Source: Thiobacillus denitrificans DSM 12475 (lineage in GTDB: Bacteria > Pseudomonadota > Gammaproteobacteria > Burkholderiales > Thiobacillaceae). Taken from it: DNA of 64,000 bases. The notes beneath the pieces are model-generated. The model searched no databases and was not told the DNA's origin. It saw nothing but the letters and a program-made list of their open reading frames with translations. The stretch covers positions 42,864-106,863 of the forward strand of contig NZ_AQWL01000010.1 in NCBI RefSeq assembly GCF_000376425.1, in the 5' to 3' direction. Below, piece after piece: positions 1 through 64,000 of the stretch. Every line of letters begins with the position of its first letter. Positions within the stretch are counted from its first letter, which is position 1. The position numbers and the translations under genes are program-made.

Positions 1-1089
1 ACGAATGGGGTCGCGGCGCAGTTCGAGCGATTCGCGCCGGGTGTAGCTGAACAAACGACGCCAACTAAAACCCTGGCGGCGTGGGGCCAGGTTTGCTGCC
101 GCAGGAGCCGCCTGCTCCTGCGGTTGCCGGGGGGCTCCGGCAGCCGGAGGTGCCGGCGGGTTCTTCGCCACCGCTTCCTCGAGATGGCTGATAAACGCCT
201 CTTCGAGGTTGCGCGCGCCGCGTTTCTCGATGATCGCTGCCGGCGTATCGCTCACCAGCACCTGGCCGGCGTGCATCAGCGAAATGCGGTCGCAGCGCTC
301 GGCCTCGTTCATAAAATGGGTCGAGATGAAAATGGTGACGTTGTCGCGGCGTGCCAGGTCGATCAGGATTCGCCAGAAAGCATCGCGCGCCACCGGGTCG
401 ACGCCGGAGGTCGGTTCGTCGAGGATCAGCATCTCCGGCCCGTGGATCATGGCGACCGCAAGCGACAGGCGCTGGCGCTCGCCCAGGGGTAGCGCGGCCG
501 GCAAATCATCCATCATTTCGGCGAGCCCGAAGTGCTCGGCCATCTCCTGTACCCTTGGCCCGATGCGTGCCGACGGTATGCCGAACAGCCGCGCGTGCAG
601 CACCAGGTTCTGACGCACGGTGAGTTCGCCATAGAGCGAGAAGGACTGGGTCATGTAGCCAACGCGGCGGCGCGTGTCGATGTCATGGGGATCCAGCGGG
701 TGGCCGAACAGCCACGCCTGTCCTTCGCTCGCGGGCAGCAGCCCGGTGAGCATCTTCATGGTGGTGGTCTTGCCGCAGCCGTTGGAGCCGAGGAAGCCGA
801 AGATTTCCCCCTTCCTGATCCGGAAGCTGACATGATCGACCGCCGTGAAGCTGCCGAAGCGCATGGTGAGATCGCGCGCCTCGATGGCTACCTCCGTTTC
901 CTCACCTGCCTCCAGGGGGAGGATTGCCACGTGCTGGTAGCCTTCGCGCTGCACCTCCGGCAGCAGCGCGATGAAGGCCTCTTCGAGCGTACGGGTTTCG
1001 GTGCGCGCCAGCAGGTCCTGCGGCGTGCCGGTGGCGAGCACCCGCCCGTCGTTCATGGCGACCAGCCAGTCGAAGCGCGCGGCCTCTTC
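1..1089 (-). pseudogene. rbbA: RbbA-type ABC ATPase, 3' part (second ATPase domain, start of permease); runs off window
   Basis: Read on the minus strand from about 1089 to the window edge, one frame stays open. It begins [14 protein letters not shown], the sequence that follows the first ATPase domain in RbbA/YhiH (ribosome-associated ABC ATPases fused to an ABC-2 permease). A second nucleotide-binding domain follows, with Walker [11 protein letters not shown], signature [12 protein letters not shown], Walker [14 protein letters not shown] and H-loop [12 protein letters not shown]. The reading frame then enters [20 protein letters not shown], the beginning of the permease. It has no start codon of its own: the 5' part of the gene lies in opposite orientation at 1482-2124. 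Joining the two parts at the shared GAAG restores MEEAARFDW in frame. Called a pseudogene because the two halves are on opposite strands; an assembly chimera would give the same picture. Confidence 0.85.
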
Positions 1090-1485
1090 CTCGTCGCCCG
1101 GCCGGGGGAAGTGGTCGGCGCCGGTGGACGCATCCTGAACCTGGTCGATCTCGCCGACGTCTACATGACCTTCTTCCTGCCGACCGCCGTGGCGGGGCGC
1201 GTGGCGCTCGGCACCGAGGTGCGCGTCGTGCTCGACGCCGCGCCCCAGTATGTGATTCCGGCGAGCGTGTCCTTCGTCGCCGACGTCGCGCAATTCACGC
1301 CGAAAACGGTGGAGACGGCAAGCGAGCGCGAAAAGCTGATGTTCCGCGTGCGCGCCCAGCTTCCGCCCGATCTGCTCAAGAAACATATTCTCCAGGTGAA
1401 AACGGGCCTGCCCGGCGTCGCCTACGTGCGGAGTGCCCCCGACGCCGACTGGCCCGAGCGGCTCCAGGTGAAGCTGCCGCAATGA
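1090..1485 (+). pseudogene. HlyD-family membrane fusion protein, C-terminal fragment
   Basis: About 130 codons matching the C-terminal third of YhiI-type HlyD adaptors, the periplasmic partner of RbbA-type exporters. Recognisable landmarks are [20 protein letters not shown], the barrel segment [15 protein letters not shown], the conserved stretch [16 protein letters not shown] and the ending [12 protein letters not shown]. The N-terminal part (signal anchor, hairpin and most of the lipoyl domain, roughly 200 residues in the family) is missing. It should lie left of 1090, but that side holds inverted rbbA sequence. The stop codon overlaps the ATG of the following rbbA fragment (ATGA), the normal coupling in this operon type, so this junction is original. 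Confidence 0.82.
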
Positions 1486-2124
1486 GCGAAACCGGCGACG
1501 TGATCGCATCGCCGGCCGCAGCACCTGTGGTCCGCCTGAGCGCGGTCGGCCTCGCCTACGGCAAGGTACGCGCGCTGGATTCGGTCACGCTCGAGGTGCC
1601 GGCCGGCTGCATGGTTGGCGTCATCGGACCGGATGGCGTCGGCAAATCGAGCCTTTTCTCGCTCATCACCGGCGCGCGGGCGATCCGGGACGGCCGGATC
1701 GAGGTGCTGGGCGGCGACATGTCAAATACACAGCACCGCAACGCAGTATGCCCGCGCATCGCCTACATGCCGCAGGGCCTTGGCAAGAATCTTTATCCGA
1801 CGCTGTCGGTGTTCGAGAACGTCGACTTCTTCGGACGGCTTTTCGGCCACGCCCGCCATGAGCGCGAACGGCGCATCGCCGATCTGTTGCAGGCCACCGG
1901 ATTGTCACCGTTCGCCGAGCGCCTCGCCGGCAAGCTGTCCGGCGGCATGAAGCAGAAGCTCGGCCTCTGTTGCGCGCTGATCCACGATCCCGACCTGCTG
2001 ATCCTCGACGAGCCCACCACCGGCGTCGACCCGCTGTCGCGACGGCAGTTCTGGGAACTCGTCGAGCGCATCCGTGCCAACCGGCCCGGCATGAGTGTGC
2101 TGGTCGCCACCGCCTACATGGAAG
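1482..2124 (+). pseudogene. rbbA: RbbA-type ABC ATPase, 5' part (first ATPase domain)
   Basis: Starts at the ATG overlapping the HlyD stop. It encodes the first nucleotide-binding domain of RbbA, with Walker [12 protein letters not shown], the RbbA-typical [20 protein letters not shown], signature [13 protein letters not shown], Walker [14 protein letters not shown] and H-loop VATAYME. After codon 214 (TAC ATG GAA G) homology stops abruptly and the sequence becomes the inside of an acrA gene in another frame. The frame then runs 65 unrelated codons to a stop near 2318. The rest of the gene is at 1-1089 on the other strand. Confidence 0.85.
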
Positions 2125-3174
2125 GTGCTGACGGTACGGGCAGAATCCGTGCCGGTAACAGCCGAACTACCCGGGCGCACTTCGCCTTATCTGGTGGCCG
2201 AATTGCGGCCGCAGGTGGGCGGCATCGTCAAGCAGCGCCTGTTCAAGGAGGGCAGCGATGTCAAGGCAGGTCAGGTGCTGTATCGGATCGACCCGGCGAC
2301 CTACCAGGCGGCCTATGACAGTGCACGCGCGAGTCTGACACGGGCGGATGCCAACCTGGAAGTCGCGCGGCAGAAGGCTGTGCGTTACGCCGATCTGGTG
2401 AAAATCGAGGCGGTGAGCGCTCAGGCCAACGAAGAAGCACAGGCCGCACAGAAGCAGGCCCAGGCTGATGTCGGCACGGCGAAGGCGGCACTCGACAAGG
2501 CGCGCGTCGATCTCGACTTCACCCGTGTCACGTCGCCGATTGCCGGACGCATTGGCCGTTCGACTGTGACGGCGGGGGCACTGGTTACCGCGAACCAGCA
2601 AGCAGCGCTCGCCACGGTGCAGCAACTCGACCCGATCTATGTCGACGTGACGCAGTCCAGTGCCAAGCTGCTGGGCCTGAAACGCGATCTCGAATCCGGT
2701 AAGCTGCAGCGAGCGACGGGCAATACTGTACCGGTGCAACTGGTGCTGGAAGACGGTAGCGTCTACGGTGCCGAAGGCCGGCTGGCGTTCTCGGAAGTAT
2801 CTGTCGACGAAGGCACCGGCAGCGTGACGCTGCGCGCGGTGTTTCCCAATCCGAAGGGTGATTTGTTGCCCGGCATGTATGTTCGCGCACGCCTGACGCA
2901 GGGCGTGAATCGCGCTGCCATGCTGGTGCCGCACGCGGCCGTCAGCCGCACGCCACGCGGCGAAGCGCAGGTGATGGTGGTGAACGCCGAGAACAAGGTC
3001 GAGCCGCGCGCCGTCAAGGCAGAGCAATCGATCGTCGACAAATGGGTGGTGACCGAGGGCCTCGCCGCGGGTGACCGTGTCATCGTCGAAGGCCTGCAGA
3101 AGGTGAAACCGGGTGCGCCAGTGCAGGCGCAGGAGGCCGGTTCAGCGCCTGCCGCCGCGACCGTGGCAAAGTGA
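2125..3174 (+). pseudogene. acrA: AcrA/MexA-type periplasmic adaptor lacking its 5' end
   Basis: Homology to AcrA begins at [19 protein letters not shown] and continues to the natural C-terminus. It includes [20 protein letters not shown] (lipoyl half-motif), [13 protein letters not shown], the coiled-coil hairpin, SPIAGRIGRSTVTAGALV, LATVQQLDPIYVDVTQS and RTPRGEAQVMVV. The roughly 45 N-terminal residues of the family, including the signal peptide and lipidation cysteine, are absent because the gene is joined to rbbA at 2124/2125. A GTG at 2095 in the rbbA part is in frame and could give a chimeric start (CWSPPPTWK then AcrA), but without export. Probably non-functional as it stands. It is followed after 11 bases by acrB, so acrB and the OprM gene may have lost their promoter too. 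Confidence 0.85.
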
Positions 3175-3185
3175 GGTAACGGACC

Positions 3186-6100
3186 ATGGCCAGCTTCTTC
3201 ATCGACCGCCCCATCTTCGCGTGGGTCATCGCCATCGTCATCATGCTCGCGGGTGGATTGTCGATCCTGTCGCTGCCGGTGTCGCAGTATCCGGCCATCG
3301 CGCCACCCACCATCGCCATCAACGCCACCTATCCCGGCGCGTCGGCGAAGACGGTGGAAGACTCCGTCACCCAGATCATCGAGCAGAAGATGACCGGCCT
3401 CGACAATCTGCTCTACATGAGCTCGCAGTCCGATTCCTATGGCCGCGCCACGCTGAGTCTGACCTTCGACGCCGGCACCGACCCCGACATTGCCCAGGTG
3501 CAGGTGCAGAACAAGATGCAGACCGGTTTGCCGCTGCTGCCGCTGGCAGTGCAGCAGCAGGGGGTGCAGGTGGCGAAATCGGCGCGCAACTTCCTCATGG
3601 TGCTCGGCTTCGTTTCCAGGGACGGCAGCCATAGTCGGGAGGACCTCGCTGACTTCCTCAGCGCCACGGTGCAGGATCCGCTGTCGCGCGTCACCGGAGT
3701 CGGCGAGGTGCAGGTGTTCGGCGCGCCGTACGCCATGCGCGTGTGGCTTGATCCGGCCAGGCTGAACAGCCTCAGGCTCACGCCAGGTGACGTGCAGGCC
3801 GCGATCCGTGCGCAAAACGCCCAGGTCTCGGCCGGTCAGCTCGGTGGCACGCCGGCGGTCAAGGGCCAGGGCTTTACCGCATCGGTCACGGCACAGAGCC
3901 GGCTGCAGACCGTCGAGCAGTTCGAGCAGATCCTGCTGCGCAGTTCGGCACAGGGCGGCGAGGTGCGCCTGAAGGACGTCGCAAAAGTCGAGATCGGTTC
4001 CGAGAACTACGGTTTCCTCAGCCGCTACAACGGCCAACCCGCAGCAGGTATCGGCATCAAGCTCGCCGCCGGCGCCAACGCGCTCGATACCGCGGATGCG
4101 GTGCGCGCCAAAATCGAGCAGATGAAGCCGTATTTCCCGGCGGGCATGGATGTGGTGGTGCCCTACGACACCACGCCTTTCGTCAAGATTTCCATCATGA
4201 ACGTGGTGGAGACGCTGATCGAGGCGGTCATCCTGGTGTTCCTGGTGATGTATCTGTTCCTGCAGAATTTCCGCGCCACGATCATTCCGACCATCGCCGT
4301 GCCGGTGGTACTGCTTGGCACCTTCGGCGTGATGGCGGCGTTCGGCTTCTCGATCAACACGCTGACCATGTTCGGCCTGGTGCTGGCCATCGGCCTGCTG
4401 GTGGACGACGCCATCGTGGTGGTCGAAAACGTCGAGCGCATCATGAGCGAGGAAGGCCTGTCGCCGAAGGAGGCGACCAAGAAATCGATGCGCCAGATCA
4501 CCGGCGCGCTGGTCGGCATCGGCCTGGTGCTGTCAGCGGTATTCGTGCCGATGGCCTTCTTCGGCGGTTCCACCGGCGTTATCTATCGCCAGTTCTCGAT
4601 CACCATCGTCGCGGCGATGGCGCTGTCGGTACTGGTGGCGATCGTGTTCACGCCGGCGCTGTGCGCAACCATGCTGAAGCCGGTCGAAAAAGGTCACGAA
4701 CACGGCGAGGGCGGGACCTTCGGGAAATTCTTCCACTGGTTCAACCGCATGTTCGCCCGCAATACCGAGCGCTACGAATCGGCGGTGGGCAAGATCCTCA
4801 CGCGCAGCCTGCGCTTCCTGGCGATCTACGTCGCCATCATCGGCGTGCTGGTGCTGCTGTTCTTCCGCCTGCAGACGTCCTTCCTGCCGGAGGAAGACCA
4901 AGGTCTGATGTTCACCCAGGTCATGCTGCCGGCCGGCGCGACCCAGGAGCGCACCGTCGAGGTGCTGAAGAAGGTCGAGCACCACTTCCTTGAGGGCGAG
5001 AAGGACAACGTGAACTCGATTTTCACCATAGCCGGCTTCAGCTTCGGGGGCACGGGCCAGAACATGGGCCTGGGCTTCGTCAGCATGAAGCACTGGGACG
5101 AACGCCCCGAGCCGGGGCAGGACGTGAAATCGGTCGCCGGCCGTGCGATGGCGGCGTTCTCGCAGATCCGCGAGGCGATGGTGTTCGCTTTCGTGCCGCC
5201 GGCGGTGCTTGAGCTCGGCACCGCCAGCGGTTTCAACGTGCAGTTGCAGGACCGTGCTGGTCTCGGCCACGACGCGCTGATCGCGGCGCGCAACCAGTTC
5301 CTCGGCATGGCGTCGCAGGACAAGCGCCTGGTCGCGGTGCGCCCCAACGGCCAGGATGACGTCGCCGAGTACCAGCTCGACATCGACCATGCCAAGGCCG
5401 GCGCGCTCGGCGTCTCGGTGGCGGACATCAACGACACCCTCGCCACCGCCTGGGGCGGCACCTATGTCAACGATTTCATCGATCGTGGCCGCATCAAGAA
5501 AGTGTATCTGCAGGCCGACGCCGATGCGCGCATGAAGCCCGAGGATCTGTCCAAGTGGTACCTGCGCAACAAGCAGGGCGAGATGGTGCCCTTGTCGGCA
5601 TTCGCCACCGCGCACTGGGTCTATGGCTCGCCGCGGCTGGAGCGCTTCAACGGCCAGCCGTCGGTTGAGTTGCAAGGACAGGCCGCGCCCGGCCTGTCGT
5701 CGGGCGACGCGATGGCGGCGGTCGAGGAGATCATCGCCAAGCTGCCGCCCGGAATCGGTTACGAATGGAGCGGCACCTCCTACGAGGAACGCCGCAGCGG
5801 TTCGCAGGCGCCTGGGCTGTACGCGCTGTCGCTGCTGGTGGTGTTCCTCTGCCTGGCGGCGCTATATGAAAGCTGGTCGGTGCCGTTCGCGGTGATGCTG
5901 GTGGTGCCGCTCGGGGTGGTCGGCGCGCTGCTTGCCGCTTCCGGCCGCGGCCTGTCGAACGACGTCTATTTCCAGGTCGGCCTCCTGGCCACCATCGGCC
6001 TGTCGTCGAAGAACGCGATCCTGATCGTGGAATTCGCCAAGGCGCAGATGGAGAAGGAGGGCAAGGATCTGATCACGGCGACGCTCGAAGCGGTGCGCAT

Positions 6101-6350
6101 GCGCTTGCGCCCGATCCTGATGACCTCGCTCGCCTTCGGTCTTGGCGTGCTGCCGCTGGCGATCGCCACCGGCGCCGGCTCGGGTAGCCAGAACGCGATC
6201 GGCACCGGTGTGCTCGGCGGCACTATCGCCGGCACCCTGCTCGGCCTCTTCTTCATCCCGCTGTTCTACGTGGTGATCATGCGCCTGTTCAAGAGCAAGC
6301 CACAGGCGGCTGACGCAGCCTCTTCAGCGACCCAACAGGAGGCCAAGTGA
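3186..6350 (+). CDS. acrB: RND multidrug efflux transporter, AcrB/HAE1 family
   Basis: 1054 residues, full family length. It is the inner-membrane trimeric proton/drug antiporter of an AcrAB-TolC-type pump, exporting hydrophobic and amphiphilic compounds. It starts [16 protein letters not shown], the canonical RND start, with TM1. The proton-relay segment in TM4 reads [18 protein letters not shown], with both aspartates present. The periplasmic pore domain begins [19 protein letters not shown], and [15 protein letters not shown] follows as in AcrB. The C-terminal half repeats the fold ([20 protein letters not shown], then [20 protein letters not shown]). An SD-like GAGG precedes the ATG and the gap from the truncated acrA is 11 bp. 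The next gene starts within its stop codon. Confidence 0.97.
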
Positions 6351-7747
6351 TGAGCCCGTTACGCACCCTGACCGTCGCAATTGCCGCCAGCCTCGCGAGC
6401 GCATGCACGATGATCCCGGAATACCAGCGGCCCGTGGCGCCAGTACCGGCGAATTTTCCGAATGCGCCCCAGGCAGCTGAGGCAACGCCGGCCGACGCCA
6501 TCGCCTGGCGTGATTACTTCGCCGATGCCCAGCTGCGCGACGTGATTGCGCTGGCGCTCGCCAACAACCGCGACCTGCGTGTAGCCGCACTCAACATCGA
6601 GCAGGCGCGCGCGCAGTACCGCATCCAGCGCGCCGATCTGTTCCCCACGATCGGCGCCACCGGCGAGCAGACCGCGCAGCGCCTGCCGGGCGATCTCAGC
6701 GGCAGCGGCGACGCCGATGTATTCCGCCAGTACAGCGCCACCGTGGGCTTTTCTGCCTACGAACTGGATTTCTTCGGCCGCATCCGCAGCCTCAATGCGC
6801 AGGCGCTCGAACTCTACTTTGGCACCGAAGAAGCGCGCCGCAGCGCCCAGATCAGCCTGGTGGCCGAAGTCGCCAGCATCTGGATGACACTCGCGTACGA
6901 CAGGGAACGCCTGGCGCTGGCGCGCAACACCTACGAATCGCGGCTGAAGTCCCACGATCTGATCCGCCGCAGTTCCGAAGCCGGTGCGGTCTCGGCACTC
7001 GACGTGCACCAATCGCAGCAGCTGCTGCAAAGCGCGCGTGCCGACGTTGCGCGTTTCAGCAGCTTCGTCGCGCAGGACGAGAATGCGCTGGCGCTCGTCG
7101 TTGGCGCACCGGTGCCCGCCGACCTGCTGCCCGACACGCTCACCGACACGGTCAGCGCAGTCGCCGAATTGCCTGCGGGCGTGCCTTCCGAGGTGCTCAC
7201 CCGCCGCCCCGACGTCCTGCAGGCGGAGCGCAGCCTGCGCGCGGCCAATGCGAGCATCGGCGCCGCGCGCGCGGCCTTCTTTCCGAGCATCAGCCTGACC
7301 GCCGCCGCCGGCACTGCCAGCAGCACGCTGGACGGACTTTTCGGAGGCGGCTCCGGCACCTGGAACTTCATTCCGCTGATCCGCATCCCGATCTTCGAGG
7401 CCGGCCGCCTGCAGGCGAGTCTCGATGTGGCAGAAGTGCAGCGCGACATCAACGTGGCCTTTTATGAGAAGACCATCCAGACCGCGTTCCGCGAGGTGGC
7501 CGACGCGCTCGCCGACCGCGCCACGCTCGCCGAGCGGCTCGACGCCCGGCGCCAGCAGGTCGAGGCCACGCAGGCAGCTTTCCGCCTCGCGGAAGCGCGC
7601 TACAAGGGCGGGGTGGACAGCTTCCTCGGCCTGCTCGATGCCCAGCGTTCGCTCTACCTTGCCGAACAGGAGCTGATCTTCGTGCGGCTGGCCGACGCCA
7701 CTAATCGGGTGGCGTTGTACAAGGTGCTCGGCGGTGGTTGGCAATGA
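6350..7747 (+). CDS. oprM: Outer-membrane efflux lipoprotein, OprM/NodT (TolC-like) family
   Basis: About 465 residues. It forms the trimeric outer-membrane exit duct for the RND pump encoded immediately upstream. The ATG overlaps the acrB stop (TGATG), with AGGAGG about 8 bases before it. The N-terminus [19 protein letters not shown] carries a lipobox (LASAC), giving a lipidated Cys about 19 residues in. Two OEP repeats follow: NRDLRVAALNIEQARAQYR plus GFSAYELDFFGRIRSLNAQA, then LTRRPDVLQAERSLRAANAS plus IPIFEAGRLQASLDVAEVQ. It ends ALYKVLGGGW, the usual NodT-family ending. Intact, but its operon is compromised by the damaged acrA. Confidence 0.95.
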   Translation: MSPLRTLTVAIAASLASACTMIPEYQRPVAPVPANFPNAPQAAEATPADAIAWRDYFADAQLRDVIALALANNRDLRVAALNIEQARAQYRIQRADLFPTIGATGEQTAQRLPGDLSGSGDADVFRQYSATVGFSAYELDFFGRIRSLNAQALELYFGTEEARRSAQISLVAEVASIWMTLAYDRERLALARNTYESRLKSHDLIRRSSEAGAVSALDVHQSQQLLQSARADVARFSSFVAQDENALALVVGAPVPADLLPDTLTDTVSAVAELPAGVPSEVLTRRPDVLQAERSLRAANASIGAARAAFFPSISLTAAAGTASSTLDGLFGGGSGTWNFIPLIRIPIFEAGRLQASLDVAEVQRDINVAFYEKTIQTAFREVADALADRATLAERLDARRQQVEATQAAFRLAEARYKGGVDSFLGLLDAQRSLYLAEQELIFVRLADATNRVALYKVLGGGWQ

Positions 7748-7944
7748 TAAAGGCTGTGCCCAGATAACGACGCGCAGCCCTTCGATTTTGTGTGGGCACA
7801 TGCGATGCTGCAATCGGTGATTGTCCGTTTAAGGCTGGCGTTCTCCATCAACCCGTCTGCAATGAGTCGAAAATGACGATTCGGCATCTTCAGAAGCAGA
7901 TGTTCCTGAATGACCGGGTGTGGAAAGTGGGGACCGGCTGCTTC

Positions 7945-8295
7945 GGCCGATTATGTAGACCATCTGATTATGTGGAGTTGCCACAGTGAATTATCTCGGG
8001 AGCCATGTACCGTGCGGCTTTTCCAAAGTAATTGGCTGTACGAAGTCATCATAATTTCTGAAGTTTGACGGCTACCGGAAGAGGCAAGATCGGTCGTTGG
8101 TATCCCGTGGGGCCGCACAAAGACTGGTAGTGCCACGATGATTGGCCTCCGAATGTCACCTCGACTACATTTCCATATGCTTGGTGACTTGTGGATTATG
8201 TTGACCGTGGTCTTGTCGTCACCCGTGCCAGCTAAGGTCTCAGGGTAAGCGCAGGGCATCAAGTCCACATAATCGAGGTGTCTACATAATCGGCC
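7945..8295. mobile_element. 351-bp element with composite 32-bp inverted ends (MITE-like)
   Basis: The left end at 7945-7976 is a 16-bp block (GGCCGATTATGTAGAC), a 5-bp spacer (CATCT) and an 11-bp block (GATTATGTGGA). The right end at 8264-8295 is the exact reverse complement of both blocks with the same 5-bp spacing but a different spacer (ACCTC read in the same sense). A related GGATTATGTTGACC lies inside near 8190. No credible gene lies between. The whole gap 7748-8396 has no other recognisable feature. Two conserved half-sites around a variable 5-bp centre suggest recombinase core sites rather than simple transposon ends. That reading is inference; the repeat itself is directly visible. 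Confidence 0.7.
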
Positions 8296-8322
8296 TTATG
8301 TGGAGCTCCACATAAGGCCGAT
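8289..8322. repeat. Perfect 34-bp palindrome overlapping the right end of the 351-bp element
   Basis: From ATCGGCCTTATGTGGAG at 8289-8305 the next 17 bases are its exact reverse complement, with no spacer (centre GAGCTC). The outer ATCGGCC is shared with the right end of the neighbouring element, and the inner TTATGTGGA matches the 11-bp end block. It looks like two element ends fused head to head. It could also be a recombination site or a bidirectional terminator between convergent units. Confidence 0.75.
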
Positions 8323-8396
8323 GACCAGCCGGTCAGGGCTATCTGGTTTATTGTCTTTCGATAGCAAAGTTCAATTTGCACATGGTATTGCGATAC

Positions 8397-8963
8397 TCAC
8401 AAGTCAAGTAGCATGGCTTCTTCGCTGGAAAGCCAGCGCTTACCAAAGCACTTCGGGAAGGTACTACAGCCCCAAAAGTAACCATGCTGGCTTTCCCGCA
8501 ACACCATTTTGGCGCCGCACTTGCGACATTTCTTTCCGGAGTTCTCAAGGTGGGAAAGGCAATGGTGGAAATCAATCTCGCCTGCCCTGACGGCTGAAAA
8601 GGGAAGAGTCTTTGCCTTTGAAATGAGTTCGCGCATTTCCTTTTCTGCGCGTTTTGCTACGAGGTACGGAGCGAGCTGCTCTCCAAGCTCGCCAAATCTG
8701 CAGGCGAGTTCTTGGGCGTCATCATGGGTGTGAATCCAGTCTTTCTCATCAAGAGCCTCAATGAATTCGCGTAAAGCGCTTTCAACGACATTGAGCGATT
8801 TCAAGAATTGAATAGATTCATTCGTGAAATCTGACTTGGATTGCCTGTGACTGGATCGAAGCAGGGAAAGTTGCTCGCTGATCAACGCGAGGAGCTTGTG
8901 CTCATCTGTGCATGTACTTAATGCGACCCGGAGCGATTCAATAGTTTCAGAAATCGACATCAT
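8397..8963 (-). CDS. Wadjet-linked protein with topoisomerase-type C4 zinc finger
   Basis: 188 residues, last gene of the Wadjet-like operon. Its ATGATG start overlaps the jetD stop (TGA inside), so it is translationally coupled to jetD. Residues 1-140 are predicted helical and charged, with no recognised family. Residues 146-172 form a zinc ribbon C146-x2-C149-x16-C166-x5-C172 (CRKCGAKMVLRE, then YFWGCSTFPKC). This resembles the C-terminal zinc fingers of type IA topoisomerases, which bind single-stranded DNA. The gene is not one of the standard four Wadjet genes. A DNA-binding accessory role is inferred from the finger and coupling; a passenger gene is the alternative. Confidence 0.72.
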   Translation of the reverse strand: MMSISETIESLRVALSTCTDEHKLLALISEQLSLLRSSHRQSKSDFTNESIQFLKSLNVVESALREFIEALDEKDWIHTHDDAQELACRFGELGEQLAPYLVAKRAEKEMRELISKAKTLPFSAVRAGEIDFHHCLSHLENSGKKCRKCGAKMVLRESQHGYFWGCSTFPKCFGKRWLSSEEAMLLDL

Positions 8964-10102
8964 CTGTTTAGGAAACCAGGAACTTTACTGTCTATCTCAA
9001 GTGCAAACGGCGCAAGTAACTCAATATCCAAGGGTGATACCTGTTCCTGGTCGACGCCTCGTGATATGCAGATATTGAGAAGCCCAGTGGCCACAGGATC
9101 GTCTTTTAAAACGGATCTTGGCATAGTTGGCTGGCGTTCTTTACTCACGGCCTTAACGTATGGATGCGATTGTGGTGGATCCCCCACTGAGGCAGCCATT
9201 GGCTTGTAGAGTGCACTGAGTTGAAGGTTGGGGATGGCCTTCCTGAGCCTCATATATATTTCGATCCCCGCTATATCAAGATCACCCCAGAAGGTGATGC
9301 TGGGGTGTTTCAAAAGAGCTTTCGCGCTCGGACACGTCGATCCCTCACGTGTCAGGGTAATCGCACCAGAAAACCGCTCTTCAACCATATTCGCGAGCTG
9401 TTTGCCGTAGTCATCCTCGGCCGTGCTGAGCCCGAATCCGAACGTAGCGATGAAGGCACATCGGTTCACTGCCTGCGTGGATATCGCCATTTCGAAGGCG
9501 GCGGGGTTTTCCACAAGAACAACCGTTTTGGGTGAGGCGCATCCAGCAACGACGACGTATAACGGGTGTGAAGGGAATTTCTGAGGATCAATACCGAAGA
9601 TCTTGAGGTGGCGTTTGGGGAGGCTATTGAGCATCTTCGATGAGCCGAGCAAGTATCTGGCACTTACAAGATAAGCGGGTTGGCCGAGCAATTTGGCTTG
9701 GTCCTGGCGGAGCCTCACGAGACCGTCTAGCAGCAGCCCCATGTCGTCCCTCGAAAGGTCTTGAATGGTGTCTGCCATAGGCAATAGCGCATCGATATCT
9801 GCTTGGCTAATCCCGCCCTTATCCTCAAGGGCAAAAGACCAGCGCAGGACATATTCCGGGACATCCTGAACCGGTTTCGTCACCGTGATATAGCTACTGA
9901 CGGGCTCTCCCCGATCATCCGAGCTGAACTCCAGATGACCATCCTCTCGCAGTAGCATGAGTGCTTTTCTAATGGCGACAGGGTCATTGATCACCTCGGC
10001 ACGCAACTTGCCCATGACGCCCTTCGTAAGGACTTTGCCAGTGGAATTGCCCTTGGTTCGTTTAAAAAACCATTGCTGAATTCTTTCCTCGAATTCAGGC
10101 AT
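8960..10102 (-). CDS. jetD: JetD-like Toprim-fold nuclease subunit of a Wadjet system
   Basis: 380 residues. In Wadjet, JetD is the Toprim/topoisomerase VI-like nuclease that cuts plasmid DNA after the SMC motor has extruded it. The N-terminal half is a winged-helix-like domain (MPEFEERIQQWFF to about residue 130). The C-terminal half matches the DUF2220-type Toprim domain: the glutamate motif VLVENPAAF (E198), then FWGDLDIAGIEIYMRLR with the DxD pair D274/D276. The start overlaps the jetC 3' end and a GAGGAGG lies just upstream. It overlaps the zinc-finger gene downstream. The metal-binding residues are all present, so catalytic competence is expected. Confidence 0.85.
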   Translation of the reverse strand: MPEFEERIQQWFFKRTKGNSTGKVLTKGVMGKLRAEVINDPVAIRKALMLLREDGHLEFSSDDRGEPVSSYITVTKPVQDVPEYVLRWSFALEDKGGISQADIDALLPMADTIQDLSRDDMGLLLDGLVRLRQDQAKLLGQPAYLVSARYLLGSSKMLNSLPKRHLKIFGIDPQKFPSHPLYVVVAGCASPKTVVLVENPAAFEMAISTQAVNRCAFIATFGFGLSTAEDDYGKQLANMVEERFSGAITLTREGSTCPSAKALLKHPSITFWGDLDIAGIEIYMRLRKAIPNLQLSALYKPMAASVGDPPQSHPYVKAVSKERQPTMPRSVLKDDPVATGLLNICISRGVDQEQVSPLDIELLAPFALEIDSKVPGFLNR

Positions 10103-13100
10103 TCAAGGCCTCCTCGCTTGCCATTTTGGCTTTGTGCTTGTAGGCGCTGGTGTACAAGATCACCCCGTTGCTATCCTGCCATGGCTCGACAGAGACAAAC
10201 ACGCGCTCCCGCCCGGGGTCACCCTTGTTGGCGACTTTCTTTTTGCCGACCAGGTGCACAGGGAAAATGTCCTTGTTGTTCACGTAATAGGGGTTGTGGA
10301 TCAAGCCGATCAGTTGGAAATTGTCACCGACGCCGCGCAAGCCCTGAAATGCGTCGTTGATGTAATCCTCGTTGGACAGGTTGGAGAACAGCCCATCGAA
10401 GAACATGATTCGCTGGGCCCCCTTCAAGGCTGCTTTCTGTTCTTTCCTGGTGCTATAGAAGGATGCTGCCCGAGCGATGGCGAATTCGGCCTGCTTGATC
10501 AGCCACATCATGGCCAACGCGGTTCGTTGTCCCGTGGAGAGTCCACGATCCGTGAAGGGCACTTTTTCCATGCCGCGGATCGAGGCATGAGTAAAATACA
10601 CTTTGGGCTGGATTGGGTTGTTATTTTTGTCCCGCGCAGAGAAGATCCGCCTGTAGATCGTGTCATGGATCAACTGCTTGTAGTCGGCAGCCCTACGATC
10701 GATTTCATCGTTGAGCATAAAGGCCGACCGCTCTCGGAGCGCACGTTCCTTGTCCTCGATCTGCGCGAGCAACTCGCCGATAATCCGTTCAATCTCTTGC
10801 TCGTCCGCCACGGGTGTTTCAACATGGAAGCGGGCCTTCGGGTTCTGTTTCATGACGCGATCGAGAATGTCGAGGCTTAGTTTTGCCTGACGGGCAAAAC
10901 TCGCCAAGCTGTTGATCGAGGCATGCTTGTTGGTTTCCATGGCCTCACGGATCTTGTCGAGGTTGGATTCAATCTCGCCGATCTGAACCTCGATTTTGTC
11001 CCGTGTTTTCTGGATAAGTTGAAGCTGCTCGATTGTCGTCGCTTCTGCGATGGTCGAGATCTCCAGCTGATTTAGCCCCTTGATTTCGCCTTTCCGGGCT
11101 CTGTCACAGAATCCATCACGGCGGTCGACGTAGTCACGGAAAAGCCGCTTCCTGTTCTCGTCGATCTTTTGAAGATCGGCGGTATTGATATCGAGCTCCC
11201 TGACGCATTGCGCCAGGTTGATCATTGCGGAACGGATTTCCGTATCGATGCCGGGTGTGTCCCCAAGACAGGCAATACGGATGGTTTCGGCGTAACCTAG
11301 TATCTCCGGGTCCGTAATAGACGACGACTGCATCAGGCGAAGTATGTCTTCGGAAAACACCGCAATCTTGGCATGCTGTTCACGGACGGCGATGACCATT
11401 TCATGCATGGCTTCCATGAATGGGGTTAAGGAGCCAATCTTGCCTTCTATTTGGGTGATTTCTTTTCCGGCCTTCTCTTCGTCGAACTTGGCGTTATCCC
11501 GTTTTCCTTGTGCCTCTGCGATGCGTTCGGCAAGACTCCGCTCTTCTGCGCGAGTGGACTGGATGTAGCGATTGGCACGATCGAACTCGATTCCTTGCAG
11601 CCGCGCCTGTGCTGCCTTGACGGCGGCATCAAGCTCCTGCTCCCGAGCAGGTGATTGCTCCATGAACCTAACGTGACCATCCATCTCAAAACGGATGGCC
11701 GTTTCGAGGTCACGCTTATCCGTCTGAAATGTCTCGTTAAGTTGGTTCAATGCGTCGGTTGCATTGGTTGCGGCCTGATTGAGTTCCCCATCCACCTGGC
11801 TCTGTAGATTGTTCACGGCCGCCTTCAGTATCTCGACGACATGCCTCAAGGCCTCGACATCGGCTTTGGCAGTGGCAAGCGCCGTTTCACCGCCTTCCAG
11901 TAGGTAATCCTTGGCGGCATGTAGCGCGCGTATAGCCGGTTCGGAAGTCTGGCGATTCAGTTTGTCGATCCTGCCCTGGATCTGGACTTTCTCACCTTCA
12001 AGTTCCGGGATGGTCTCCTCGGCCAACTTCCTCAACTCGTCGTTACCACCGGCCTTCAGGAAGCGCTTCATGTAGGAGATTGCCTCCAGTGCTTCAGTCG
12101 AGGCGCGGCGCACGAACTCAGCGGTTTTCTGCTGGAGGTCGTCACGTCTGTCCATGGCTTCGGCGTATTTGCGCTCAGAATCGCGGCGGGTCGCTTCCTT
12201 GGCGGTTACCGCCGTAGTTACGGCGGCACTTTCCTCGGAGATGTCAGCGAGCAGCTTCCCGATAGTCTCGTTGCGTTTGGAGAGGGTACCGATCTGAGTC
12301 TGTGTCCGACTTCTTTCCTCTTTGATAAGCGATGGATTGAGCAGGATCGCAACCTGTTGGGTATGCCGGCCCACCAGAAGTGCGTGCGCAACCTCGCCAA
12401 TCTGGTGGATCTCGTCTTCACGGAGGAGGTGTTCCAGTGCCGGCTTGAAAAAAATTGGTACCGTCAGCCTGGCCTCTTCGAGCAGGCGGGTTGCTTCCCC
12501 TGCTGCTTCAAGCGACGCGATCACGGGTGCGGACAAGGCGGCTGAGAACAGCGACAGGCACTGCTCAAGGCGGGGGCCTTTCACCGTCCTAGAAGCCAGG
12601 TCGTGCAGACGCTCAAACGCAATGCCGTTCCTGCCAAGCAGTTGCAGCGCCTTGGCGTAGACCCGGTCGTCGGCCGCACCAAAGGCCGCCAGGTCTTCCA
12701 ACTCACCCTCAAGGTCTTTGATCGCCTTGTTCTTTTCGATGCGTTCTTCGTTCAGTAACTGGCGCTGACTGGCTGTCTCAGAGAGCCAGGCGTCCGGGGT
12801 CATGCCGGGGTGCTGTTCACGGAAATAGCTTAGTGCCTCGGTATACGGTAGGTGCTCGGCCACCGTGCCATCTTCGATAGCGAGCGCCTCTCTGTGATTC
12901 TGGAGGTCCTTGGTCGGGTCGAGCAGCACGGGATCCACATCGCCAAAGATTTCAAGAAACAGGCGGGACTTCGAGCGCAGATCGGAGAGCTCCTGCTTCT
13001 TGGAAGATGCACTTTGCAGGAGGCTTTGGTTTTTGGATCGTGCGTCCTGCTGAGACTGCATCTCGGCATTCGGATCCAGGCTTGCAGGGTCTGCGTCTCC

Positions 13101-15098
13101 AAAGAAGTCCCGGAAGGCGGGCAGGCTCGCTGCCAATTCGTTCAGCCTGTTCAGGCGTTGCTCTGCGCCTTTGAACTTCTCTTCCTCGGTTTTCTGCTCC
13201 GTCTGTTTCTTACGAAGCTCTGCCTTGGCATTGCCGAGGGCAAGGCGGGCGCTTTGATCTGTATTCGTGGCGTCAGCATGTTGCCGAACCAGCGCATCAT
13301 GCGCTTCCGTTAAAGGGGTCAAGCCATGCGCTGCGGTCAAGGCTTTCCATGCCGAATATCCGGCCTGACATTCGCCGCTGCGCTTGATGTGTTCTGTATG
13401 CTCATTCCCGGCCCTGGATGATTCATCTTTTGCCCAGCTCAACGCGGCGATGGGGGACCCCCAGAATTCTTCCGGGAACTCTCCTTTTCTTGAGGCGAAT
13501 GTCTCGTAAGCGATCTGGTTTTCCTTGGTCTCGCGGTTTTCCGCGGTCAGGCGCTCATGCTCTTCCTGATAGTGCGTGTAATCAGATTTGGCCGTGGCCT
13601 GTCGTGTCTTCTGAACCTTCAATTCAGCAGCAAGCACTCGCAGGCGGGCACGGTATGGATTGGTATCGATCTCACCTGTGGTTATGCCGAATGCGCGGCT
13701 CAAGACGTCAGCGAGGCCGTTTGTTTGGGCACCTGAGAGATTGGCTGATGCTGAGACGATCGATCGCGCCTGCTCCAAGTCATAGAACTTCGTTTCATAG
13801 CGCCTGCCGCCACGGCCACCTTTTTTGAGATGATCTTTGTTTTCAATGGCTTGCGATTCATCGGCAATGTCTGCCGACGATGAGGAAAAACCATTTGAGG
13901 TTTTGAGATGATCTTTAATATCAATGAGTTGTGAGCCTACGGCAATTCCAGCGCCGGCCGTTGCTCTTCTATTGATCTCGCCGGTCGGGATGCGCGTTAG
14001 GCAGGAAAGCCCCTCATCAGTAATCAATGCCCCATGTTTCTTGTCAATGACCATGTGGGCTAAGGCCTCCATGATGCGCTTATCGCTGGCCCACTGCGTT
14101 CCTGCCGGAACCACAGGCATGCCTGGTAGTGGGGCGGCCAAGGCCAGGGAATGCACGATCGCCGCGTTCCTTGCGAGATCATTCATTACCCTGTCGTATT
14201 CCGTATTCGCGCTTACGACTTCCCCGGCTTTCTGCAAGACCGGATCGAACTTCAGCAGCGCCTGTCGTGTGTCGTCGAGTTCATTTTGGCGGCGATTGAT
14301 GTCCAGCAAGGCATCGGCGGCCGGCTTCAACGTTTTGAGGATCGTGTCTTCGAATCCCTGCTCGTCAGGATCCCCTTCGGCCCCCATAGCATGCTTGAGT
14401 AATTCGGGTGCGACGAACTGCCGGAAAAACGCAGCGTCATAAGTTTCGCCACCTTCCGGCTTCACCTTGGTAACCATGGCCGAGTAGTCGCCGGCGCCCT
14501 CCAGCTGGAACTCGACGTTTTGCTTGATGACATCGACATTGGTGAATTGCTTGATCTCGTCCAGCCATTCCGACTGGTTTCGCCAGCGATTCCATTTGGC
14601 GCCAGGCATCCGTTCAATGGATTTTCGGAAGTCGTCGTTGGCAATGAGGGTCAATCCTTTTGGATCCTGAGTAAAACAGGGCGCGTCGTCCAAAGACCCC
14701 TGGTAGGAATAGAAGAAAGGCTCCTTGGTGCGGCTCCAGCACATGCCCATGACGTAAGTGATGCCGGGGATATCCTCGGGATCCTGGGTGATCAAATTAA
14801 CCTGAAGAACATCGTCGTCATGGGACTTTTCAATGAACTCGATCCGTATGTGGGTCCAACCACGATCTATGGGTGCGATCCGGTCTTCGACCTTGGGCTT
14901 CAGCCGGCGATCCCGACTCAGCAGGTACAGACAGGCTTCGGTCAGACTGGTCTTGCCACCGCCGTTATCGATTTGCATAGCCGTGGGCTGACCAAATAGA
15001 CGAAATGTTTCGCCCCGATAGAGCGGAGTCCATTCCTTCCCTGCCATGTAGCCATCGGTGAGGAAATTGGCGACTTGAATTCGTGATATCGAAGCCAT
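10095..15098 (-). CDS. jetC: JetC-like SMC-family ATPase of a Wadjet system, unusually long
   Basis: 1667 residues. It is the loop-extruding ATPase that recognises circular DNA in Wadjet. The N-terminal head carries Walker A IDNGGGKTSL (K49, T50). A long charged, mostly coiled-coil body follows. The C-terminal head has signature GLSTGQRTALAMMWLI (from about 1519) and Walker B RIMFFDGLFSNLSNEDYIND (D1568). The residue after the Walker B aspartate is Gly rather than the usual Glu. It is distinctly longer than I recall for JetC proteins, so the subtype is uncertain. A 26-residue imperfect tandem repeat sits near residues 385-435. It abuts jetB (the ATG shares the jetB stop) and overlaps jetD, so it lies within one operon. 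Confidence 0.83.
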   Translation of the reverse strand: MASISRIQVANFLTDGYMAGKEWTPLYRGETFRLFGQPTAMQIDNGGGKTSLTEACLYLLSRDRRLKPKVEDRIAPIDRGWTHIRIEFIEKSHDDDVLQVNLITQDPEDIPGITYVMGMCWSRTKEPFFYSYQGSLDDAPCFTQDPKGLTLIANDDFRKSIERMPGAKWNRWRNQSEWLDEIKQFTNVDVIKQNVEFQLEGAGDYSAMVTKVKPEGGETYDAAFFRQFVAPELLKHAMGAEGDPDEQGFEDTILKTLKPAADALLDINRRQNELDDTRQALLKFDPVLQKAGEVVSANTEYDRVMNDLARNAAIVHSLALAAPLPGMPVVPAGTQWASDKRIMEALAHMVIDKKHGALITDEGLSCLTRIPTGEINRRATAGAGIAVGSQLIDIKDHLKTSNGFSSSSADIADESQAIENKDHLKKGGRGGRRYETKFYDLEQARSIVSASANLSGAQTNGLADVLSRAFGITTGEIDTNPYRARLRVLAAELKVQKTRQATAKSDYTHYQEEHERLTAENRETKENQIAYETFASRKGEFPEEFWGSPIAALSWAKDESSRAGNEHTEHIKRSGECQAGYSAWKALTAAHGLTPLTEAHDALVRQHADATNTDQSARLALGNAKAELRKKQTEQKTEEEKFKGAEQRLNRLNELAASLPAFRDFFGDADPASLDPNAEMQSQQDARSKNQSLLQSASSKKQELSDLRSKSRLFLEIFGDVDPVLLDPTKDLQNHREALAIEDGTVAEHLPYTEALSYFREQHPGMTPDAWLSETASQRQLLNEERIEKNKAIKDLEGELEDLAAFGAADDRVYAKALQLLGRNGIAFERLHDLASRTVKGPRLEQCLSLFSAALSAPVIASLEAAGEATRLLEEARLTVPIFFKPALEHLLREDEIHQIGEVAHALLVGRHTQQVAILLNPSLIKEERSRTQTQIGTLSKRNETIGKLLADISEESAAVTTAVTAKEATRRDSERKYAEAMDRRDDLQQKTAEFVRRASTEALEAISYMKRFLKAGGNDELRKLAEETIPELEGEKVQIQGRIDKLNRQTSEPAIRALHAAKDYLLEGGETALATAKADVEALRHVVEILKAAVNNLQSQVDGELNQAATNATDALNQLNETFQTDKRDLETAIRFEMDGHVRFMEQSPAREQELDAAVKAAQARLQGIEFDRANRYIQSTRAEERSLAERIAEAQGKRDNAKFDEEKAGKEITQIEGKIGSLTPFMEAMHEMVIAVREQHAKIAVFSEDILRLMQSSSITDPEILGYAETIRIACLGDTPGIDTEIRSAMINLAQCVRELDINTADLQKIDENRKRLFRDYVDRRDGFCDRARKGEIKGLNQLEISTIAEATTIEQLQLIQKTRDKIEVQIGEIESNLDKIREAMETNKHASINSLASFARQAKLSLDILDRVMKQNPKARFHVETPVADEQEIERIIGELLAQIEDKERALRERSAFMLNDEIDRRAADYKQLIHDTIYRRIFSARDKNNNPIQPKVYFTHASIRGMEKVPFTDRGLSTGQRTALAMMWLIKQAEFAIARAASFYSTRKEQKAALKGAQRIMFFDGLFSNLSNEDYINDAFQGLRGVGDNFQLIGLIHNPYYVNNKDIFPVHLVGKKKVANKGDPGRERVFVSVEPWQDSNGVILYTSAYKHKAKMASEEALNA
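13823..13978 (-). repeat. Imperfect 78-bp tandem repeat inside jetC
   Basis: TTTTGAGATGATCTTT occurs at 13823 and again at 13901, and similarity extends around both. Each unit encodes about 26 residues ending in KDHLK (QLIDIKDHLK and QAIENKDHLK). The spacing is a multiple of three, so the frame is kept. Similarity fades towards the far end of the unit, so the outer boundary is approximate. Confidence 0.6.
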
Positions 15099-15880
15099 TA
15101 CTTGGCCTCCGTTTCTTCTTCTGTGCGTTCGACCAGAATCTCGGTCGCGGCGGCAAGTTGGTCTAGTGACGGCAGGAGATGTGCGAGCTGCCGGTCAAAA
15201 TTGGTCTTCATCTCATAGGCGAACAACAGACTCTGTCTGTAGGCGTCTTTGTTGACCTCTTCAATTAGGCCGGCATCAAGCATCAGCTCCAGAAACGCAT
15301 TACAAACCTGGGCTTCCGCCCCAGTCTTGAGGCTGGTCAATGTCTTGTACACCTGATCAACCTCCAGGGTGCCAGGGTCGATCTTTCTGACCTGGTCATT
15401 CAGATAGTCTTTGACCGCATCGATGAAAACCTCTTTGGTGAAGGTCGTGTCCACCCAATCCTGCATAGCATTGGGGCTCCGGTTTTTGCGCGTGTAAAGC
15501 AGATCCAGCAGCACAAACCAGAGTTGGGTGAACCAGGTCTTTGCCTCCGCATCATTATTGATCCCGCGCACTTGCAGCATGCGGCTCACTAGCCGTTCTG
15601 TTCCCCAGAACGGCGGGGCTGAATCAGGCTTCCTGGCCAGCATGAACACCGTGGCGCCGGATGCGATACCTTTGACATCGAAGGACGTAAAAGCCACCAG
15701 TTGCAGGCCTTGGCCATCTAGGATCTCTTCAAATTGTCTGCGCATGGCGAAATCCGCGTCGCGCAGAAGGGTTGCTATCTCGCGCTCTTCCCTGCTGACA
15801 TTGCGGCGGCCAGATTTGGTTTCGATGAAGCGATGGCGCAGCAAATAGGCATGGACGCGCCCCATATCCGAGTTATTCAT
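15098..15880 (-). CDS. jetB: JetB-like subunit (kite/MukE-like) of a Wadjet system
   Basis: 260 residues. JetB is the winged-helix kite protein that bridges the kleisin JetA and the SMC heads. Assignment rests mainly on position (between jetA and jetC, overlapping both by one to four bases) and size. Visible supporting features are the opening DMGRVHAYLLRHRFIE and a helical segment TWFTQLWFVLLDLLYTRKNR. A winged-helix-like region holds ALLRDADFAMRRQFEEIL-type helices, and the C-terminal part is DAGLIEEVNKDAYRQ. No catalytic motif is expected. Sequence similarity of this family is low, so the name follows operon context. Confidence 0.75.
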   Translation of the reverse strand: MNNSDMGRVHAYLLRHRFIETKSGRRNVSREEREIATLLRDADFAMRRQFEEILDGQGLQLVAFTSFDVKGIASGATVFMLARKPDSAPPFWGTERLVSRMLQVRGINNDAEAKTWFTQLWFVLLDLLYTRKNRSPNAMQDWVDTTFTKEVFIDAVKDYLNDQVRKIDPGTLEVDQVYKTLTSLKTGAEAQVCNAFLELMLDAGLIEEVNKDAYRQSLLFAYEMKTNFDRQLAHLLPSLDQLAAATEILVERTEEETEAK

Positions 15881-17241
15881 GTTTTCTCCACTGCGGTTAT
15901 TTCGATGTCCGTGAACAAGAGCTCACCGTCCCCAGCAGCTTTTGTGTCAAGGGTGGGGCTGACGCCGATCAAGATGCTGGACTCGATGGGGATGCTGCTT
16001 GGCGCCACGAAAATGCCAACCAGGTCACCCAGCATCATCTCCTCGTCCACCATGAACCAGCCTCTTTCAATGGCTTCGGACAGGCGCAGCGGCCCGACCT
16101 TGAGTGCCGAAGCGATGTCGTGCCCGTGCTTTTCCAGAAACCTCGCTTTGCCGAGAACCGAGATTGGCTCCACCGTTTCATCCACGAAGGTCATGGCAGG
16201 AACCGACTCTGCCAACGTGCGCAGCTTCACCGCGCCCAGACCATCGAGCGACGAATGAAATGGCGTTTCCAAGCTGAGTGCTCCCCACTGTGCAAGCAGA
16301 AATCCCTCTTTACCAAGCTTGAGAGGTGACCTGACGAAATGTGCGGCGACATCAACAAATGAGGGCGGCGGCACGGCCGAACGGGCTCCTTGTAGAGCCA
16401 GGCTCACCAACTCGGATAGGAGCCGGTTGAAGATCACCAGCACTTGCCGCACATGGTTGATCTGGTTGCGCAGGTGTTCGAAGGTGATATCCAAATCGGC
16501 CAATTCTTGCCAGCGTTCGAATGCTTCCAGAACTTCGCTTTTTTCCAGTTGTGCTTCCGCTTTCTGGGCTATGCCAATCGTCTCTTCAATGACCTGCTTG
16601 TATTGATCCAGGCGGTTTAGGTACTTATCAATGCTCTCCGTTCGGCCGACACGCTCCAGTGCCGACCGAACTTCAAGGATCTCGTTTCTAAGTTGGCTGA
16701 TGATCCCGTCCGAAAAGGTGAGGATTTTCGGGAAATCGTAAAATTCGATAGCGTGCAGCAGGTTGTAAGCGTCTCCACGCAAATACGTGGCATCACGGGC
16801 CACGTTCGCGAGAGAAAGCAGCATCCGGCCAGATGCCGACAGCCTGTATTCGTCGGCATAGTCGGTCTTTTCGATCAGCGCAGTCTCGCGCTTCTCAGAA
16901 TGGCAAACTTTGGCTTGATGGCCGGCAACGCTCGTGAGGTAAAAAAGCTCTGAAGGACGCCGCAAGACATTGAGGACATATTGCACATCCACCTCGGCCA
17001 CATCTGGCCGGTCTTCGTGAATAGCGTTAAATATGACTGTAAACGGCAAGTAGTCCTGGCTTGCACTTTGATCCAGTAACTTCAGGCGATGGACTATGTG
17101 CAGGGCAATGTCGAGATAAACACCGTCAGAGTTACCCGTTCTCGACTCGCGTGTGTAGTTGGGCGGATTACCATACGCACGATCGCTGTCGTGAAGATCG
17201 ACCAGCCTCAGAGTAGAAGCAATTAGTGGGATCCACTCCAT
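15877..17241 (-). CDS. jetA: JetA-like kleisin subunit of a Wadjet system
   Basis: 454 residues from the ATG at 17241 (MEWIPLIASTLRLVDLHDSD). The frame is open further upstream to 17403, where it would overlap the WYL gene, so the start is uncertain. A GTG at 17250 is an alternative. JetA is the MukF-like kleisin that holds the SMC complex together. The protein has an N-terminal winged-helix-like part (DYLPFTVIFNAIHEDRPDVA), a central helical section with coiled coil (LRNEILEVRSALERV, then IGIAQKAEAQLEKSEVLEAF) and a C-terminal domain. It overlaps jetB by four bases (ATGA). Named from order and architecture rather than a strong motif. Confidence 0.74.
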   Translation of the reverse strand: MEWIPLIASTLRLVDLHDSDRAYGNPPNYTRESRTGNSDGVYLDIALHIVHRLKLLDQSASQDYLPFTVIFNAIHEDRPDVAEVDVQYVLNVLRRPSELFYLTSVAGHQAKVCHSEKRETALIEKTDYADEYRLSASGRMLLSLANVARDATYLRGDAYNLLHAIEFYDFPKILTFSDGIISQLRNEILEVRSALERVGRTESIDKYLNRLDQYKQVIEETIGIAQKAEAQLEKSEVLEAFERWQELADLDITFEHLRNQINHVRQVLVIFNRLLSELVSLALQGARSAVPPPSFVDVAAHFVRSPLKLGKEGFLLAQWGALSLETPFHSSLDGLGAVKLRTLAESVPAMTFVDETVEPISVLGKARFLEKHGHDIASALKVGPLRLSEAIERGWFMVDEEMMLGDLVGIFVAPSSIPIESSILIGVSPTLDTKAAGDGELLFTDIEITAVEKT

Positions 17242-17359
17242 CAGGGACACGCTATTGCATTGGTTAATAAATCGCAGGATTTTCTTGGCACTTCCTGCAT
17301 AAACTCTCTTGTTGAAGCCAGCTTTCTGAACAGAAGAGAGACGGCAGCGCCGCCGGTCC

Positions 17360-18238
17360 CTAGCGGTTGAACAGCCACTTGGACACCTCCCGTGCGTTCT
17401 CAACGGCGATCAGGTAATCGGGGGCATGCTGGGTTTGCGTGTCCATCGCCGCGCGGACGTCCTGGATGAAGTAGGGGACCAGCGCCGCCCGGCACGTTTC
17501 CACACGGCTCGCGGTCCCTCTGAAGTATTCGGCCTGAATCACCCTCGCCTGTTCGGGCGACAACTCCGGGTGAGCGACCAGGCGTACTGTGACTTTGGTG
17601 TTCCAGGCAAGGTCGTCATAGCGGTTGCGATTGGAAATCTGGGCCAGAGGTTTCACCTCGATGATTCGCCCCAGCGCGTAATCCCGGAATTCCTGATGGG
17701 GCTCGCTGTAGGCGCGCACATGCCAGCGACGGCCGGCGAGAACCAGGCTGTGCGGGTAAATCACGCGGCGATGTGGAGCGGGCTCGCTCAGGGACATGTA
17801 CTCGATGTCGACGGCCTTGGACTGTCGGATCGCGGTCCCGAGACAGGAGAAAATCCTGGGCGACGGGGCAGTGATGCTCGGTACGGCGGACCACATCACT
17901 CCCTCACCTTCGTTCATGGCCGATGCATACGGAAGGCCGACCATGGACAGGTATTTTGAGAGCGATTCAGAAATTTCGGCCTGAGAAGCCTTGGATTTGG
18001 CGAACCGCTTGTAGCAATCAGCCGTTGCGTTATAGCTTCTGGATTTGCTGTCCCACTGCATCCAGGTGGGATTCAGATCGCGGATTTCCTTGATCCACTG
18101 GCTAGACCGGGGAAGACCGATGCCGAATAGTTCGCATACCCGCGAACGGTAGATGCGTCCTTCCCAAATCAAAAGCAGTTCAAGTAAAGAGAGGCGTTGC
18201 TGTGGGCTGTCGTTCCGCTGGTCCATGTGCTTGTCCAT
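17360..18238 (-). CDS. WYL-domain transcriptional regulator of the Wadjet operon
   Basis: 292 residues. It has an N-terminal winged helix-turn-helix (LLELLLIWEGRIYRSRVCEL, residues about 18-60) and a central WYL domain (VDIEYMSLSEPAPHRRVIYP, HSLVLAGRRWHVRAYSE, FRDYALGRIIEV). A C-terminal WCX-like extension follows. WYL regulators of the CapW/BrxR type repress defence operons until infection or DNA damage. This one is the first gene upstream of and on the same strand as jetABCD, consistent with that role. The ATG at 18238 sits immediately next to an inverted repeat in AT-rich DNA. No good SD is visible, so the second Met, four codons later, is possible. Confidence 0.82.
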   Translation of the reverse strand: MDKHMDQRNDSPQQRLSLLELLLIWEGRIYRSRVCELFGIGLPRSSQWIKEIRDLNPTWMQWDSKSRSYNATADCYKRFAKSKASQAEISESLSKYLSMVGLPYASAMNEGEGVMWSAVPSITAPSPRIFSCLGTAIRQSKAVDIEYMSLSEPAPHRRVIYPHSLVLAGRRWHVRAYSEPHQEFRDYALGRIIEVKPLAQISNRNRYDDLAWNTKVTVRLVAHPELSPEQARVIQAEYFRGTASRVETCRAALVPYFIQDVRAAMDTQTQHAPDYLIAVENAREVSKWLFNR

Positions 18239-18260
18239 ATGTTATGGAAAAATATAACAT
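18239..18260. promoter_or_regulatory. Inverted repeat, candidate operator/promoter of the Wadjet operon
   Basis: ATGTTAT at 18239-18245 is mirrored by ATAACAT at 18254-18260 with 8 bases between. It lies directly against the WYL start in a strongly AT-rich tract (to about 18285) within otherwise GC-rich DNA. A further partial copy (TTATAACAC) follows. The position suits autoregulation by the WYL protein; binding is inferred. Confidence 0.5.
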
Positions 18261-18492
18261 ATATATTCTTATAACACTTATTTTGCGTGATGTCGTGAAG
18301 TGGTCTACACGTAGCCGGAACTGTGTGACGACAGGCTCTTCATCCGCCAAAGGAGTCTCTTGGCACGAAATCTTGGAAGACCCGGTTACGCAGCGCTTCA
18401 TGAGGCGCGCTATGGGTGGTAGGTCAGGAATGTATCGATTGCCCGAGCAGATAGAGCAGCTTGCAGCTCATGAACTGGTGTTGTGTGGATAG
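18244..18492 (+). CDS. Possible small hypothetical protein
   Basis: An open frame of 82 codons running opposite to the Wadjet regulator. The C-terminal half (SWHEILEDPVTQRFMRRAMG, then YRLPEQIEQLAAHEL) looks protein-like with plausible amphipathic helices. The first part (EKYNIYILITLILR) is translated operator DNA and has no SD. It matches no family I recognise. The region 18261-18536 otherwise shows nothing but this frame, so it may be merely the leader of the SRAP gene. Confidence 0.25.
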   Translation: MEKYNIYILITLILRDVVKWSTRSRNCVTTGSSSAKGVSWHEILEDPVTQRFMRRAMGGRSGMYRLPEQIEQLAAHELVLCG

Positions 18493-18536
18493 AATACTGG
18501 ACGGGCAGATACGAGCCCCTCACTGAGGTTTATTGC

Positions 18537-19202
18537 ATGTGTGGACGTTATGCGCTCAAGACTCCCGCCAGCGAGCTGGTTGCTAGGTTCGGTCTTGACG
18601 AGTCCGAGGATTTCCCAGCTCGCTACAACATTTCGCCCGGCACGGACATCCCGGTTATACGCCAATCACCGGAAGGCAAGCGTGTGCTACACCTGCTGCG
18701 CTGGGGGTTAGTTCCACATTGGGCCAAGGATCCAGCCATTGGCGCCCGCCTAAGCAACGCCAGAGGCGAAACTGTGGCCGACAAGCCCCTCCGTGACGCC
18801 TTCAAGCGCCGGCGCTGTCTCGTGCCCGCCGATGGCTTCTATGAATGGAAAACTGAAGGCCGCAGCAAACAGCCGTATTATTTCGGTATGCGCGCTGGCG
18901 AGGCCTTCGCGTTCGGTGCCATCTGGGAGTCATGGCGTGCGCCTGACGGCGACATTTTTCGGACGTGCTGCCTCATCACGACAGGGGCGAACGAAATCAT
19001 GGTGCCAGTTCACGACCGGATGCCGGTGATCATTGCTCCCGTGCAGTACGAGGCTTGGTTGTCCGCTCCACCGGTGGATGCCTTCGCACTTGTAAAACCC
19101 TTCCGGGCTGAAGCGATGCAGGCTTGGCCAGTAAGCAAGCGTGTCAGCCGTTCGGCCGAGGAAGGCGCCGATTTGATCGAGCCCCTTGCGACGACCGAGT
19201 AG
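18537..19202 (+). CDS. yedK: SRAP (SOS response-associated peptidase) family protein, YedK/HMCES-like
   Basis: 221 residues. SRAP proteins bind abasic sites in single-stranded DNA and crosslink through Cys2 after removal of Met1, protecting the lesion. Start chosen at the ATG giving MCGRYALKT, because Cys2 is essential. The nearest SD is weak. Conserved elements are RYNISPGTDIPVI, LRWGLVPHWAKD, NARGETVADKPLRDAFKRRR, the catalytic GFYEW and the PVHDRMPVI histidine. These genes often accompany plasmids and phages. It stands alone between the Wadjet operon and the sigma-54-like gene. Confidence 0.93.
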   Translation: MCGRYALKTPASELVARFGLDESEDFPARYNISPGTDIPVIRQSPEGKRVLHLLRWGLVPHWAKDPAIGARLSNARGETVADKPLRDAFKRRRCLVPADGFYEWKTEGRSKQPYYFGMRAGEAFAFGAIWESWRAPDGDIFRTCCLITTGANEIMVPVHDRMPVIIAPVQYEAWLSAPPVDAFALVKPFRAEAMQAWPVSKRVSRSAEEGADLIEPLATTE

Positions 19203-19529
19203 AGATTACCGGACGATCGCCACCTGCTTCCATGAGCTGGTATACGCTGGCGAGACATTCCCTCGTTTCATTGCCCAAGGTCTGGATTGATTCGCTACCG
19301 CCAGGCGAACAGAATCACGCCCCATCCGGTCATTTATGTCATCGAGCAGCCTTGGCAGCCCCCGTTGAAAGACGGGGAACGGTCGACGCACCGGCTAAGC
19401 TCCCGCATTGAAAAGAATATTCTTGAATCCAGCTTTGCTGGGTCCCGGAACCCCCCGTAGACAAACACTCCCGAGTCATCGATCATCCCGTCTCTCCGCA
19501 GGCTTAGCAGAAGAAGAACCTCAAACATT
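19203..19529. other. Intergenic stretch, no gene recognised
   Basis: 327 bases between the SRAP gene and the sigma-54-like gene. Short open frames exist on both strands but none has a plausible start, SD or recognisable product. No strong hairpin or promoter motif stood out. The frame of the downstream gene is open back to 19461 without an ATG or GTG. Confidence 0.5.
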
Positions 19530-20786
19530 TTGTCGGCGGGACAGCGCTTGCAGCACCACAATAACAATATCGACGCCGCACTGCTCGGCAAAATCATGCT
19601 CGCCCGTTTTCTGGAGTTGCCGCTGCGGGCTTTCGACCGCCTCGTGACCCAGACGGAGTCATCCATCGGGTTTAACGCACTGCGCCCTTGGGTCACCGTC
19701 GGGCGACTGGAAGATGCACGGGTGGTGCATGATGCGGCCGGCATACCCCAAGCCAAAGCATCCCCGATCCTGGGAGAAATTCACGAGGCGGGCCAGAACC
19801 TGATGTTCCTTTACCATCGCAACAGTTATGCGCGTGAGTACCGGTTCGACGAAGAGGGGATGAACCGCCTGATGGCACGCGAGGAAACCCCCAGAGATTT
19901 CACAGGGACGTTACATAGGCTACGCCTCATCAATACCCGGAACCGGCTCACCCATGCACTGATACAGGCGGTGCTGGTATCACAAGCGGCGTATCTGCGC
20001 TCCGGGCAAGCCTTGTCGCTCATCGCCCTGACCCAGGCGGAGACTTCCAGCCGGCTGCGGTCGGAGTCGAATCTTTCCGTGGTGGCGGATCCTGGCCGGA
20101 TCTCCCGGCTGGTGCGTGGATTGTCGATTGCGCTGGCAAACGGGAAAGCGGTGCCGTTAAGCACCCTGTTCCCGAAACCGCGGCAAGTTCATTGTCATTT
20201 CGTGGATCATCTGATAAAAACAGAAAAAACATTTGTAGAAGAAGGGTTAATTCGGGGGCCGCTGACAGACGAGGCTATCGCCGCTATCCTCAAGCGGGAA
20301 CATGGCATCCGGTTGTCGCGTCGTACAGTGGCCAATATTCGGCATGACTTGGCGATTCCCGATTACAAGCACCGCAGCCAGCGCACGGATTACCTGGCCG
20401 CGACCGAGGGGTTTTCCGCTCTGGTGCCGCTGACCGCTCAAGCACTGCGGACTGCGGTTCCGGCTCATTCCGGCGTGTATGAGATCAGGACGCTTTTCAC
20501 TTTCCGCCTCAGTGGTGAAGAAAAGAACTGGCCGGGGAAAAGTGTGCCGGTCGTGCCGCATGGCGTGGTCTATATCGGATCGGCCGGTGATTTGCGCAAG
20601 CGCCTCGGCGACCACCTGCGAGGCAGCAGCGATAATGCGCTGCTGTATCGTCACGTGGCCGACGGCGCCGCGCGGGTGCGGTTTCGCCTGGTGAACGAAG
20701 GCTGGCGTTGGGTGGAGCGTGAGTTGTACCGGGTGTTTTGCGAGACGTTCGGCGAGCCGCCGCCATGTAACCGCATGAGTCCTTAA
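19530..20786 (+). CDS. Sigma-54-like protein fused to a C-terminal GIY-YIG nuclease domain
   Basis: 418 residues from a TTG at 19530 (AGAAGAA-type SD; the first ATG is at codon 23). Residues about 18-55 resemble the N-terminal region of sigma-54 (IMLARFLELPLRAFDRLVTQ, then ES and FNAL). Residues 138-215 resemble its core-binding domain (RLTHALIQAVLVSQAAYLRS, PGRISRLVRGLSIAL, VPLSTLFPK). Residues 244-276 match the DNA-binding end, LTDEAIAAILKREHGI followed by SRRTVANIRHDLAI, a clear RpoN-box relative. Residues 313-414 form a GIY-YIG domain: GVY (315-317), VVYIGSAGDLRKRLGDHL (YIG 348-350, R356/R358), a glutamate in WVERELY and a final PPCN. The Gln-rich activator-responsive region is reduced. 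I know of no characterised protein with this combination. It may be a DNA-targeted nuclease on a sigma-54 scaffold. Confidence 0.72.
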   Translation: MSAGQRLQHHNNNIDAALLGKIMLARFLELPLRAFDRLVTQTESSIGFNALRPWVTVGRLEDARVVHDAAGIPQAKASPILGEIHEAGQNLMFLYHRNSYAREYRFDEEGMNRLMAREETPRDFTGTLHRLRLINTRNRLTHALIQAVLVSQAAYLRSGQALSLIALTQAETSSRLRSESNLSVVADPGRISRLVRGLSIALANGKAVPLSTLFPKPRQVHCHFVDHLIKTEKTFVEEGLIRGPLTDEAIAAILKREHGIRLSRRTVANIRHDLAIPDYKHRSQRTDYLAATEGFSALVPLTAQALRTAVPAHSGVYEIRTLFTFRLSGEEKNWPGKSVPVVPHGVVYIGSAGDLRKRLGDHLRGSSDNALLYRHVADGAARVRFRLVNEGWRWVERELYRVFCETFGEPPPCNRMSP

Positions 20787-21124
20787 AACGATATAAAGCA
20801 GTTAACCACGAGGTTCATGGGGGATGATCAAAGCCGTACGTGTGAATACTTGCATCCGCGGTAAAGCGGTTTGTTCACGAAACATATTGATTGTTTTCTG
20901 TGCTCCCTGTGAACCTCGCGCAGCCACACGATAACCTTCCGCGCGCGGAGCACTCTGAAGGGCATAAAGGCCAGGGTGGGTACGGTCATGGCGAGAGCGA
21001 TGATCACTATTCGGTACGGCGCTATCGCCATGGCCGTTATAAGGAAGCGCGCAGCCCGTCGATATATCGATATATCATGCATCCAAATCCAGCACTACCC
21101 GAACCGATTTCGGGCACTTAAGAA
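20787..21124. other. Intergenic stretch with hairpins, upstream of the c-di-GMP gene
   Basis: 338 bases without a convincing gene. CGAGGTTCA at 20809-20817 is repeated inverted at 20910-20918. Around 21059-21077 the sequence TCGATATA occurs twice in tandem. At 21098-21114 CCCGAA/TTCGGG forms a 6-bp stem with a 5-base loop just before the leader ORF, where it could influence translation. No clear -35/-10 pair was seen. Confidence 0.45.
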
Positions 21125-21256
21125 ATGAACAAGAACAACCATAAGGTTCAGTGGCGTGATATGGAAGAAATCTTGCGCAAGCAAGCAAGCAAGCAAGCAA
21201 GCTTGACAGTGATTTCATCTCCCTTTCCTGGCTTGCTGCGAGGTCCGGAAACATGA
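21125..21256 (+). CDS. Candidate leader ORF containing a tetranucleotide repeat
   Basis: A 43-codon frame starting ATG AAC AAG AAC, with a weak SD (TTAAGAA). It reads through the (GCAA)6 tract (RKQASKQAS) and stops at a TGA that overlaps the ATG of the GGDEF-EAL gene (ATGA). With one more GCAA unit the leader would run in frame into the downstream gene; with one fewer it would stop at 21204. The arrangement is visible; whether it is translated is unknown. Confidence 0.4.
   Translation: MNKNNHKVQWRDMEEILRKQASKQASLTVISSPFPGLLRGPET
21177..21202. repeat. (GCAA)6 microsatellite
   Basis: Six perfect GCAA units plus GC, 51 bases before the start of the c-di-GMP enzyme gene and inside the candidate leader ORF. 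Tetranucleotide tracts of this kind are typical slipped-strand phase-variation sites. Confidence 0.9.
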
Positions 21257-23859
21257 AGCCTCTGGATATGGCCGTCGAGGCCGTGGTGCGCACGCTTGGA
21301 CTGGACGATGCTGCCGTCGTCCGGCGCAAGGCCTTTCTGGAATTCACCGATGACGACGTCGCGCGGTTGCGAACGCTGCACGAAGCCCTGCGAACCCTCG
21401 CGCCGGATTTCGCCAATGCCTTTTACACCCATCTCCTGGCCTTCGAGGAAACACGGGCGTTGTTGCCCGGCGCGCAAACGCTCGAACGTTTGAAGCGCAC
21501 CCAGGCGGCATACTTCGACAGCCTCACCGCGGGCGACTACGGGCCGGATTACATCCTCCACCGCCTACGCGTCGGCGTAGTACACCAGCGCGTCGGCCTG
21601 GCGCCGGAATGGTATCTGGGCGCCTACAGCAAGTACCTGTCGGGGTTGCTTCCCGAACTCTGGCAGCGGCTCGGAAAAGACCCCGAGGCGTTTGTCGCCA
21701 CCTGCCAGGCGCTGATCAAGATCGTTCTGCTGGACATGGGACTCGCCATCGACACCTATATCCAGGCCGACCAGCAAACGATCCTTGCGTTAAAAGAGTA
21801 TGCCAACATCGTATTCACAAGTATTCCCGACGGACTGCTGGTGCTCTCGCCCAATCTCACCGTTTTGTCCGCCAATCGGGTTTTTCTGGAACGGTTCGAA
21901 CTCACCGAGAAGGCCGTGCACGGCCGCTACCTGATGGAAGTGCTCGCGGCCGACGGCTTGCGGGGACGGGCGCTGGAAGTTCTGGCCACCGGCGTCGCCC
22001 AGCATGACGTGCTTTTCGCCATGGGGCAGGCGGGCGGCGACGAGCGCAAACCGGTGCGCGTGACGCTGACTGGAATCCGGCTTGCGGAAGAAGAAGAAGA
22101 AGAAGAAGAAGCTCGGCTTCTTTTGATCGTGGAGGATCTTACCGAGGAGGAAGCGTTGCGCGCAGCCGCGCTGGAATCCGAACGCCGTTTCCGGGATTTG
22201 GCGGAAACCGCCCACGACGGGATCATCATGACCGATCCCCAGGGGGAAATCGCCTATTTCAACCGGGCGGCGGAGCGCATGTTCGGCTATCGCCGCAACC
22301 AGGCGCTGGAACGGCCGATCGGGACGGTGCTGCCGGAACCGCTGTCCTGCCAACTGGATGAAGGATTGCAGCATGCCCAGGTGTGGGAAACCCAGGGGCT
22401 GCGCCAGGACGGCACGGTTTTCATGGTGGAGGGATCCAGCAGCGTGTTCGAAGGGTCCACGGGGCGTTTCATCACCTACGTGCTGCGCGACCTGACCGAG
22501 CGCAAGCAGTTTGAGCGCCAATTGGTGCACTTGGCCAACCATGACCCGCTCACCAATCTGCCCAACCGAAAATTCTTCAGGGAGCGCCTTGGCATCAGCC
22601 TGGACGAGGCGGCGCTGGACGGGGCGCAGTTGGCGGTGCTGTTTCTCGACCTGGACCGGTTCAAGTTGATCAACGATACCTTTGGTCATGCGCTGGGTGA
22701 CAAGCTGCTGCTGATGGTGGCCGAACGGCTCGCCGGTTGCTTCCGCAAGGGCGACATACTGGCCAGGCTGGGGGGTGACGAATTCGTGGTGCTGCTGCAA
22801 GGGCTTTCCGGGACACAGGATGCCGCGCTCGTCGCCCAGAAAATCATGGATACCTTTGCTCATACCTTTCAACTGGAAACGCATGAAGTCTTCGTCTCCG
22901 CCAGCATTGGCATCGCCTTCTATCCTTCGGACGCCATCGATGCGGGCAACCTTATCCGGTGCGCCGACAATGCCATGTACCAGGCCAAGGAGCAAGGCCA
23001 AGGGTATCAGTTCTACCGGCCCGATCTGGAAAACCTGCCGTCGGAGCGGCTCACGCTGGAGAACAGCCTGCGCCGCGCCGTGGAGCGTGGCGAATTGCAG
23101 CTTGACTACCAGCCCAAGGTGAATCTCGCGAGCGGTGCCGTGATCGGGCTGGAGGCATTGCTGCGCTGGGCGCATCCGGTCAGGGGCATAATCCCGCCCG
23201 ACCAGTTTATTCCCCTGGCGGAGGAAACCGGCCTGATTATCCCGATCGGCGAATGGGTCTTGCGGACAGCGTGCCTGCAGATCAAGGCCTGGCAAGGGGA
23301 AGGCGTGCCCCCGCTGCCAGTGGCGGTAAACCTGTCGGCGCGTCAGTTCAGGCACCGTTCGGCTAGCGGTGAAGCAACCGGAATTCACGACCTGGTTGAA
23401 ACCATCGAGCGGGTGCTGGAGGAAACGGGGGTGGATCCGTCCTGCCTGGAACTGGAGATTACCGAAAGCATCCTGATGCAGAACCTCTCGACGGCGGCCA
23501 TGACCCTGCAAGCATTGAGCGCAAAGGGCATGCGCATCTTCATCGACGATTTCGGAACCGGCTATTCCTCGTTGAGCTATCTCAAACGCCTGCCCATCGA
23601 CACCATCAAAATCGACAAATCCTTCGTAGGGGATATTACGACCGACCCGGACGACGCGGCGATCGTGACCGCCATCATTGCCATGGCTCACAGCCTGCGC
23701 CTCAAGGTCGTGGCCGAAGGGGTGGAAACGCAGGAACAGTTCGACTTCCTGCTTGAGCGGGACTGCGATGCCATGCAAGGCTATTTTTTTAGCAAGCCGC
23801 TGCCGGCGGAGGACATCTCCCCATTTTTACGCAGCACCGGAAATTTCAATCCGGCTTGA
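21253..23859 (+). CDS. Globin-coupled sensor with two PAS domains, GGDEF and EAL
   Basis: 868 residues, cytosolic. Residues about 1-180 are a globin-coupled sensor domain (LRVGVVHQRVGLAPEWYLGAY, proximal His111), so haem binding of O2 is expected. Two PAS-like domains follow at about 190-290 and 315-420 (ETAHDGIIMTDPQGEIAYFN), split by an in-frame run of eight GAA codons (22087-22110, residues 279-286). The GGDEF domain is intact (RLGGDEF at about 505), with an RxxD inhibitory site (RKGD) just before. The EAL domain is intact (LEALLRWAHP at about 634, ELEITES, IDDFGTGYSSL, VAEGVETQ). It can therefore both make and break cyclic di-GMP, which controls attachment and motility. The ATG has GAGG 10 bases upstream and overlaps the stop of the leader ORF. 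Confidence 0.93.
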   Translation: MKPLDMAVEAVVRTLGLDDAAVVRRKAFLEFTDDDVARLRTLHEALRTLAPDFANAFYTHLLAFEETRALLPGAQTLERLKRTQAAYFDSLTAGDYGPDYILHRLRVGVVHQRVGLAPEWYLGAYSKYLSGLLPELWQRLGKDPEAFVATCQALIKIVLLDMGLAIDTYIQADQQTILALKEYANIVFTSIPDGLLVLSPNLTVLSANRVFLERFELTEKAVHGRYLMEVLAADGLRGRALEVLATGVAQHDVLFAMGQAGGDERKPVRVTLTGIRLAEEEEEEEEARLLLIVEDLTEEEALRAAALESERRFRDLAETAHDGIIMTDPQGEIAYFNRAAERMFGYRRNQALERPIGTVLPEPLSCQLDEGLQHAQVWETQGLRQDGTVFMVEGSSSVFEGSTGRFITYVLRDLTERKQFERQLVHLANHDPLTNLPNRKFFRERLGISLDEAALDGAQLAVLFLDLDRFKLINDTFGHALGDKLLLMVAERLAGCFRKGDILARLGGDEFVVLLQGLSGTQDAALVAQKIMDTFAHTFQLETHEVFVSASIGIAFYPSDAIDAGNLIRCADNAMYQAKEQGQGYQFYRPDLENLPSERLTLENSLRRAVERGELQLDYQPKVNLASGAVIGLEALLRWAHPVRGIIPPDQFIPLAEETGLIIPIGEWVLRTACLQIKAWQGEGVPPLPVAVNLSARQFRHRSASGEATGIHDLVETIERVLEETGVDPSCLELEITESILMQNLSTAAMTLQALSAKGMRIFIDDFGTGYSSLSYLKRLPIDTIKIDKSFVGDITTDPDDAAIVTAIIAMAHSLRLKVVAEGVETQEQFDFLLERDCDAMQGYFFSKPLPAEDISPFLRSTGNFNPA
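22087..22110 (+). repeat. (GAA)8 in-frame trinucleotide run
   Basis: Eight GAA codons encode eight glutamates in the linker between the first and second PAS domains of the c-di-GMP enzyme. Changes in copy number would alter linker length without shifting the frame. Confidence 0.9.
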
Positions 23860-24115
23860 GCCGTGGGCATCAAACCACTTGACCTGGTCGCGCGGAAGCA
23901 CATGCGGTATGTTTATATCGTATTAAAAATAAATACTATGCATTGATACAAGTTCATCTCCAAATTGCGCTTTATGGTGTAGGGAGATGTTAGGTATATT
24001 GGCCTGATGGCACGGATTGGCGATCTTCATGATCGCGGTCTGGATCTTTGGGTAAGCGGTAGTACCCGGGCGGAGACATCCCCGCCCGGTTGAGAAACTG
24101 AGACCATGAGACTTG

Positions 24116-25084
24116 ATGATGTCCGACACGGACAATAAGGAAGCCACGACGCTTTCCCGGCAGCATGTTGCGGCCTACCTGCAACACCTCGCGGCCGAGA
24201 GGCGGCTTTCTCCGAACACGCTTGAAAGTTACCAGCGGGACCTTCTTTTTTTGCTCCAGGCGACTGAAGAATGCGGGAAAGCACTGGCTGACGCAGTGGC
24301 ATCCGATGTGCGGGACGCGATCGTCAAGCTCAGGAAGAAAAGTCTGTCGCCGGCGAGCGTGGCAAGACATATATCAAGCTGGCGAGGATTCTATTCATAC
24401 GCCATCCAGAGATTCGGGTACCTGAACAACCCGTGTGTCGGGCAAAAAGGTCCGAAGGTAAAGCGGGCCCTTCCCAAGACGCTTTCACCCGATAGTTGCG
24501 CCCAACTCCTCGATGGCAAGAAGGAACAGGATATTGACTCGAATGTCTTGCTGGCACGTGACCACGCCATGTTCGAACTGCTTTATTCCTCAGGCTTGCG
24601 AGTGTCCGAGCTGACGGGCATGGATTTCATCGATATTGATCTGAAAGCAGGAGAGGCGCGGGTTACCGGCAAGGGCAGCAAAACGCGCGTGGTGCCGGTA
24701 GGCAGGCAAGCGTGTAAAGCGATCAAGACCTGGTTGAGCTGGCGCCAGACACTCCTTGGCGGGAACGATACTCCGGCATTGTTCCTCAGCAGCTGGGGGA
24801 GACGCCTTTCGGTGCGAAGCGTACAGATGCGCCTCGATCACTGGGTCTCGCAGTCCGGGCTGGGGCAATCGGTACACCCGCACATGCTCCGCCACGCCTT
24901 TGCCAGCCATATGCTTCAATCGTCAGGTGATCTCCGGGCGGTTCAGGAGATGCTCGGCCACGCCAACATCACCACCACCCAGATCTATACCCACTTGGAC
25001 TGGCAACACTTGGCGAAGGTATATGACTCGGCTCACCCCAGGGCCAGACGCAGCAAACCAGTGGGCGACACCGAGAATTCCTAG
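24116..25084 (+). CDS. xerC: XerC/XerD-type tyrosine recombinase
   Basis: About 322 residues from the ATG at 24116 (a TTG precedes it). Xer recombinases resolve chromosome or plasmid dimers; some also move elements. The N-terminal SAM-like core-binding domain is present (HVAAYLQHLAAERRLSPNTL). The catalytic set is complete: Arg in SSGLRVSELTGMD, Lys in VTGKGSKTR, HMLRHAFASH (His and Arg), His in EMLGHANITTTQ, and the Tyr nucleophile in IYTHLDWQHL. The chromosomal xerC neighbours (dapF, DUF484) are absent, so this is probably an element-borne copy serving the conjugative DNA. SD is weak. Confidence 0.9.
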   Translation: MMSDTDNKEATTLSRQHVAAYLQHLAAERRLSPNTLESYQRDLLFLLQATEECGKALADAVASDVRDAIVKLRKKSLSPASVARHISSWRGFYSYAIQRFGYLNNPCVGQKGPKVKRALPKTLSPDSCAQLLDGKKEQDIDSNVLLARDHAMFELLYSSGLRVSELTGMDFIDIDLKAGEARVTGKGSKTRVVPVGRQACKAIKTWLSWRQTLLGGNDTPALFLSSWGRRLSVRSVQMRLDHWVSQSGLGQSVHPHMLRHAFASHMLQSSGDLRAVQEMLGHANITTTQIYTHLDWQHLAKVYDSAHPRARRSKPVGDTENS

Positions 25085-25167
25085 CCATATAGTCATTCGC
25101 CACAGCAATTGCAAAAATAAATTAAAGTAGTAACATTTCTACATAATGTTTGCTTTGAGGTGACACC

Positions 25168-25422
25168 ATGTCCATCACGACCCTATCGAGCCGCGAGTTT
25201 AACCAGGATGCTAGCCGGGCCAAGAAGGCTGCGAAGCATGGCCCAGTATTCATCACGGATCGCGGCAAACCTGCGCATGTGCTGCTGTGCATTGAGGAGT
25301 ACCAGCGGATAACGGGTGGCCATCAGAAGATTGCCGATCTGCTGGCGATGCCGGGTATCGAGGACGTTGAATTCGAGATTCCGCAACTGCGGGATATCGC
25401 TCGGCCAGCGGAACTCGCCTGA
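25168..25422 (+). CDS. Phd/YefM-family antitoxin
   Basis: 84 residues. It starts MSITTLSSREFNQDASRAKK, followed by GPVFITDRGKPAHVLLCIEE, the standard Phd/YefM fold that binds the promoter and dimerises. The C-terminal tail (IEDVEFEIPQLRDIARPAEL) is the expected toxin-binding part. SD GAGGTG precedes the ATG. The stop codon overlaps the toxin ATG (TGATG), and such pairs autoregulate. The AT-rich stretch 25105-25150 upstream is the likely promoter and operator region. Confidence 0.92.
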   Translation: MSITTLSSREFNQDASRAKKAAKHGPVFITDRGKPAHVLLCIEEYQRITGGHQKIADLLAMPGIEDVEFEIPQLRDIARPAELA

Positions 25423-25961
25423 TGTTCCTCCTCGATACCAATGTGGTATCGGAACTTCGCAAAATTCGCCTTGGTAAGGCCGATGCGCACGTTGCCAGAT
25501 GGGCCGATAGTGTCGAAGCCGTAGATCTTTATCTGTCAGTGATCACGATCCAGGAACTGGAGATCGGTGTGTTGCTTGCAGAGCGGCGGGATGCGGCGCA
25601 AGGTGAAGTTTTCCGGGCATGGCTGGGTAGCCACGTCATGCCAGCTTTCTCAGGTCGTATCTTGCCCATCGATACAGCGGTTGCGCTGTGTAGTGCGAGG
25701 CTTCATGTACCAGACCCGCGTCCAGTCAGGGATTGCCTGATAGCAGCAACGGCGCTGGTACATGGCATGACCGTCGTAACACGAAACGTGGCCGACTTTG
25801 AGTCAACCGGCGTACCGGTTTTGAATCCGTGGACCATTACCGCCTATGAGGCGAATGATGGTGAACTGACCGAGAAACGGTTGACCGAGATTCGGAAGGC
25901 GGGCCCTCAAGGAAAAGCGCGCCGGGTCAGAACCCGACTGACTGACGAGAGAAAAAAGTAG
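25422..25961 (+). CDS. vapC: PIN-domain toxin, VapC family
   Basis: 179 residues, a metal-dependent RNase partnered by the antitoxin encoded just upstream. PIN residues are visible: MFLLDTNVVSELRK (Asp5, Glu11), ITIQELEIGV (Glu), PVRDCLIAATA (Asp) and VVTRNVADFE (Asp). The start is coupled to the antitoxin stop. A basic C-terminal tail of about 40 residues (TEKRLTEIRKAGPQGKARR) extends past the usual family end and could aid RNA binding. Such modules stabilise plasmids and integrative elements. Confidence 0.92.
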   Translation: MFLLDTNVVSELRKIRLGKADAHVARWADSVEAVDLYLSVITIQELEIGVLLAERRDAAQGEVFRAWLGSHVMPAFSGRILPIDTAVALCSARLHVPDPRPVRDCLIAATALVHGMTVVTRNVADFESTGVPVLNPWTITAYEANDGELTEKRLTEIRKAGPQGKARRVRTRLTDERKK

Positions 25962-26138
25962 TTTGTGAAAGTAGATAAAATCATAATCGTGACTTTTCTC
26001 GCTGCTGCGTGTGCAAAGGTATCAGAAGCCACGACAACTCGTGCCGCAACGCATCCGCGAGCAGATGATGCGTTAGATGGGGAGGGTGGTATGCCCTCCT
26101 GAGTAACATCGCAGGAGAGCAGGAAAAAGGAGAAAAAC

Positions 26139-26651
26139 ATGAAAACTCAAACCCGCCGAATTCTGTTCCCGCTTGGGGGAGCGGCGCTGGGCATGCTTGC
26201 CGGTGCCGGTTTTGGCATGGACAAAGGCATCGCTGAAAGTGCGGCCTTCTTCGGCTTTGTAGGTTTAGGCCTGGGCTACGCTCTGCATGACTTCAACTGG
26301 AAACGCAACCGCAAAACCGCCCTGGCTCTGCTGCTGACCTTCCTGGCACCGATCATCGGATTTGCCTGGTTGATGGCTCCCCAGGTATTCGGGCTGGCGA
26401 GCATTACGCCCGCCAGCCTGGCGCAAGTTGCCGCGATCGCGCTGACTGTCGGCCCGGCCATCGGCGGTCTGCTCGCACTCGTCGTCTACGCTGCTGCAAA
26501 TACCTTCGGTCTGATCGATGAGAAGCGGGACTGGCCTGCTGACGGGGCGATGGAGGAGGATGAAATTTATCCAAATGGCATATCAAGTGTGGGTGGCCCA
26601 TATGGTTATGGATACTCCACAAATGGATTCCCCATGTATGACGATGACTGA
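26139..26651 (+). CDS. Small multi-pass membrane protein of unknown function
   Basis: 170 residues with a strong SD (AAGGAG, 8 bases before ATG). The N-terminus (RILFPLGGAALGMLAGAGFG) and three further hydrophobic stretches (ESAAFFGFVGLGLGYAL, TALALLLTFLAPIIGFAWLM, AIALTVGPAIGGLLALVVY) indicate four membrane segments. A hydrophilic, Gly/Tyr/Asp-rich tail (PYGYGYSTNGFPMYDDD) follows. It matches no family I recognise. It is convergent with the end of traG, whose stop is 18 bases away, so it is transcribed separately from the tra operon. A link to the conjugative element is only positional. Confidence 0.75.
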   Translation: MKTQTRRILFPLGGAALGMLAGAGFGMDKGIAESAAFFGFVGLGLGYALHDFNWKRNRKTALALLLTFLAPIIGFAWLMAPQVFGLASITPASLAQVAAIALTVGPAIGGLLALVVYAAANTFGLIDEKRDWPADGAMEEDEIYPNGISSVGGPYGYGYSTNGFPMYDDD

Positions 26652-26669
26652 AGGGTTCATCGCCCAGCC

Positions 26670-29600
26670 CTATTCTTTCGGTTCTTTCTTTGCCCCATCA
26701 GGCCGGTAGCCGACCTTTTCCTGGAACTGCTCCAGGGTAGGTTTTGCTCTTGGCACCTTGATTCCCGCGATTTCATTTGGAAGCGCTTGCTGCAGCGAGA
26801 GCCTCATGTCGGCGGTGGCGGCGTCCTCCGCTGTATTCATGAGCTTGTTGTAGATCGCCACACTATGCGATTGGGGCGCGGCATCGCCTGCCTCCCCCTG
26901 GTAGCGCAACTCGCCTGATTCCTGTTTCGCCTCGTGGTAGTCCATCGCCATTTGCTGCTTCTCCTTGCCTTGGTCGTGATAGTCCTGGGCTTTGCCCGGC
27001 AGATCGCTGTTGGAGTTGGCGGCTGCGGATCCGGCGCCTACTGGCGCGCCTGAATTGGGCACATCCCTGAGATGGCCCGCATGCAGGGCGCGTATCTGAT
27101 TTGCCAAAGCCGGATCGTCCATCATGGCTTGTGCCAGCGCCTGGACTTCCTCTGGAGTGGAACGCACCGCTGTGCCATCCTGATAAGCAGATGGCAATTG
27201 GCCGCCCTGATCGTATCCTATGGTCTTCAGGCCATTGAGCGCCACTTGGTCGCGCTGTCCAGCTGGCGCGGCTTCGACGGCTTCGACCAATGCCAACGCG
27301 GCATTCGTATTTCCCGGATCCTTGAGCGGATCGTAACTGACGCCCACTCCGCGGGATGAGCTCTGATTGGCTTGTTGGGTGAGGTCTTCAGCCTGGCGAA
27401 ATTCAGCTTGCGCCTGGTCGAGGTGCGTGCGCCGGATGCTAAGTGTCGCACCTGTAGTTTGGCTGTCCGCATCCTGGCCAAGCACCGAATGCCGGAAATC
27501 GCGGTCTTTCTCCAGCCGATCGAAGAATGCCTGCCTTGCATCGGCATTGCCCAGTACCGCGCTTTTCTCACCAGTGCGGCTTTGCTTCTGGATCCCGGCC
27601 GCATATTCCTGTGCAATATCAATTCCACCTTTTAGGCTGCCTGTGACTGCCGCTTTCCCGTTTCTCGAATCCCGCGACTGGATACCCCCCCCGTCGCTGG
27701 AAGCCGAATCCTTGATGGTTGCCGGTGTCACGGTCTGGTTGCCACCAAGAGCAATATCGCCACCGGCGTTAGCCCGTACCGAACCTTTCTGCGAAGCTTG
27801 ATTTTTGGTCGTATAACTGGCGTCGCTCCCTGATTCATCTCCTGAACTTGCAGACGTACCAAATGATCCCGTGAAATCCCCTCCCGAGCTCGATCTGCCG
27901 CCAAAGCCACTCTGGTTGGTGGTGGCGAGCGACGACAGATGGGCACGGGCTTTTGACAGAATGCTTTCTTCCGCCTTCCCTGCAGCGATGGTATGGGCTT
28001 GCCCGGCCGATGCGTGTTTACCGGCTTGCTTGAGCAGACCGGCGTTCTGACCGGCTGTGACAGAAGCCCCCACCCTCAGGGCATTCATAGGTTGCGCTGC
28101 GGTTGATGTTCCATTTCCATAGGACGACATCACCGTACCGTCCGCTCCAACAGCCTGGTCGATCGCGGCACCATGCCGGTTCATCGGCGCGGTATTCCAT
28201 TGATCCGCACTTCTATTGTTCGCGCTCCAGTTCCCCATGGTGACATTGCCCCATTGGGTGTTGCCAGCGCTGATATTCCCGGTGCCGACCTGCGCACCGG
28301 CGGCCTGAGCTGAGGAATTTGCCGGGCTCATGACGCCTGATATGACGCTGGTGAAAGATGCCGCGCTGACATTGGTCAGCATGTAGGCGATGACCGGTAC
28401 TGAGAGCGTGAGAATACCGGCAACCCCCTGATCGGAAATCATGGAGTGCATCAACGCCTGATGGCTTGCGTAGGAGAGGGGATTCATCCCGTCGACGGCA
28501 GCCTTGGCACCGAGCGTCGCGTACCAGCTCGTGAAGAAATTCAGCGCTGCGTAAACCGGCGCCCAGAGGTTGATCCATAACAAGGCCATGAGATAGGTTT
28601 TGAGAACCAGGCCACCCTTTGATCCAGCCACAATGATCAGGAGCATGACGATGGGAAACAGCGCCAGAATCACGATATGGATGGCGTTTCGGATCAGGGG
28701 CATGGACGACTCGGCGATCTTGGCCATGGTCCGATAGCTGCTGTTTGCGCTGGCGGATGCCATCGCCGTCGATAGCGCGACCTGCGCCGATGTCGTATCA
28801 CCGATCATCTGTGGCACGAAAACCGTCGAGTCCGCGATCAGGTTGATCATCGCCGCCTGCTTGATGGATTCCTGCGCGGTTTGACTCACCCCGAAAATAA
28901 AGTTGTCTACGGCAGGTAATTGAGCGGCCACCAGTGCGGAGGCAGCTGCAGAGGTGGGCGAGCTCGGGTTGAGCATCCTACCCAGGCGGGGCAGGATGTC
29001 ATTTGAAACATGCGGGTTGATCTGGGCATCAATGTAAGACCAGGCCTGATCACAGCCGACGACCTTGTAGACGCCTGCAGCGTTGTCATAAACCTGAACC
29101 AGCAGTCCGGGGTTCATCTGGGGGGCGATGTCTGCCCAGATGTCGCCAGACTTCATGATCTGATCGAAAAAAGGCCCGTTGTTGTTCAGTTCCGGATAAA
29201 CACAATCCTTGGTCAGGTTGGTCAGGGAGCTGACCAGATTGGGATCGTAGAAGCGCACGCTCTGTCTATCCTTGATGGCACGCGATCCGAACATGAAGCC
29301 GGTCTTCTCAAAGGAAATATCGCCAGGAAGCGCAAATACCGTTTCGCTGACTTTGGTGAGCCAATAGCCGATGTGGCTTTCCGCACTGGCAAAAACCGCG
29401 AGCCCCAGAGGGACGTTGGCCACTGTATACGTACCGGAACCACCAGCCACGTCGACCACAACCACGTCTTTCTTGGGCAAGAAGAGGCCCACATACCAGA
29501 TGGCCAGCATCAGCATATAGATTGCTGCATCCTCGCCGCGTGCCTTCACGAACGTCGTGGCGACGGCAACGAACAACCCGAATATCGCGAAGACTTTCAT

Positions 29601-29696
29601 CAAGCCGGTGTAGTCGCTCATCGAGGTGAGCATCGCTACAGCGTCGAGCACGTACTTGATCTGCTGGGCGTCCCAATAGGCGTAGATCGTATCCAT
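26670..29696 (-). CDS. traG: TraG, mating-pair stabilisation and pilus assembly protein (F-type)
   Basis: 1008 residues, slightly longer than F TraG (about 940). It is an inner-membrane protein whose N-terminal half is needed for pilus assembly and whose large C-terminal periplasmic part stabilises mating pairs and acts in entry exclusion. It starts MDTIYAYWDAQQIKYVLDAV. Hydrophobic segments lie near residues 30-90 and 340-450 (IHIVILALFPIVMLLIIVAG, ILTLSVPVIAYMLTNVSA). The C-terminal half is Ser/Gly/Gln-rich. It is the last gene of the tra operon, six bases after traH. No in-window partner such as traS was seen. Confidence 0.9.
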   Translation of the reverse strand: MDTIYAYWDAQQIKYVLDAVAMLTSMSDYTGLMKVFAIFGLFVAVATTFVKARGEDAAIYMLMLAIWYVGLFLPKKDVVVVDVAGGSGTYTVANVPLGLAVFASAESHIGYWLTKVSETVFALPGDISFEKTGFMFGSRAIKDRQSVRFYDPNLVSSLTNLTKDCVYPELNNNGPFFDQIMKSGDIWADIAPQMNPGLLVQVYDNAAGVYKVVGCDQAWSYIDAQINPHVSNDILPRLGRMLNPSSPTSAAASALVAAQLPAVDNFIFGVSQTAQESIKQAAMINLIADSTVFVPQMIGDTTSAQVALSTAMASASANSSYRTMAKIAESSMPLIRNAIHIVILALFPIVMLLIIVAGSKGGLVLKTYLMALLWINLWAPVYAALNFFTSWYATLGAKAAVDGMNPLSYASHQALMHSMISDQGVAGILTLSVPVIAYMLTNVSAASFTSVISGVMSPANSSAQAAGAQVGTGNISAGNTQWGNVTMGNWSANNRSADQWNTAPMNRHGAAIDQAVGADGTVMSSYGNGTSTAAQPMNALRVGASVTAGQNAGLLKQAGKHASAGQAHTIAAGKAEESILSKARAHLSSLATTNQSGFGGRSSSGGDFTGSFGTSASSGDESGSDASYTTKNQASQKGSVRANAGGDIALGGNQTVTPATIKDSASSDGGGIQSRDSRNGKAAVTGSLKGGIDIAQEYAAGIQKQSRTGEKSAVLGNADARQAFFDRLEKDRDFRHSVLGQDADSQTTGATLSIRRTHLDQAQAEFRQAEDLTQQANQSSSRGVGVSYDPLKDPGNTNAALALVEAVEAAPAGQRDQVALNGLKTIGYDQGGQLPSAYQDGTAVRSTPEEVQALAQAMMDDPALANQIRALHAGHLRDVPNSGAPVGAGSAAANSNSDLPGKAQDYHDQGKEKQQMAMDYHEAKQESGELRYQGEAGDAAPQSHSVAIYNKLMNTAEDAATADMRLSLQQALPNEIAGIKVPRAKPTLEQFQEKVGYRPDGAKKEPKE

Positions 29697-29702
29697 GCCT
29701 GA

Positions 29703-31172
29703 TCAGCGGCTGCCGAATTCGATATTGGAGGTCAGGCGCGGGCCAAGGCTGGTGTACATCTGACGCTGGAAGTCCATCATCATCGCTACATTGCCCATCT
29801 TCTTGGAGATGTCTTCCTGCTTGAGACCGTAGATCTTGATGGCCGTGTTCTTGATTTCGGCCAGTTTCCCCTGGAAGTCGTCTATCGCCTTGACATCGGC
29901 CTTAACCGAAACTGTTTTGGTCTTGTTGAGCGCATCATCGACCTCGCGGCTGATGTCCTGCATTTGGCGGAATGCGATTTCAGTAGCGATCGCTTCCGAG
30001 AAGCCATCAATGATGCGATCGGCAACAATCGTCGAGCCACGGCCGCTGTGGATGGACTGGGCGATCATCTGATAAATCGGCGTGCTGGTCATGGCGATCA
30101 CCTGTAACGCTTTCGGGTCCGTCAGCGCTGTTCTGGTGACAATGGCATCCTTCAGCTTATTCAGCTGCTCATACACGATTGCCGTCATCCCCACGGTTGT
30201 ACGCGGTGTTCCTTCGTCCGTTGCCGAGGCATAGGGAAGACAATCGGAACCGGACGGGCACTCACGGACCCTCATGGTGTGCGTGCCGGACAACGGCCCC
30301 AGAAAATCCTCCCACGTGATGGTTGGCTTGAAATATTCCGTGGTGAAGCCGCTGGCGATGTCGCTGCTATTCCTGATAAAGGTGATAGTCCCGAAGAGCG
30401 AAATGTACAGTTCGATTTCTTCATTGGAATACCCGCCCGCACGTTCAAGGGCGTCGTAAACGAGGTTGAAATCCGATTTCAGTACCGGTTTCCCCGCGCT
30501 GTCCAGGCAAAGCGCGGCATTCACGGTGCATGCCGCGTCGTAGGCGGCTTTCGTATTCGCTGGACTGGTTTGAGTATCTTCCTTGGCATTGAAGAACGAT
30601 CCATAGGAGCCGGTGAGGGCCGAGCCGAAGACCTGGGCACGCTGCTCCATATCCATGTTCCGGGTATCCGGCGTGGTACCGACATACTGTTTGATCGCCT
30701 GGCAACTGCCAATCTGGAACTGGTTGAGCTGATTCATCGTCTTTGAGAGATCGGTCAGCAGTCCATCAATCTCGGGTGCCATGGTTTTGAGAGCAAGTTG
30801 GAAGAAGTAGCCCACGGCGTTCTGCCCGATGTTTCTCAGCGCATTAACGAACGCATCCATGTTGACGAAGCCATAGGCTCCGAGCCAGGCGTCGATCCCG
30901 CCACAGCCCGCTTTGTAGCCTGGCGGGGAGAAACTGAAGAGATTGGTGGCGCGCTGAGGCGCGCGGTAAGAGAAGCCCCCCAGCGCCATCGTCGTTTGTC
31001 CCTGCGACTCATACACAGCGGAAGGCGTGACATTCATCGCCGCCCCTGCTGAATTGAAGTAGTCGTTCATCCAGTCCGACCCGGCCGCGATCGAGGTCGT
31101 GGCAGGAACGGCCAGTCCCAGGCTCAGGGCCAGCATGAGAGTGACGGGCTTCAGACGTGTGCTGATTTTCAT
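29703..31172 (-). CDS. traH: TraH, F-type pilus assembly protein
   Basis: 489 residues. A periplasmic protein of the F-type system needed for pilus extension. It starts MKISTRLKPVTLMLALSLGL with a Sec signal ending near SIAAG. Family landmarks include GSDWMNDYFNSAGAAMNVTP, GGFSYRAPQRATNLFSFSPP, CGGIDAWLGAYGFVN and the later RTALTDPKALQVIAMTSTPI. The C-terminal part is helical. Cysteines around CQAIKQYVG suggest disulfides, consistent with the thioredoxin-fold genes in the operon. Confidence 0.92.
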   Translation of the reverse strand: MKISTRLKPVTLMLALSLGLAVPATTSIAAGSDWMNDYFNSAGAAMNVTPSAVYESQGQTTMALGGFSYRAPQRATNLFSFSPPGYKAGCGGIDAWLGAYGFVNMDAFVNALRNIGQNAVGYFFQLALKTMAPEIDGLLTDLSKTMNQLNQFQIGSCQAIKQYVGTTPDTRNMDMEQRAQVFGSALTGSYGSFFNAKEDTQTSPANTKAAYDAACTVNAALCLDSAGKPVLKSDFNLVYDALERAGGYSNEEIELYISLFGTITFIRNSSDIASGFTTEYFKPTITWEDFLGPLSGTHTMRVRECPSGSDCLPYASATDEGTPRTTVGMTAIVYEQLNKLKDAIVTRTALTDPKALQVIAMTSTPIYQMIAQSIHSGRGSTIVADRIIDGFSEAIATEIAFRQMQDISREVDDALNKTKTVSVKADVKAIDDFQGKLAEIKNTAIKIYGLKQEDISKKMGNVAMMMDFQRQMYTSLGPRLTSNIEFGSR

Positions 31173-31186
31173 GATGGACTCCTTGT

Positions 31187-32002
31187 TCAGAACTCTTGGC
31201 CGGGCTGCGTGCGGGTCAACACGCGGAGACGCTCGACAATTTCATCAATCGCCAGCGCGCCGCTTCCGATCGGCACGGCCTGCCGGGTTTCCCGGTGAAC
31301 GAGAAACAGCGCAGGCACCATCTGGATGCCCTGGCCATTGCTCACGGTCATCGAGATGCCGTTATCGCGCCTGGCATCAGGGAATTGGGGGAGGATTCCA
31401 CCATCCATGCTGACGCCCATCACGGGCAAGCCATAATTTCGCTCCAGCAGGCGCAACACCGGCGCCTGCTGATGGCAGTAGGGGCAGTCAGATCGGAAGA
31501 AAAACATCAGGCCGTAGTCTCGCGACAGCTCGGCCAGAGTCTGCTCCTGCGCTTCACGCCGCATATCCTTCTTGTTGAGCTGGGCGAAGGTGGCCGTCGG
31601 TGACCGGTTGTTGTAATCAACCGATGGTGTGGCCCATACCACGCGGCGTGCGGTATCGGCGAAGACCGAACTCTTGTCCATCACATAGGTCTGCGCTTCA
31701 AGGTAACTGCGCACGTTCGCTTGGGTGGGCTGCATGATTGCCAGGTCTTTTAGCCTGGCCAACTCCTTCTGCAGATCCTCCATCGTTGTCATTGCCTTGA
31801 TGGACTTCGGCTTGGCATCAGCCTTCTTGTCCTTCTTCACCGGTGGTGCATCCGGCGGATACCAGTTGAACCCGCGCTCCGGGTTTTGCCACGGTGTATC
31901 GTCCCACCAGCCTTTACTTGCAGGGCCCGAGTCGGCGATAGCAAACACTGCCTGGCTTATCAACAATGCCACTGCAGCAAGCAGGGCAATCGGTCGCTTC
32001 AA
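31187..32002 (-). CDS. traF: TraF, thioredoxin-fold pilus assembly protein (F-type)
   Basis: 271 residues from a TTG whose last two bases start the preceding stop (TTGA), with GGGAGAGG upstream. This gives the signal peptide LKRPIALLAAVALLISQAVF. It is periplasmic. The mature start SKGWWDDTPWQNPERGFNWY is typical of TraF. The C-terminal half is a thioredoxin fold with FFFRSDCPYCHQQAPVL; unlike F-plasmid TraF, it keeps a CPYC pair. It probably assists disulfide formation in TraN, TraH and TraU. Confidence 0.9.
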   Translation of the reverse strand: MKRPIALLAAVALLISQAVFAIADSGPASKGWWDDTPWQNPERGFNWYPPDAPPVKKDKKADAKPKSIKAMTTMEDLQKELARLKDLAIMQPTQANVRSYLEAQTYVMDKSSVFADTARRVVWATPSVDYNNRSPTATFAQLNKKDMRREAQEQTLAELSRDYGLMFFFRSDCPYCHQQAPVLRLLERNYGLPVMGVSMDGGILPQFPDARRDNGISMTVSNGQGIQMVPALFLVHRETRQAVPIGSGALAIDEIVERLRVLTRTQPGQEF

Positions 32003-32403
32003 CGCGCCTCTCCCGTCCCGACAGGCGAGACCTGTGGCGGCTGGCCATCCCTGCATAGATTGAGTTCGTAGAACATGCTGAACGGCTCCATCGTGCCATT
32101 CACCGTTCTCATTTTGTGGTCTGGCATGCCGAGCACCAGCCTCAACCGCTTACAGCCGGGCCGGATAACCTGCACAGTCGTTACGGATGCCTTGACCCGC
32201 GTGTTCGGAGGTGCCTTCGTGTCGTTCTTAAGCTTCTGAGCCATATCACCGATGAGCCAGGCTTGGGCAGTCCCGTCCCCTGAGTCAATGGCCGCAAGTA
32301 ACAAGCCTCGCACATTGGCTGTCTCAGGTAGCGTCGGAGCAGCCACGGATTCAAGGCTGGATCCAAGAAGAGTTAGAAGCAGCATTACGATTGTCCGATT
32401 CAT
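31999..32403 (-). CDS. Small exported protein within the tra operon, function unknown
   Basis: 134 residues starting MNRTIVMLLLTLLGSSLESV, a Sec signal peptide. An upstream extension of the frame was discarded because the signal starts here. The mature part includes ETANVRGLLLAAIDSGDGTA and VIRPGCKRLRLVLGMPDHKM, with two cysteines. It ends in an overlap with the traF TTG, so it is coupled to traF. 58 bases separate it from the traN C-part gene upstream. No family recognised; periplasmic and probably part of pilus assembly by position. Confidence 0.75.
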   Translation of the reverse strand: MNRTIVMLLLTLLGSSLESVAAPTLPETANVRGLLLAAIDSGDGTAQAWLIGDMAQKLKNDTKAPPNTRVKASVTTVQVIRPGCKRLRLVLGMPDHKMRTVNGTMEPFSMFYELNLCRDGQPPQVSPVGTGEAR

Positions 32404-32461
32404 GTTCTGAGCATGGCTAGTGACAAAGATGACTTCATAATCGCCTTTCATTCCAATCAAT

Positions 32462-33757
32462 CTAAGGCGTGCCGTAGTAGCTGTTGATCTTTGCCGTGGC
32501 ACGGTCGATCGCGTAATCCGGGATTTTGACGCTGGCCTTCACATCCGCCACCACGCTGGAAAAGTCGATCAAGCTAAAGTCGATGCTCTGGAGTTCAGCG
32601 GGGGTTAGGCCACCGCAATCCGGGCTTTGGGGGCTCCCCCAGGATTTGCCAAGCTGAGATCGCCCAGAAGCGGCGATCAATCGTGCGATACGGGAGTTGA
32701 AACAGCAGTGCGATTGCTTCTTCTGCACGCAGACACCAAGGACTTTTTGGGAGCAATAGGTACCGACATGAACGCAAAGATTCTGCCCGCGCTTCATGCC
32801 AAGAATTTGCTCTTCTTGTTCGCATGAAACGAGCTCCATAATGATGTAGATTGCGATGGCAATCGCAAACGAAGCGGGATCAAAACCGATGAAGAACGTC
32901 CCGCTTTCCCCAAGCAGCACGGTTGTTCCGGCTGCAGGGGCGCCGTATCCAACGGTCAGTCCAAAATAGCTGAACGAAGGACTAAAGACCGATGAAGATC
33001 CGCTTCCCCCAAGAATTGACTCCATTCCATTTATCAGGAAATTCGGGGCGTCCGATTGGAACAGCGAATCGTAGACTGCTGTAGACCCTAAATATTGGAT
33101 TGATTCCGTTCCGAAACTCTTCACCAGACTCGCGCCCATGCTGGTCATCATGTCGCTGTTGTTCTGATTGCTCCCCATCGAGTTAGTCTTGCAGCAACTG
33201 AAAATCCCGAGCGTCACTCTGCATTTGCTGTTCTTGCCGTTGAACAGCGTCAGGGTGTCCGGATCCATGTAGTTGCCGGCCTGCCGCAGCGCCTCCATAC
33301 CGGTGATCGCCAGCGCAAAATCACCGTCCGGCGTGTACCCCGCATCAAAACACGTGCCATCAACGCAGTAGGTCTGTCCGCCACAATCCGTGATGGTTTT
33401 AGACTCGCCATCCGCCACCTTGCATTGATACGTCTGCTCATAGAGCGAGCACTTGGCTGGATCACCGTCCACATACTCCACGCAGCTTGAGCCGATCTGC
33501 GCACAACCCTGCGCAGCTAGAGGCGCGCAATCGTCCACGTAGTTCTGGGAGATGCAGTCGTACTTGCTTTCGTATTTCCAGCAATCGCGAGTCACCGGAT
33601 AGCCGCTGATCATGCGTGTTTCCGGCCCCTCTATGCAGACCCTGGAATTCTTTGTGCAGGAGCCATCCCCTGCCAGCACCGGAGACGAGAGCAAGGGGAA
33701 CAGGAGAGTGACGATGAGTAGCCGAGCTATCAGCCGCATCAAGGTAAGCGGCATCAT
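32462..33757 (-). CDS. traN: TraN C-terminal part as a separate exported protein
   Basis: 431 residues starting MMPLTLMRLIARLLIVTLLF, its own Sec signal (to about PVLAGDG). The ATGATG overlaps the stop of the N-part gene. The mature protein corresponds to the Cys-rich C-terminal half of F TraN: ETRMISGYPVTRDCWKYESK, CGGQTYCVDGTCFDAG, RVTLGIFSCCKTN, YCSQKVLGVCVQKKQSHCCF, then SPDCGGLTPAELQSIDF. TraN is the outer-membrane mating-pair stabilisation adhesin, normally one polypeptide. Here the two halves would be exported separately and presumably reassociate. Confidence 0.85.
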   Translation of the reverse strand: MMPLTLMRLIARLLIVTLLFPLLSSPVLAGDGSCTKNSRVCIEGPETRMISGYPVTRDCWKYESKYDCISQNYVDDCAPLAAQGCAQIGSSCVEYVDGDPAKCSLYEQTYQCKVADGESKTITDCGGQTYCVDGTCFDAGYTPDGDFALAITGMEALRQAGNYMDPDTLTLFNGKNSKCRVTLGIFSCCKTNSMGSNQNNSDMMTSMGASLVKSFGTESIQYLGSTAVYDSLFQSDAPNFLINGMESILGGSGSSSVFSPSFSYFGLTVGYGAPAAGTTVLLGESGTFFIGFDPASFAIAIAIYIIMELVSCEQEEQILGMKRGQNLCVHVGTYCSQKVLGVCVQKKQSHCCFNSRIARLIAASGRSQLGKSWGSPQSPDCGGLTPAELQSIDFSLIDFSSVVADVKASVKIPDYAIDRATAKINSYYGTP

Positions 33758-34857
33758 GGAAGCCGGGCCTCCAGCGCCGTACACTGGTTATCCCAGGAGT
33801 CCGTTTCTGTGACGATTATCTTCGGCGGCGTGAATGGACCGCCAGTCGCCACAGCCTGATTGCCCCAGCGGCTATCCAGTGCTCTGAAGGTGAAATTACA
33901 CGTATCTCCGACACACCCTTGGGCATAACCTGGTTCGTATCCGATGTAATTCGTTACGGTGCAAGCTCCCTTCCAGTTGTGAATGCTGGTCAACTCATAA
34001 TTGACTGGGCCGTAAGAATCGGAACAGTTTCCGTCGCCGTCGCATGTCTGGCCAATTACACCCCAGCCAACTGAATCTGCCACGGTGAATGGCGATTTTG
34101 GAACATCCAGGTACCCGATACTGCAAACACCGTGTAGCCCAATCGGAGTGAAACGCAGTCTCAGCATTCCATCCGAACGATTCATGTCGCAGTAGATGTC
34201 GACCTGATTTACCCAGCCGTAAACCGGAATACCCAATGAATAGCCGCCATACCATGTCCCTGGTACGCAAGACTCAGATGTCGTAATCGTAACCGTCAAA
34301 ATTTCATTGCAGGATTCCTCACCTGCCGTCAGGTATTGATTACAGGTTTCCGTCTGGTACTTGTCTGGATCCTTGACCGTCTTTTCTGCGCATCCGGCAT
34401 AACCCCCGCTCACGATCAGACTGCCGAGATATGTCTCTGCATCGCCCGACACCATGTTGCGTTTGACAACCAGCGGATCGGTAGTGGAATTGAGCGGGAA
34501 CATCACGTTCTTCTTGCCAGGGTCATTCATAAGCATCCTGACGCCTTCGCACTTCCCGTGGGTATGTGGATCGGGATCTGCCGTTCCTGCGGTGGATGTA
34601 CAGCCTGTCACCCCCGCGGTGGCTGGCGCCGTCAGGCTACCTGTGCCGCCCATGTAGTAGCTGGAAGCAGGATCGGTGGCCGTATAGTTCGGCACTCCCG
34701 TGTTGGAGTCGCTCGCTGTGGTGGTGCTGATCTTGCTCTTGGCTGTTCCAACATTCGCCTTGCCGAAGGTGTTGCCCTCATTGAAGGCATCGTTCGCGGT
34801 CATGTCGGCACAGGTCACACTTGAGACCAGACACAGTGGTAGCAGTAAAGCCTTCAC
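33754..34857 (-). CDS. traN: TraN N-terminal part as a separate exported protein
   Basis: 367 residues from a GTG overlapping the trbC stop. Signal peptide KALLLPLCLVSSVTCAD. It matches the N-terminal half of TraN: NDAFNEGNTFGKANVG, the CGNN-like CSNQ-type spacing CAEKTV...CNQYL...CNEILTVTITTSESC, and the barrel-like middle section. It ends SWDNQCTALEARLP, exactly where F TraN continues into its Cys-rich C-terminal half. This gene stops (TGA) and the second half starts with a new signal peptide. No sign of decay: both parts keep conserved cysteines and coupling. Confidence 0.82.
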   Translation of the reverse strand: MKALLLPLCLVSSVTCADMTANDAFNEGNTFGKANVGTAKSKISTTTASDSNTGVPNYTATDPASSYYMGGTGSLTAPATAGVTGCTSTAGTADPDPHTHGKCEGVRMLMNDPGKKNVMFPLNSTTDPLVVKRNMVSGDAETYLGSLIVSGGYAGCAEKTVKDPDKYQTETCNQYLTAGEESCNEILTVTITTSESCVPGTWYGGYSLGIPVYGWVNQVDIYCDMNRSDGMLRLRFTPIGLHGVCSIGYLDVPKSPFTVADSVGWGVIGQTCDGDGNCSDSYGPVNYELTSIHNWKGACTVTNYIGYEPGYAQGCVGDTCNFTFRALDSRWGNQAVATGGPFTPPKIIVTETDSWDNQCTALEARLP

Positions 34858-35552
34858 GGCCGGTACTCCAGCATGGACAGCCGTGATCGTGCCTCAGCGG
34901 CCAGTGGACTGCCGCCTTGTGCCCAGCGCTCAAGCACGTAATCCAGGGTGACATCGCCAGTAGCGCGCAGGCTCTGGGTGCATTCCTTTCTCAGGTTGTT
35001 CAGGCAGGCCTCGCCCTGCCGTCCTGTCGTCAGGACAAACGTGGGGGCTTGATCAACCTTGTATGCCCGGAATAAATCGGGGTGGATGATGATGGAAGCA
35101 CCCGTTTCGGCAATCGGCTTCAGTGCCTCCATCGCACGCGGCCAGTTCCCCTTGGCAAGCCCGCCTTCGACCCCACGCAAGACCAGCACGGCACGCGTGC
35201 GCGCGGCTTGTCTGGCCAGATTTATCAGCGCTTTGCCCGGCATGCCCAGAGTGACGAAGATCATGAGATTGTCGTCTTCCGGCTTCTGCGCTGTCTGGTT
35301 GAAGCGGGCCGCGATCTGGCCGATGTCCACGCCGGAAGATGGAACCTTGATTTTGGGGAAGGCACGAACCAGGCCATTGCGCGCCGCCTGACTGGCAGCA
35401 TCGATCGCCTGACTCGACTTCTGCCGCGCCACTGCGTTATCGCCATAGCCATTTGTCTCTGGCAGAGTAGGGGGGTTGTCAGCCGCATACCCAGCGGATG
35501 TGGTGGCAACGAACAGAACAAGCAACAGAATTTTCATCACAGGCTTCTTCAT
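34854..35552 (-). CDS. trbC: TrbC, F-type pilus assembly protein
   Basis: 232 residues. Periplasmic, with signal peptide MKKPVMKILLLVLFVATTSA. The TrbC core is LMIFVTLGMPGKALINLARQ, followed by LVLRGVEGGLAKGNWPRAM and ASIIIHPDLFRAYKVDQAPT, a thioredoxin-like fold without the active-site cysteines. It forms a complex with TraW in the F system, and traW lies two genes upstream. The gene starts 3 bases after the traU stop. Confidence 0.9.
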   Translation of the reverse strand: MKKPVMKILLLVLFVATTSAGYAADNPPTLPETNGYGDNAVARQKSSQAIDAASQAARNGLVRAFPKIKVPSSGVDIGQIAARFNQTAQKPEDDNLMIFVTLGMPGKALINLARQAARTRAVLVLRGVEGGLAKGNWPRAMEALKPIAETGASIIIHPDLFRAYKVDQAPTFVLTTGRQGEACLNNLRKECTQSLRATGDVTLDYVLERWAQGGSPLAAEARSRLSMLEYRP

Positions 35553-35555
35553 CGA

Positions 35556-36563
35556 TCAGAATCCAAAGGCCCCCTGGCAGCAGTCCCGCTTGCGGAAGAG
35601 CATGTAAGCGAAATCCTCGCCCTTGTATGGGAACTCCTTTCCTGCGCCTGAAATGACCGTTGTGCGTCCCATGGTTGAACAGCATTTGCCATCCTCTTTT
35701 TTGGTGTTGGGGATGGGGTAGGTCATCTGGGTCTTGTAGGCGCGCTTGTCCATGAGCGGAATGGGGTAGTAGCCGCACTGCCCAGACGTTCCGTGCGCGC
35801 CCCAGACCAGCAATTCGCGGTGCATCTTGTTGGTCATGCGCTGGGCAATCAGTGTCGAGGCCTGCACGGCGCCGACATGGTTGCCCACCCAGCCATTGAG
35901 CGGGTACATGGATCCCTGGCAGCCCGCGCACCAGAAAAGCTCGTTCAGAGGAAAGCCAGCCGTGGCAGCCACGCAATCTGCGGCGCAGGCGGCCTGAGCC
36001 AGCGGATTGGCAAACAGCACTGCATCAGGATTGAGGATGAAGGTCAGCTCCGAATCCGCCCACAGCGGATCAAGCTCGGTGAAATACACCAGGTCGAAAA
36101 CATTCTGTTCCAGACACGGGTTGTCGACGATGACTTCCAGCCAGAACATCAGGGGACTGATGTACCAGTGAGCCTGGTAGAACGATTTACCCCCACGCGC
36201 TTGAACATGCGCTGGCGCCGGCACGCCGGGATCAATGGTGATCCCGCCAAGGGAGGGGAAGCAGTAGGGTTTGCGCACCACCTCGACCAGCCGCGCCGGT
36301 TCGTAAAAACTGATGCTCAAACCCACCTTGGGCGGACTTGAGCATGCGCACAGCGGGTTGCTCACACCGCTATCAAAATCCTCCTGGCCAAAATCCATGA
36401 TCGTGGTGCCGCCGACCTTGAGCGGAAACGCGCACGACCAGCAAACATCCGTGATCGGATTCATGAACTTGCCGGTGCAAGTGGTCGTTGCCGCCCATGA
36501 ACTGGGCGAAACCGCAAAGGCAAGCACCAGAACAGCACGAATGTTCCGGAGCAGCGAGCTCAT
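35556..36563 (-). CDS. traU: TraU, F-type pilus assembly / DNA transfer protein
   Basis: 335 residues. The start at MSSLLRNIRAVLVLAFAVSP gives a signal peptide, and its ATG overlaps the stop of the 62-residue gene upstream (TGATG). TraU is a periplasmic Cys-rich protein needed for DNA transfer more than for pilus growth. Landmarks: MNPITDVCWSCAFPLKVGG, LVEVVRKPYCFPSLGG, YISPLMFWLEVIVDNPCLEQ, LDPLWADSELTFILNPDAVL, CAADCVAATAGFPLNELFWC and a C-terminal RKRDCCQG. Numerous cysteines fit the disulfide-forming genes of this operon. Confidence 0.93.
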   Translation of the reverse strand: MSSLLRNIRAVLVLAFAVSPSSWAATTTCTGKFMNPITDVCWSCAFPLKVGGTTIMDFGQEDFDSGVSNPLCACSSPPKVGLSISFYEPARLVEVVRKPYCFPSLGGITIDPGVPAPAHVQARGGKSFYQAHWYISPLMFWLEVIVDNPCLEQNVFDLVYFTELDPLWADSELTFILNPDAVLFANPLAQAACAADCVAATAGFPLNELFWCAGCQGSMYPLNGWVGNHVGAVQASTLIAQRMTNKMHRELLVWGAHGTSGQCGYYPIPLMDKRAYKTQMTYPIPNTKKEDGKCCSTMGRTTVISGAGKEFPYKGEDFAYMLFRKRDCCQGAFGF

Positions 36564-36751
36564 CAGTTGAACCTTCCCAGCAAGCCCACGGGTTTCTTTG
36601 TCTGCTTGATGATCAGGCTTTGCAGCCGGTTGTCGTCCCAGGCCACCACGATCCTGGTGCTGCCACAATGCGGCCTGTCGATATCTGACCATTCAGCAAT
36701 TTGCAGGGTCAGTCCGGGATCGGTAATACAGGTAAAAGTATTCACGTTCAC
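36563..36751 (-). CDS. Small protein between traW and traU, unknown function
   Basis: 62 residues starting with a GTG that overlaps the traW stop (GTGA); its own stop overlaps the traU ATG (TGATG). It has no signal peptide or membrane segment: MNVNTFTCITDPGLTLQIAE, then RIVVAWDDNRLQSLIIKQTK. Two cysteines. Tight coupling on both sides argues it is real. The polarity suggests a cytosolic or regulatory protein, but no family was recognised. Confidence 0.65.
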   Translation of the reverse strand: MNVNTFTCITDPGLTLQIAEWSDIDRPHCGSTRIVVAWDDNRLQSLIIKQTKKPVGLLGRFN

Positions 36752-37371
36752 TCAGCTTTCATTTCGTCGATGCGCAAGCGCCTTTGCGCTACCTCTTGCG
36801 ACACCAGCGCAGGGACCTGCTTGATCCCGAAGCGCATGACCAGATGCCCGCTCTGGTCGAAGTACACCTGCCGTTTCCACTGTCTGGTGAGCGCCAAGGG
36901 TTCACCCGCGACCAGAATCGGCTTCACCGCTCCGTTGAATCGCTTGATAATCTCGGCGGCTTTCTTTACCTGCTTCGGGTCGCTCTGATCGAAGAAAATC
37001 AGGTGATTGGAAAGGGGCACATAGTCGAGCGGGTTGACCATGTCACCCGCACGCGCGATGACTTTGCCATCTGGCGTGGTGATGTCGCGCGAGACGCGCC
37101 ACGACGGATCAAAGTAGAAGGTGCGCGGCTGGCGCGTCTTGACGATGCCCTTCACTGGGTCCGGCCGCTCGATGCTTTGTTTCGATCGCTCGATGGCTTC
37201 TCTTTGAAGCTGACCGAGACGACCGTTTTTTTCCATGGACTTGAGCTTGTCCTGTATCGCTTCAAGCATGTCCGGTTCGGTGATGGGATAGGACGGCCCC
37301 AAAATCTCCTGAGCCCAGGCCGGATACATGATCAACCCACACAGAATCATCGCCAGAGCCTTCTTGATCAT
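36748..37371 (-). CDS. traW: TraW, F-type pilus assembly protein
   Basis: 207 residues from the ATG at 37371 (MIKKALAMILCGLIMYPAWA, signal peptide), one base after the stop of the signal-peptidase gene. Periplasmic. TraW landmarks are EILGPSYPITEPDMLEAIQD, FYFDPSWRVSRDITTPDGKV, ARAGDMVNPLDYVPLSNHLI and FGIKQVPALVSQE. In F, TraW pairs with TrbC and stabilises the secretion channel. Confidence 0.93.
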   Translation of the reverse strand: MIKKALAMILCGLIMYPAWAQEILGPSYPITEPDMLEAIQDKLKSMEKNGRLGQLQREAIERSKQSIERPDPVKGIVKTRQPRTFYFDPSWRVSRDITTPDGKVIARAGDMVNPLDYVPLSNHLIFFDQSDPKQVKKAAEIIKRFNGAVKPILVAGEPLALTRQWKRQVYFDQSGHLVMRFGIKQVPALVSQEVAQRRLRIDEMKAE

Positions 37372-37372
37372 G

Positions 37373-37918
37373 TCAAAACAGCGGAATCGCACGCCCGGAG
37401 GCACGCTCAAGCGGAATCCAGCCCGTCAGCGCAAAGCGCGAATCCAGCGAATCCTTGTGGGGTGCGTAAACATAGAAATGGTTGGCCGGAATCACGCCGG
37501 TCGGGCCAAGCGCCAACGGCTCGCCTGTCCGGGTACGCGGCTTGGCGGTGCTCATGAACTCGCCGTTTACGAAAAAATCCCGACCCTCTGAGGTCACGGT
37601 GTCGCCCGCAATGCCACGCACCTGTTTCACGAACGAAAGCCCGGCTTTGTATGGACCACCGCCCGCCCAGCGCCAGGCGATGTAATCACCGCGCTTGATA
37701 CTCAGGTCGCCCTTGATCACCACAAATACCCGGTATGGCAGGCTTTCCGTGACCGTAATCGCCAACGTGAAGAACGCATTGAAGAGCAGGATGGCGCCCA
37801 CCAGCCCGCTCCAAAACAGCCAGTTGCGTCGGAGATGGGGAATCATCTCGGTGTGCCAGTAAACCAGCCAACGATTCCATAAGTTGCCCGCGCTTGGGGT
37901 GACTACAGCCTTCGTCAT
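37373..37918 (-). CDS. Conjugative signal peptidase, TrhF/TraF S26 family
   Basis: 181 residues, one N-terminal membrane anchor (LFWSGLVGAILLFNAFFTLA) and a periplasmic S26 catalytic domain. The Ser-Lys dyad is visible: Ser59 in TESLPYRVF and Lys98 in FVKQVRGIAGD. The C-terminal part has VIPANHFYVYAPHKDSLDSR, where signal peptidases end their active-site box. It probably processes the propilin encoded near the start of the operon. Overlaps the trbI-like stop upstream by four bases. Confidence 0.9.
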   Translation of the reverse strand: MTKAVVTPSAGNLWNRWLVYWHTEMIPHLRRNWLFWSGLVGAILLFNAFFTLAITVTESLPYRVFVVIKGDLSIKRGDYIAWRWAGGGPYKAGLSFVKQVRGIAGDTVTSEGRDFFVNGEFMSTAKPRTRTGEPLALGPTGVIPANHFYVYAPHKDSLDSRFALTGWIPLERASGRAIPLF

Positions 37919-38397
37919 GGTTTCACTCCGAAGCCTTGAGCCTCAGTCCCTGTCGACATGCCGAGCATCGCTTTCAAACGCGGCGTCAGGTCATCGGCCG
38001 GCCCCGCGATCACCGCCGACTTCACCATGATGGTGCAGCCGCATTCCTTCTGCAGCCTGTCCACTGCGTGTTCGATCGTAGGGCCGATCCTGCTGACAAG
38101 CAGGTAAGCAGCCTTCCGGTCCTCGTCGCTGACGTTCGGCCGGGAGAGCAAAGTGGTGAATTCGGTTTCCTTGATTTTGACGACACTGGCGAGGTCTACC
38201 ACCGCGAATCCCGCGGTCGGTTTCGCCAGCCAGAAGTGGTATGCCGCAAGCGTCACTGTTGTGACAAGAAATCCCATCAACAGCGAAATCCAGCTCATCA
38301 TAAGAAAATCACACCCCATCTCAGGCTGAGCCACAGCCTGATCTTCCGTAGCCGATACTTCAGCAGAATTACTCCCGGCCCTTGTAATCTCGGTCAT
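37915..38397 (-). CDS. trbI: TrbI-like F-type T4SS protein
   Basis: 160 residues with one membrane segment (WISLLMGFLVTTVTLAAYHF) after a cytosolic start and a periplasmic remainder. The segment FAVVDLASVVKIKETEF matches the F-type TrbI family, which affects pilus retraction and length. It overlaps traC upstream and the signal-peptidase gene downstream. It is distinct from the VirB10-like TrbI of IncP plasmids. Confidence 0.82.
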   Translation of the reverse strand: MTEITRAGSNSAEVSATEDQAVAQPEMGCDFLMMSWISLLMGFLVTTVTLAAYHFWLAKPTAGFAVVDLASVVKIKETEFTTLLSRPNVSDEDRKAAYLLVSRIGPTIEHAVDRLQKECGCTIMVKSAVIAGPADDLTPRLKAMLGMSTGTEAQGFGVKP

Positions 38398-40970
38398 ATC
38401 GCCGCCTTCCGATCCTGCAGAACGGCATCGACCGCATCGGCCATGGACAAGCCAGTTTCGAGCTTCTGCCGCACGGCTGAGAAATCGCGTGCGTTGGCCG
38501 AACCCATGAGTTGGGAGTAGGGGTCAAGCAGTAGCATCCCGACCCCGTAACCAGCCTGGCCACAGGAGACGAACACTTCCGAATAGTTGCCCTGTTCGGT
38601 GCGCAAGCTGCTGACGAGGTGAGCCATGTGCGGCGTGAAGGCCAGTTTCTCTTCGAGCTTGGCAATGGACTCCTGCTTCTGCCTGAGCATGAACAGCCAG
38701 TCAGCGTTTTCCAGTGCGGCCTGTGAGGCTGCGCTACGGTAGTAGTCGTTGATGCCCTGCGTGCCCGTCAGGAAGGCACCACCGTATTTCCGGGCGCGGC
38801 GGTAGCCCGCCTCGATGAAGTCACCCGTCTGACCGCCCGTGAGCAAATCCCAGGCTTCATCCAGGATCACCACCTTGGGCTGTTCGCGCGGCGCCAGGTA
38901 CATTTCCTGGGTGATGCGGTACATCAGGATGAAGAGGGCCACCGACTGCAGGTCTTTCTTGGATTTCAACTCTTCCAACTCCAGAACAACCAGATTGGAA
39001 TTGAAATTGACCGTGTGCTGGCCTTCAAAGTAATGGCCGTAGCTGCCCAGCGAGGTGTAGGAAGTCAGCTGCACCGCCAGATCGCGGATGCGTGGATCGC
39101 AGGCCTCTTCCTCGCCATGCTCAAGCGTGCCGCCATCGTGACAGGCGAGCTTCAGCTTCTCCGCAAGAAGGTCGATACTCGATCGCGGTCCGCGCTCTTC
39201 CCAAAGTCCTCGAATCGCCAGTTCGAGCTGGGACAGTTCGTAATCTGACAGTCGGCGTCCAGGGGAGATCATCTGGGCGATCAACGGCTTCAACATCTCC
39301 ATGTCTTCGTCGATTTCGTTCACCATGGTGAACGGATTGAGGACGACATTCGCTTCCTTGGTGAACTCGATGTATTGACCGCCGAGCGCGTGACACAGCT
39401 TCTCGTAGGAACGGCCCACGTCGATAATCCAGACCTTCGCCCCCATCGCCAGATAGCGTTCGGCAAGTTCGTTCAGGAATGCGGATTTGCCAGACCCGGA
39501 CGTGCCCACCACGCAACCGTTGTAGTTGCCAGACGGGTTGTCGAACAGATTCACGCCTATGGTCTGGCCATTACGCCCCGTGAAGGTCAGCACCGGAGCC
39601 CCGACACCGCGCCATTCGCCCAGAACAGGCGACAGATTGGCCGCGTTGGCGGTCGTTTTGGTGGAAAACCGCTGCGCGATCTTGATGTCGCGTTGCAGGG
39701 AGGGACCGAGTGCCATCGGCAGCGAGGACATCAGCGCCTGGGTCTGCATATAGGTGTCGGGGCTCAGTGCGAAGCCCAGGCTGCGCCAGATGGCTCTGGC
39801 CGCCTCGTCCGCTTCGGCTACGGCATCCGGACTGGGGAAAAGCAGCACCTGATGGTACAGACGCAATGCACCTCCCCCCTCGTCGTAGGCGTTCTGCAAC
39901 AATTTCCAGTCCGCCGCCCGCTTGCTCACGTCCGGTAGCGCTTTCCCCATCGGACTTTCCGAAACCTGAATCGCCCGAGCCGTTTTCATCTGCGTCAGAT
40001 TCTTGTGCTCGTCGTAATTCAGAATCTGCACCCCCATGGTGATGAGGAAGGGGCAGGGGTAGCCCATGGATCCCTTATTGGCGTCTCCCAGCATGCTGGC
40101 GACTTGATGCAGGTCGAACTGCTTCGGATAACCTTGCGCCGAATGCGCTCGTACGCAGACTGCATCCCCGTTTGGCGAGCGCAGGGTGATGCCGAGCCTG
40201 CCCACCGAGGCCACGGTGTCACGGGTAATCATCTGGTAGCGCAATGCCTGTCCGTCGTCATAGCAGACCGGATCGGCTGAATGTTGTGCGGGACTCAGCA
40301 TGGTGCGCACCCAGGCCATGAGATCCTCCGCCCCCCAGACCCGCTCGAACTGGTAATACGTCTTGAGTTTGGATACCTGGGCATCGCGCAAGGCGATGAT
40401 GCGTTCCAGCGTGCGGTATTCCACATCCTTTACCGGCATCGTGACAGACAGCAGCACCCGGTAGCGTCGCATCACGCTCGGGCGCGAGCTGACGGGCGGA
40501 ACGAGGGATGCCTTACGGTAATGGGCAGAACGTTCGGCTGTCATGCGCGCGATCAATGACCGCTGGGCGTCGTCCTGCAGCAATTCGGGGCGCACCACCT
40601 TCTTAAAATTGTTCAGGAAGGCATCAATGTCCGGGCTTCCCCACAACTGAACCTGCACCCCGGCTCCGGCTGGCATATCCCGATAGATTTCCTGAATCAG
40701 GCGCGCCATGTCGTCTGTAGCGCCTGTCTGCGGGTTCATTTCGATGGCGTAGCCAATCGCCTCGATGCTGCCTTCTGCCTCGCCCTCAATGGCGAAAATT
40801 TTCTCGGTCTCCCAATACCCCGTCCATGGCAAGAGATCAGAGAAGCGGTTGTAGTTCTGTCGCGTAGTGAAATGGTTCTCGTCCGCCACCGGGGATGGCG
40901 TCGCCAGTTCGTCCTCGCGCATCAGCCACGATTTCAGCGTAACAAATGGTTGCGCCAGCGCGGACATCAT
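38394..40970 (-). CDS. traC: TraC, VirB4-family ATPase of the F-type T4SS
   Basis: 858 residues. A cytosolic ATPase at the inner membrane that powers pilin assembly. Walker A GTSGSGKSAFLNELAERYL lies near residue 487 and Walker B VVILDEAWDLLTG near 698. The arginine/glutamine-finger region GAFLTGTQGINDYYRS follows. The N-terminal domain (FSDLLPWTGYWETEKIFAIE) is the TraC-type leader. Length matches F TraC (about 875). The start overlaps the traV stop. Confidence 0.96.
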   Translation of the reverse strand: MMSALAQPFVTLKSWLMREDELATPSPVADENHFTTRQNYNRFSDLLPWTGYWETEKIFAIEGEAEGSIEAIGYAIEMNPQTGATDDMARLIQEIYRDMPAGAGVQVQLWGSPDIDAFLNNFKKVVRPELLQDDAQRSLIARMTAERSAHYRKASLVPPVSSRPSVMRRYRVLLSVTMPVKDVEYRTLERIIALRDAQVSKLKTYYQFERVWGAEDLMAWVRTMLSPAQHSADPVCYDDGQALRYQMITRDTVASVGRLGITLRSPNGDAVCVRAHSAQGYPKQFDLHQVASMLGDANKGSMGYPCPFLITMGVQILNYDEHKNLTQMKTARAIQVSESPMGKALPDVSKRAADWKLLQNAYDEGGGALRLYHQVLLFPSPDAVAEADEAARAIWRSLGFALSPDTYMQTQALMSSLPMALGPSLQRDIKIAQRFSTKTTANAANLSPVLGEWRGVGAPVLTFTGRNGQTIGVNLFDNPSGNYNGCVVGTSGSGKSAFLNELAERYLAMGAKVWIIDVGRSYEKLCHALGGQYIEFTKEANVVLNPFTMVNEIDEDMEMLKPLIAQMISPGRRLSDYELSQLELAIRGLWEERGPRSSIDLLAEKLKLACHDGGTLEHGEEEACDPRIRDLAVQLTSYTSLGSYGHYFEGQHTVNFNSNLVVLELEELKSKKDLQSVALFILMYRITQEMYLAPREQPKVVILDEAWDLLTGGQTGDFIEAGYRRARKYGGAFLTGTQGINDYYRSAASQAALENADWLFMLRQKQESIAKLEEKLAFTPHMAHLVSSLRTEQGNYSEVFVSCGQAGYGVGMLLLDPYSQLMGSANARDFSAVRQKLETGLSMADAVDAVLQDRKAAI

Positions 40971-41527
40971 GGATTGCCGCCCCCCTGAACCGATACGCCG
41001 GGCATTGAGCTTGCTGCATCCGGACGTTCCTGATCTGGCTTTTCCTGACCCCTGAGCGGGAACACCGGCTTGTACGCGTCACGAATCTGCTGCTGGTTGG
41101 TCTCGATTAACCACTTACCCTGGTGGACCACGGTGTAGAGATAGTGCTGATCATGCAGATCACCTTCCGTATCCTCCCAGGGAGCGATCCACACCCGTAG
41201 CATTAACGGGGCCATGCGAATCGGATCGCCGCTGTTCGGCGTCGCCAGGTCGCGTGGGGAGAAGTAGACAGGAGGCGGCATCGTCGCGTCATCCCTTGGA
41301 TCCTTGCTGCCGGCATCCTGAGATGGTTTATCCTGGGATTTCGGTAGTTGCTGTCCCGGCAAGGCCTCGGCCAGAGAGTTCGCGTAAATGCCGGAAACCG
41401 ACGTGCAGATCACCCCATCGGGGGCCTTGCAAGCCAGTTCCGATTTAGAGCCAGAGAGTCCGGAGAATGAAGAACAGCCCGCAGCCAGCAAGGTCACGGC
41501 GGCGAGCGACAGATACCCGATTTTCAT
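40967..41527 (-). CDS. traV: TraV, outer-membrane lipoprotein of the T4SS core (VirB7-like)
   Basis: 186 residues. Signal MKIGYLSLAAVTLLAAGC with lipobox LAAGC, so it is an outer-membrane lipoprotein. Mature part starts SSFSGLSGSKSELACKAPDG, followed by CTSVSGIYANSL. Two further cysteines are typical for TraV. It forms the outer core ring with TraK and TraB, both encoded upstream in the same operon. Overlaps the DsbC-like gene upstream by four bases. Confidence 0.9.
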   Translation of the reverse strand: MKIGYLSLAAVTLLAAGCSSFSGLSGSKSELACKAPDGVICTSVSGIYANSLAEALPGQQLPKSQDKPSQDAGSKDPRDDATMPPPVYFSPRDLATPNSGDPIRMAPLMLRVWIAPWEDTEGDLHDQHYLYTVVHQGKWLIETNQQQIRDAYKPVFPLRGQEKPDQERPDAASSMPGVSVQGGGNP

Positions 41528-42393
41528 TGTGTACCTCCCTGCATATTGGCCGCGGCAGGCTTCTTCACGGCATCAAGCCAGGTGGAAATCCGCGCGGCAG
41601 CCGCAGCCCCCGGCATGGTTCGGCCATCACCGGCCACCAGGAATGGCGTACCGTTGATCCCCAACATCTCAGCCAGAGGCAGCACCGCTTGATGCGGCGC
41701 CTGACAACCCTTGGTCTTTTTGGGAACCTTGCCCTCAAGCATCAGCGCGGACCAGGCGGCCGAGCGATCCTTGCTGCACCAGACCGCATCTGCCTTCGCG
41801 CGCGAATCAGGATGAAGCTGCTCCAGTGGCATAAGGAAGGTGTAGACCGTCACGTCATCCACTTTCGCCAGCTCCTGCTCCAGCTTCTTGCAGTACGGAC
41901 AGTCCGGATCTGAGAACACGGCGAGCACCCGCCGACCCTGGCCATGCACGTTCTTGATCGCGTGTTGCAGCGGGAGTGAGGCGAATTCGACGGCAGGTGA
42001 CGTCGGCTGCGCAGCCTCGGCTTCGGAGGTGATGTCCTCCTGCTTCTCCATGTCGAACATGCGCCCGAAAATGAAATACCGCCCCGACTCTTCCACGAAT
42101 GCGACATTGCGGCCCATCACGACTTCGTAGATGCCCGGCAGCGGGGTGGTGGAAATCTTTCCGAAGCGTGTCTTCGGGTACATCAGCCGCAGATTGCGCT
42201 GGACCGCGACCTGATCGTTCGCACGCGCAGCTTCGCCGGCATCCGTCACGGCCGTAGCTGCGGCTTCAGCAATCACTTTTTGAGAAGGCAGAACGGGGGG
42301 GGCTTCTACATCCTGAGCCAGCGTAAATCCTGGCATGCAGGACAGAATCAACAGTTTGGACAGCAGGGTTTTCATTCGGGTTTGGGGTCTCAT
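41524..42393 (-). CDS. DsbC-family thiol:disulfide isomerase
   Basis: 289 residues. Signal peptide within MRPQTRMKTLLSKLLILSCM (cleavage near TLAQ). The C-terminal thioredoxin fold has VFSDPDCPYCKKLEQELA (CPYC) and the cis-proline region NGTPFLVAGDGR. The N-terminal dimerisation part contains TTPLPGIYEVVMGRNVAFVE as in DsbC. Periplasmic. In this operon it would repair disulfides of the Cys-rich Tra proteins. A GAGG lies upstream of the first ATG; the second Met (42375) is an alternative start. Confidence 0.92.
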   Translation of the reverse strand: MRPQTRMKTLLSKLLILSCMPGFTLAQDVEAPPVLPSQKVIAEAAATAVTDAGEAARANDQVAVQRNLRLMYPKTRFGKISTTPLPGIYEVVMGRNVAFVEESGRYFIFGRMFDMEKQEDITSEAEAAQPTSPAVEFASLPLQHAIKNVHGQGRRVLAVFSDPDCPYCKKLEQELAKVDDVTVYTFLMPLEQLHPDSRAKADAVWCSKDRSAAWSALMLEGKVPKKTKGCQAPHQAVLPLAEMLGINGTPFLVAGDGRTMPGAAAAARISTWLDAVKKPAAANMQGGTQ

Positions 42394-42398
42394 GTTCT

Positions 42399-43655
42399 TT
42401 ACCGCCTCTCGATACTCTGGCCGCGCGTCAGTACCACGTCGACCACGCGGCCGCCGTCCACTTCAATCACCGGAAATACCTGCTCGGCCAGCTTGATGTA
42501 ATACTTCGATAGCTGTGACATCGCGCTGCCAACGCCGGATGCCAGTCCAGCCTGCAACTCCTTGCCGTCCGTCACCGTGCTGGTGGAACCCAGCGGTGAG
42601 GTCGATACAGTGCTCGAAGATTCCTTGAACGCTTGCCCGATGCCTGAGCCAATCCCCGCGAGGAAGGCATTCGCCAGCGCCTGCCCCTGCTTGGAAACCA
42701 GCCTTCCGCGCATCCCGGCCTTGCCATCCTCACCGGCTACATACCCTTTAAGCGATACGTCGACTGCCCCGCCTTTCTGGTCGATGCACGACAGACGATC
42801 TGTCCTGATATATGCACGCTCAGAAGATATGTCGCCGTAGCCATTGGCCGTGACCACGCAATCCTTCATGTCGGCCATGTAGCGATTGGGCAACTGGGCT
42901 AGATCGAGCACTCGCATCAGAATCGGATGAGGATTGTTTTGCGCCTGTCCACCCGTCGGCGCATCCAGACCTGCCAGTAACACCACGCGCATGAACGTCC
43001 CGGCAGGAAGATAGTTCTCAGCCGATGTCTTCTCTTCCTTATCTGGGGCGGACGACATGCCAGCGGCTTGTGGCTGCGCCTGCGGTGCGGCAGGCGCAGC
43101 CACCGTCGAATTGGAAACTTCGAGCGTGAACGCGCGCTTCACCACGGGCTGCATCGGCGCATTCGGATCCATGCCAGGCTGTGCGAACTGCCCAGGCCTT
43201 CCAGGAGGCGGTGGGGGAGGGGGCGGCAATGCCGCCGAACCCATGGGTTGCAGCGGGCGTAAATTGCCTCCGGGCTGATTTACCGCTGCCGGGGGAGGCA
43301 TCGGCACTTCGTTGATTCCCGCTCCGGCGGTGCCTTGCATGGATCCACCACTGCTTTGTGGGATATTCACCATGTTCTGCTTGATCGCAGCGATTTCCTT
43401 ATTCAGCGCCTCGATCTTTGATGCTTCGTTCGCCCGCCAAACATCCTTGTCGTTCAGCTGCTGACCAGGAACAGCCATGAGGCTGACCTGTTCAGGCTTG
43501 TCCACAGAAGCCAGATCAGTTTTATTACTCCCGGAGTCGGCGAACCATGCCGCAGCCAAGGCCACCCCGACAATCACGGCGCCGACGCCGACCGCCATCA
43601 TTAGTTGCTTCTTGCGGGCAGGCGACGCCTTGAGGGTGGGTATGATTCGCGCCAT
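42399..43655 (-). CDS. traB: TraB, VirB10-like T4SS core protein
   Basis: 418 residues. One membrane anchor (KQLMMAVGVGAVIVGVALAA), a coiled coil (ASKIEALNKEIAAIKQNM) and a proline run of eight in LPPPPPPPPGRPGQF, which spans the periplasm. The C-terminal VirB10/TraB domain carries LPAGTFMRVVLLAGLDAPTG, ISSERAYIRTDRLSCIDQKG and a hydrophobic antenna-like end. It connects inner and outer membranes. Its ATG overlaps the traK stop (TAATG). Confidence 0.95.
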   Translation of the reverse strand: MARIIPTLKASPARKKQLMMAVGVGAVIVGVALAAAWFADSGSNKTDLASVDKPEQVSLMAVPGQQLNDKDVWRANEASKIEALNKEIAAIKQNMVNIPQSSGGSMQGTAGAGINEVPMPPPAAVNQPGGNLRPLQPMGSAALPPPPPPPPGRPGQFAQPGMDPNAPMQPVVKRAFTLEVSNSTVAAPAAPQAQPQAAGMSSAPDKEEKTSAENYLPAGTFMRVVLLAGLDAPTGGQAQNNPHPILMRVLDLAQLPNRYMADMKDCVVTANGYGDISSERAYIRTDRLSCIDQKGGAVDVSLKGYVAGEDGKAGMRGRLVSKQGQALANAFLAGIGSGIGQAFKESSSTVSTSPLGSTSTVTDGKELQAGLASGVGSAMSQLSKYYIKLAEQVFPVIEVDGGRVVDVVLTRGQSIERR

Positions 43656-44386
43656 TACCGCACCCCCTCGTTCCGTTTCACCACAAAGACCTGGGTGCTG
43701 CGACCCGGCTCAACGGTCAAGTCGCGCACCGACACGGCCAACACGCCCTTTTTGTAGAACTCCTGTTCGGCGACCCGAACCGGGGCGTCGCTGATATTGA
43801 ACAGGCGATACTGTTCACCCACCAGTGAATGTCCGGTGAGAACATGCTCCAGCGCAAAACGGGAGCCTTTCCAGAGGCGGATTTCCTCCCAGGTCTTCTT
43901 TACCTCCAGGCCTTCAGGCAAACCTTCACCTGCCAATGCCTGAATCATTTTCTTGATCGCCTGCTGGTAACTGGCGGCACGTTCAATCTCGCCTGGCTTT
44001 GCTGCAACAGAAGCAGGGGCAGCCGCTTCCTTGATCACGATGGTTTCCCCTGGGATATCCTGGGGCTGCAACACCAGCGTGTAGGTTCTCCCGCTTTGAC
44101 TGAACACAAACACTCCGAACGGATCCTTGGCCAATGGCTGAATCAGGGCCTGCCCGGTGGTGGCGTCCGCACTGCCAGTGAGCATTCCGTCGTCGGCGGA
44201 CTTGACCAGGCGAACCCGGCCTCCCTCGATCGAGATGCGGTTCAAGTCTCTCAGACTCACCTTGACGAACAGGGTCTTGCCCTCGACGCCTTCCACTACC
44301 TGCAGAGCATGAGAGGATGGGACGGCAAATAAGCAAAAAAGGCTAAGGCTAAGGAGCAGTGATTTCTTCAAACGGTCGGGCAGCAT
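43655..44386 (-). CDS. traK: TraK, VirB9-like T4SS core protein
   Basis: 243 residues with signal peptide LKKSLLLSLSLFCLFAVPSS. The mature start LQVVEGVEGKTLFVKVSLRD and the C-terminal lobe (FRLFNISDAPVRVAEQEF type, then GVLAVSVRDLTVEPGRSTQV) match TraK, a secretin-like protein of the outer core. It overlaps traE upstream by 38 bases if the first ATG is used. Later in-frame starts would lose the signal peptide, so the first is preferred. Confidence 0.92.
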   Translation of the reverse strand: MLPDRLKKSLLLSLSLFCLFAVPSSHALQVVEGVEGKTLFVKVSLRDLNRISIEGGRVRLVKSADDGMLTGSADATTGQALIQPLAKDPFGVFVFSQSGRTYTLVLQPQDIPGETIVIKEAAAPASVAAKPGEIERAASYQQAIKKMIQALAGEGLPEGLEVKKTWEEIRLWKGSRFALEHVLTGHSLVGEQYRLFNISDAPVRVAEQEFYKKGVLAVSVRDLTVEPGRSTQVFVVKRNEGVR

Positions 44387-44939
44387 TCTTACCTTCTCTC
44401 ATACCGGTCAGCAGCACACGGCCGCCGCGTTGGCCAAACTCAAATACGTAGGTTTTGTTCACCTGTGATGTTTTGCTGTCTCCCAGATAGGTGTTGAGCA
44501 CACCCTGAACAGCGATTCGTTGTTTTGCCTCGTCCGGCATGACCATCGCGATCGCCATGAACGTGCTGGCGTTATCCGCCTTGATCTTTTGGGCATAAGC
44601 GCCGGCTTCGATTTCCAGCTTCCCGTAGAAGCGGGGGTCGATATAGGACTTGAGTGTGCGGTGATTAAAGTCCACGTTCTGCGGTGTCACATCGAAGTAG
44701 AGTTGGGCCAGAAACACGCCCATCTCGATCAGATATTCTTTGGAAACCTTGTCATCCTCGATCCAGAATGTTGTGTGGATCGTCGGTGGAACCAGTGTTT
44801 CGCGGTGTGTGTCGCCTCGCGTAAGGAAGGCGATCAACATCAGTAGCAATGCGATCTGCGACAGGGCGAACATCATCACAGCCCATCTGCGCACCCCGAG
44901 AGTGACGGCCACTTGGCCGCTCAGTTTGTCTATTCTCAT
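44349..44939 (-). CDS. traE: TraE, VirB5/VirB8-like pilus assembly protein (F-type)
   Basis: 196 residues starting MRIDKLSGQVAVTLGVRRWA. One N-terminal membrane segment (VMMFALSQIALLLMLIAFLT) is followed by a periplasmic domain with FWIEDDKVSKEYLIEMGVFL and NVDFNHRTLKSYIDPRFYG, characteristic of TraE. The start overlaps the traL stop (TGATG). The upstream open extension overlaps traL in another frame and was rejected. Confidence 0.93.
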   Translation of the reverse strand: MRIDKLSGQVAVTLGVRRWAVMMFALSQIALLLMLIAFLTRGDTHRETLVPPTIHTTFWIEDDKVSKEYLIEMGVFLAQLYFDVTPQNVDFNHRTLKSYIDPRFYGKLEIEAGAYAQKIKADNASTFMAIAMVMPDEAKQRIAVQGVLNTYLGDSKTSQVNKTYVFEFGQRGGRVLLTGMREGKNAARPFEEITAP

Positions 44940-45238
44940 CAGCCAATGAACTCTCGTATGCTCGAAGGCGGTGTTGCCTTCATTCCCAGACTGACGGGTA
45001 GATGCCAATACAGCAGGTGCATGCCATAAGCTCTGTGCTGGCCGAATTTGGCTTTGCGGTAAAGCCAGGCCATCACCAACCCGAACACCGTGAAGCTCAC
45101 GAGCCAGCCTGTAATGAGGCCGAATACAAAGAAGGACATGAACAGCATGGCCACATCGAAATCCCACCACATGAACTTGGGAGGGTCGTCCAGGCGGGTC
45201 GGGATCGTTGGCGAATCTTGATTGGCCATGCTGTTCAA
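44939..45238 (-). CDS. traL: TraL, small membrane protein of the F-type T4SS (VirB3-like)
   Basis: 99 residues with two membrane segments around MLFMSFFVFGLITGWLVSFT and VFGLVMAWLYRKAKFGQ. The N-terminal RLDDPPKFMWWDFDVAM is a TraL landmark, as is the later HLLYWHLP. Located between traA and traE as in F-like plasmids. Inner membrane. Confidence 0.92.
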   Translation of the reverse strand: MNSMANQDSPTIPTRLDDPPKFMWWDFDVAMLFMSFFVFGLITGWLVSFTVFGLVMAWLYRKAKFGQHRAYGMHLLYWHLPVSLGMKATPPSSIREFIG

Positions 45239-45254
45239 TCCGGTGATGCTTCGC

Positions 45255-45572
45255 TTAAATCACAGCGGCGAACATGCCGTTGATGATCGTCGGGCCAAGG
45301 CCAAACACGATGGCGAAGACGATGCCAACCAGCGCCGGCATGGCGGTAGACTTGGCGAAGCCAATGAGCGCACCGACCACGAACGCGGCGATCGCCAGCG
45401 CTTTACCCAGATAGCCTTCGGCCCAACCCACCAGCATGTCGAACAGGGCTTGGAATTCTGTACCGGTCACACCACCGCCGGCGGTGGTGGCCCATGCCGA
45501 GCTGACCATCAGAGCGGAGAGAAGCCCGCTGACAACGACTTGTTTCTTGCTGAACATTTTCATAAATTTCAT
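45255..45572 (-). CDS. traA: TraA, F-type propilin
   Basis: 105 residues starting MKFMKMFSKKQVVVSGLLSA, with AAGGAG 9 bases before the ATG. A leader of about 28 residues ends at SSAWA. The mature pilin, about 77 residues, has two hydrophobic segments (LAIAAFVVGALIGFAKST and ALVGIVFAIVFGLGPTII) joined by a short loop, the F-pilin hairpin. The leader would be removed by a signal peptidase. A 16-base gap separates it from traL. Confidence 0.92.
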   Translation of the reverse strand: MKFMKMFSKKQVVVSGLLSALMVSSAWATTAGGGVTGTEFQALFDMLVGWAEGYLGKALAIAAFVVGALIGFAKSTAMPALVGIVFAIVFGLGPTIINGMFAAVI

Positions 45573-45609
45573 TTGATTCTCCTTGAGCGTGTGTATTGAA
45601 AGATGGGTC

Positions 45610-45849
45610 TCATGGTCCCGGTGTCTCAGCAGTCTCAAGGTCTCGCATCACGATGTGGCGCACCAAATCCAGCATGGCTTGCCTCGCTGTCCCATCGTTC
45701 AGACAGTATTCAATGGCGGCTGTGGCCAGCCGCCTTTCCAAGAACAGGTTCCTGTTGGGAAGGGCTCTCCCAAGCTCCTGCAGCTTGAGTTTGGTTTCCT
45801 CGCGCACGAGGACTGCCTTGTATCCCGGTTCGGTAGTGTTTTTTGTCAT
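45610..45849 (-). CDS. Small putative DNA-binding protein of the tra operon
   Basis: 79 residues from the ATG at 45849 (a TTG two codons earlier is possible). The segment GYKAVLVREETKLKLQELGR has the look of a ribbon-helix-helix strand-helix, followed by helices (NLFLERRLATAAIEYCL, MLDLVRHIVMRDLE). It sits just before the pilin gene, where F plasmids carry traY. Call is tentative: the RHH fold is inferred from pattern only. Confidence 0.5.
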   Translation of the reverse strand: MTKNTTEPGYKAVLVREETKLKLQELGRALPNRNLFLERRLATAAIEYCLNDGTARQAMLDLVRHIVMRDLETAETPGP

Positions 45850-45858
45850 TCCCAATCC

Positions 45859-46380
45859 CTATTCGTTAATGCTGATCACCGCACGTCTTGCGCCAGGGTT
45901 CGTTCTGGGCGGATGCTCGATGCAGCATCGCGAATCGACTTTGATATTCCGTTTCTGGACTCCGTTGGCGTGCATAAAAACCGCGACCGCTATCCCGCGC
46001 TTGTACGCCAGGCTTTCGTTAAATCGCTTCTTGCCAACCTGATCTGTGCTGCCAAGAATCAAAAAACGTCTCGCGTCACGATGCCGTTCGAGAAAAGCCT
46101 TGAGCGTGGCTTTCTCGGTCTGACTGAGCCTGGCCGATGCCAACGCAAAACGAACTGAAGTAGAGGAATGCACGGCGACCGGCTTAGCAGCGCTATCCGA
46201 TACCCTCGCGGGCATGGGAACGGCTACAGGCAGGTCAAGCACCTTCGCCGTCCTTACAGGGCAATCGCCTTCATGACACATGACATAAGCGCTAATGGAA
46301 TCGGATTGCGTCACCTGCCAGTCGGCACCCATCGACGAACCTGCCCAGACCAGGGCAAGCAATGTGAACATGCGTTTCAT
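45859..46380 (-). CDS. Exported OmpA-like (peptidoglycan-binding) protein
   Basis: 173 residues. Signal MKRMFTLLALVWAGSSMGAD. The C-terminal half matches an OmpA_C domain: FALASARLSQTEKATLKAFL, FLILGSTDQVGKKRFNESLA, KRGIAVAVFMHANGV, then NPGARRAVISI. It likely anchors the secretion apparatus to the cell wall. The ATG overlaps the stop of the lytic transglycosylase gene (ATGA), pairing a wall-cutting and a wall-binding protein. Confidence 0.85.
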   Translation of the reverse strand: MKRMFTLLALVWAGSSMGADWQVTQSDSISAYVMCHEGDCPVRTAKVLDLPVAVPMPARVSDSAAKPVAVHSSTSVRFALASARLSQTEKATLKAFLERHRDARRFLILGSTDQVGKKRFNESLAYKRGIAVAVFMHANGVQKRNIKVDSRCCIEHPPRTNPGARRAVISINE

Positions 46381-46841
46381 GAGGATTTCCTCATTGCCCG
46401 GTAGACTTTCCAGGCATAGCCATTTCGTGCGCGGCGGCACGCATCGCCTTTTAGTCGCGTGCATGCCGCGTTGTACGCACCGACCGCTTCCCACGAAGCG
46501 CCATATCGAGTGAAGTTGTTCGCCAGCACCCAGGCCCCCAGCTTGACGCTGGTACAGGGATCGTAGAGGTGGGCCTCGGTGTATCCGAGCGACTTGATAG
46601 GGTTCCTCCGCAGCCACCGGGTATTGATCTGCATCAGCCCAATGTCCTGAGACTGCGTACTCGCTGTGTGAGTGCTGTTAACCACATGCGGTCTCATATT
46701 CGACTCAACTTGGGCCACTGCCTTCAGCAATAGTGGTGAGACCCCATACATCGCCCCCGCCTCATCAAAACAGAAGGCGTGGGCTTGGGTATAAAAAAGG
46801 GCCGTCAGGAGGACAACCCAAGGGGAGGAGAGGGAAACCAT
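46377..46841 (-). CDS. Lytic transglycosylase of the conjugation system (VirB1-like)
   Basis: 154 residues starting MVSLSSPWVVLLTALFYTQA (signal peptide). An SLT domain follows: EAGAMYGVSPLLLKAVAQVE with the catalytic Glu, DIGLMQINTRWL, AHLYDPCTSVKLGAWVLANN and WEAVGAYNAACTRLKGDAC. It opens peptidoglycan for the T4SS. It is the first gene of the tra operon. The frame extends further upstream, but the signal peptide sets the start. No clear SD. Confidence 0.9.
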   Translation of the reverse strand: MVSLSSPWVVLLTALFYTQAHAFCFDEAGAMYGVSPLLLKAVAQVESNMRPHVVNSTHTASTQSQDIGLMQINTRWLRRNPIKSLGYTEAHLYDPCTSVKLGAWVLANNFTRYGASWEAVGAYNAACTRLKGDACRRARNGYAWKVYRAMRKSS

Positions 46842-47243
46842 GGGGCGAATGCTAGGGATGCGCTCATCCCGCTTCCAGCGGAAATCAAAAGAATGTTTTT
46901 CTGATTGATTGCTGAAAATAAAATCAGAAATGGATAAAATGATTGGTTGCCCGAAAAAAGAAAACCCAATAAGGGCCAAGGGACTTACCCGAAAGGGCTT
47001 GTTCGCTTGAATAGACGCGAACACAAAGGAATACGGGGGGCTTAAGGGGGAACGGCTTACTGGTTAAGGGCTAAAAATGGCTGGACAAAGAGCGCAACTC
47101 GCCAGCGGACGCTTCGCGTTTCTCGATGACGGCCGAGGTGCGCAGCAGTGGGGTGTCTCCTGGGAGTTCGGGCGGCAGCGCGGCCCGTCCATCGCCTAAC
47201 ATCCCTGCGTCAGGTTGACGCGGGCTGCGAAGCCCGCTGAAAC
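46842..47243. other. Intergenic region upstream of the tra operon
   Basis: 402 bases between the first tra gene and the end of the PLD-like gene, both on the minus strand. The promoter of the tra operon probably lies here: 46880-46930 is AT-rich (for example ATTTTATCC on the minus strand), but no sure -35/-10 pair was assigned. At 47220-47237 a hairpin GCGGGCT-GCGA-AGCCCGC follows the PLD-like stop and could be its terminator, though no U-run follows. Confidence 0.45.
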
Positions 47244-48890
47244 CTACCTCCCGGAGAAGCGCAGCCTTGACAGCGCCTTGAGGCTACCATCCGTGTAGTA
47301 GGCATCAGCCCAACTGCCGTCAATGGCAAGCGGGCGGACCTGCTTCAGCTTGAGCAGCTTGGCGTAGTAGCGAAACCGGTAGTGCTCGTAGAAGCGCAGA
47401 ATCTCCAGGCCATAGCGATCCGCTAGATCGGTGTCGCCCCGGATGATGAGGTAATTCTCGTCATTGCCGTTGCTCGCGGCGGCACTGAAATTGTGACTGC
47501 CGCTGATCACCACGGGGGCGTCGGTGGTGAAGTTGGCAACGATGGCCTTGAGGTGCACGAGTAGATTGCCCCGCTGCCCTTTCAAGCCCTCTTTCACCCA
47601 ACCTTCCAGTCCTTTCGATAGCAAGGCTGTGGCGGTGAATTCAGCGGTTCTGTCCGCATGAAATCCCGTGATGCGGCTGGCAGTATTCTGGATGCCATAG
47701 CGCAGCACATCGTCGTTCTCGGTTCCAAGCAGGGCATCGAGGATGGCCTCGGGTAGCTTGAAAACCGTGGCGAACAGCAGGTCCTTGTCGGCCGCGTTGA
47801 TCACGTTGATGAACTCGGCAAGGTCCGCGCCGCCGGGGCGCGGCGAGAATCCCGCGAACAGCGCCTGCGTCGGGTCTATCGGGTTGTTCGTGCCAATCCA
47901 TTTTCGAGTGGCGGCGACGTCGGCAGGATCGTCCCAGATCACGTCGAACAGTTGCAGATAGCTTGCAGCCATGGATTTGTCATCGGCCACATGCACGACG
48001 TTGGCTTGCCGGTAGACACCGTTCTCGGTGAAATTGGTACTGCCGCACAAAACTGCACGGGGAACATGATCGCCGGCGGCGTTGATCTTGCCGAGTACGA
48101 TGAACTTGTCGTGAAAGATCTTCTGCGTTTCCCGTGCACGCTTCTTTGCTGCGGGGATATTCTTGAGACTCGCTTCATTCTGCTCCGTCTGCTCGTCTCC
48201 CGCCTTGGCATGATAAAGCACTCGCACTTTCACACCGCGCTTGTGCGCCGCGTTCACGGCATCGACGATGGCCTTGAGTTCGTACTCATAGATGGCAATG
48301 TCGAGCGTCCACTTGTCGCTCTTGGCGCGCTCGATGAACGCGAGGATTTGATCGAGCAGGCCATGCTGCAGCCAGTCCCGAGGCTTCGCCGGCCAGTCCT
48401 CGATGGGCAGGTCGTTATTGGCGCTGAGCAGCGCGTCGAGTTTGGGGAACTGGCGTCCGAAGGACTGGCTTGCGGCAACTGCGCGATTGAAGATCACCCG
48501 ATGGTCCTTGGGCTTGCCGTCGTCAGTGGTCACGGCCACTTCGAGCGACTCGCCCAGCACGGGCGCATCCGGCGTACCGTAGACCAGGTGCACACGGTAC
48601 TTGCATGCTGTGTTCGCTTCGATGCTGTAGTCCGCCCATCGGAATTTCTGGATCGGTGCAATGTTGCTTGGCGTGGCATTCCACTTCGGCAAGGTGTGCG
48701 CTCGGTCCGGGAAAGTCAGGCTGTTGAGCAGCCACTGCCATTTTCGCGTTCCTTCCTTCTGCTGGATCGCGAAGCCCAGCAGGCCCTGCCGCCGCGATGC
48801 CGCGAGATCAAAGGCCAGCAGCACACCGTTGGTGCCCGCATAGGCTTTGACGCGAAAATCATCCTGTGAATTTGTCTTCAGCTTGCGCAT
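47244..48890 (-). CDS. PLD-like (phospholipase D superfamily) protein with altered HKD motifs
   Basis: 548 residues from the ATG at 48890, preceded by GGAGG (an upstream ATG at 48905 lacks an SD). Two PLD half-domains are visible. The first carries KIFHDKFIVLGKI at about residue 260, then CGSTNFTENGVYRQ. The second carries LVHLKAIVANFT at about 445, then ISGSHNFSAAASNGNDENY. Both keep His and Lys, but the aspartate of HxKxxxxD is Gly or Asn. N-terminal ~130 residues look like a beta-rich fibronectin-like domain. PLD folds act as lipases or nucleases. The gene directly follows and overlaps the last Rhs tip remnant, so it may be an effector or a defence nuclease. Confidence 0.8.
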   Translation of the reverse strand: MRKLKTNSQDDFRVKAYAGTNGVLLAFDLAASRRQGLLGFAIQQKEGTRKWQWLLNSLTFPDRAHTLPKWNATPSNIAPIQKFRWADYSIEANTACKYRVHLVYGTPDAPVLGESLEVAVTTDDGKPKDHRVIFNRAVAASQSFGRQFPKLDALLSANNDLPIEDWPAKPRDWLQHGLLDQILAFIERAKSDKWTLDIAIYEYELKAIVDAVNAAHKRGVKVRVLYHAKAGDEQTEQNEASLKNIPAAKKRARETQKIFHDKFIVLGKINAAGDHVPRAVLCGSTNFTENGVYRQANVVHVADDKSMAASYLQLFDVIWDDPADVAATRKWIGTNNPIDPTQALFAGFSPRPGGADLAEFINVINAADKDLLFATVFKLPEAILDALLGTENDDVLRYGIQNTASRITGFHADRTAEFTATALLSKGLEGWVKEGLKGQRGNLLVHLKAIVANFTTDAPVVISGSHNFSAAASNGNDENYLIIRGDTDLADRYGLEILRFYEHYRFRYYAKLLKLKQVRPLAIDGSWADAYYTDGSLKALSRLRFSGR

Positions 48891-49198
48891 GCGTCTCTCC
48901 TCCAAGGAATGTATTGGGCACCCGCTGCGCCGCCATAGCTTCCTTGCGAAGGCATGTAACCTGCCGGAGCACTTGGAACAATATCGCTTCCTCGGCCAAC
49001 TTCACCGACGCCACCCGGCGTAAAGAAATCGACGAAGAAATTCCCCACATCGCCCCATGTGATGCCCGAACCCAGTATGCCACCATTAGATGCTTGCGCG
49101 CTTCCCGCACCAAGCCCAGCTGCGACACCCGCTGCGGCAGCGTCAGTCTTCAGCTTGGGAATCATCGGACAGATGAACGGGGCACCCACATCACGCAC
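48878..49198 (-). pseudogene. Orphan Rhs tail remnant 5
   Basis: A 106-codon frame from a GTG overlapping the stop of the preceding immunity gene. It resembles the tail of the full Rhs protein: AAAAGVAAGLGAGSAQASNG, ILGSGITWGDVGNFFVDFF, PGGVGEVGRGSDIVPSAP and QGSYGGAAG. It then diverges into AQYIPWRRDACAS at the PLD-like gene start. The upstream FICPMIPKL resembles the CPGC region of the nuclease. It lacks the nuclease core and the shared SVYSK ending, so it is a truncated displaced tip. Confidence 0.65.
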
Positions 49199-49751
49199 GT
49201 TGAATGTCCCGCTCGCATGGTGCTCTCAAATCTTGGGTAAGACGTCCGCCCGCATCGAGATACTTCGCGGCCTCAACCCCTACGTAACAGACGTCAATGC
49301 GTTCAAAGTGTTTTCGGATGGATTTCTTGAAAGCATCAAATATTGCAAGGGAATCAGGGTGTTCGGAAATGGTATTGATTTCACCCCAGAGCAACCCTTC
49401 ACCTTTTTCACCATGATAGAAGCTGCTCGGGTGGAACACGACGGATTGGTCATTGCCCTGCTGACCGAAGAACCCATACTTCTCTTGCACCTGTCGGTTA
49501 GGCCAATATTCGAAGTGTAAAGGTGCGGTCTCAGGCAACACCAGAAATTGAATTCCTTGAATCCAATCGGGCTGACTACTAACACCAAATTCTGGCGCTT
49601 CTAGTGGCGATCCATAAACACGGAAATCAGTAGGCTGCAACCGTTCTTCATAAACGACAAATTTCAGTCGCATCTGTTCCGAAACATCCATCAGCACTGG
49701 TTCATAGTCAGCCTTTGTTGCAAAATGCCAAATCCTTTTTCCGCGTGCCAT
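49191..49751 (-). CDS. Putative immunity protein, copy B of a duplicated pair
   Basis: 186 residues starting RGKRIWHFATKADYEPVLMD. It is a diverged paralogue of the gene at 50364-50957 (shared GTKADYE/ATKADYE, YGSPLEAPEF/YTSPLDAPDF, SEHPDSLAIF and GGRLTxDLR). No family recognised. It sits between an Rhs tail remnant upstream and remnant 5 downstream and is AT-richer than the Rhs core, as is usual for polymorphic-toxin immunity genes. Cytosolic. Immunity is inferred from position. Confidence 0.6.
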   Translation of the reverse strand: MARGKRIWHFATKADYEPVLMDVSEQMRLKFVVYEERLQPTDFRVYGSPLEAPEFGVSSQPDWIQGIQFLVLPETAPLHFEYWPNRQVQEKYGFFGQQGNDQSVVFHPSSFYHGEKGEGLLWGEINTISEHPDSLAIFDAFKKSIRKHFERIDVCYVGVEAAKYLDAGGRLTQDLRAPCERDIQRA

Positions 49752-49765
49752 ATTGCTCTGTATCT

Positions 49766-49804
49766 CTATTTTGAATACACCGACTGCATCATATTCGTGT
49801 TGGC
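49766..49804 (-). repeat. Rhs tail remnant 4 (ANTNMMQSVYSK-stop)
   Basis: Thirteen codons on the minus strand encoding ANTNMMQSVYSK and a stop, the same ending as the full Rhs gene. It lies just after the second Imm21-like gene and just before the following immunity gene. It no longer belongs to a longer frame of its own. Confidence 0.85.
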
Positions 49805-49814
49805 CGTGCGGGGT

Positions 49815-50357
49815 TCATGGGGTCGTAGTCGATAGAAATCGCCGGAGTCGAAATAACTGTAGTATCAGTTGGTCGTGAGGTTCGTAATTTAGAACCTCTA
49901 CCGAATAAACACCCAGAGATAGTTTTAGAAAAAGTTTGTTCTCGCCTACATCAGCAAACAACTCCGATGAATCAAATATCACTAATTCTGATTCGGTAAT
50001 TTGAAAGTCAAAATCTAATATCTGAAAAGGAAATTCCATTTCAGCATCAAGAGCTGCCCAAATTTTCTCATCAGATTCCGCTCCAACCCATTTCACAAGG
50101 ACGGCCTCTGTGTCTGTGTTCAGATACACCGCTAGGTCGCTCGGCAAATCATCAATAACAAGTATTGACCTGTCATCGCTTTGTATCACGCCAGCGTATC
50201 CATTTATTTCGCAGGCGCGCTGGTAATCGTTAGCATACTCATCGCTATTGTCCGCAAATATTCCATTTGTTGCCCGCCACAGCGAGGCGGCATAACTGCT
50301 TGCCAATATGTATGGTCCACCGTTTGAATTAATCCAATGTGCTCTCATATCAAACAA
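49815..50357 (-). CDS. Imm21-like immunity protein, copy B
   Basis: 180 residues. The N-terminus RAHWINSNGGPYILASSYAA, then LWRATNGI, DYQRACEINGYAGVIQSDD, LVIDDLPSDLAVYLNTDTEA and VKWVGAESDEKI follow the pattern I know for Imm21 immunity proteins (W-I-x-S-x-G-G-P, D-Y-x-R-A-C). Close paralogue of 50992-51555. ATG at 50357 or the Met three codons on. Cytosolic; would neutralise a toxin that is no longer encoded here. AT-rich. Confidence 0.65.
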   Translation of the reverse strand: MFDMRAHWINSNGGPYILASSYAASLWRATNGIFADNSDEYANDYQRACEINGYAGVIQSDDRSILVIDDLPSDLAVYLNTDTEAVLVKWVGAESDEKIWAALDAEMEFPFQILDFDFQITESELVIFDSSELFADVGENKLFLKLSLGVYSVEVLNYEPHDQLILQLFRLRRFLSTTTP

Positions 50358-50363
50358 GACCCG

Positions 50364-50957
50364 CTATGCAATGTTCGAAGCGGGCGGTGGCTCACGTTTC
50401 ACATCGCCCTCCCGTGGGCTCCGAAGATCACCTGTCAGTCGACCGCCCGCCTCGAAATACTTCACTGCTTCGGGGCCGACATAGACGCCGGAAAAACGGA
50501 AATACTCGAAGCGTTTCTTGATCGACTTCTTGAAGGCATTAAAGATGGCGAGCGAGTCCGGGTGTTCAGAGTTAGTGGCGAGCCAGCCCCCTAACAATCC
50601 CTCGCCCCATTGCTCGCTTTTGTGGAGGCCGCTCGGGTGGAAGCCAATCCAGCGGTAGTTCTCATCGACTGACGACGGAATGATTCCGTACTTCTCCGGA
50701 ACCTGCCGATGCGGCATGTGCGAGAAGGGCAAGGCGGCGTCTTCCGGTAAAACAATAAACATCGTGCCTGGCGACCAGCCCCATTTGAAGAGGTCGAAAT
50801 CCGGCGCATCTAGTGGCGACGTATAGACCCGATGGTCTGGTTCAAGTCTCCATTCATCCACTGCGTATTTCACCGCAAATTGAGCCGCGACATCTGCGAT
50901 TACCAGTTCGTAATCGGCCTTAGTTCCATAGTGGTAAATCGAATGTCCACGTGACAT
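50364..50957 (-). CDS. Putative immunity protein, copy A of a duplicated pair
   Basis: 197 residues starting MSRGHSIYHYGTKADYELVI. Paralogue of 49191-49751 with the same order of motifs (YTSPLDAPDFDLF, GTMFIVLPEDAALPFSHMPH, GFHPSGLHKSEQWGEGLLGG, SEHPDSLAIFNAFKKSIKK, GGRLTGDLRSP). No recognised domain. It directly follows Rhs tail remnant 3, so in the past it probably paired with a toxin ending in that tail. Confidence 0.6.
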   Translation of the reverse strand: MSRGHSIYHYGTKADYELVIADVAAQFAVKYAVDEWRLEPDHRVYTSPLDAPDFDLFKWGWSPGTMFIVLPEDAALPFSHMPHRQVPEKYGIIPSSVDENYRWIGFHPSGLHKSEQWGEGLLGGWLATNSEHPDSLAIFNAFKKSIKKRFEYFRFSGVYVGPEAVKYFEAGGRLTGDLRSPREGDVKREPPPASNIA

Positions 50958-50968
50958 GCGCTGCGCTC

Positions 50969-51007
50969 TTACTTGGAGTAGACAGATTGCATCATATTGG
51001 TATTGGC
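50969..51007 (-). repeat. Rhs tail remnant 3 (ANTNMMQSVYSK-stop)
   Basis: Thirteen codons on the minus strand encode ANTNMMQSVYSK and a stop. They overlap, in another frame, the end of the upstream Imm21-like gene. Everything upstream of this tip tail has been replaced by that immunity gene. Confidence 0.85.
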
Positions 51008-51555
51008 AGAAGTTTCCGAAGTCGAAATAACTGTAGCATCAGTTGGTCGTGAGGTTCGTAACTTAGAACCTCTACCGAATAAGTGCCCAGAGATAATTTT
51101 AGAGAAAGTTTGTTTTCGCCTGCATCAGCAAACAACTCCGATGAATCAAAGATCACCAATTCGGATTCGGTAATTCTAAGGTCAAAATTTAGTCTCTGAA
51201 AGGGCAATTCCCTTTCAATATCAAGAGCTGCCAAAATTTGCTCTTCAGATTCTGCTCCGACCCATTTAACAAGGACGACCTCTGTGTCAGTGTTCAGATA
51301 CACAGCCAAGTCGCTCGGCAAATCACCAATAACAAGTATTGACTCGCCATCGCTTTGTATCACACCAGCGTATCCATTTATTTCGCAGGCGCGCTGATAA
51401 TCGTTAGCACAACCATCGCCATGGTCCACAGATATTCCATTCGTGGCTCGCCACAACGAAGCGACACGGTTACTTGCCAATATGTACGGTCCGCCGTTTG
51501 AATTAATCCAATGTGTTCTCATGTCAGAAACAGTGCCGTAAAAGAGTTGACTCAC
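50992..51555 (-). CDS. Imm21-like immunity protein, copy A
   Basis: 187 residues if started at the GTG overlapping the stop of tail remnant 2 (GTGA); the ATG at 51522 (MRTHWINSNGGPYILAS) matches the paralogue start better. Shares with copy B the motifs LWRATNGIS, DYQRACEINGYAGVIQSDG, LVIGDLPSDLAVYLNTDTEV, VKWVGAESEEQI and the long C-terminal EVLSYEPHDQLMLQLFRLR. Imm21-like by pattern. Ends within tail remnant 3 in a shifted frame. Confidence 0.65.
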   Translation of the reverse strand: MSQLFYGTVSDMRTHWINSNGGPYILASNRVASLWRATNGISVDHGDGCANDYQRACEINGYAGVIQSDGESILVIGDLPSDLAVYLNTDTEVVLVKWVGAESEEQILAALDIERELPFQRLNFDLRITESELVIFDSSELFADAGENKLSLKLSLGTYSVEVLSYEPHDQLMLQLFRLRKLLPIPI

Positions 51556-51791
51556 TTTGAATACACTGATTGCATCATGTTGGTATTGGCCTTGTTCGGG
51601 TAGAGCAGGAAGCCCCCACCCGCGGCGCCACCGTAGCCACCTTGATATGGCGCGTAACTGGAAGTTTGTGCGCGGGGCACTATGTCGCTTCCTTGACCTG
51701 CTCCACCAATGCCTCCAGGCACCAGAAAGTCAAGCACGAAGTCGCCCACATCGCCCCAAGTAATATACCTGACCCTAAAATTCCAAACCAA
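51552..51791 (-). pseudogene. Orphan Rhs tail remnant 2, frameshifted
   Basis: About 70 codons of Rhs tail: ITWGDVGDFVLDFLVPGGIG, GSDIVPRAQTSSYAPYQGGY, GGAAGGGFLLYPNKANTNMM, QSVYSK and stop. Just upstream, near 51770, the bases for GILGSGI are present in a different frame. Compared with remnant 5 two extra bases occur there, so the module is frameshifted. It has no nuclease part and no proper start; it is a displaced tip that has decayed. Confidence 0.75.
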
Positions 51792-51828
51792 TCCCTGGTA
51801 TTCCTTGACGGTGGGTCAGATATCGCAA

Positions 51829-52431
51829 TTAAGTGGTCATCAGTTCTCGGCGGTTATCGAACGCCAACAAGTCGATGTGCTGTTCAACCATCGCTTCCTC
51901 GAAAGCACGCCATCCCCGTTTTTCTATTGCTTCGCGTTCCTTGGACGATATTGGAATTAACTGGACAATTGCCACTGGCGGAGACACAGCCTCACACACT
52001 TCGAATTCAGCCGGGAAATATCCAGGGAGTGCCAAATAGAAATGTTCGAACACTGGATTGAGCAAAATAGCACCCGATCCCATCAAGACCCTACGAACTC
52101 CAGGGGTCGCGTGCTGCGTAACGGCATCTTGTCCGACTGCGAAAAGCAGTGCCGCCAGCGCATCAGGATCAAAGGAGGAGTCGGCGCAAATCAGCAGCTC
52201 CATTTTGATCGCGTTGTCGCCGTTACCGACGATTTGCAACAGATGAGCTGACAAGCCATACGTGACCAAACATTGGCTATCCTGCTTAGGGCGCTCCGAA
52301 AACAACAACACTTGGAACGATGGCGCAGCATTATTCAGCCATCGCTTTTTTAACGGCCCTAAGAATCGCTCAAGATGGCGAAGAACAGTTTCTCCTTGCA
52401 GATTCACTTCCACAACCAGAACTCCAATCAA
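51829..52431 (-). CDS. SUFU-family (suppressor-of-fused-like) immunity protein
   Basis: 200 residues, 10 bases after the Rhs stop and therefore the likely cognate immunity protein of the HNH tip. Pattern of the SUFU family: LVTYGLSAHLLQIVGNGDNA followed by KMELLICADSSFDP, a central region AVGQDAVTQHATPGVRRVLM, and VQLIPISSKEREAIEKRGWR, then DLLAFDNRREL. SUFU proteins are common immunity proteins in polymorphic toxin loci. Start at MIGVLVVEVNLQGE. Cytosolic. Confidence 0.72.
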   Translation of the reverse strand: MIGVLVVEVNLQGETVLRHLERFLGPLKKRWLNNAAPSFQVLLFSERPKQDSQCLVTYGLSAHLLQIVGNGDNAIKMELLICADSSFDPDALAALLFAVGQDAVTQHATPGVRRVLMGSGAILLNPVFEHFYLALPGYFPAEFEVCEAVSPPVAIVQLIPISSKEREAIEKRGWRAFEEAMVEQHIDLLAFDNRRELMTT

Positions 52432-52441
52432 TACAAATTTG

Positions 52442-55400
52442 TCATTTACTGTAGACCGACCGCATCATATTCGTGTTGGACTTATTCGGGTAAAGCAGGA
52501 AGCCACCGTTAGCGCCGCCGCCCCATGAGCTGGAAGCACCACCTTGAGTGCTCGGCAACCCTGGCGCATTTGCCGTTCCTGGAGAGACGAAGAAGTCGAG
52601 AACACCTTCGAAGATGCCGCGCAAAGTAATTCCCGAACCAAAAATACCGCTGTCACCCGCCTGTGCATTTCCACTCACACCTGCTGCTACTGTCCCTGCT
52701 GCAATTGCGGGCAATTTATTATCAGCCCGGTTACACCCCGGGCACATAGCTTCAATGTTCTTTCCGTAAGCGTCCCTAACCTCGGATCGGGTGACCGTCC
52801 CGCCCTTGTCGAGCGTGTTCAGAAACTCTCTCTGAGTTTCGCCCCATTTCTTCACATGATTGATGTCGTATTTTAAGACTTCCTTTCCGCAACTAGGACA
52901 GACAATCCCGCCGTTCTGTCCCCTTACTGCCGCCTGCTCAACAGCTTCCCTCTCTGAAACACGCCAGCCTCGTCTCGCGATAAGTTTCTCAACTCCTTCA
53001 ATACCCTTTGCCGTAAGTTTCTCAGCAAGCTTAACGATGGATACCGGATTCATCCCGTCCGGATCATTCGCATTGACCGGATTGTTGCCCACATAGGCAT
53101 AGAAGTTGATCCCTGCCTCGAACCCCAGCGGGTCTTCGCTGGCGAACCGCCCGATGACTGGGTCGTAATACCGCGCCCGGTAGTAGTAGAGCCCCGTCCC
53201 GTCGTCCTCCCGCCCCGTGTACTTCAACCGGTTCGGGCTCGTCCCCGTCGTGCTCTGCGTGCCGCCGAAGGCGCTGAAGGTCGTGCTCTGCAACGTCCCG
53301 CCGTTATGCCCGCTGACCGCCGTGGTGCTGGTCACATTGTCGTGATGGAACAGGAAGGGTTTCAGCTTGGCGTCGGTGTCGTACAGGTAGCCCGCCACCA
53401 GTTCGTCCGTACTGCTGCCCCGGAAGTATTTGGCGTACAGGTTCGTTCCCGAGTACACCGACTCCAGGTGCTCGCCTTCGAGGAAGTAGTCGAGGCTGCC
53501 CAAGCTTCCGCCCGATCTGCCGATGCGGTAGTCCATCGAGTCGTAGCTGTAGGTTTCCGCGCCCACGGTCTTCACCCGGCCCTTGGCGTCCCAAGTCAGG
53601 GTCTTCGCGCCTGTTCCCATCTGGCTGGTCAACCGGCCCTCGAAGTCATGGCTGAAGCTGGATTCAACCGTGCCCGCTGCCGATCCGATGCGGATGTCCA
53701 GCAGGCGATTGGTATCTGCCGTGTAGTTGTAGTAACGGGTGTTGCTGTTCGCCGTCAGGCTGCCCTTGGTGTACGTCTTGCGGTTGCCCGCCTTGTCGTA
53801 GGTGAACAGCTCATCGTTGGCCGTGCCGGGATAGTCGGCGGTCTTGAGGCGATACAGGGGATCGTAGGCGTAGGTGGTGGTGCCGCTGCCATCCACGCTG
53901 GTGAGGATGTTGCCGGTGCGGTCTCTCGTGTAACTGGTATCCGAGATCAGCGCATTGGCGGCGTCGTACTGGGTGAGCCGGGTCTGCCAGCCGTTGGCGT
54001 CGAACTGGCTGGTGGTTCTGGCGCCTGCGCTGGTGACTCTGGACAGCAATCGTCCCGCCGGGTCGTACTGGTAATCGACTTGCAGGTAGTCGGGGTTGCG
54101 CAGCATGACCAGGCGGTTGGCGGCGTTGTAGGTGTAGCTCGTGGTTGAGCCCTGGTAGGTGGTCTTGGTGAGGATGTTGCCTACCTTGTCGAAGGTGAAG
54201 GACAGGCTCTTGCCGCGACCGTCGGTCTTCTGGGTCAGGCGGTTGAGGCGGTCCCAGGCGAAGCCGTAGCCGACCGATCCGTTGGCGGCGGCATTGGGGT
54301 TGCCCGCAGCATCGTAGCCGAAGGTCTCGGCGCTGTTGTCCTTGAGGTAATCGGCGCGGGTCGGGCGGTTGGCTTTGTCGTAGGTGAGGCGGGTCACCTC
54401 GTTCAGGCGGTTGGTTTGCTCGTAGACGTTGCCGGCTTCGTCGGGCTGGTAGCCGATGGTCTTGGCGCTGTGGTCGGTCTCGCTCTTCAGCCGGCCGAGG
54501 TCGTCGTAGGCGAAGCTCCAAGTCTTGAGTTCGGCGTCCTTGACGCTGAGGCGGTTGCCCGCGAGGTCGTAGGTGAAGACGGTTTCGCCGTTGTCGGCAT
54601 CGACGATCTTCGTGACGCGGTTGAGTTCGTCGTATTGCCGGGTCTCGGAGCAGGCCGGGGTCTGGGTGTTCTTCGTCTGCAGCCCGGCCTGGGCATTGGC
54701 GTCGATGGTGCAGGTGAGGTTGCCGTTCTCGTCGTACTGGAATTCGCTGCGGAAGCCCATCGGATCGACGGCGGCGGTCTTGCGGCCGAGGGCGTCGATC
54801 TCGAATTTGACCGTTTCGTCGTTGGCGTTGGTCACCGCCACCACGTCGCCCCTGAGGCTGTATTTGGTTTCGGTGCGGTAGCCGGTGGCGTCGATGACCG
54901 CCGTGCGGCGGTTCATGGCGTCGTATTCGACCCGGGCGGTGTGGCCTTCGGCGTCGGTGACGGCGACGACGTTGCCGGTTTCGTCGTAGGTATAGGTGGT
55001 GACGTTGCCCTCGGCGTCGGTCTCGGTCTTGACCCGGTCGGCGGCGTCGAACGTGCGGGTGACGACATCGCGCACGTCGAAGGTGGCGTCGGGCTTCTTG
55101 TAGCGATGGGTGACCTTCCACAACTGGCCGTTGGCATCGAAGCTGTTGACGACTTCGTTGCCGAGACTGTCAGTGGCCTTGGTGACGCGGTCCAGCGCGT
55201 CGTAGTCGTAGCTGGTGGTGAGATCGATCAGCGTGGCGTCGGTGGGGCTGGTGCGGCGTTTCAGGGTTTCGGTTTTCTTGCGGCCGAGGCTGTCCCAGGT
55301 GTAGGTCTGGGTGATCGCGATGTTGGCGGGCTGGCCGACGGTCTGCTGCTGGGATACGTTGAGGCCGCCGCTGCCGGTTTCGTAGGTCAGCCGGGTTTCG

Positions 55401-57034
55401 CGGTAGCGGGTGGCGTCGAGATACTGGCGGCTGTAGTTCAGGGTGGCGTCGCTGTTCCAGCACTGGCTGGCCAGCAGCACGTTGGCCGAGCCTGCCAGCG
55501 CGCCGATGCGGGTTTCCTTGGGGCGGTTGGCGTAGTCGCAGCCGGAGGTCGCGGTGGCGTAAGTCGTGGTGGTGACCGTGCCGCGCTTGTCCTTGGCCGT
55601 GGCCACCTGGTCCAGCGGCCCATACGTCATGTCCACCGTGCGGTTCAGGGCGTCCTGTTCGCGGGTGACGTTGCCGTTGGCGTCGCTGGCGCCGGCGAAG
55701 GCCTTGTCGGCGCGGTAGCTGTAGCTGGTGGCATATCCCTGGGCGTCGTATTTCTTGCTTCTGATGGCGTCGCCCTGGTTCTCGAACAGCAGCACGCCGC
55801 CGTCGGGCTCCCTGAGCTGCGTCATGCGGCCGTTGTCGTCGTAGAAATACTCCCGGATTCCGCCGCGCGCGTCGGTGACGCGGGTGCTCTTGCGGTAGAG
55901 GTCGTAGTCGAGAATGTCGCCCTGACCGAGGCCGTTGGTCTGCTGGAAGGCGCGGCCGTTCTGGTAGTACTGGAAGACGGTCTTGACGGGCTGGCCATCG
56001 CGGGCAAGGGGCTGGACGACTTCGGTGAGCAGATGACGGGGGGCGTCGTAGGCGTAGGTCAGCACTTCGGCGAGCGGGTTGGTACGGGTGCTGAGGTTGC
56101 CGGAAGCATCGTAGGCGAAGCTCCATTTTCTGGCGGTCCAGTCGGACACGTCCTTGAGCCGGCCATTGGCGTCGTAGGTGAAGACAAGCCCGGTGCGGGT
56201 GGAGATGCCGAGGTTGTCGGTGATCGTCGAGAGGCGGCCGTTGGTATCGTAGGCGAGCGTCAGGCGGTCACCCCAGGCGTTGTCGATGTATTTGAGGCGG
56301 GCGACGAGGTTGGGCGTGGTCTTGAGGCTGCCGCTTGGCACTTCGAAGATGTACTTCACGCCGTTGCGGAAGACCAAAGTGTGCTGCCCCGCAGCCGGGC
56401 TGTCGAGCGTCAGGGTGTCGTAGACGCCCTTGGGCGCGGTGACGGCATAGCTGGTTTCGTCGACCAGGTAGGCCTGCTCGCCACCGCGCTCGTCGGTGTA
56501 GGTGACGGAGCTGGTTTTGCTGTTGGCGTTCTCGGGCTTCTGCGCCGAGGTGCAGTTGGGGCAGTCGCCGAAGTCGTTGGACTTGAGCTGCATCAGATAG
56601 GAATGGGTCCAGCCGTAGCCCAGGCCGCGGTCCACAGAGGTACTGCTCGGCGCGCTGTTGTAGGTGCGGGTGAAGACGAGGTTCAAGCCATTGCGGCCGC
56701 GAATGACGAAGTCGGTTTCGTCGTGGTAGTTGTTGCCGGAGACGGTGGAGATGGGATCGGCGGTGGACGGGGTGCGGATGGCGTCGTTGTTGACCGTGCC
56801 CACCAGTACGCGGTCGTTGAACTGGTCGTTGTTGAAGGTGGGCAGCACCGACACGCCGCCGGTGTTGATGGCCTTGGCGGGGTTGAGAACGGCGGCGCCG
56901 TCGACGTAGCCGCCGGCAAGGGCGGGCATTGCGCTCGTCAACGTGAAGCAGGCGAGCGTGAGGGCGGCAAGCGGGCGTCGGTGGCGTTCGAGGAAACCGG
57001 ATTGCATGGCGGACGAGGCAGGATGGCGGCGCAT
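52442..57034 (-). CDS. rhs: Sec-exported Rhs protein with C-terminal HNH-type nuclease and conserved tail
   Basis: 1530 residues. Signal peptide (HRRPLAALTLACFTLTSAMP, to about residue 40). A plug-like N-terminal region with NLVFTRTYNSAPSSTSVDRG is followed by many YD repeats (for example LTYDKANRPTRADYL, TYTYDETGNVVAVTDAEGH) that build the Rhs cocoon. The core ends with YYYRARYYDPVIGRFASEDP, then NDPDG at about residue 1327. The toxin follows: CPSCG (C1379, C1382), DINHVKKWGE (His1393), DAYGKNIEAMCPGCNRADNK (C1431, C1434), an HNH/treble-clef nuclease pattern. A Gly-rich tail of about 65 residues ends FLLYPNKSNTNMMRSVYSK. It begins 4 bases after the transglutaminase-fold gene. A SUFU immunity gene follows at once. 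Confidence 0.93.
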   Translation of the reverse strand: MRRHPASSAMQSGFLERHRRPLAALTLACFTLTSAMPALAGGYVDGAAVLNPAKAINTGGVSVLPTFNNDQFNDRVLVGTVNNDAIRTPSTADPISTVSGNNYHDETDFVIRGRNGLNLVFTRTYNSAPSSTSVDRGLGYGWTHSYLMQLKSNDFGDCPNCTSAQKPENANSKTSSVTYTDERGGEQAYLVDETSYAVTAPKGVYDTLTLDSPAAGQHTLVFRNGVKYIFEVPSGSLKTTPNLVARLKYIDNAWGDRLTLAYDTNGRLSTITDNLGISTRTGLVFTYDANGRLKDVSDWTARKWSFAYDASGNLSTRTNPLAEVLTYAYDAPRHLLTEVVQPLARDGQPVKTVFQYYQNGRAFQQTNGLGQGDILDYDLYRKSTRVTDARGGIREYFYDDNGRMTQLREPDGGVLLFENQGDAIRSKKYDAQGYATSYSYRADKAFAGASDANGNVTREQDALNRTVDMTYGPLDQVATAKDKRGTVTTTTYATATSGCDYANRPKETRIGALAGSANVLLASQCWNSDATLNYSRQYLDATRYRETRLTYETGSGGLNVSQQQTVGQPANIAITQTYTWDSLGRKKTETLKRRTSPTDATLIDLTTSYDYDALDRVTKATDSLGNEVVNSFDANGQLWKVTHRYKKPDATFDVRDVVTRTFDAADRVKTETDAEGNVTTYTYDETGNVVAVTDAEGHTARVEYDAMNRRTAVIDATGYRTETKYSLRGDVVAVTNANDETVKFEIDALGRKTAAVDPMGFRSEFQYDENGNLTCTIDANAQAGLQTKNTQTPACSETRQYDELNRVTKIVDADNGETVFTYDLAGNRLSVKDAELKTWSFAYDDLGRLKSETDHSAKTIGYQPDEAGNVYEQTNRLNEVTRLTYDKANRPTRADYLKDNSAETFGYDAAGNPNAAANGSVGYGFAWDRLNRLTQKTDGRGKSLSFTFDKVGNILTKTTYQGSTTSYTYNAANRLVMLRNPDYLQVDYQYDPAGRLLSRVTSAGARTTSQFDANGWQTRLTQYDAANALISDTSYTRDRTGNILTSVDGSGTTTYAYDPLYRLKTADYPGTANDELFTYDKAGNRKTYTKGSLTANSNTRYYNYTADTNRLLDIRIGSAAGTVESSFSHDFEGRLTSQMGTGAKTLTWDAKGRVKTVGAETYSYDSMDYRIGRSGGSLGSLDYFLEGEHLESVYSGTNLYAKYFRGSSTDELVAGYLYDTDAKLKPFLFHHDNVTSTTAVSGHNGGTLQSTTFSAFGGTQSTTGTSPNRLKYTGREDDGTGLYYYRARYYDPVIGRFASEDPLGFEAGINFYAYVGNNPVNANDPDGMNPVSIVKLAEKLTAKGIEGVEKLIARRGWRVSEREAVEQAAVRGQNGGIVCPSCGKEVLKYDINHVKKWGETQREFLNTLDKGGTVTRSEVRDAYGKNIEAMCPGCNRADNKLPAIAAGTVAAGVSGNAQAGDSGIFGSGITLRGIFEGVLDFFVSPGTANAPGLPSTQGGASSSWGGGANGGFLLYPNKSNTNMMRSVYSK

Positions 57035-57038
57035 GGTG

Positions 57039-59744
57039 TCAGTTTCCTTCTGCGGTTTGCGTGTCGGCGGCGATGTTGTCTGCGGCAGGCGCCGGGCTGT
57101 CCAGCCCGACGTAGCCGCCGCCCGCTACGAAGCTCTTGTTGGCGATGCTCATGCCCATGCTGGTGAGCTTGTCCCCCGCCGTTATGTAGCCCTTGCTTAT
57201 GTTGACCGAGAAGCGATAAGTCGAGCCTGTGGTCAGCTTGGAGGGGATCAGGTACTCGAACCAGGTCTGGGTGATGTCGCGCAGGTAGAGGGTGTTGCGG
57301 ATTCCGACGATGGTCGCAGTATCGTGCGCGTCGATCGCAGCGGGGATGGCGCGGTAGACCTGACTGGCGAGGGTGAAGCCCTGGTTGCGGTCGAAGTAGT
57401 CGAAGTAGGTCTGGCCGAGGATGCTGGGGATGATGTAGGTGCTCCAGTCGTCGCTGATGATGCCCAGAATGGTCGTCTTCGTGGCGTTGTTGAACGGTTC
57501 TCCGGAACAGGTAGACCCGGTGTAGAAACCGTTCGGCAGGCTGTTGATGTAAGCGATCTGGTCCGAGACGCACTTCGACCAGCCGTAGAGTTGGCCGGTA
57601 GGCGAGGAATAGTAATAGCTCGCATACAGGCGCCTCAGCGAACTCGTGGTCAAGTCGACCGTGGCAAGAAAGGTATCGAACAACGAACCATTGACCGTGT
57701 GTTTCCAAGTTGCGGGCGCGGTGGAGAAGATGGTGTAAGGGTAGGACGTGAAGCCCGACGGTGCAGTCGAGGCGAACCCGAACGAAGCGTAGAGGCTGGG
57801 CAAGGTGTCTTCGGTGGCATTTTTCTTGGGGTTGAGCAGCGTCGCGCCGTTGGCCAGCGCCATCTGGATGCCGCGCACCGTGGACACGGCATCGTAACCG
57901 GTGAGTTCCTGCCAGATTTCGTGTTCGAGCGAGGAACCGACGTGCCCCATGAATTCGAACTGACGGCTGGAGTAGATGACGCCTGCATCGTTTGCCCGAT
58001 AGGCGCCGCCGACCAGAATGCCTTTCATGTCGATGAGCAGACCGCCGGGCAGGATGGAGAAGGCGGTGCCGTCGATGTACTCGGCCTCGTAGACGGAACT
58101 GACCACGCCGAGAAAGCCGATCACCGGGGTACGGGTTTTCATGAGGCGGTCGCTGCGTTCGATCTGTTCGCGGAATTTGGCGTAATACTGAGTGGCGCCC
58201 ACGTATAGCAGGCCGCCGGTAAGGGCATCGAGCGCGGGCTTGTCCTCCAACAGTTTCTTGTCGGCCGCGTCCCAGCCGTTGCCGGTGGCGTCCACATAGG
58301 GCGTGCAGTTGACGCCGTCGGCCAGGCAGCCCGCTTCGCCGGGGTTGAAGACGATCTTGTACTGGCCGTTGGCGTCGAGCAGTTGGTCGGCGGCACGGTG
58401 CACCTGCGACCAGTTGGAGGATTCGCCTCCAGTGGCCACCAGGTAATAGCCGCCGACGATGCCGGAATAGCTTGCGGAGATGGTGCGGTCGGTTTCGCTG
58501 CTGGTTGCGCCTGGCGCGCCGTCCATACTCACGGTCAGGGTGAAGGGGTCGCCGACGCTCGGCGTATAACCAACGATGGTGCCGTTGCCCGACAAGGGGC
58601 GGGCGATCTCGGTGCCGCCCAGACGGGTGACCACATTGGGGATGTTACCCGGTGCCGGAAACTCGGTAGATAGGGTCAGCCGCTTGGTGTTGATTTCGGC
58701 CAGAAGCGCATTCCCCGCCCCCAGTGTGACGGTGAGCGTGCCGCCGCCATCCAGCGGCGCGACCATGTAGAAGCTGATCGAGAGGCGCTTCCCCCACTTC
58801 TTGGGTTCGGTAGCGGGCACGGCGGCGTCGTGGTCAGCCACCGTATCGTAGCGGCGGGTGGCGCCTACTACCTGATACGGCAGCGAGGCGGGCAGCAGTC
58901 CTTCGTTCAGTTCGACGATCTCGCCCGCGTCTTCCACGTCTTCCAGCGTCTTGCCGGGATGGTTGGTTCGCAGCCAGTCGCCGATCTGCGTTTCGAGAAT
59001 GGCGAGCGGGTTCTTGTCGCGCCGCGCGGTGTCGTTGTTCTTGATGGCGTTGTAATAGGCCGTGTAGTCGAAGGAGACGGCGTTGTAGGGGTCGAGGTTC
59101 AGCCCGTTGTAGGTTTTCTGCTTGAAGCTCGCGTCCAGCGCCACCCAGGTGCAGCGCGCGGCATTGGCTGTTTGCGAACAATCGACCGCCGGCGTGACGG
59201 TGTTGATGCCCCGGTACTGGTCGAAAGGCACGTAGGCCTCGGCCCAGGTGTGTTCGAAGTCCACGCTGCTACTGTCGGACGCCAGGGTGACGCCCTGGAT
59301 GCCCTGGTCTTTCAGCACCTGCACGGCCACGTCCAGGCTGCCGACGCCGAGCCAGTTGGTCAGCTGCGCGGCGGGAATGCGCACGGTGCCGACGGCGTAG
59401 CGCGCCGGAATGTTTTGCGAGCGCAGCATGGCGATGAGGGTGGTGGCGATGTCCACGTCGCTGCCGCGCTGGCCGAGGAAAGTGTTGACCGAGCCCGAGC
59501 GCGAACCGTGGTAGGCCGAGTATTCGACGGTGTTGTGCAGATATTCGTAGATGCCGACCGCGGTGCCGAGCGCCGTGGCCTTGTCGGCCAGGGCTTGTGC
59601 GTCAGCGCCGGAGTAGACGATTTCCGGGGTTTCGCCGAGGGTAGCGGCCAGGGCGGGCGCGGCCAGGCAAACCGCCAGCGCACAAGCGGCAAGCCGGACC
59701 GCGCGAATGAAAGGCATGGATATCATGGATGGGCTCCTGCTCAT
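57039..59744 (-). CDS. Rhs-associated exported protein with a transglutaminase fold lacking the catalytic Cys
   Basis: 901 residues. Signal peptide ends near PALAAT (residue 34). Residues about 60-210 form a transglutaminase-like domain: FLGQRGSDVDIATTLIAMLR, IPARYAVGTVRIP, FEHTWAEAYVPF (His165) and WVALDASFK (Asp204). The position of the catalytic cysteine is Asp96 in GSDVD, so the classical reaction is not expected. The large remainder is beta-rich with stretches such as YLVATGGESSNWSQVHRA and LEHEIWQELTGYDAVSTVRG, typical of proteins encoded beside Rhs genes. It overlaps the 247-residue gene upstream by four bases. It may act as an Rhs chaperone or surface partner. Confidence 0.85.
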   Translation of the reverse strand: MSRSPSMISMPFIRAVRLAACALAVCLAAPALAATLGETPEIVYSGADAQALADKATALGTAVGIYEYLHNTVEYSAYHGSRSGSVNTFLGQRGSDVDIATTLIAMLRSQNIPARYAVGTVRIPAAQLTNWLGVGSLDVAVQVLKDQGIQGVTLASDSSSVDFEHTWAEAYVPFDQYRGINTVTPAVDCSQTANAARCTWVALDASFKQKTYNGLNLDPYNAVSFDYTAYYNAIKNNDTARRDKNPLAILETQIGDWLRTNHPGKTLEDVEDAGEIVELNEGLLPASLPYQVVGATRRYDTVADHDAAVPATEPKKWGKRLSISFYMVAPLDGGGTLTVTLGAGNALLAEINTKRLTLSTEFPAPGNIPNVVTRLGGTEIARPLSGNGTIVGYTPSVGDPFTLTVSMDGAPGATSSETDRTISASYSGIVGGYYLVATGGESSNWSQVHRAADQLLDANGQYKIVFNPGEAGCLADGVNCTPYVDATGNGWDAADKKLLEDKPALDALTGGLLYVGATQYYAKFREQIERSDRLMKTRTPVIGFLGVVSSVYEAEYIDGTAFSILPGGLLIDMKGILVGGAYRANDAGVIYSSRQFEFMGHVGSSLEHEIWQELTGYDAVSTVRGIQMALANGATLLNPKKNATEDTLPSLYASFGFASTAPSGFTSYPYTIFSTAPATWKHTVNGSLFDTFLATVDLTTSSLRRLYASYYYSSPTGQLYGWSKCVSDQIAYINSLPNGFYTGSTCSGEPFNNATKTTILGIISDDWSTYIIPSILGQTYFDYFDRNQGFTLASQVYRAIPAAIDAHDTATIVGIRNTLYLRDITQTWFEYLIPSKLTTGSTYRFSVNISKGYITAGDKLTSMGMSIANKSFVAGGGYVGLDSPAPAADNIAADTQTAEGN

Positions 59745-60484
59745 TTTGCTTTGGGCTTGCGCGGCTTGGCCTTGACCGGCGCTACCTGCGGCTTCGCTTC
59801 AGAAGCCCCCACTGCGCGGATCGGGGTTGCGCTGGTGGACGGCATGGCTTGCAGGGTGGGCGTGGCAACAGGCGGCGCATCGCGCAAGCGGTTGGTAGAG
59901 GGCGAAAGCTGCTGTTGCAGATCCAGCAGTTTCGCCAGACGCTCGGGCTCGCCGTCGGCGAGCGCCGCATCGAGCTTTTGCGCCAGGCGGTCGAAGAGTT
60001 GCGCGCGCTGCCCGGCCACGGGCAGTCCTGCCGAAGCCGTTCCGGAATCGACGCCCGCAAGCGCACGGGAAGCCAATACGCCGCCGTGCTGGCGTAATTG
60101 CGCTGCAAGCGCGCGGGCATCGGCACGGGCGGTGTTGCGTTGTTCGGCGGCCAGCGCGTGCGCTTGGGGGCGAGTGGGCGCTTCGCCGCCCTGAACGGTG
60201 ATCGAGGCCCGATCGTCCGCATTGAGTTCGGCGGCGACGAGCGTATTCACGGCGGTGCGCAGACTGCCGAGCTGCTCGGCGTCGGCAGGATCGTCCACCG
60301 CGCTTTTCTTAGCGGCGAGCACGTTGCGGCCGATGGCGCGGATGGCGCTCAATTGCGCAGGAGCAAGCTCGCGAACGGAGGTTTTGGGTGCAGGCTCGGC
60401 ATTGGCATCAGGCGGTGCGGCATGCACGGGAAGCGAAATGACCAGCACTGCGGCAGCAAGCAATTGGGTACGATTTGGCGGCAT
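59741..60484 (-). CDS. Exported helical protein of unknown function
   Basis: 247 residues. Signal LLAAAVLVISLPVHAAPPDA. The mature part is Ala/Leu/Arg-rich and strongly helical (RELAPAQLSAIRAIGRNVLA, QLFDRLAQKLDAALADGEPE). A Pro/Lys-rich tail follows (VKAKPRKPKAK). No family recognised. It overlaps the transglutaminase-fold gene (ATGA) and follows the LRR gene by 9 bases, so it is part of the same operon. A periplasmic adaptor is a possible role, by position only. Confidence 0.75.
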   Translation of the reverse strand: MPPNRTQLLAAAVLVISLPVHAAPPDANAEPAPKTSVRELAPAQLSAIRAIGRNVLAAKKSAVDDPADAEQLGSLRTAVNTLVAAELNADDRASITVQGGEAPTRPQAHALAAEQRNTARADARALAAQLRQHGGVLASRALAGVDSGTASAGLPVAGQRAQLFDRLAQKLDAALADGEPERLAKLLDLQQQLSPSTNRLRDAPPVATPTLQAMPSTSATPIRAVGASEAKPQVAPVKAKPRKPKAK

Positions 60485-60493
60485 GGCGGTTCC

Positions 60494-61753
60494 TTAAACC
60501 TGTTCGTTCGTCGGGCGGCGGTTGGCACGGTTGACAGCACCCATCAGCGCCGCGCCCAGCGCGCCCAGCGCCCACAGCGGGATCGGCACGTCGCCGTCGC
60601 TCGGACTCGATACCGGGTTGCCGGCCAGGTTGGTGCTGGTGAGATTGGTCAGGCCTGCGATCGGCGAAGTGTCCGAGATGTTGTTGTTCGACGCGTTGAG
60701 CGTGGTGAGGCTGGTTGCGTATTGCAGACCTTCGAGGCTGCTCACGTCGCTGTTCGAGATGTCGAGGGTGGTCAGTTGCGACAGCTCGCCCCGGTTGAGC
60801 TGGTCCATCGCGCCGCGCCCCAGCGCCGCGTTGATGGCATCCCTTAGCGCTGCGTCCGGCACGTTCACCCGCTCTCGGCTGGTCGCGGCGTCCGCGCCTT
60901 CTCCGGCGGCGAAGGCCTGCGCGATCAGCCCCGCTGCGAACACGCCGGCGTCGAAACCGCCGTCGGCCGCGCGCTGGAGCGTGACCAGCGAATCGAGCAG
61001 CGTCACCGCGTCCGCCGAAGCCGGGTCTATGCGCAGATAGGCGAGCGCGGCCGCAGCGCGCACATGCGGCGCGGAGGACGTGGTGACCAGGGTCTTGAGG
61101 GTGGCGACGGCATCGGCCAGCGGGATAGCCAGGGTTGAGTCGGTCGCTTTGTACGGCGCGAGCGCCATGACCACGCGGGCGGTCGTGTAGGCATCGGTGG
61201 TGCTGCCCGCTGCCGTGGGCCAGCCTTTATCGCCCGTGGCGGTGAGCTGTGCCGCTTTCAGGTACGCAACGGCTTGCGCGCTGTCGAAGCTGGCGCCCGC
61301 CGTGCGCAGGGCATCCAGTGCCAGGGCAGTATCTAGGGGCGAAGCCTGGTAACGCTCGGCAAGCCCCCAGCCAGCTTGGCCTGTGGCCGGGATGGTCGTT
61401 GCGGCGAGGAGGCCGTCGATGTCGGGCTGGGCACTGGACTGGGTGGCACGCAGCACCAGCAGGCGGCGCGCCTGCGCATCCAGATTCTGCGGGTCGTGGT
61501 TTTCGAGCCAGGTTTGGCCGGCATAGTACGGGGCGCGGCGGCGATTGACCTGATGCAGTGCCAGCACGGCTTCGGCGGTCTGCAGGAAAGTGCGTGCTTC
61601 GGAAACGTCGTGCCAACTGCCGTCGCTTGCATCCTGTTGAGTTTCCAGCCATTCAGCCGCGCGCTGCGCCGGGGTCGCATACACGCCCGCCTGCGCCGCG
61701 GAAGCGGCGATCAGGGCGAGTAAAAATGAATAGGCAATGCGATGGCACTTCAC
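60494..61753 (-). CDS. LRR surface protein with exosortase-type C-terminal sorting signal
   Basis: 419 residues from a GTG with GGGAGAAGG upstream. Signal peptide to about ASAAQAG (residue 22). Residues about 25-300 form alpha/alpha repeats like squalene-cyclase/prenyltransferase domains (AAEWLETQQDASDGSW, QAGWGLAERYQASPLDTALA, LKAAQLTATGDKGWPTAAGS). Residues about 300-388 are internalin-like leucine-rich repeats (LTTLDISNSDVSSLEGLQ, TSLTTLNASNNNISDTSPIA). The last 34 residues are a tripartite sorting signal: VPIPLW, a hydrophobic helix ALGALGAALMGAV and a basic end NRANRR. It is the obvious substrate of the neighbouring exosortase. LRR domains usually bind proteins, possibly the Rhs partner. 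Confidence 0.85.
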   Translation of the reverse strand: MKCHRIAYSFLLALIAASAAQAGVYATPAQRAAEWLETQQDASDGSWHDVSEARTFLQTAEAVLALHQVNRRRAPYYAGQTWLENHDPQNLDAQARRLLVLRATQSSAQPDIDGLLAATTIPATGQAGWGLAERYQASPLDTALALDALRTAGASFDSAQAVAYLKAAQLTATGDKGWPTAAGSTTDAYTTARVVMALAPYKATDSTLAIPLADAVATLKTLVTTSSAPHVRAAAALAYLRIDPASADAVTLLDSLVTLQRAADGGFDAGVFAAGLIAQAFAAGEGADAATSRERVNVPDAALRDAINAALGRGAMDQLNRGELSQLTTLDISNSDVSSLEGLQYATSLTTLNASNNNISDTSPIAGLTNLTSTNLAGNPVSSPSDGDVPIPLWALGALGAALMGAVNRANRRPTNEQV

Positions 61754-61898
61754 GAGCCTTCTCCCAAGGGCTGGACAGCGGGGAGGCTACGCACAGATTG
61801 TGACGGTTGGTCACGCCCGGATTCGGCCAGTGCCTGAGCCAAACGGCTCTTAAACTAAAGTTGTATAGACAGCGCGGCGAATTTATGAGCAAACCCAT

Positions 61899-62504
61899 TC
61901 AGGCAGCCTTGCGCGCCAGCCTCCACCCGGCAAGCCCCAGGATTACCGCCACGCCCAGCCGCCCCCCTGCGTGCAGGAATTCGTGCCAGACCATCAGCAG
62001 CGAGAAGCGGCTGGGGTCGAGGTTGTCGACGAACATGTCCCACACGTAGGCATGCAAAGTCATGGGCAGATCAATCAGCAGGAAGCCGAAGGCCAAGAGC
62101 GCGGCAAGAGCGAAGGCAAGGGCTCTCGTATACAGCGCGCCCGGCAACGCGAAGGCGATGGCGGGGGCGATGACCAGCGGTTGCAGCATCGCGCCGGTGG
62201 TGGTGGTGACTTCGAGCCATCCCGTCGGGCTCTCCCCGATCACCTTTCCGCCCATGACGAAGAGCTGGAGGATGTTCACCCTGAGCCTCACCACGGTGTC
62301 CTGCCAGTTGTGCTCGACGCCGAGAAACAGGATGCCGAAGCGGTCGTCGATCCAGCCCAGCAGGATTCTGGTAAGGGGCAGCACGCTTTCGATCAGGGAT
62401 TCGCCCCACGCCCACGCGGCCGCGAGCGTGACGGCAAGACCGAGGATCAGCGCCAGCGCGAACCGGCCCGGGCTAGGCCAGGCGTCTGCGGTGGAGGACG
62501 GCAT
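61899..62504 (-). CDS. Exosortase-associated polytopic membrane protein
   Basis: 201 residues, overlapping the exosortase 3' end by 32 bases. Four hydrophobic stretches: FALALILGLAVTLAAAWAW, LQPLVIAPAIAFALPGALY, ALAFALAALLAFGFLLIDLP and LGVAVILGLAGWRLA. The soluble loop has FLGVEHNWQDTVVRLRVN. No catalytic motif seen. Known exosortase loci of the XrtH type carry an associated membrane protein next to the enzyme, which this resembles in position and topology. Inner membrane; role inferred. Confidence 0.75.
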   Translation of the reverse strand: MPSSTADAWPSPGRFALALILGLAVTLAAAWAWGESLIESVLPLTRILLGWIDDRFGILFLGVEHNWQDTVVRLRVNILQLFVMGGKVIGESPTGWLEVTTTTGAMLQPLVIAPAIAFALPGALYTRALAFALAALLAFGFLLIDLPMTLHAYVWDMFVDNLDPSRFSLLMVWHEFLHAGGRLGVAVILGLAGWRLARKAA

Positions 62505-63033
62505 AGAAATACAGGGCGACCGCCGCGATCAGCACCGCAGGCAGGACGGTGGTGTGCAAGACGTCGAACAGGCTGCGCTCGTTGCGGAAGGCATAGAAGA
62601 GGGCGAGGATGCGCGCCTGGTTGAGGACAAACACGAGGCCCAGCCCTAAGGCCAAGCCGATCAGTTTGCGCCGCCAGCCCAGATTGACGGCGGCAAAGGC
62701 GGCGATCAGCAGGAACATGACTTCGGTGCCTTCGCAGCCGTTGAGGATGTTGAGCCCGCCGCCCGACGCCTTGATGCTGGCAGCGACCGGCCTGGCGTTC
62801 ACCTCAGGGGTGATGACTTGCACCAGCGCGGCGGCTGGCTTGACCGTGGCCTCATGTATGACCAGCCGTTCGACCCAAGTGTCGCGTGATTCGCTCCATA
62901 CCCATTGCAGCATGGCGAACATGCCAAGAAAAATCACCAGCGAAAGCCACAAGGGATACGGCGTTTGTGGCGGTTCGTTGTCGCACTGGCCATCGGGCAG
63001 ATACGACAAATCGTTGTGCGTGAGAATGGACAT
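62473..63033 (-). CDS. xrt: Exosortase / archaeosortase family transpeptidase
   Basis: 186 residues with about four or five membrane segments (LWLSLVIFLGMFAMLQWVW, VMFLLIAAFAAVNLGW, LIGLALGLGLVFVLNQ, VLPAVLIAAVALYFYAVL). The catalytic triad is visible: Cys100 in LNGCEGTEVM, Arg141 in NQARILALFYAFRN and His160 in DVLHTTVLP. Exosortases cleave C-terminal sorting signals of exported proteins and attach them to the envelope or release them. The substrate is most likely the LRR protein two genes downstream. First gene of the cluster; 268 AT-rich bases lie upstream. Subtype not assigned. Confidence 0.88.
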   Translation of the reverse strand: MSILTHNDLSYLPDGQCDNEPPQTPYPLWLSLVIFLGMFAMLQWVWSESRDTWVERLVIHEATVKPAAALVQVITPEVNARPVAASIKASGGGLNILNGCEGTEVMFLLIAAFAAVNLGWRRKLIGLALGLGLVFVLNQARILALFYAFRNERSLFDVLHTTVLPAVLIAAVALYFYAVLHRRRLA

Positions 63034-63301
63034 GGTGCATGCGGGCGTTGAGAACGGCGCAATGCTCGGCTACGCGAATGACAGAATGATGACCGCTAAC
63101 TCCAACGCTTGGGGTGGCGGGTTTCACTGGAATACGCATAAGGCCACGACATTCTATATTTCAAGACTTACTGCCATAAAAACGCTACCACAAAACAAAA
63201 AACACTTCAGCAATCAATCAAAAAAACTTTGTTTGAATTAACTGCTGCATAGCCAAGGCCGAGTCCATAGCATCACGGACATTTCACTCCTCGCGCAAAG
63301 A
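63034..63301. other. Intergenic region upstream of the exosortase cluster
   Basis: 268 bases, with an AT-rich part at about 63145-63245. The likely promoter of the leftward exosortase-to-Rhs cluster and of the rightward small gene lies here, but no convincing -35/-10 pair was assigned. Confidence 0.4.
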
Positions 63302-63742
63302 GTGCCCGTGACTTCCACAGAAGAACCCAACAACCAGGATCATCCTGTCACGCTCTTCGCACACATTGCGGCACGATTCGAACAAATCGAACTGTCCCAA
63401 TGGACGGCCGTTGTGCTTGCATGGCTTGCCCGTTATGACGGGATCGGTCGATGCTATTTTGAAGACGAAGAGGAATCCCCAGCCCATGAGGTGCTTCACT
63501 GCATCTCCGAACTGGAGCATGGGACTACAGACGTCGAAGTAGCCCATGCGCTATCTCATCTTAAATTCCTTACTTGGCGTGTCCGCCATCCCGAAACCGC
63601 GGAGCGTTGGGATCCGCTCTCGATATCCCTCAGTGATTTCATCGGCGGGAACTTGTCGCCCAATTGCTGGAAATGGGAAGGCGCTTTCCCGTCCACATCC
63701 GTAATTGCCTCATGGCTCATCGAACAGCTCCTACACCGCTGA
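63302..63742 (+). CDS. Hypothetical protein
   Basis: 146 residues from a GTG (a second GTG two codons later is possible). Acidic, cytosolic, no signal or membrane segment. Motif-like stretches are LSQWTAVVLAWLARYDGIGR, DEEESPAHEVLHCISELEHG and NCWKWEGAFPSTSVIASWLI. No family recognised; the size and helical acidic character would fit an immunity protein, but nothing proves it. The IS30-type element begins about 20 bases after its stop. Confidence 0.55.
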   Translation: MPVTSTEEPNNQDHPVTLFAHIAARFEQIELSQWTAVVLAWLARYDGIGRCYFEDEEESPAHEVLHCISELEHGTTDVEVAHALSHLKFLTWRVRHPETAERWDPLSISLSDFIGGNLSPNCWKWEGAFPSTSVIASWLIEQLLHR

Positions 63743-63755
63743 TGTCCGGTGATTG

Positions 63756-64000
63756 GCGGCGGATTCAACCGGTGGATGCAACACACTAGAGACTGCGTAA
63801 GCAGAAGGAGTGTTGCAGATGAAACGAAGACCTCGGATCTATTACACGGAAAGCCAGAAAGCCTTGATGTGGGAACGTTGGAGGAAAGGGGAGTCCCTTC
63901 AACAGATCGCCCAGTTGTTTGATCGAAACCACTCATCCATACAACGCATACTGGCTGAGACCGGCGGGATAAGCCCGGCGCCACGACACCGATCGAGCTT
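63756..64000 (+). mobile_element. IS30-family insertion sequence, left end (partial)
   Basis: Begins near 63756-63780, where GGATTCAACCGGTGGATGCAA resembles IS30-type terminal repeats I know from this family. It continues into the transposase start at 63819. The right end lies beyond the window, so the exact boundaries and target duplication cannot be set. Confidence 0.6.
63819..64000 (+). CDS. IS30-family transposase, N-terminal part
   Basis: About 60 codons before the window ends. The ATG is preceded by AAGGAG (7-8 bases away). The sequence MKRRPRIYYTESQKALMWER, then GESLQQIAQLFDRNHSSIQR and ILAETGGI, is the helix-turn-helix start of a common IS30-family transposase (DDE enzyme). The catalytic part lies outside. 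Confidence 0.9.
   Translation, partial: MKRRPRIYYTESQKALMWERWRKGESLQQIAQLFDRNHSSIQRILAETGGISPAPRHRSS

Follow-up and report, generated by a model that had tools for sequence, protein, structure and literature searches.

The window analysed here is a 64,000-nucleotide stretch of the Thiobacillus denitrificans DSM 12475 genome. Six minus-strand open reading frames were confirmed at positions 52442-63033, and the ORF list agrees with the overlaps, short gaps and 145-bp gap (61754-61898) that a sequence-only reading had described. By predicted gene content, the locus is a Sec-type polymorphic Rhs toxin locus standing behind a cassette of exosortase and membrane protein, followed by a run of immunity genes. 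The features, in order of transcription, are as follows.

62473..63033, minus strand: exosortase, XrtM/XrtH-like, 186 aa, with the TIGR04178 signature and residues C100, R141 and H160
61899..62504, minus strand: exosortase-partner membrane protein, 201 aa, overlapping the exosortase gene by 32 bp; unnamed in Pfam/NCBIfam
61754..61898, minus strand: spacer, 145 bp, common to the genome's other cassettes, with a conserved 21-nt block at 61849-61869
60494..61753, minus strand: tagged toroid/LRR companion, with a Sec-like N-terminus, an alpha/alpha-toroid (squalene-cyclase-like), an LRR part and a DGDVPIPLW-helix-RR tail
60497..60601, minus strand: sorting tail of the toroid protein, SDGDVPIPLWALGALGAALMGAVNRANRRPTNEQV; matched at E 7.5e-20 by the tail profile within its own genome
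59741..60484, minus strand: 247-aa secreted protein, 9-bp gap from the toroid gene; positional match to the fused N-terminus of relatives
57039..59744, minus strand: secreted Cys-less (inactive) transglutaminase-like (TG) protein, overlapping the 247-aa gene by 4 bp; Transglut_core
52442..57034, minus strand: secreted Rhs/YD-repeat toxin, 4-bp gap from the TG gene; RHS_repeat, DUF6531, Rhs core
52442..53047, minus strand: variable-tip stretch of the Rhs gene, a GH-E HNH/EndoVII nuclease (PF14410, 27.2 bits) plus the conserved tail GGFLLYPNKSNTNMMRSVYSK
51829..52431, minus strand: SUFU-family immunity gene (PF05076, 54.1 bits)
51555..51815, minus strand: displaced 3' end of a tip with a complete copy of the tail motif
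50992..51555, minus strand: Imm21 immunity gene (PF15589, 80.3 bits)
50364..50957, minus strand: putative immunity gene, resembling the 186-aa gene at 49191-49751; no Pfam family
49815..50357, minus strand: second Imm21 gene, its DNA 87% identical to the first over 519 bp
49191..49751, minus strand: second copy of the putative immunity gene, 186 aa, preceded by a tail remnant; no Pfam family

The first gene belongs to the exosortase/archaeosortase superfamily (TIGR04178, 45.6 bits against a cut-off of 23). Its C100, R141 and H160 are invariant in all nine sequences compared, and the conserved Cys, Arg and His of this superfamily presumably form the active site. The enzyme fell below the models for both XrtM (TIGR04300, 63.9 bits, cut-off 125) and XrtH (TIGR04177, 55.3 bits, cut-off 86); the highest XrtM score among the relatives scanned was 112.9 bits, in L072. 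No family scored above chance for the 201-aa membrane partner in Pfam or NCBIfam. Across 12 loci the partner's pairwise identities track those of the exosortase (Mantel r 0.89), whereas those of the toroid follow only weakly (r 0.38), indicating that cassette and client are in part independent. The 21-nt spacer block occurs at four sites in the genome when up to three mismatches are allowed, three of them in exosortase cassettes. A role for this block as a regulon signal is unsupported, since the single extra site, with two mismatches, is some 430 bp away from the start of what looks by eye like a conjugation-coupling gene.

The third gene had been described as an LRR protein. An LRR is present (LRR_4, 32.5 bits, cut-off 27), but the protein is mainly an alpha/alpha-toroid and its LRR part is not conserved. 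In the window toroid SQHop_cyclase_C stays below its cut-off (12.1 against 26.1 bits), and it passes in the toroids of L026, L028 and L030. The C-terminal modules vary from one toroid to the next: LRRs in the window and, by eye, in L053 and L123, a putative Ig (He_PIG) module in L026, L028, L030, L201 and L202, and, again by eye, FG-GAP-like and TSP3-like repeats in L123 and L121. The LRR was rejected as the defining part, since an Ig-like module takes its place in L026, L028 and L030. The tail itself is as first described: a VPIPLW motif, a hydrophobic helix and a basic end (NRANRR), the tripartite build of IPTL-CTERM signals. The window toroid gave no match to TIGR04174 (IPTL-CTERM, cut-off 20.5) up to E 0.1, and the L028 toroid passed that model with 22.5 bits. 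By eye, the Rhodoferax toroid (L055) carries APLPAW at the same place.

Sec-like N-termini were recognised by eye on the toroid, 247-aa, TG and Rhs proteins, bearing out the signals reported earlier for the last two. The 247-aa protein shares a 186-aa stretch with Denitromonas L053 (52% identity) and, by position and length alone, matches the N-terminal segment fused before TG in relatives; the 247-aa, TG and Rhs genes form a single fused chain in many relatives. The transglutaminase fold proposed for the fifth protein is present (Transglut_core, 47.2 bits, cut-off 23), but the catalytic Cys, whose column was located by alignment to the solved chain 3isr_A, is Asp in the window. No Cys occurs in any of the 49 TG rows having a residue at that column (4 of 53 rows have none), while His is kept in 48 of 51 and Asp in 50 of 51; the alignment was made without L047. 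Active crosslinking was ruled out, as the catalytic Cys is absent in the window and its relatives. A Cys-less TG fold behind a signal peptide judged by eye, with RHS on the next gene, places the pair in the inactive-TG toxin class.

The Rhs protein has the marks of a polymorphic toxin, with RHS repeats (RHS_repeat, 267.7 bits, cut-off 22), the associated core (Rhs_assc_core, 87.1 bits, cut-off 32.5), a variable tip on a conserved body, and one SUFU and two Imm21 genes downstream together with displaced tip ends. The GH-E nuclease match exceeds its cut-off of 25 bits, and the GC content drops to 52.5% at the tip (52442-53050) from 64.2% in the rest of the gene. Against the Denitromonas Rhs protein, identity is 65-87% over residues 1-1300, 24-30% over 1301-1500 and 70% over the last 30, and the tip families differ. 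A second copy in the same genome compares in a similar manner with L046 (92-100% over residues 1-1400, 77-88% to 2300, at most 38% thereafter). Type VI and two-partner export had been discounted in the sequence-only reading, and we reject them as well: the Pfam scan showed no PAAR domain in the Rhs protein and no two-partner (TPS/CDI) secretion domain in the Rhs and TG proteins, and the genome gave no match to the VipB sheath protein. A search for the type II secretin returned three matches, all under the cut-off and one with an in-frame TGA.

The genome holds three copies of the window-type exosortase and, in addition, two ordinary EpsH exosortases. A tail profile built from four rows, the window's own tail among them, found three strong matches in the genome, one near each of the three exosortases, with the next best at E 0.5. 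Three enzymes thus face three strong targets, each enzyme with one nearby target as in dedicated sorting. The single-substrate exosortase first proposed therefore holds per locus, but not for the genome, which has three such pairs. In the window and L026 the tagged gene follows the cassette immediately; in L025 two ORFs intervene and it lies about 1.6 kb further on. A block of about 1.3-1.4 kb is common to all three cassettes and ends at the next start codon in the window and L026 and 55 bp earlier in L025. Outside the cassettes, L025 and L026 have further short repeats in common (354, 231, 43 and 31 bp), and a 148-bp Rhs stretch is found in both the window and L026.

The same arrangement was found in other genomes. 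The order exosortase, membrane protein, toroid, TG(-Rhs) is present in five of the six Thiobacillus/Hydrogenophilales-type loci (L045-L050); L047 and L050 have a second, inverted cassette in between, and L045 ends after the toroid. It recurs in Denitromonas (L053), Rhodoferax (L055), G542 and G337, and the four elements stand in another order in G169, G101 and G524. The layout is also that of a named strain, Denitromonas iodatirespirans IR-12, and in Denitromonas three tag-profile matches lie within 3 kb of the exosortase, the next best having E 0.15. The six-gene set is not a chance assembly, because it recurs in other genera and the toroid tail is matched at E 7.5e-20 in its own genome. The proposed link of exosortase and toxin thus stands in so far as the exosortase, tagged protein, TG and Rhs co-occur across genera, but the enzyme is not reserved for toxins. 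Among the 36 named exosortase loci, 13 have a toroid and/or TG nearby, 13 another tagged protein without toroid or TG, and 10 neither. Tagged proteins whose families were scanned include subtilases in L025 and L133 and subtilase-like and phosphatase/nuclease-like proteins in L053. The counts of 36 and 53 keep all rows, including pairs that are likely the same records (L079/L030, L074/L027, L076/L029).

In an order-level sample of 300 genomes, a strong TG match was found in 6, the core exosortase in 18 and both in 4, with TG and exosortase in the same locus in all 4 (Fisher p 1.3e-4, kinship ignored; the cut-offs, 1e-80 for TG and 1e-40 for the exosortase, were picked after the tables were seen). 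Kinship being likewise ignored, p is 0.0014 without the window's genome, 0.011 with all 16 TG-positive genomes and 0.045 when the window's genome is left out of these. Across the eight strong-TG loci of this sample, a toroid stands beside TG in seven and is tagged in six of the seven, and an exosortase lies in the same stretch in five; the loci used to build the toroid and TG models included the window's own. In G323 the toroid next to TG is tagged but there is no exosortase match, the contig stopping 2.9 kb away. In G341 one of two TG-adjacent toroids has no tag that we could find (L204), and a third locus has no toroid (L203). L045, L046 and L048 look like the same records as contigs of G306, G305 and G289, and a second locus of G309 (C5) was left out.

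The sequence-only reading had named homologous Rhs loci that regularly lack the exosortase and LRR genes as one observation that would count against it, and loci without the exosortase are indeed frequent. In the order sample, 12 of the 16 genomes with TG lack the core exosortase; six of the 12 have a weaker exosortase match, never in the TG locus. In a class-level sample, 11 of 16 TG-positive genomes have no exosortase match. The link of exosortase to TG-Rhs is not obligatory, because homologous TG-Rhs genes often occur without the enzyme. Of these 16 class-sample genomes, 10 have a toroid gene no more than about 4 kb from TG, six of the 10 having no exosortase match, from which we conclude that toroid and TG-Rhs belong together. 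In the exosortase-less loci, no sorting tail was recognised on the TG-neighbouring toroids, and no alternative anchor was recognised by eye in the sequences inspected.

Inactive-TG Rhs toxins are already known. The sections of Zhang et al. 2012 (PMC3482391) that concern them describe the features seen here, namely a Sec signal, an N-terminal TG domain without its catalytic residues, RHS repeats and a variable tip, give SUFU and Imm21 as immunity to HNH-type toxins, and propose that the inactive TG domain keeps such Sec-exported toxins attached to the cell surface, naming no partner. The window differs from these toxins in having TG and Rhs on separate genes and in adding the exosortase cassette and the tagged toroid; 'sortase' and 'toroid' are not mentioned in those sections. 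With XrtM, XrtH and IPTL-CTERM our system shares the signature, the invariant Cys, Arg and His and the tripartite tail, and the tails of some relatives pass TIGR04174. It differs in scoring under both subfamily cut-offs, in having local clients only and in possessing a conserved membrane partner that falls outside the named families. It resembles the rhombosortase-type dedicated sorting described in the corresponding sections of PMC3237569, where a sorting enzyme is paired with one nearby target, and differs in that T. denitrificans has three such pairs and that the clients include a polymorphic-toxin companion. Among the matches listed from the open-licence literature, no paper tied inactive-TG Rhs toxins to an exosortase, and none concerning IPTL, XrtH, XrtM or midcut linked exosortase and toxin; open-licence papers gave nothing on exosortase with transglutaminase and RHS, or on exosortase with XrtM. 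The one match for exosortase with polymorphic toxin is archaeal, as far as its text was available.

We interpret the locus, with evenly balanced confidence, as a polymorphic nuclease-toxin locus of the inactive-TG/Rhs, Sec-exported kind coupled to its own exosortase, in which the sorted toroid docks the toxin at the envelope. The 247-aa, TG and Rhs proteins would leave through Sec with the toroid exported alongside. The exosortase would recognise the DGDVPxPxW-helix-Arg tail and cut it, and the toroid may then be attached to the outer membrane or cell surface, or set free there. The Rhs toxin would be held on the anchored toroid by the Cys-less TG domain, serving as a module for binding. When cells touch, the C-terminal GH-E nuclease would pass into the neighbour cell, the producer being protected by its SUFU and Imm21 proteins. 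A surface-display or release route for the toxin based on the exosortase, as first suggested, is likewise an inference. More tentatively, and with some doubt on our part, an exosortase-class enzyme may be dedicated to a polymorphic toxin, processing a toroid that serves as envelope dock for Cys-less TG-Rhs, while evolution swaps the cassette, the toxin body and the tip separately.

A rather unlikely alternative, which nevertheless deserves weight, is that two neighbours do two jobs. The exosortase, its partner and a tagged protein would form a self-contained surface cassette, TG-Rhs would have its own Sec route, and the two would travel together through swappable islands or shared regulation. 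Such independence would agree with the subtilase clients in L025 and L133 and the subtilase-like client in L053, with the shared cassette block ending at or 55 bp before the next start codon, with the weak correlation of toroid and exosortase, and with the frequency of TG-Rhs without the enzyme. It is less easily reconciled with toroid and TG genes adjoining even where the exosortase is absent, with the sorting tail on TG-adjacent toroids in several genera, and with sorting signals lying within Rhs and TG-Rhs chains.

Those internal signals, seen in the Rhs protein of L031 and the TG-Rhs protein of L075 and followed in each by a second hydrophobic signal-like stretch, also raise the idea that the exosortase cuts the toxin chain midway, parting a secreted lead from Rhs, with the parts on separate genes in the window. 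The likeness is to midcut-by-XrtH (NF033207), compared by name and scores alone: L031 passes IPTL_CTERM internally (23.3 bits, cut-off 20.5) but matches midcut_by_XrtH only weakly (23.9 bits, cut-off 45), and L075 matches neither NCBIfam model. We give this idea little credence, as it applies to two loci and no signal was seen inside the TG and Rhs chains of the window. It also seems improbable that the toroid is an adhesin or target-recognition protein that sticks to the neighbour cell while the toxin acts nearby. Its varying C-terminal modules would suit such a role, but no receptor is known, and it would not account for the constant company of a transglutaminase fold that lacks its Cys. The signals within toxin chains and the local, three-to-three correspondence of exosortases and strong tags both favour the coupling of exosortase and toxin that we prefer.

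On that reading, the toroid with its exosortase tail becomes a concrete candidate partner for an inactive TG domain that holds a toxin at the surface. The known clients of exosortases are mostly biofilm-related and secreted proteins; if the coupling is true, these enzymes would gain a possible role in bacterial competition. The locus points to a possible new means by which bacteria keep killing proteins on their surface.

The ORF listing bore out the six minus-strand genes at 52442 to 63033, with their overlaps and one 145-bp gap, and Pfam and NCBIfam searches backed the exosortase-type protein, the LRR, the transglutaminase-like (TG) domain and the RHS repeats that a sequence-only reading had assigned to them. 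Sec-like N-termini, as judged by eye, are present on genes 3 to 6. A SUFU-family gene, two Imm21 genes and a duplicated gene without a Pfam family lie 3' of the cluster. TG and Rhs are separate genes in the window and in the Denitromonas locus L053, and are fused into a single chain at the exosortase-linked loci L026, L028, L046, L048, L049, L055, L199, L200 and L201; the 247-aa gene of the window corresponds in position and length to the segment preceding TG in the long chains. The several gene layouts are one system.

The third gene had been read as an LRR anchor protein. The LRR is present, but it occupies the place taken by an Ig-like module in L026 (a second locus of the same genome), L028 and L030, and the companion as a whole is predicted to be a toroid protein. 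Its N-terminal part matched the same-place proteins of these loci by tblastn (E 1.8e-5, 1.1e-8 and 6.5e-5, respectively), which pass the SQHop_cyclase_C cut-off of 26.1 bits with 30.3 to 34.0 bits; the window protein itself scores 12.1 bits. A profile of ten such companions matches solved squalene-hopene cyclases with E values down to 9.6e-17. Common to the C-terminal tails of the companions are an acidic stretch, the residues [IV]-P and W-[GA], a helix of hydrophobic character and basic residues; the tail of one relative passes the IPTL-CTERM cut-off.

A profile of this tail gave three strong matches in the window's own genome, one near each of three exosortase copies (next best E 0.5), and three in Denitromonas iodatirespirans, none of them more than 3 kb from its exosortase (next best E 0.15). 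The tagged protein is a toroid in the window and in L026; in L025, the third locus of this genome, it is an RCC1-repeat subtilase encoded two ORFs past the cassette of exosortase and membrane partner. The claim of a single-substrate exosortase thus holds locally, as one enzyme to one tag, but elsewhere the enzyme often has other clients: 13 of 36 named exosortase loci carry a toroid and/or TG, 13 another tagged protein and 10 neither, as detected within the stretches available, several of which stop where the contig does. The Rhs protein of L031 and the TG-Rhs protein of L075 carry the sorting signal internally; after it come basic residues and another hydrophobic stretch with a signal-peptide-like end. 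Cut twice, a chain of this layout would have both of its parts outside the inner membrane. NCBIfam has a family named for such mid-chain cutting, 'midcut-by-XrtH'.

The window exosortase passes the superfamily signature TIGR04178, and C100, R141 and H160 are invariant among nine aligned relatives. Its best models were XrtM (63.9 bits, cut-off 125) and XrtH (55.3, cut-off 86), and neither name is earned because both scores fall below their cut-offs. No credible Pfam or NCBIfam family was found for the membrane partner, nor an NCBIfam family for two of its relatives, but the partner closely tracks the exosortase (Mantel r 0.89, 12 loci). The other two exosortase copies are 84 to 85% identical to that of the window, and the genome also encodes two EpsH exosortases of the ordinary kind. 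Common to the three cassettes is a DNA block of roughly 1.3 to 1.4 kb (80 to 85% identical) that starts about 100 bp before the exosortase and ends at the next gene's start codon, 55 bp short in L025; beyond it the loci differ, short repeats excepted. A 21-nt block (TCTATACAACTTTAGT[C/T]TAAG) in the cassette spacer at 61849-61869 is kept in the three cassettes and in loci L045, L046 and L048, with four genome-wide sites at up to three mismatches versus none for a reversed control.

The TG domain is predicted not to be an enzyme of the usual kind. In an alignment of 53 rows, partly duplicate records, the column assigned to Cys by alignment to 3isr_A has no Cys in the 49 rows with a residue (A 31, D 10, P 5, S 3), while His is retained in 48 of 51 and Asp in 50 of 51. 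This agrees with the 'inactive transglutaminase' class of Zhang et al. 2012 (PMC3482391).

The Rhs tips vary. Window and Denitromonas Rhs are 65 to 87% identical over aa 1-1300, 24 to 30% at 1301-1500 and 70% in the last 30; L026 and L046 are 92 to 100% identical over aa 1-1400, 77 to 88% up to aa 2300 and at most 38% beyond. The window tip matches a GH-E nuclease (27.2 bits, cut-off 25); Endonuclea_NS_2 was found in L048 and Tox-REase-7 in L049, and by eye only the L026 tip is deaminase-like and that of L046 nuclease-like. GC falls from 64.2% in the Rhs body to 52.5% in the tip and 48.7% in the immunity array. The C-terminal tail of the window tip is common to Denitromonas, L123 and L126; in the class sample its profile reached E 0.001 or better in 3 of 274 genomes, the sources of the profile's own class-sample rows. 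Four copies or remnants of this tail (a 40-nt direct repeat) precede immunity genes at 49765-52534, where an Imm21 gene and an unknown gene form a duplicated pair. This makes an array of displaced tips, the pattern that successive displacement of old tips would leave. A further tip-like fragment lies at about 48902-49225. Around L126 (G201:C40:771-4570), an Rhs tail and two more tail copies share one contig, as in the window.

Farther out, F-type conjugation genes span 26670-43655 (TraG_N 26670-29696, TraC 38394-40970, TrbI 42399-43655), and the toxin cluster adjoins what is likely an integrative conjugative element. A PLD-domain protein with weak DrmC/DpdK-like matches lies at 47244-48905. 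A gene run at 8397-17403 with a JetD-like protein (8960-10102; Pfam JetD_C 29.4 bits, PADLOC JetD 55.7 bits) is possibly a divergent Wadjet-like system; the neighboring 1667-aa protein has no family in Pfam or PADLOC. The Protoglobin-PAS-GGDEF-EAL protein at 21253-23859 may be an oxygen-sensing c-di-GMP enzyme. In sampled genome G000, a type II secretin-like gene (G000:C2:286248-287615; L235, L237) has an in-frame TGA within the match and scores below its family cut-off.

The proposed conservation of the gene set was partly upheld: the set recurs in other loci, but most sampled TG-positive genomes are without this exosortase. In the class sample (274 genomes), exosortase matches occurred in 18 and TG in 16, with both in five (at one locus in G000, G101 and G169, separated by about 12 kb in G239, on separate contigs in G032). 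Ten of the 16 had a toroid at most about 4 kb from TG; in four of the other six, TG was less than 4 kb from the end of its contig or its contig was shorter than 7 kb. In the order sample (300 genomes), TG was found in 16 and exosortase in 34 at 1e-10 and 18 at 1e-40. The core exosortase (1e-40) was present in four of six genomes with strong TG (1e-80), each time in the TG locus itself (Fisher p 1.3e-4, with cut-offs chosen after the tables were seen and relatedness of genomes not considered). Of the 12 TG genomes without it, six had a weaker exosortase match, never within the TG locus; a toroid was near TG in 7 of the 16. Of 37 genomes from the window's genus, 10 had an exosortase match at 1e-8, six of these at 1e-40, a patchy distribution like that of accessory genes.

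The genes, the recurring set, the local pairing of exosortase and tag, the Cys-less TG, the variable tip and the immunity genes can be read from the sequence. By the mechanism we propose, the toroid tail would be cleaved and the toroid located at the envelope, TG-Rhs would dock on it, and the toxin would cross the outer membrane and kill neighbors. We give this chain as a whole an even chance; the absence of this exosortase from most sampled TG-positive genomes and its frequent other clients count against it. No paper linking an exosortase to Rhs or inactive-TG toxins was found in the open-licence literature searched.

The window toroid shares 74% identity with its Denitromonas L053 counterpart and 33% with that of L026, while the exosortase shows the opposite pattern (64% and 83%, respectively). 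It thus seems that the anchor cassette has been exchanged independently of the toroid-TG-Rhs module; this makes adjacency alone a poor proof of function and supports recognition via the tail.
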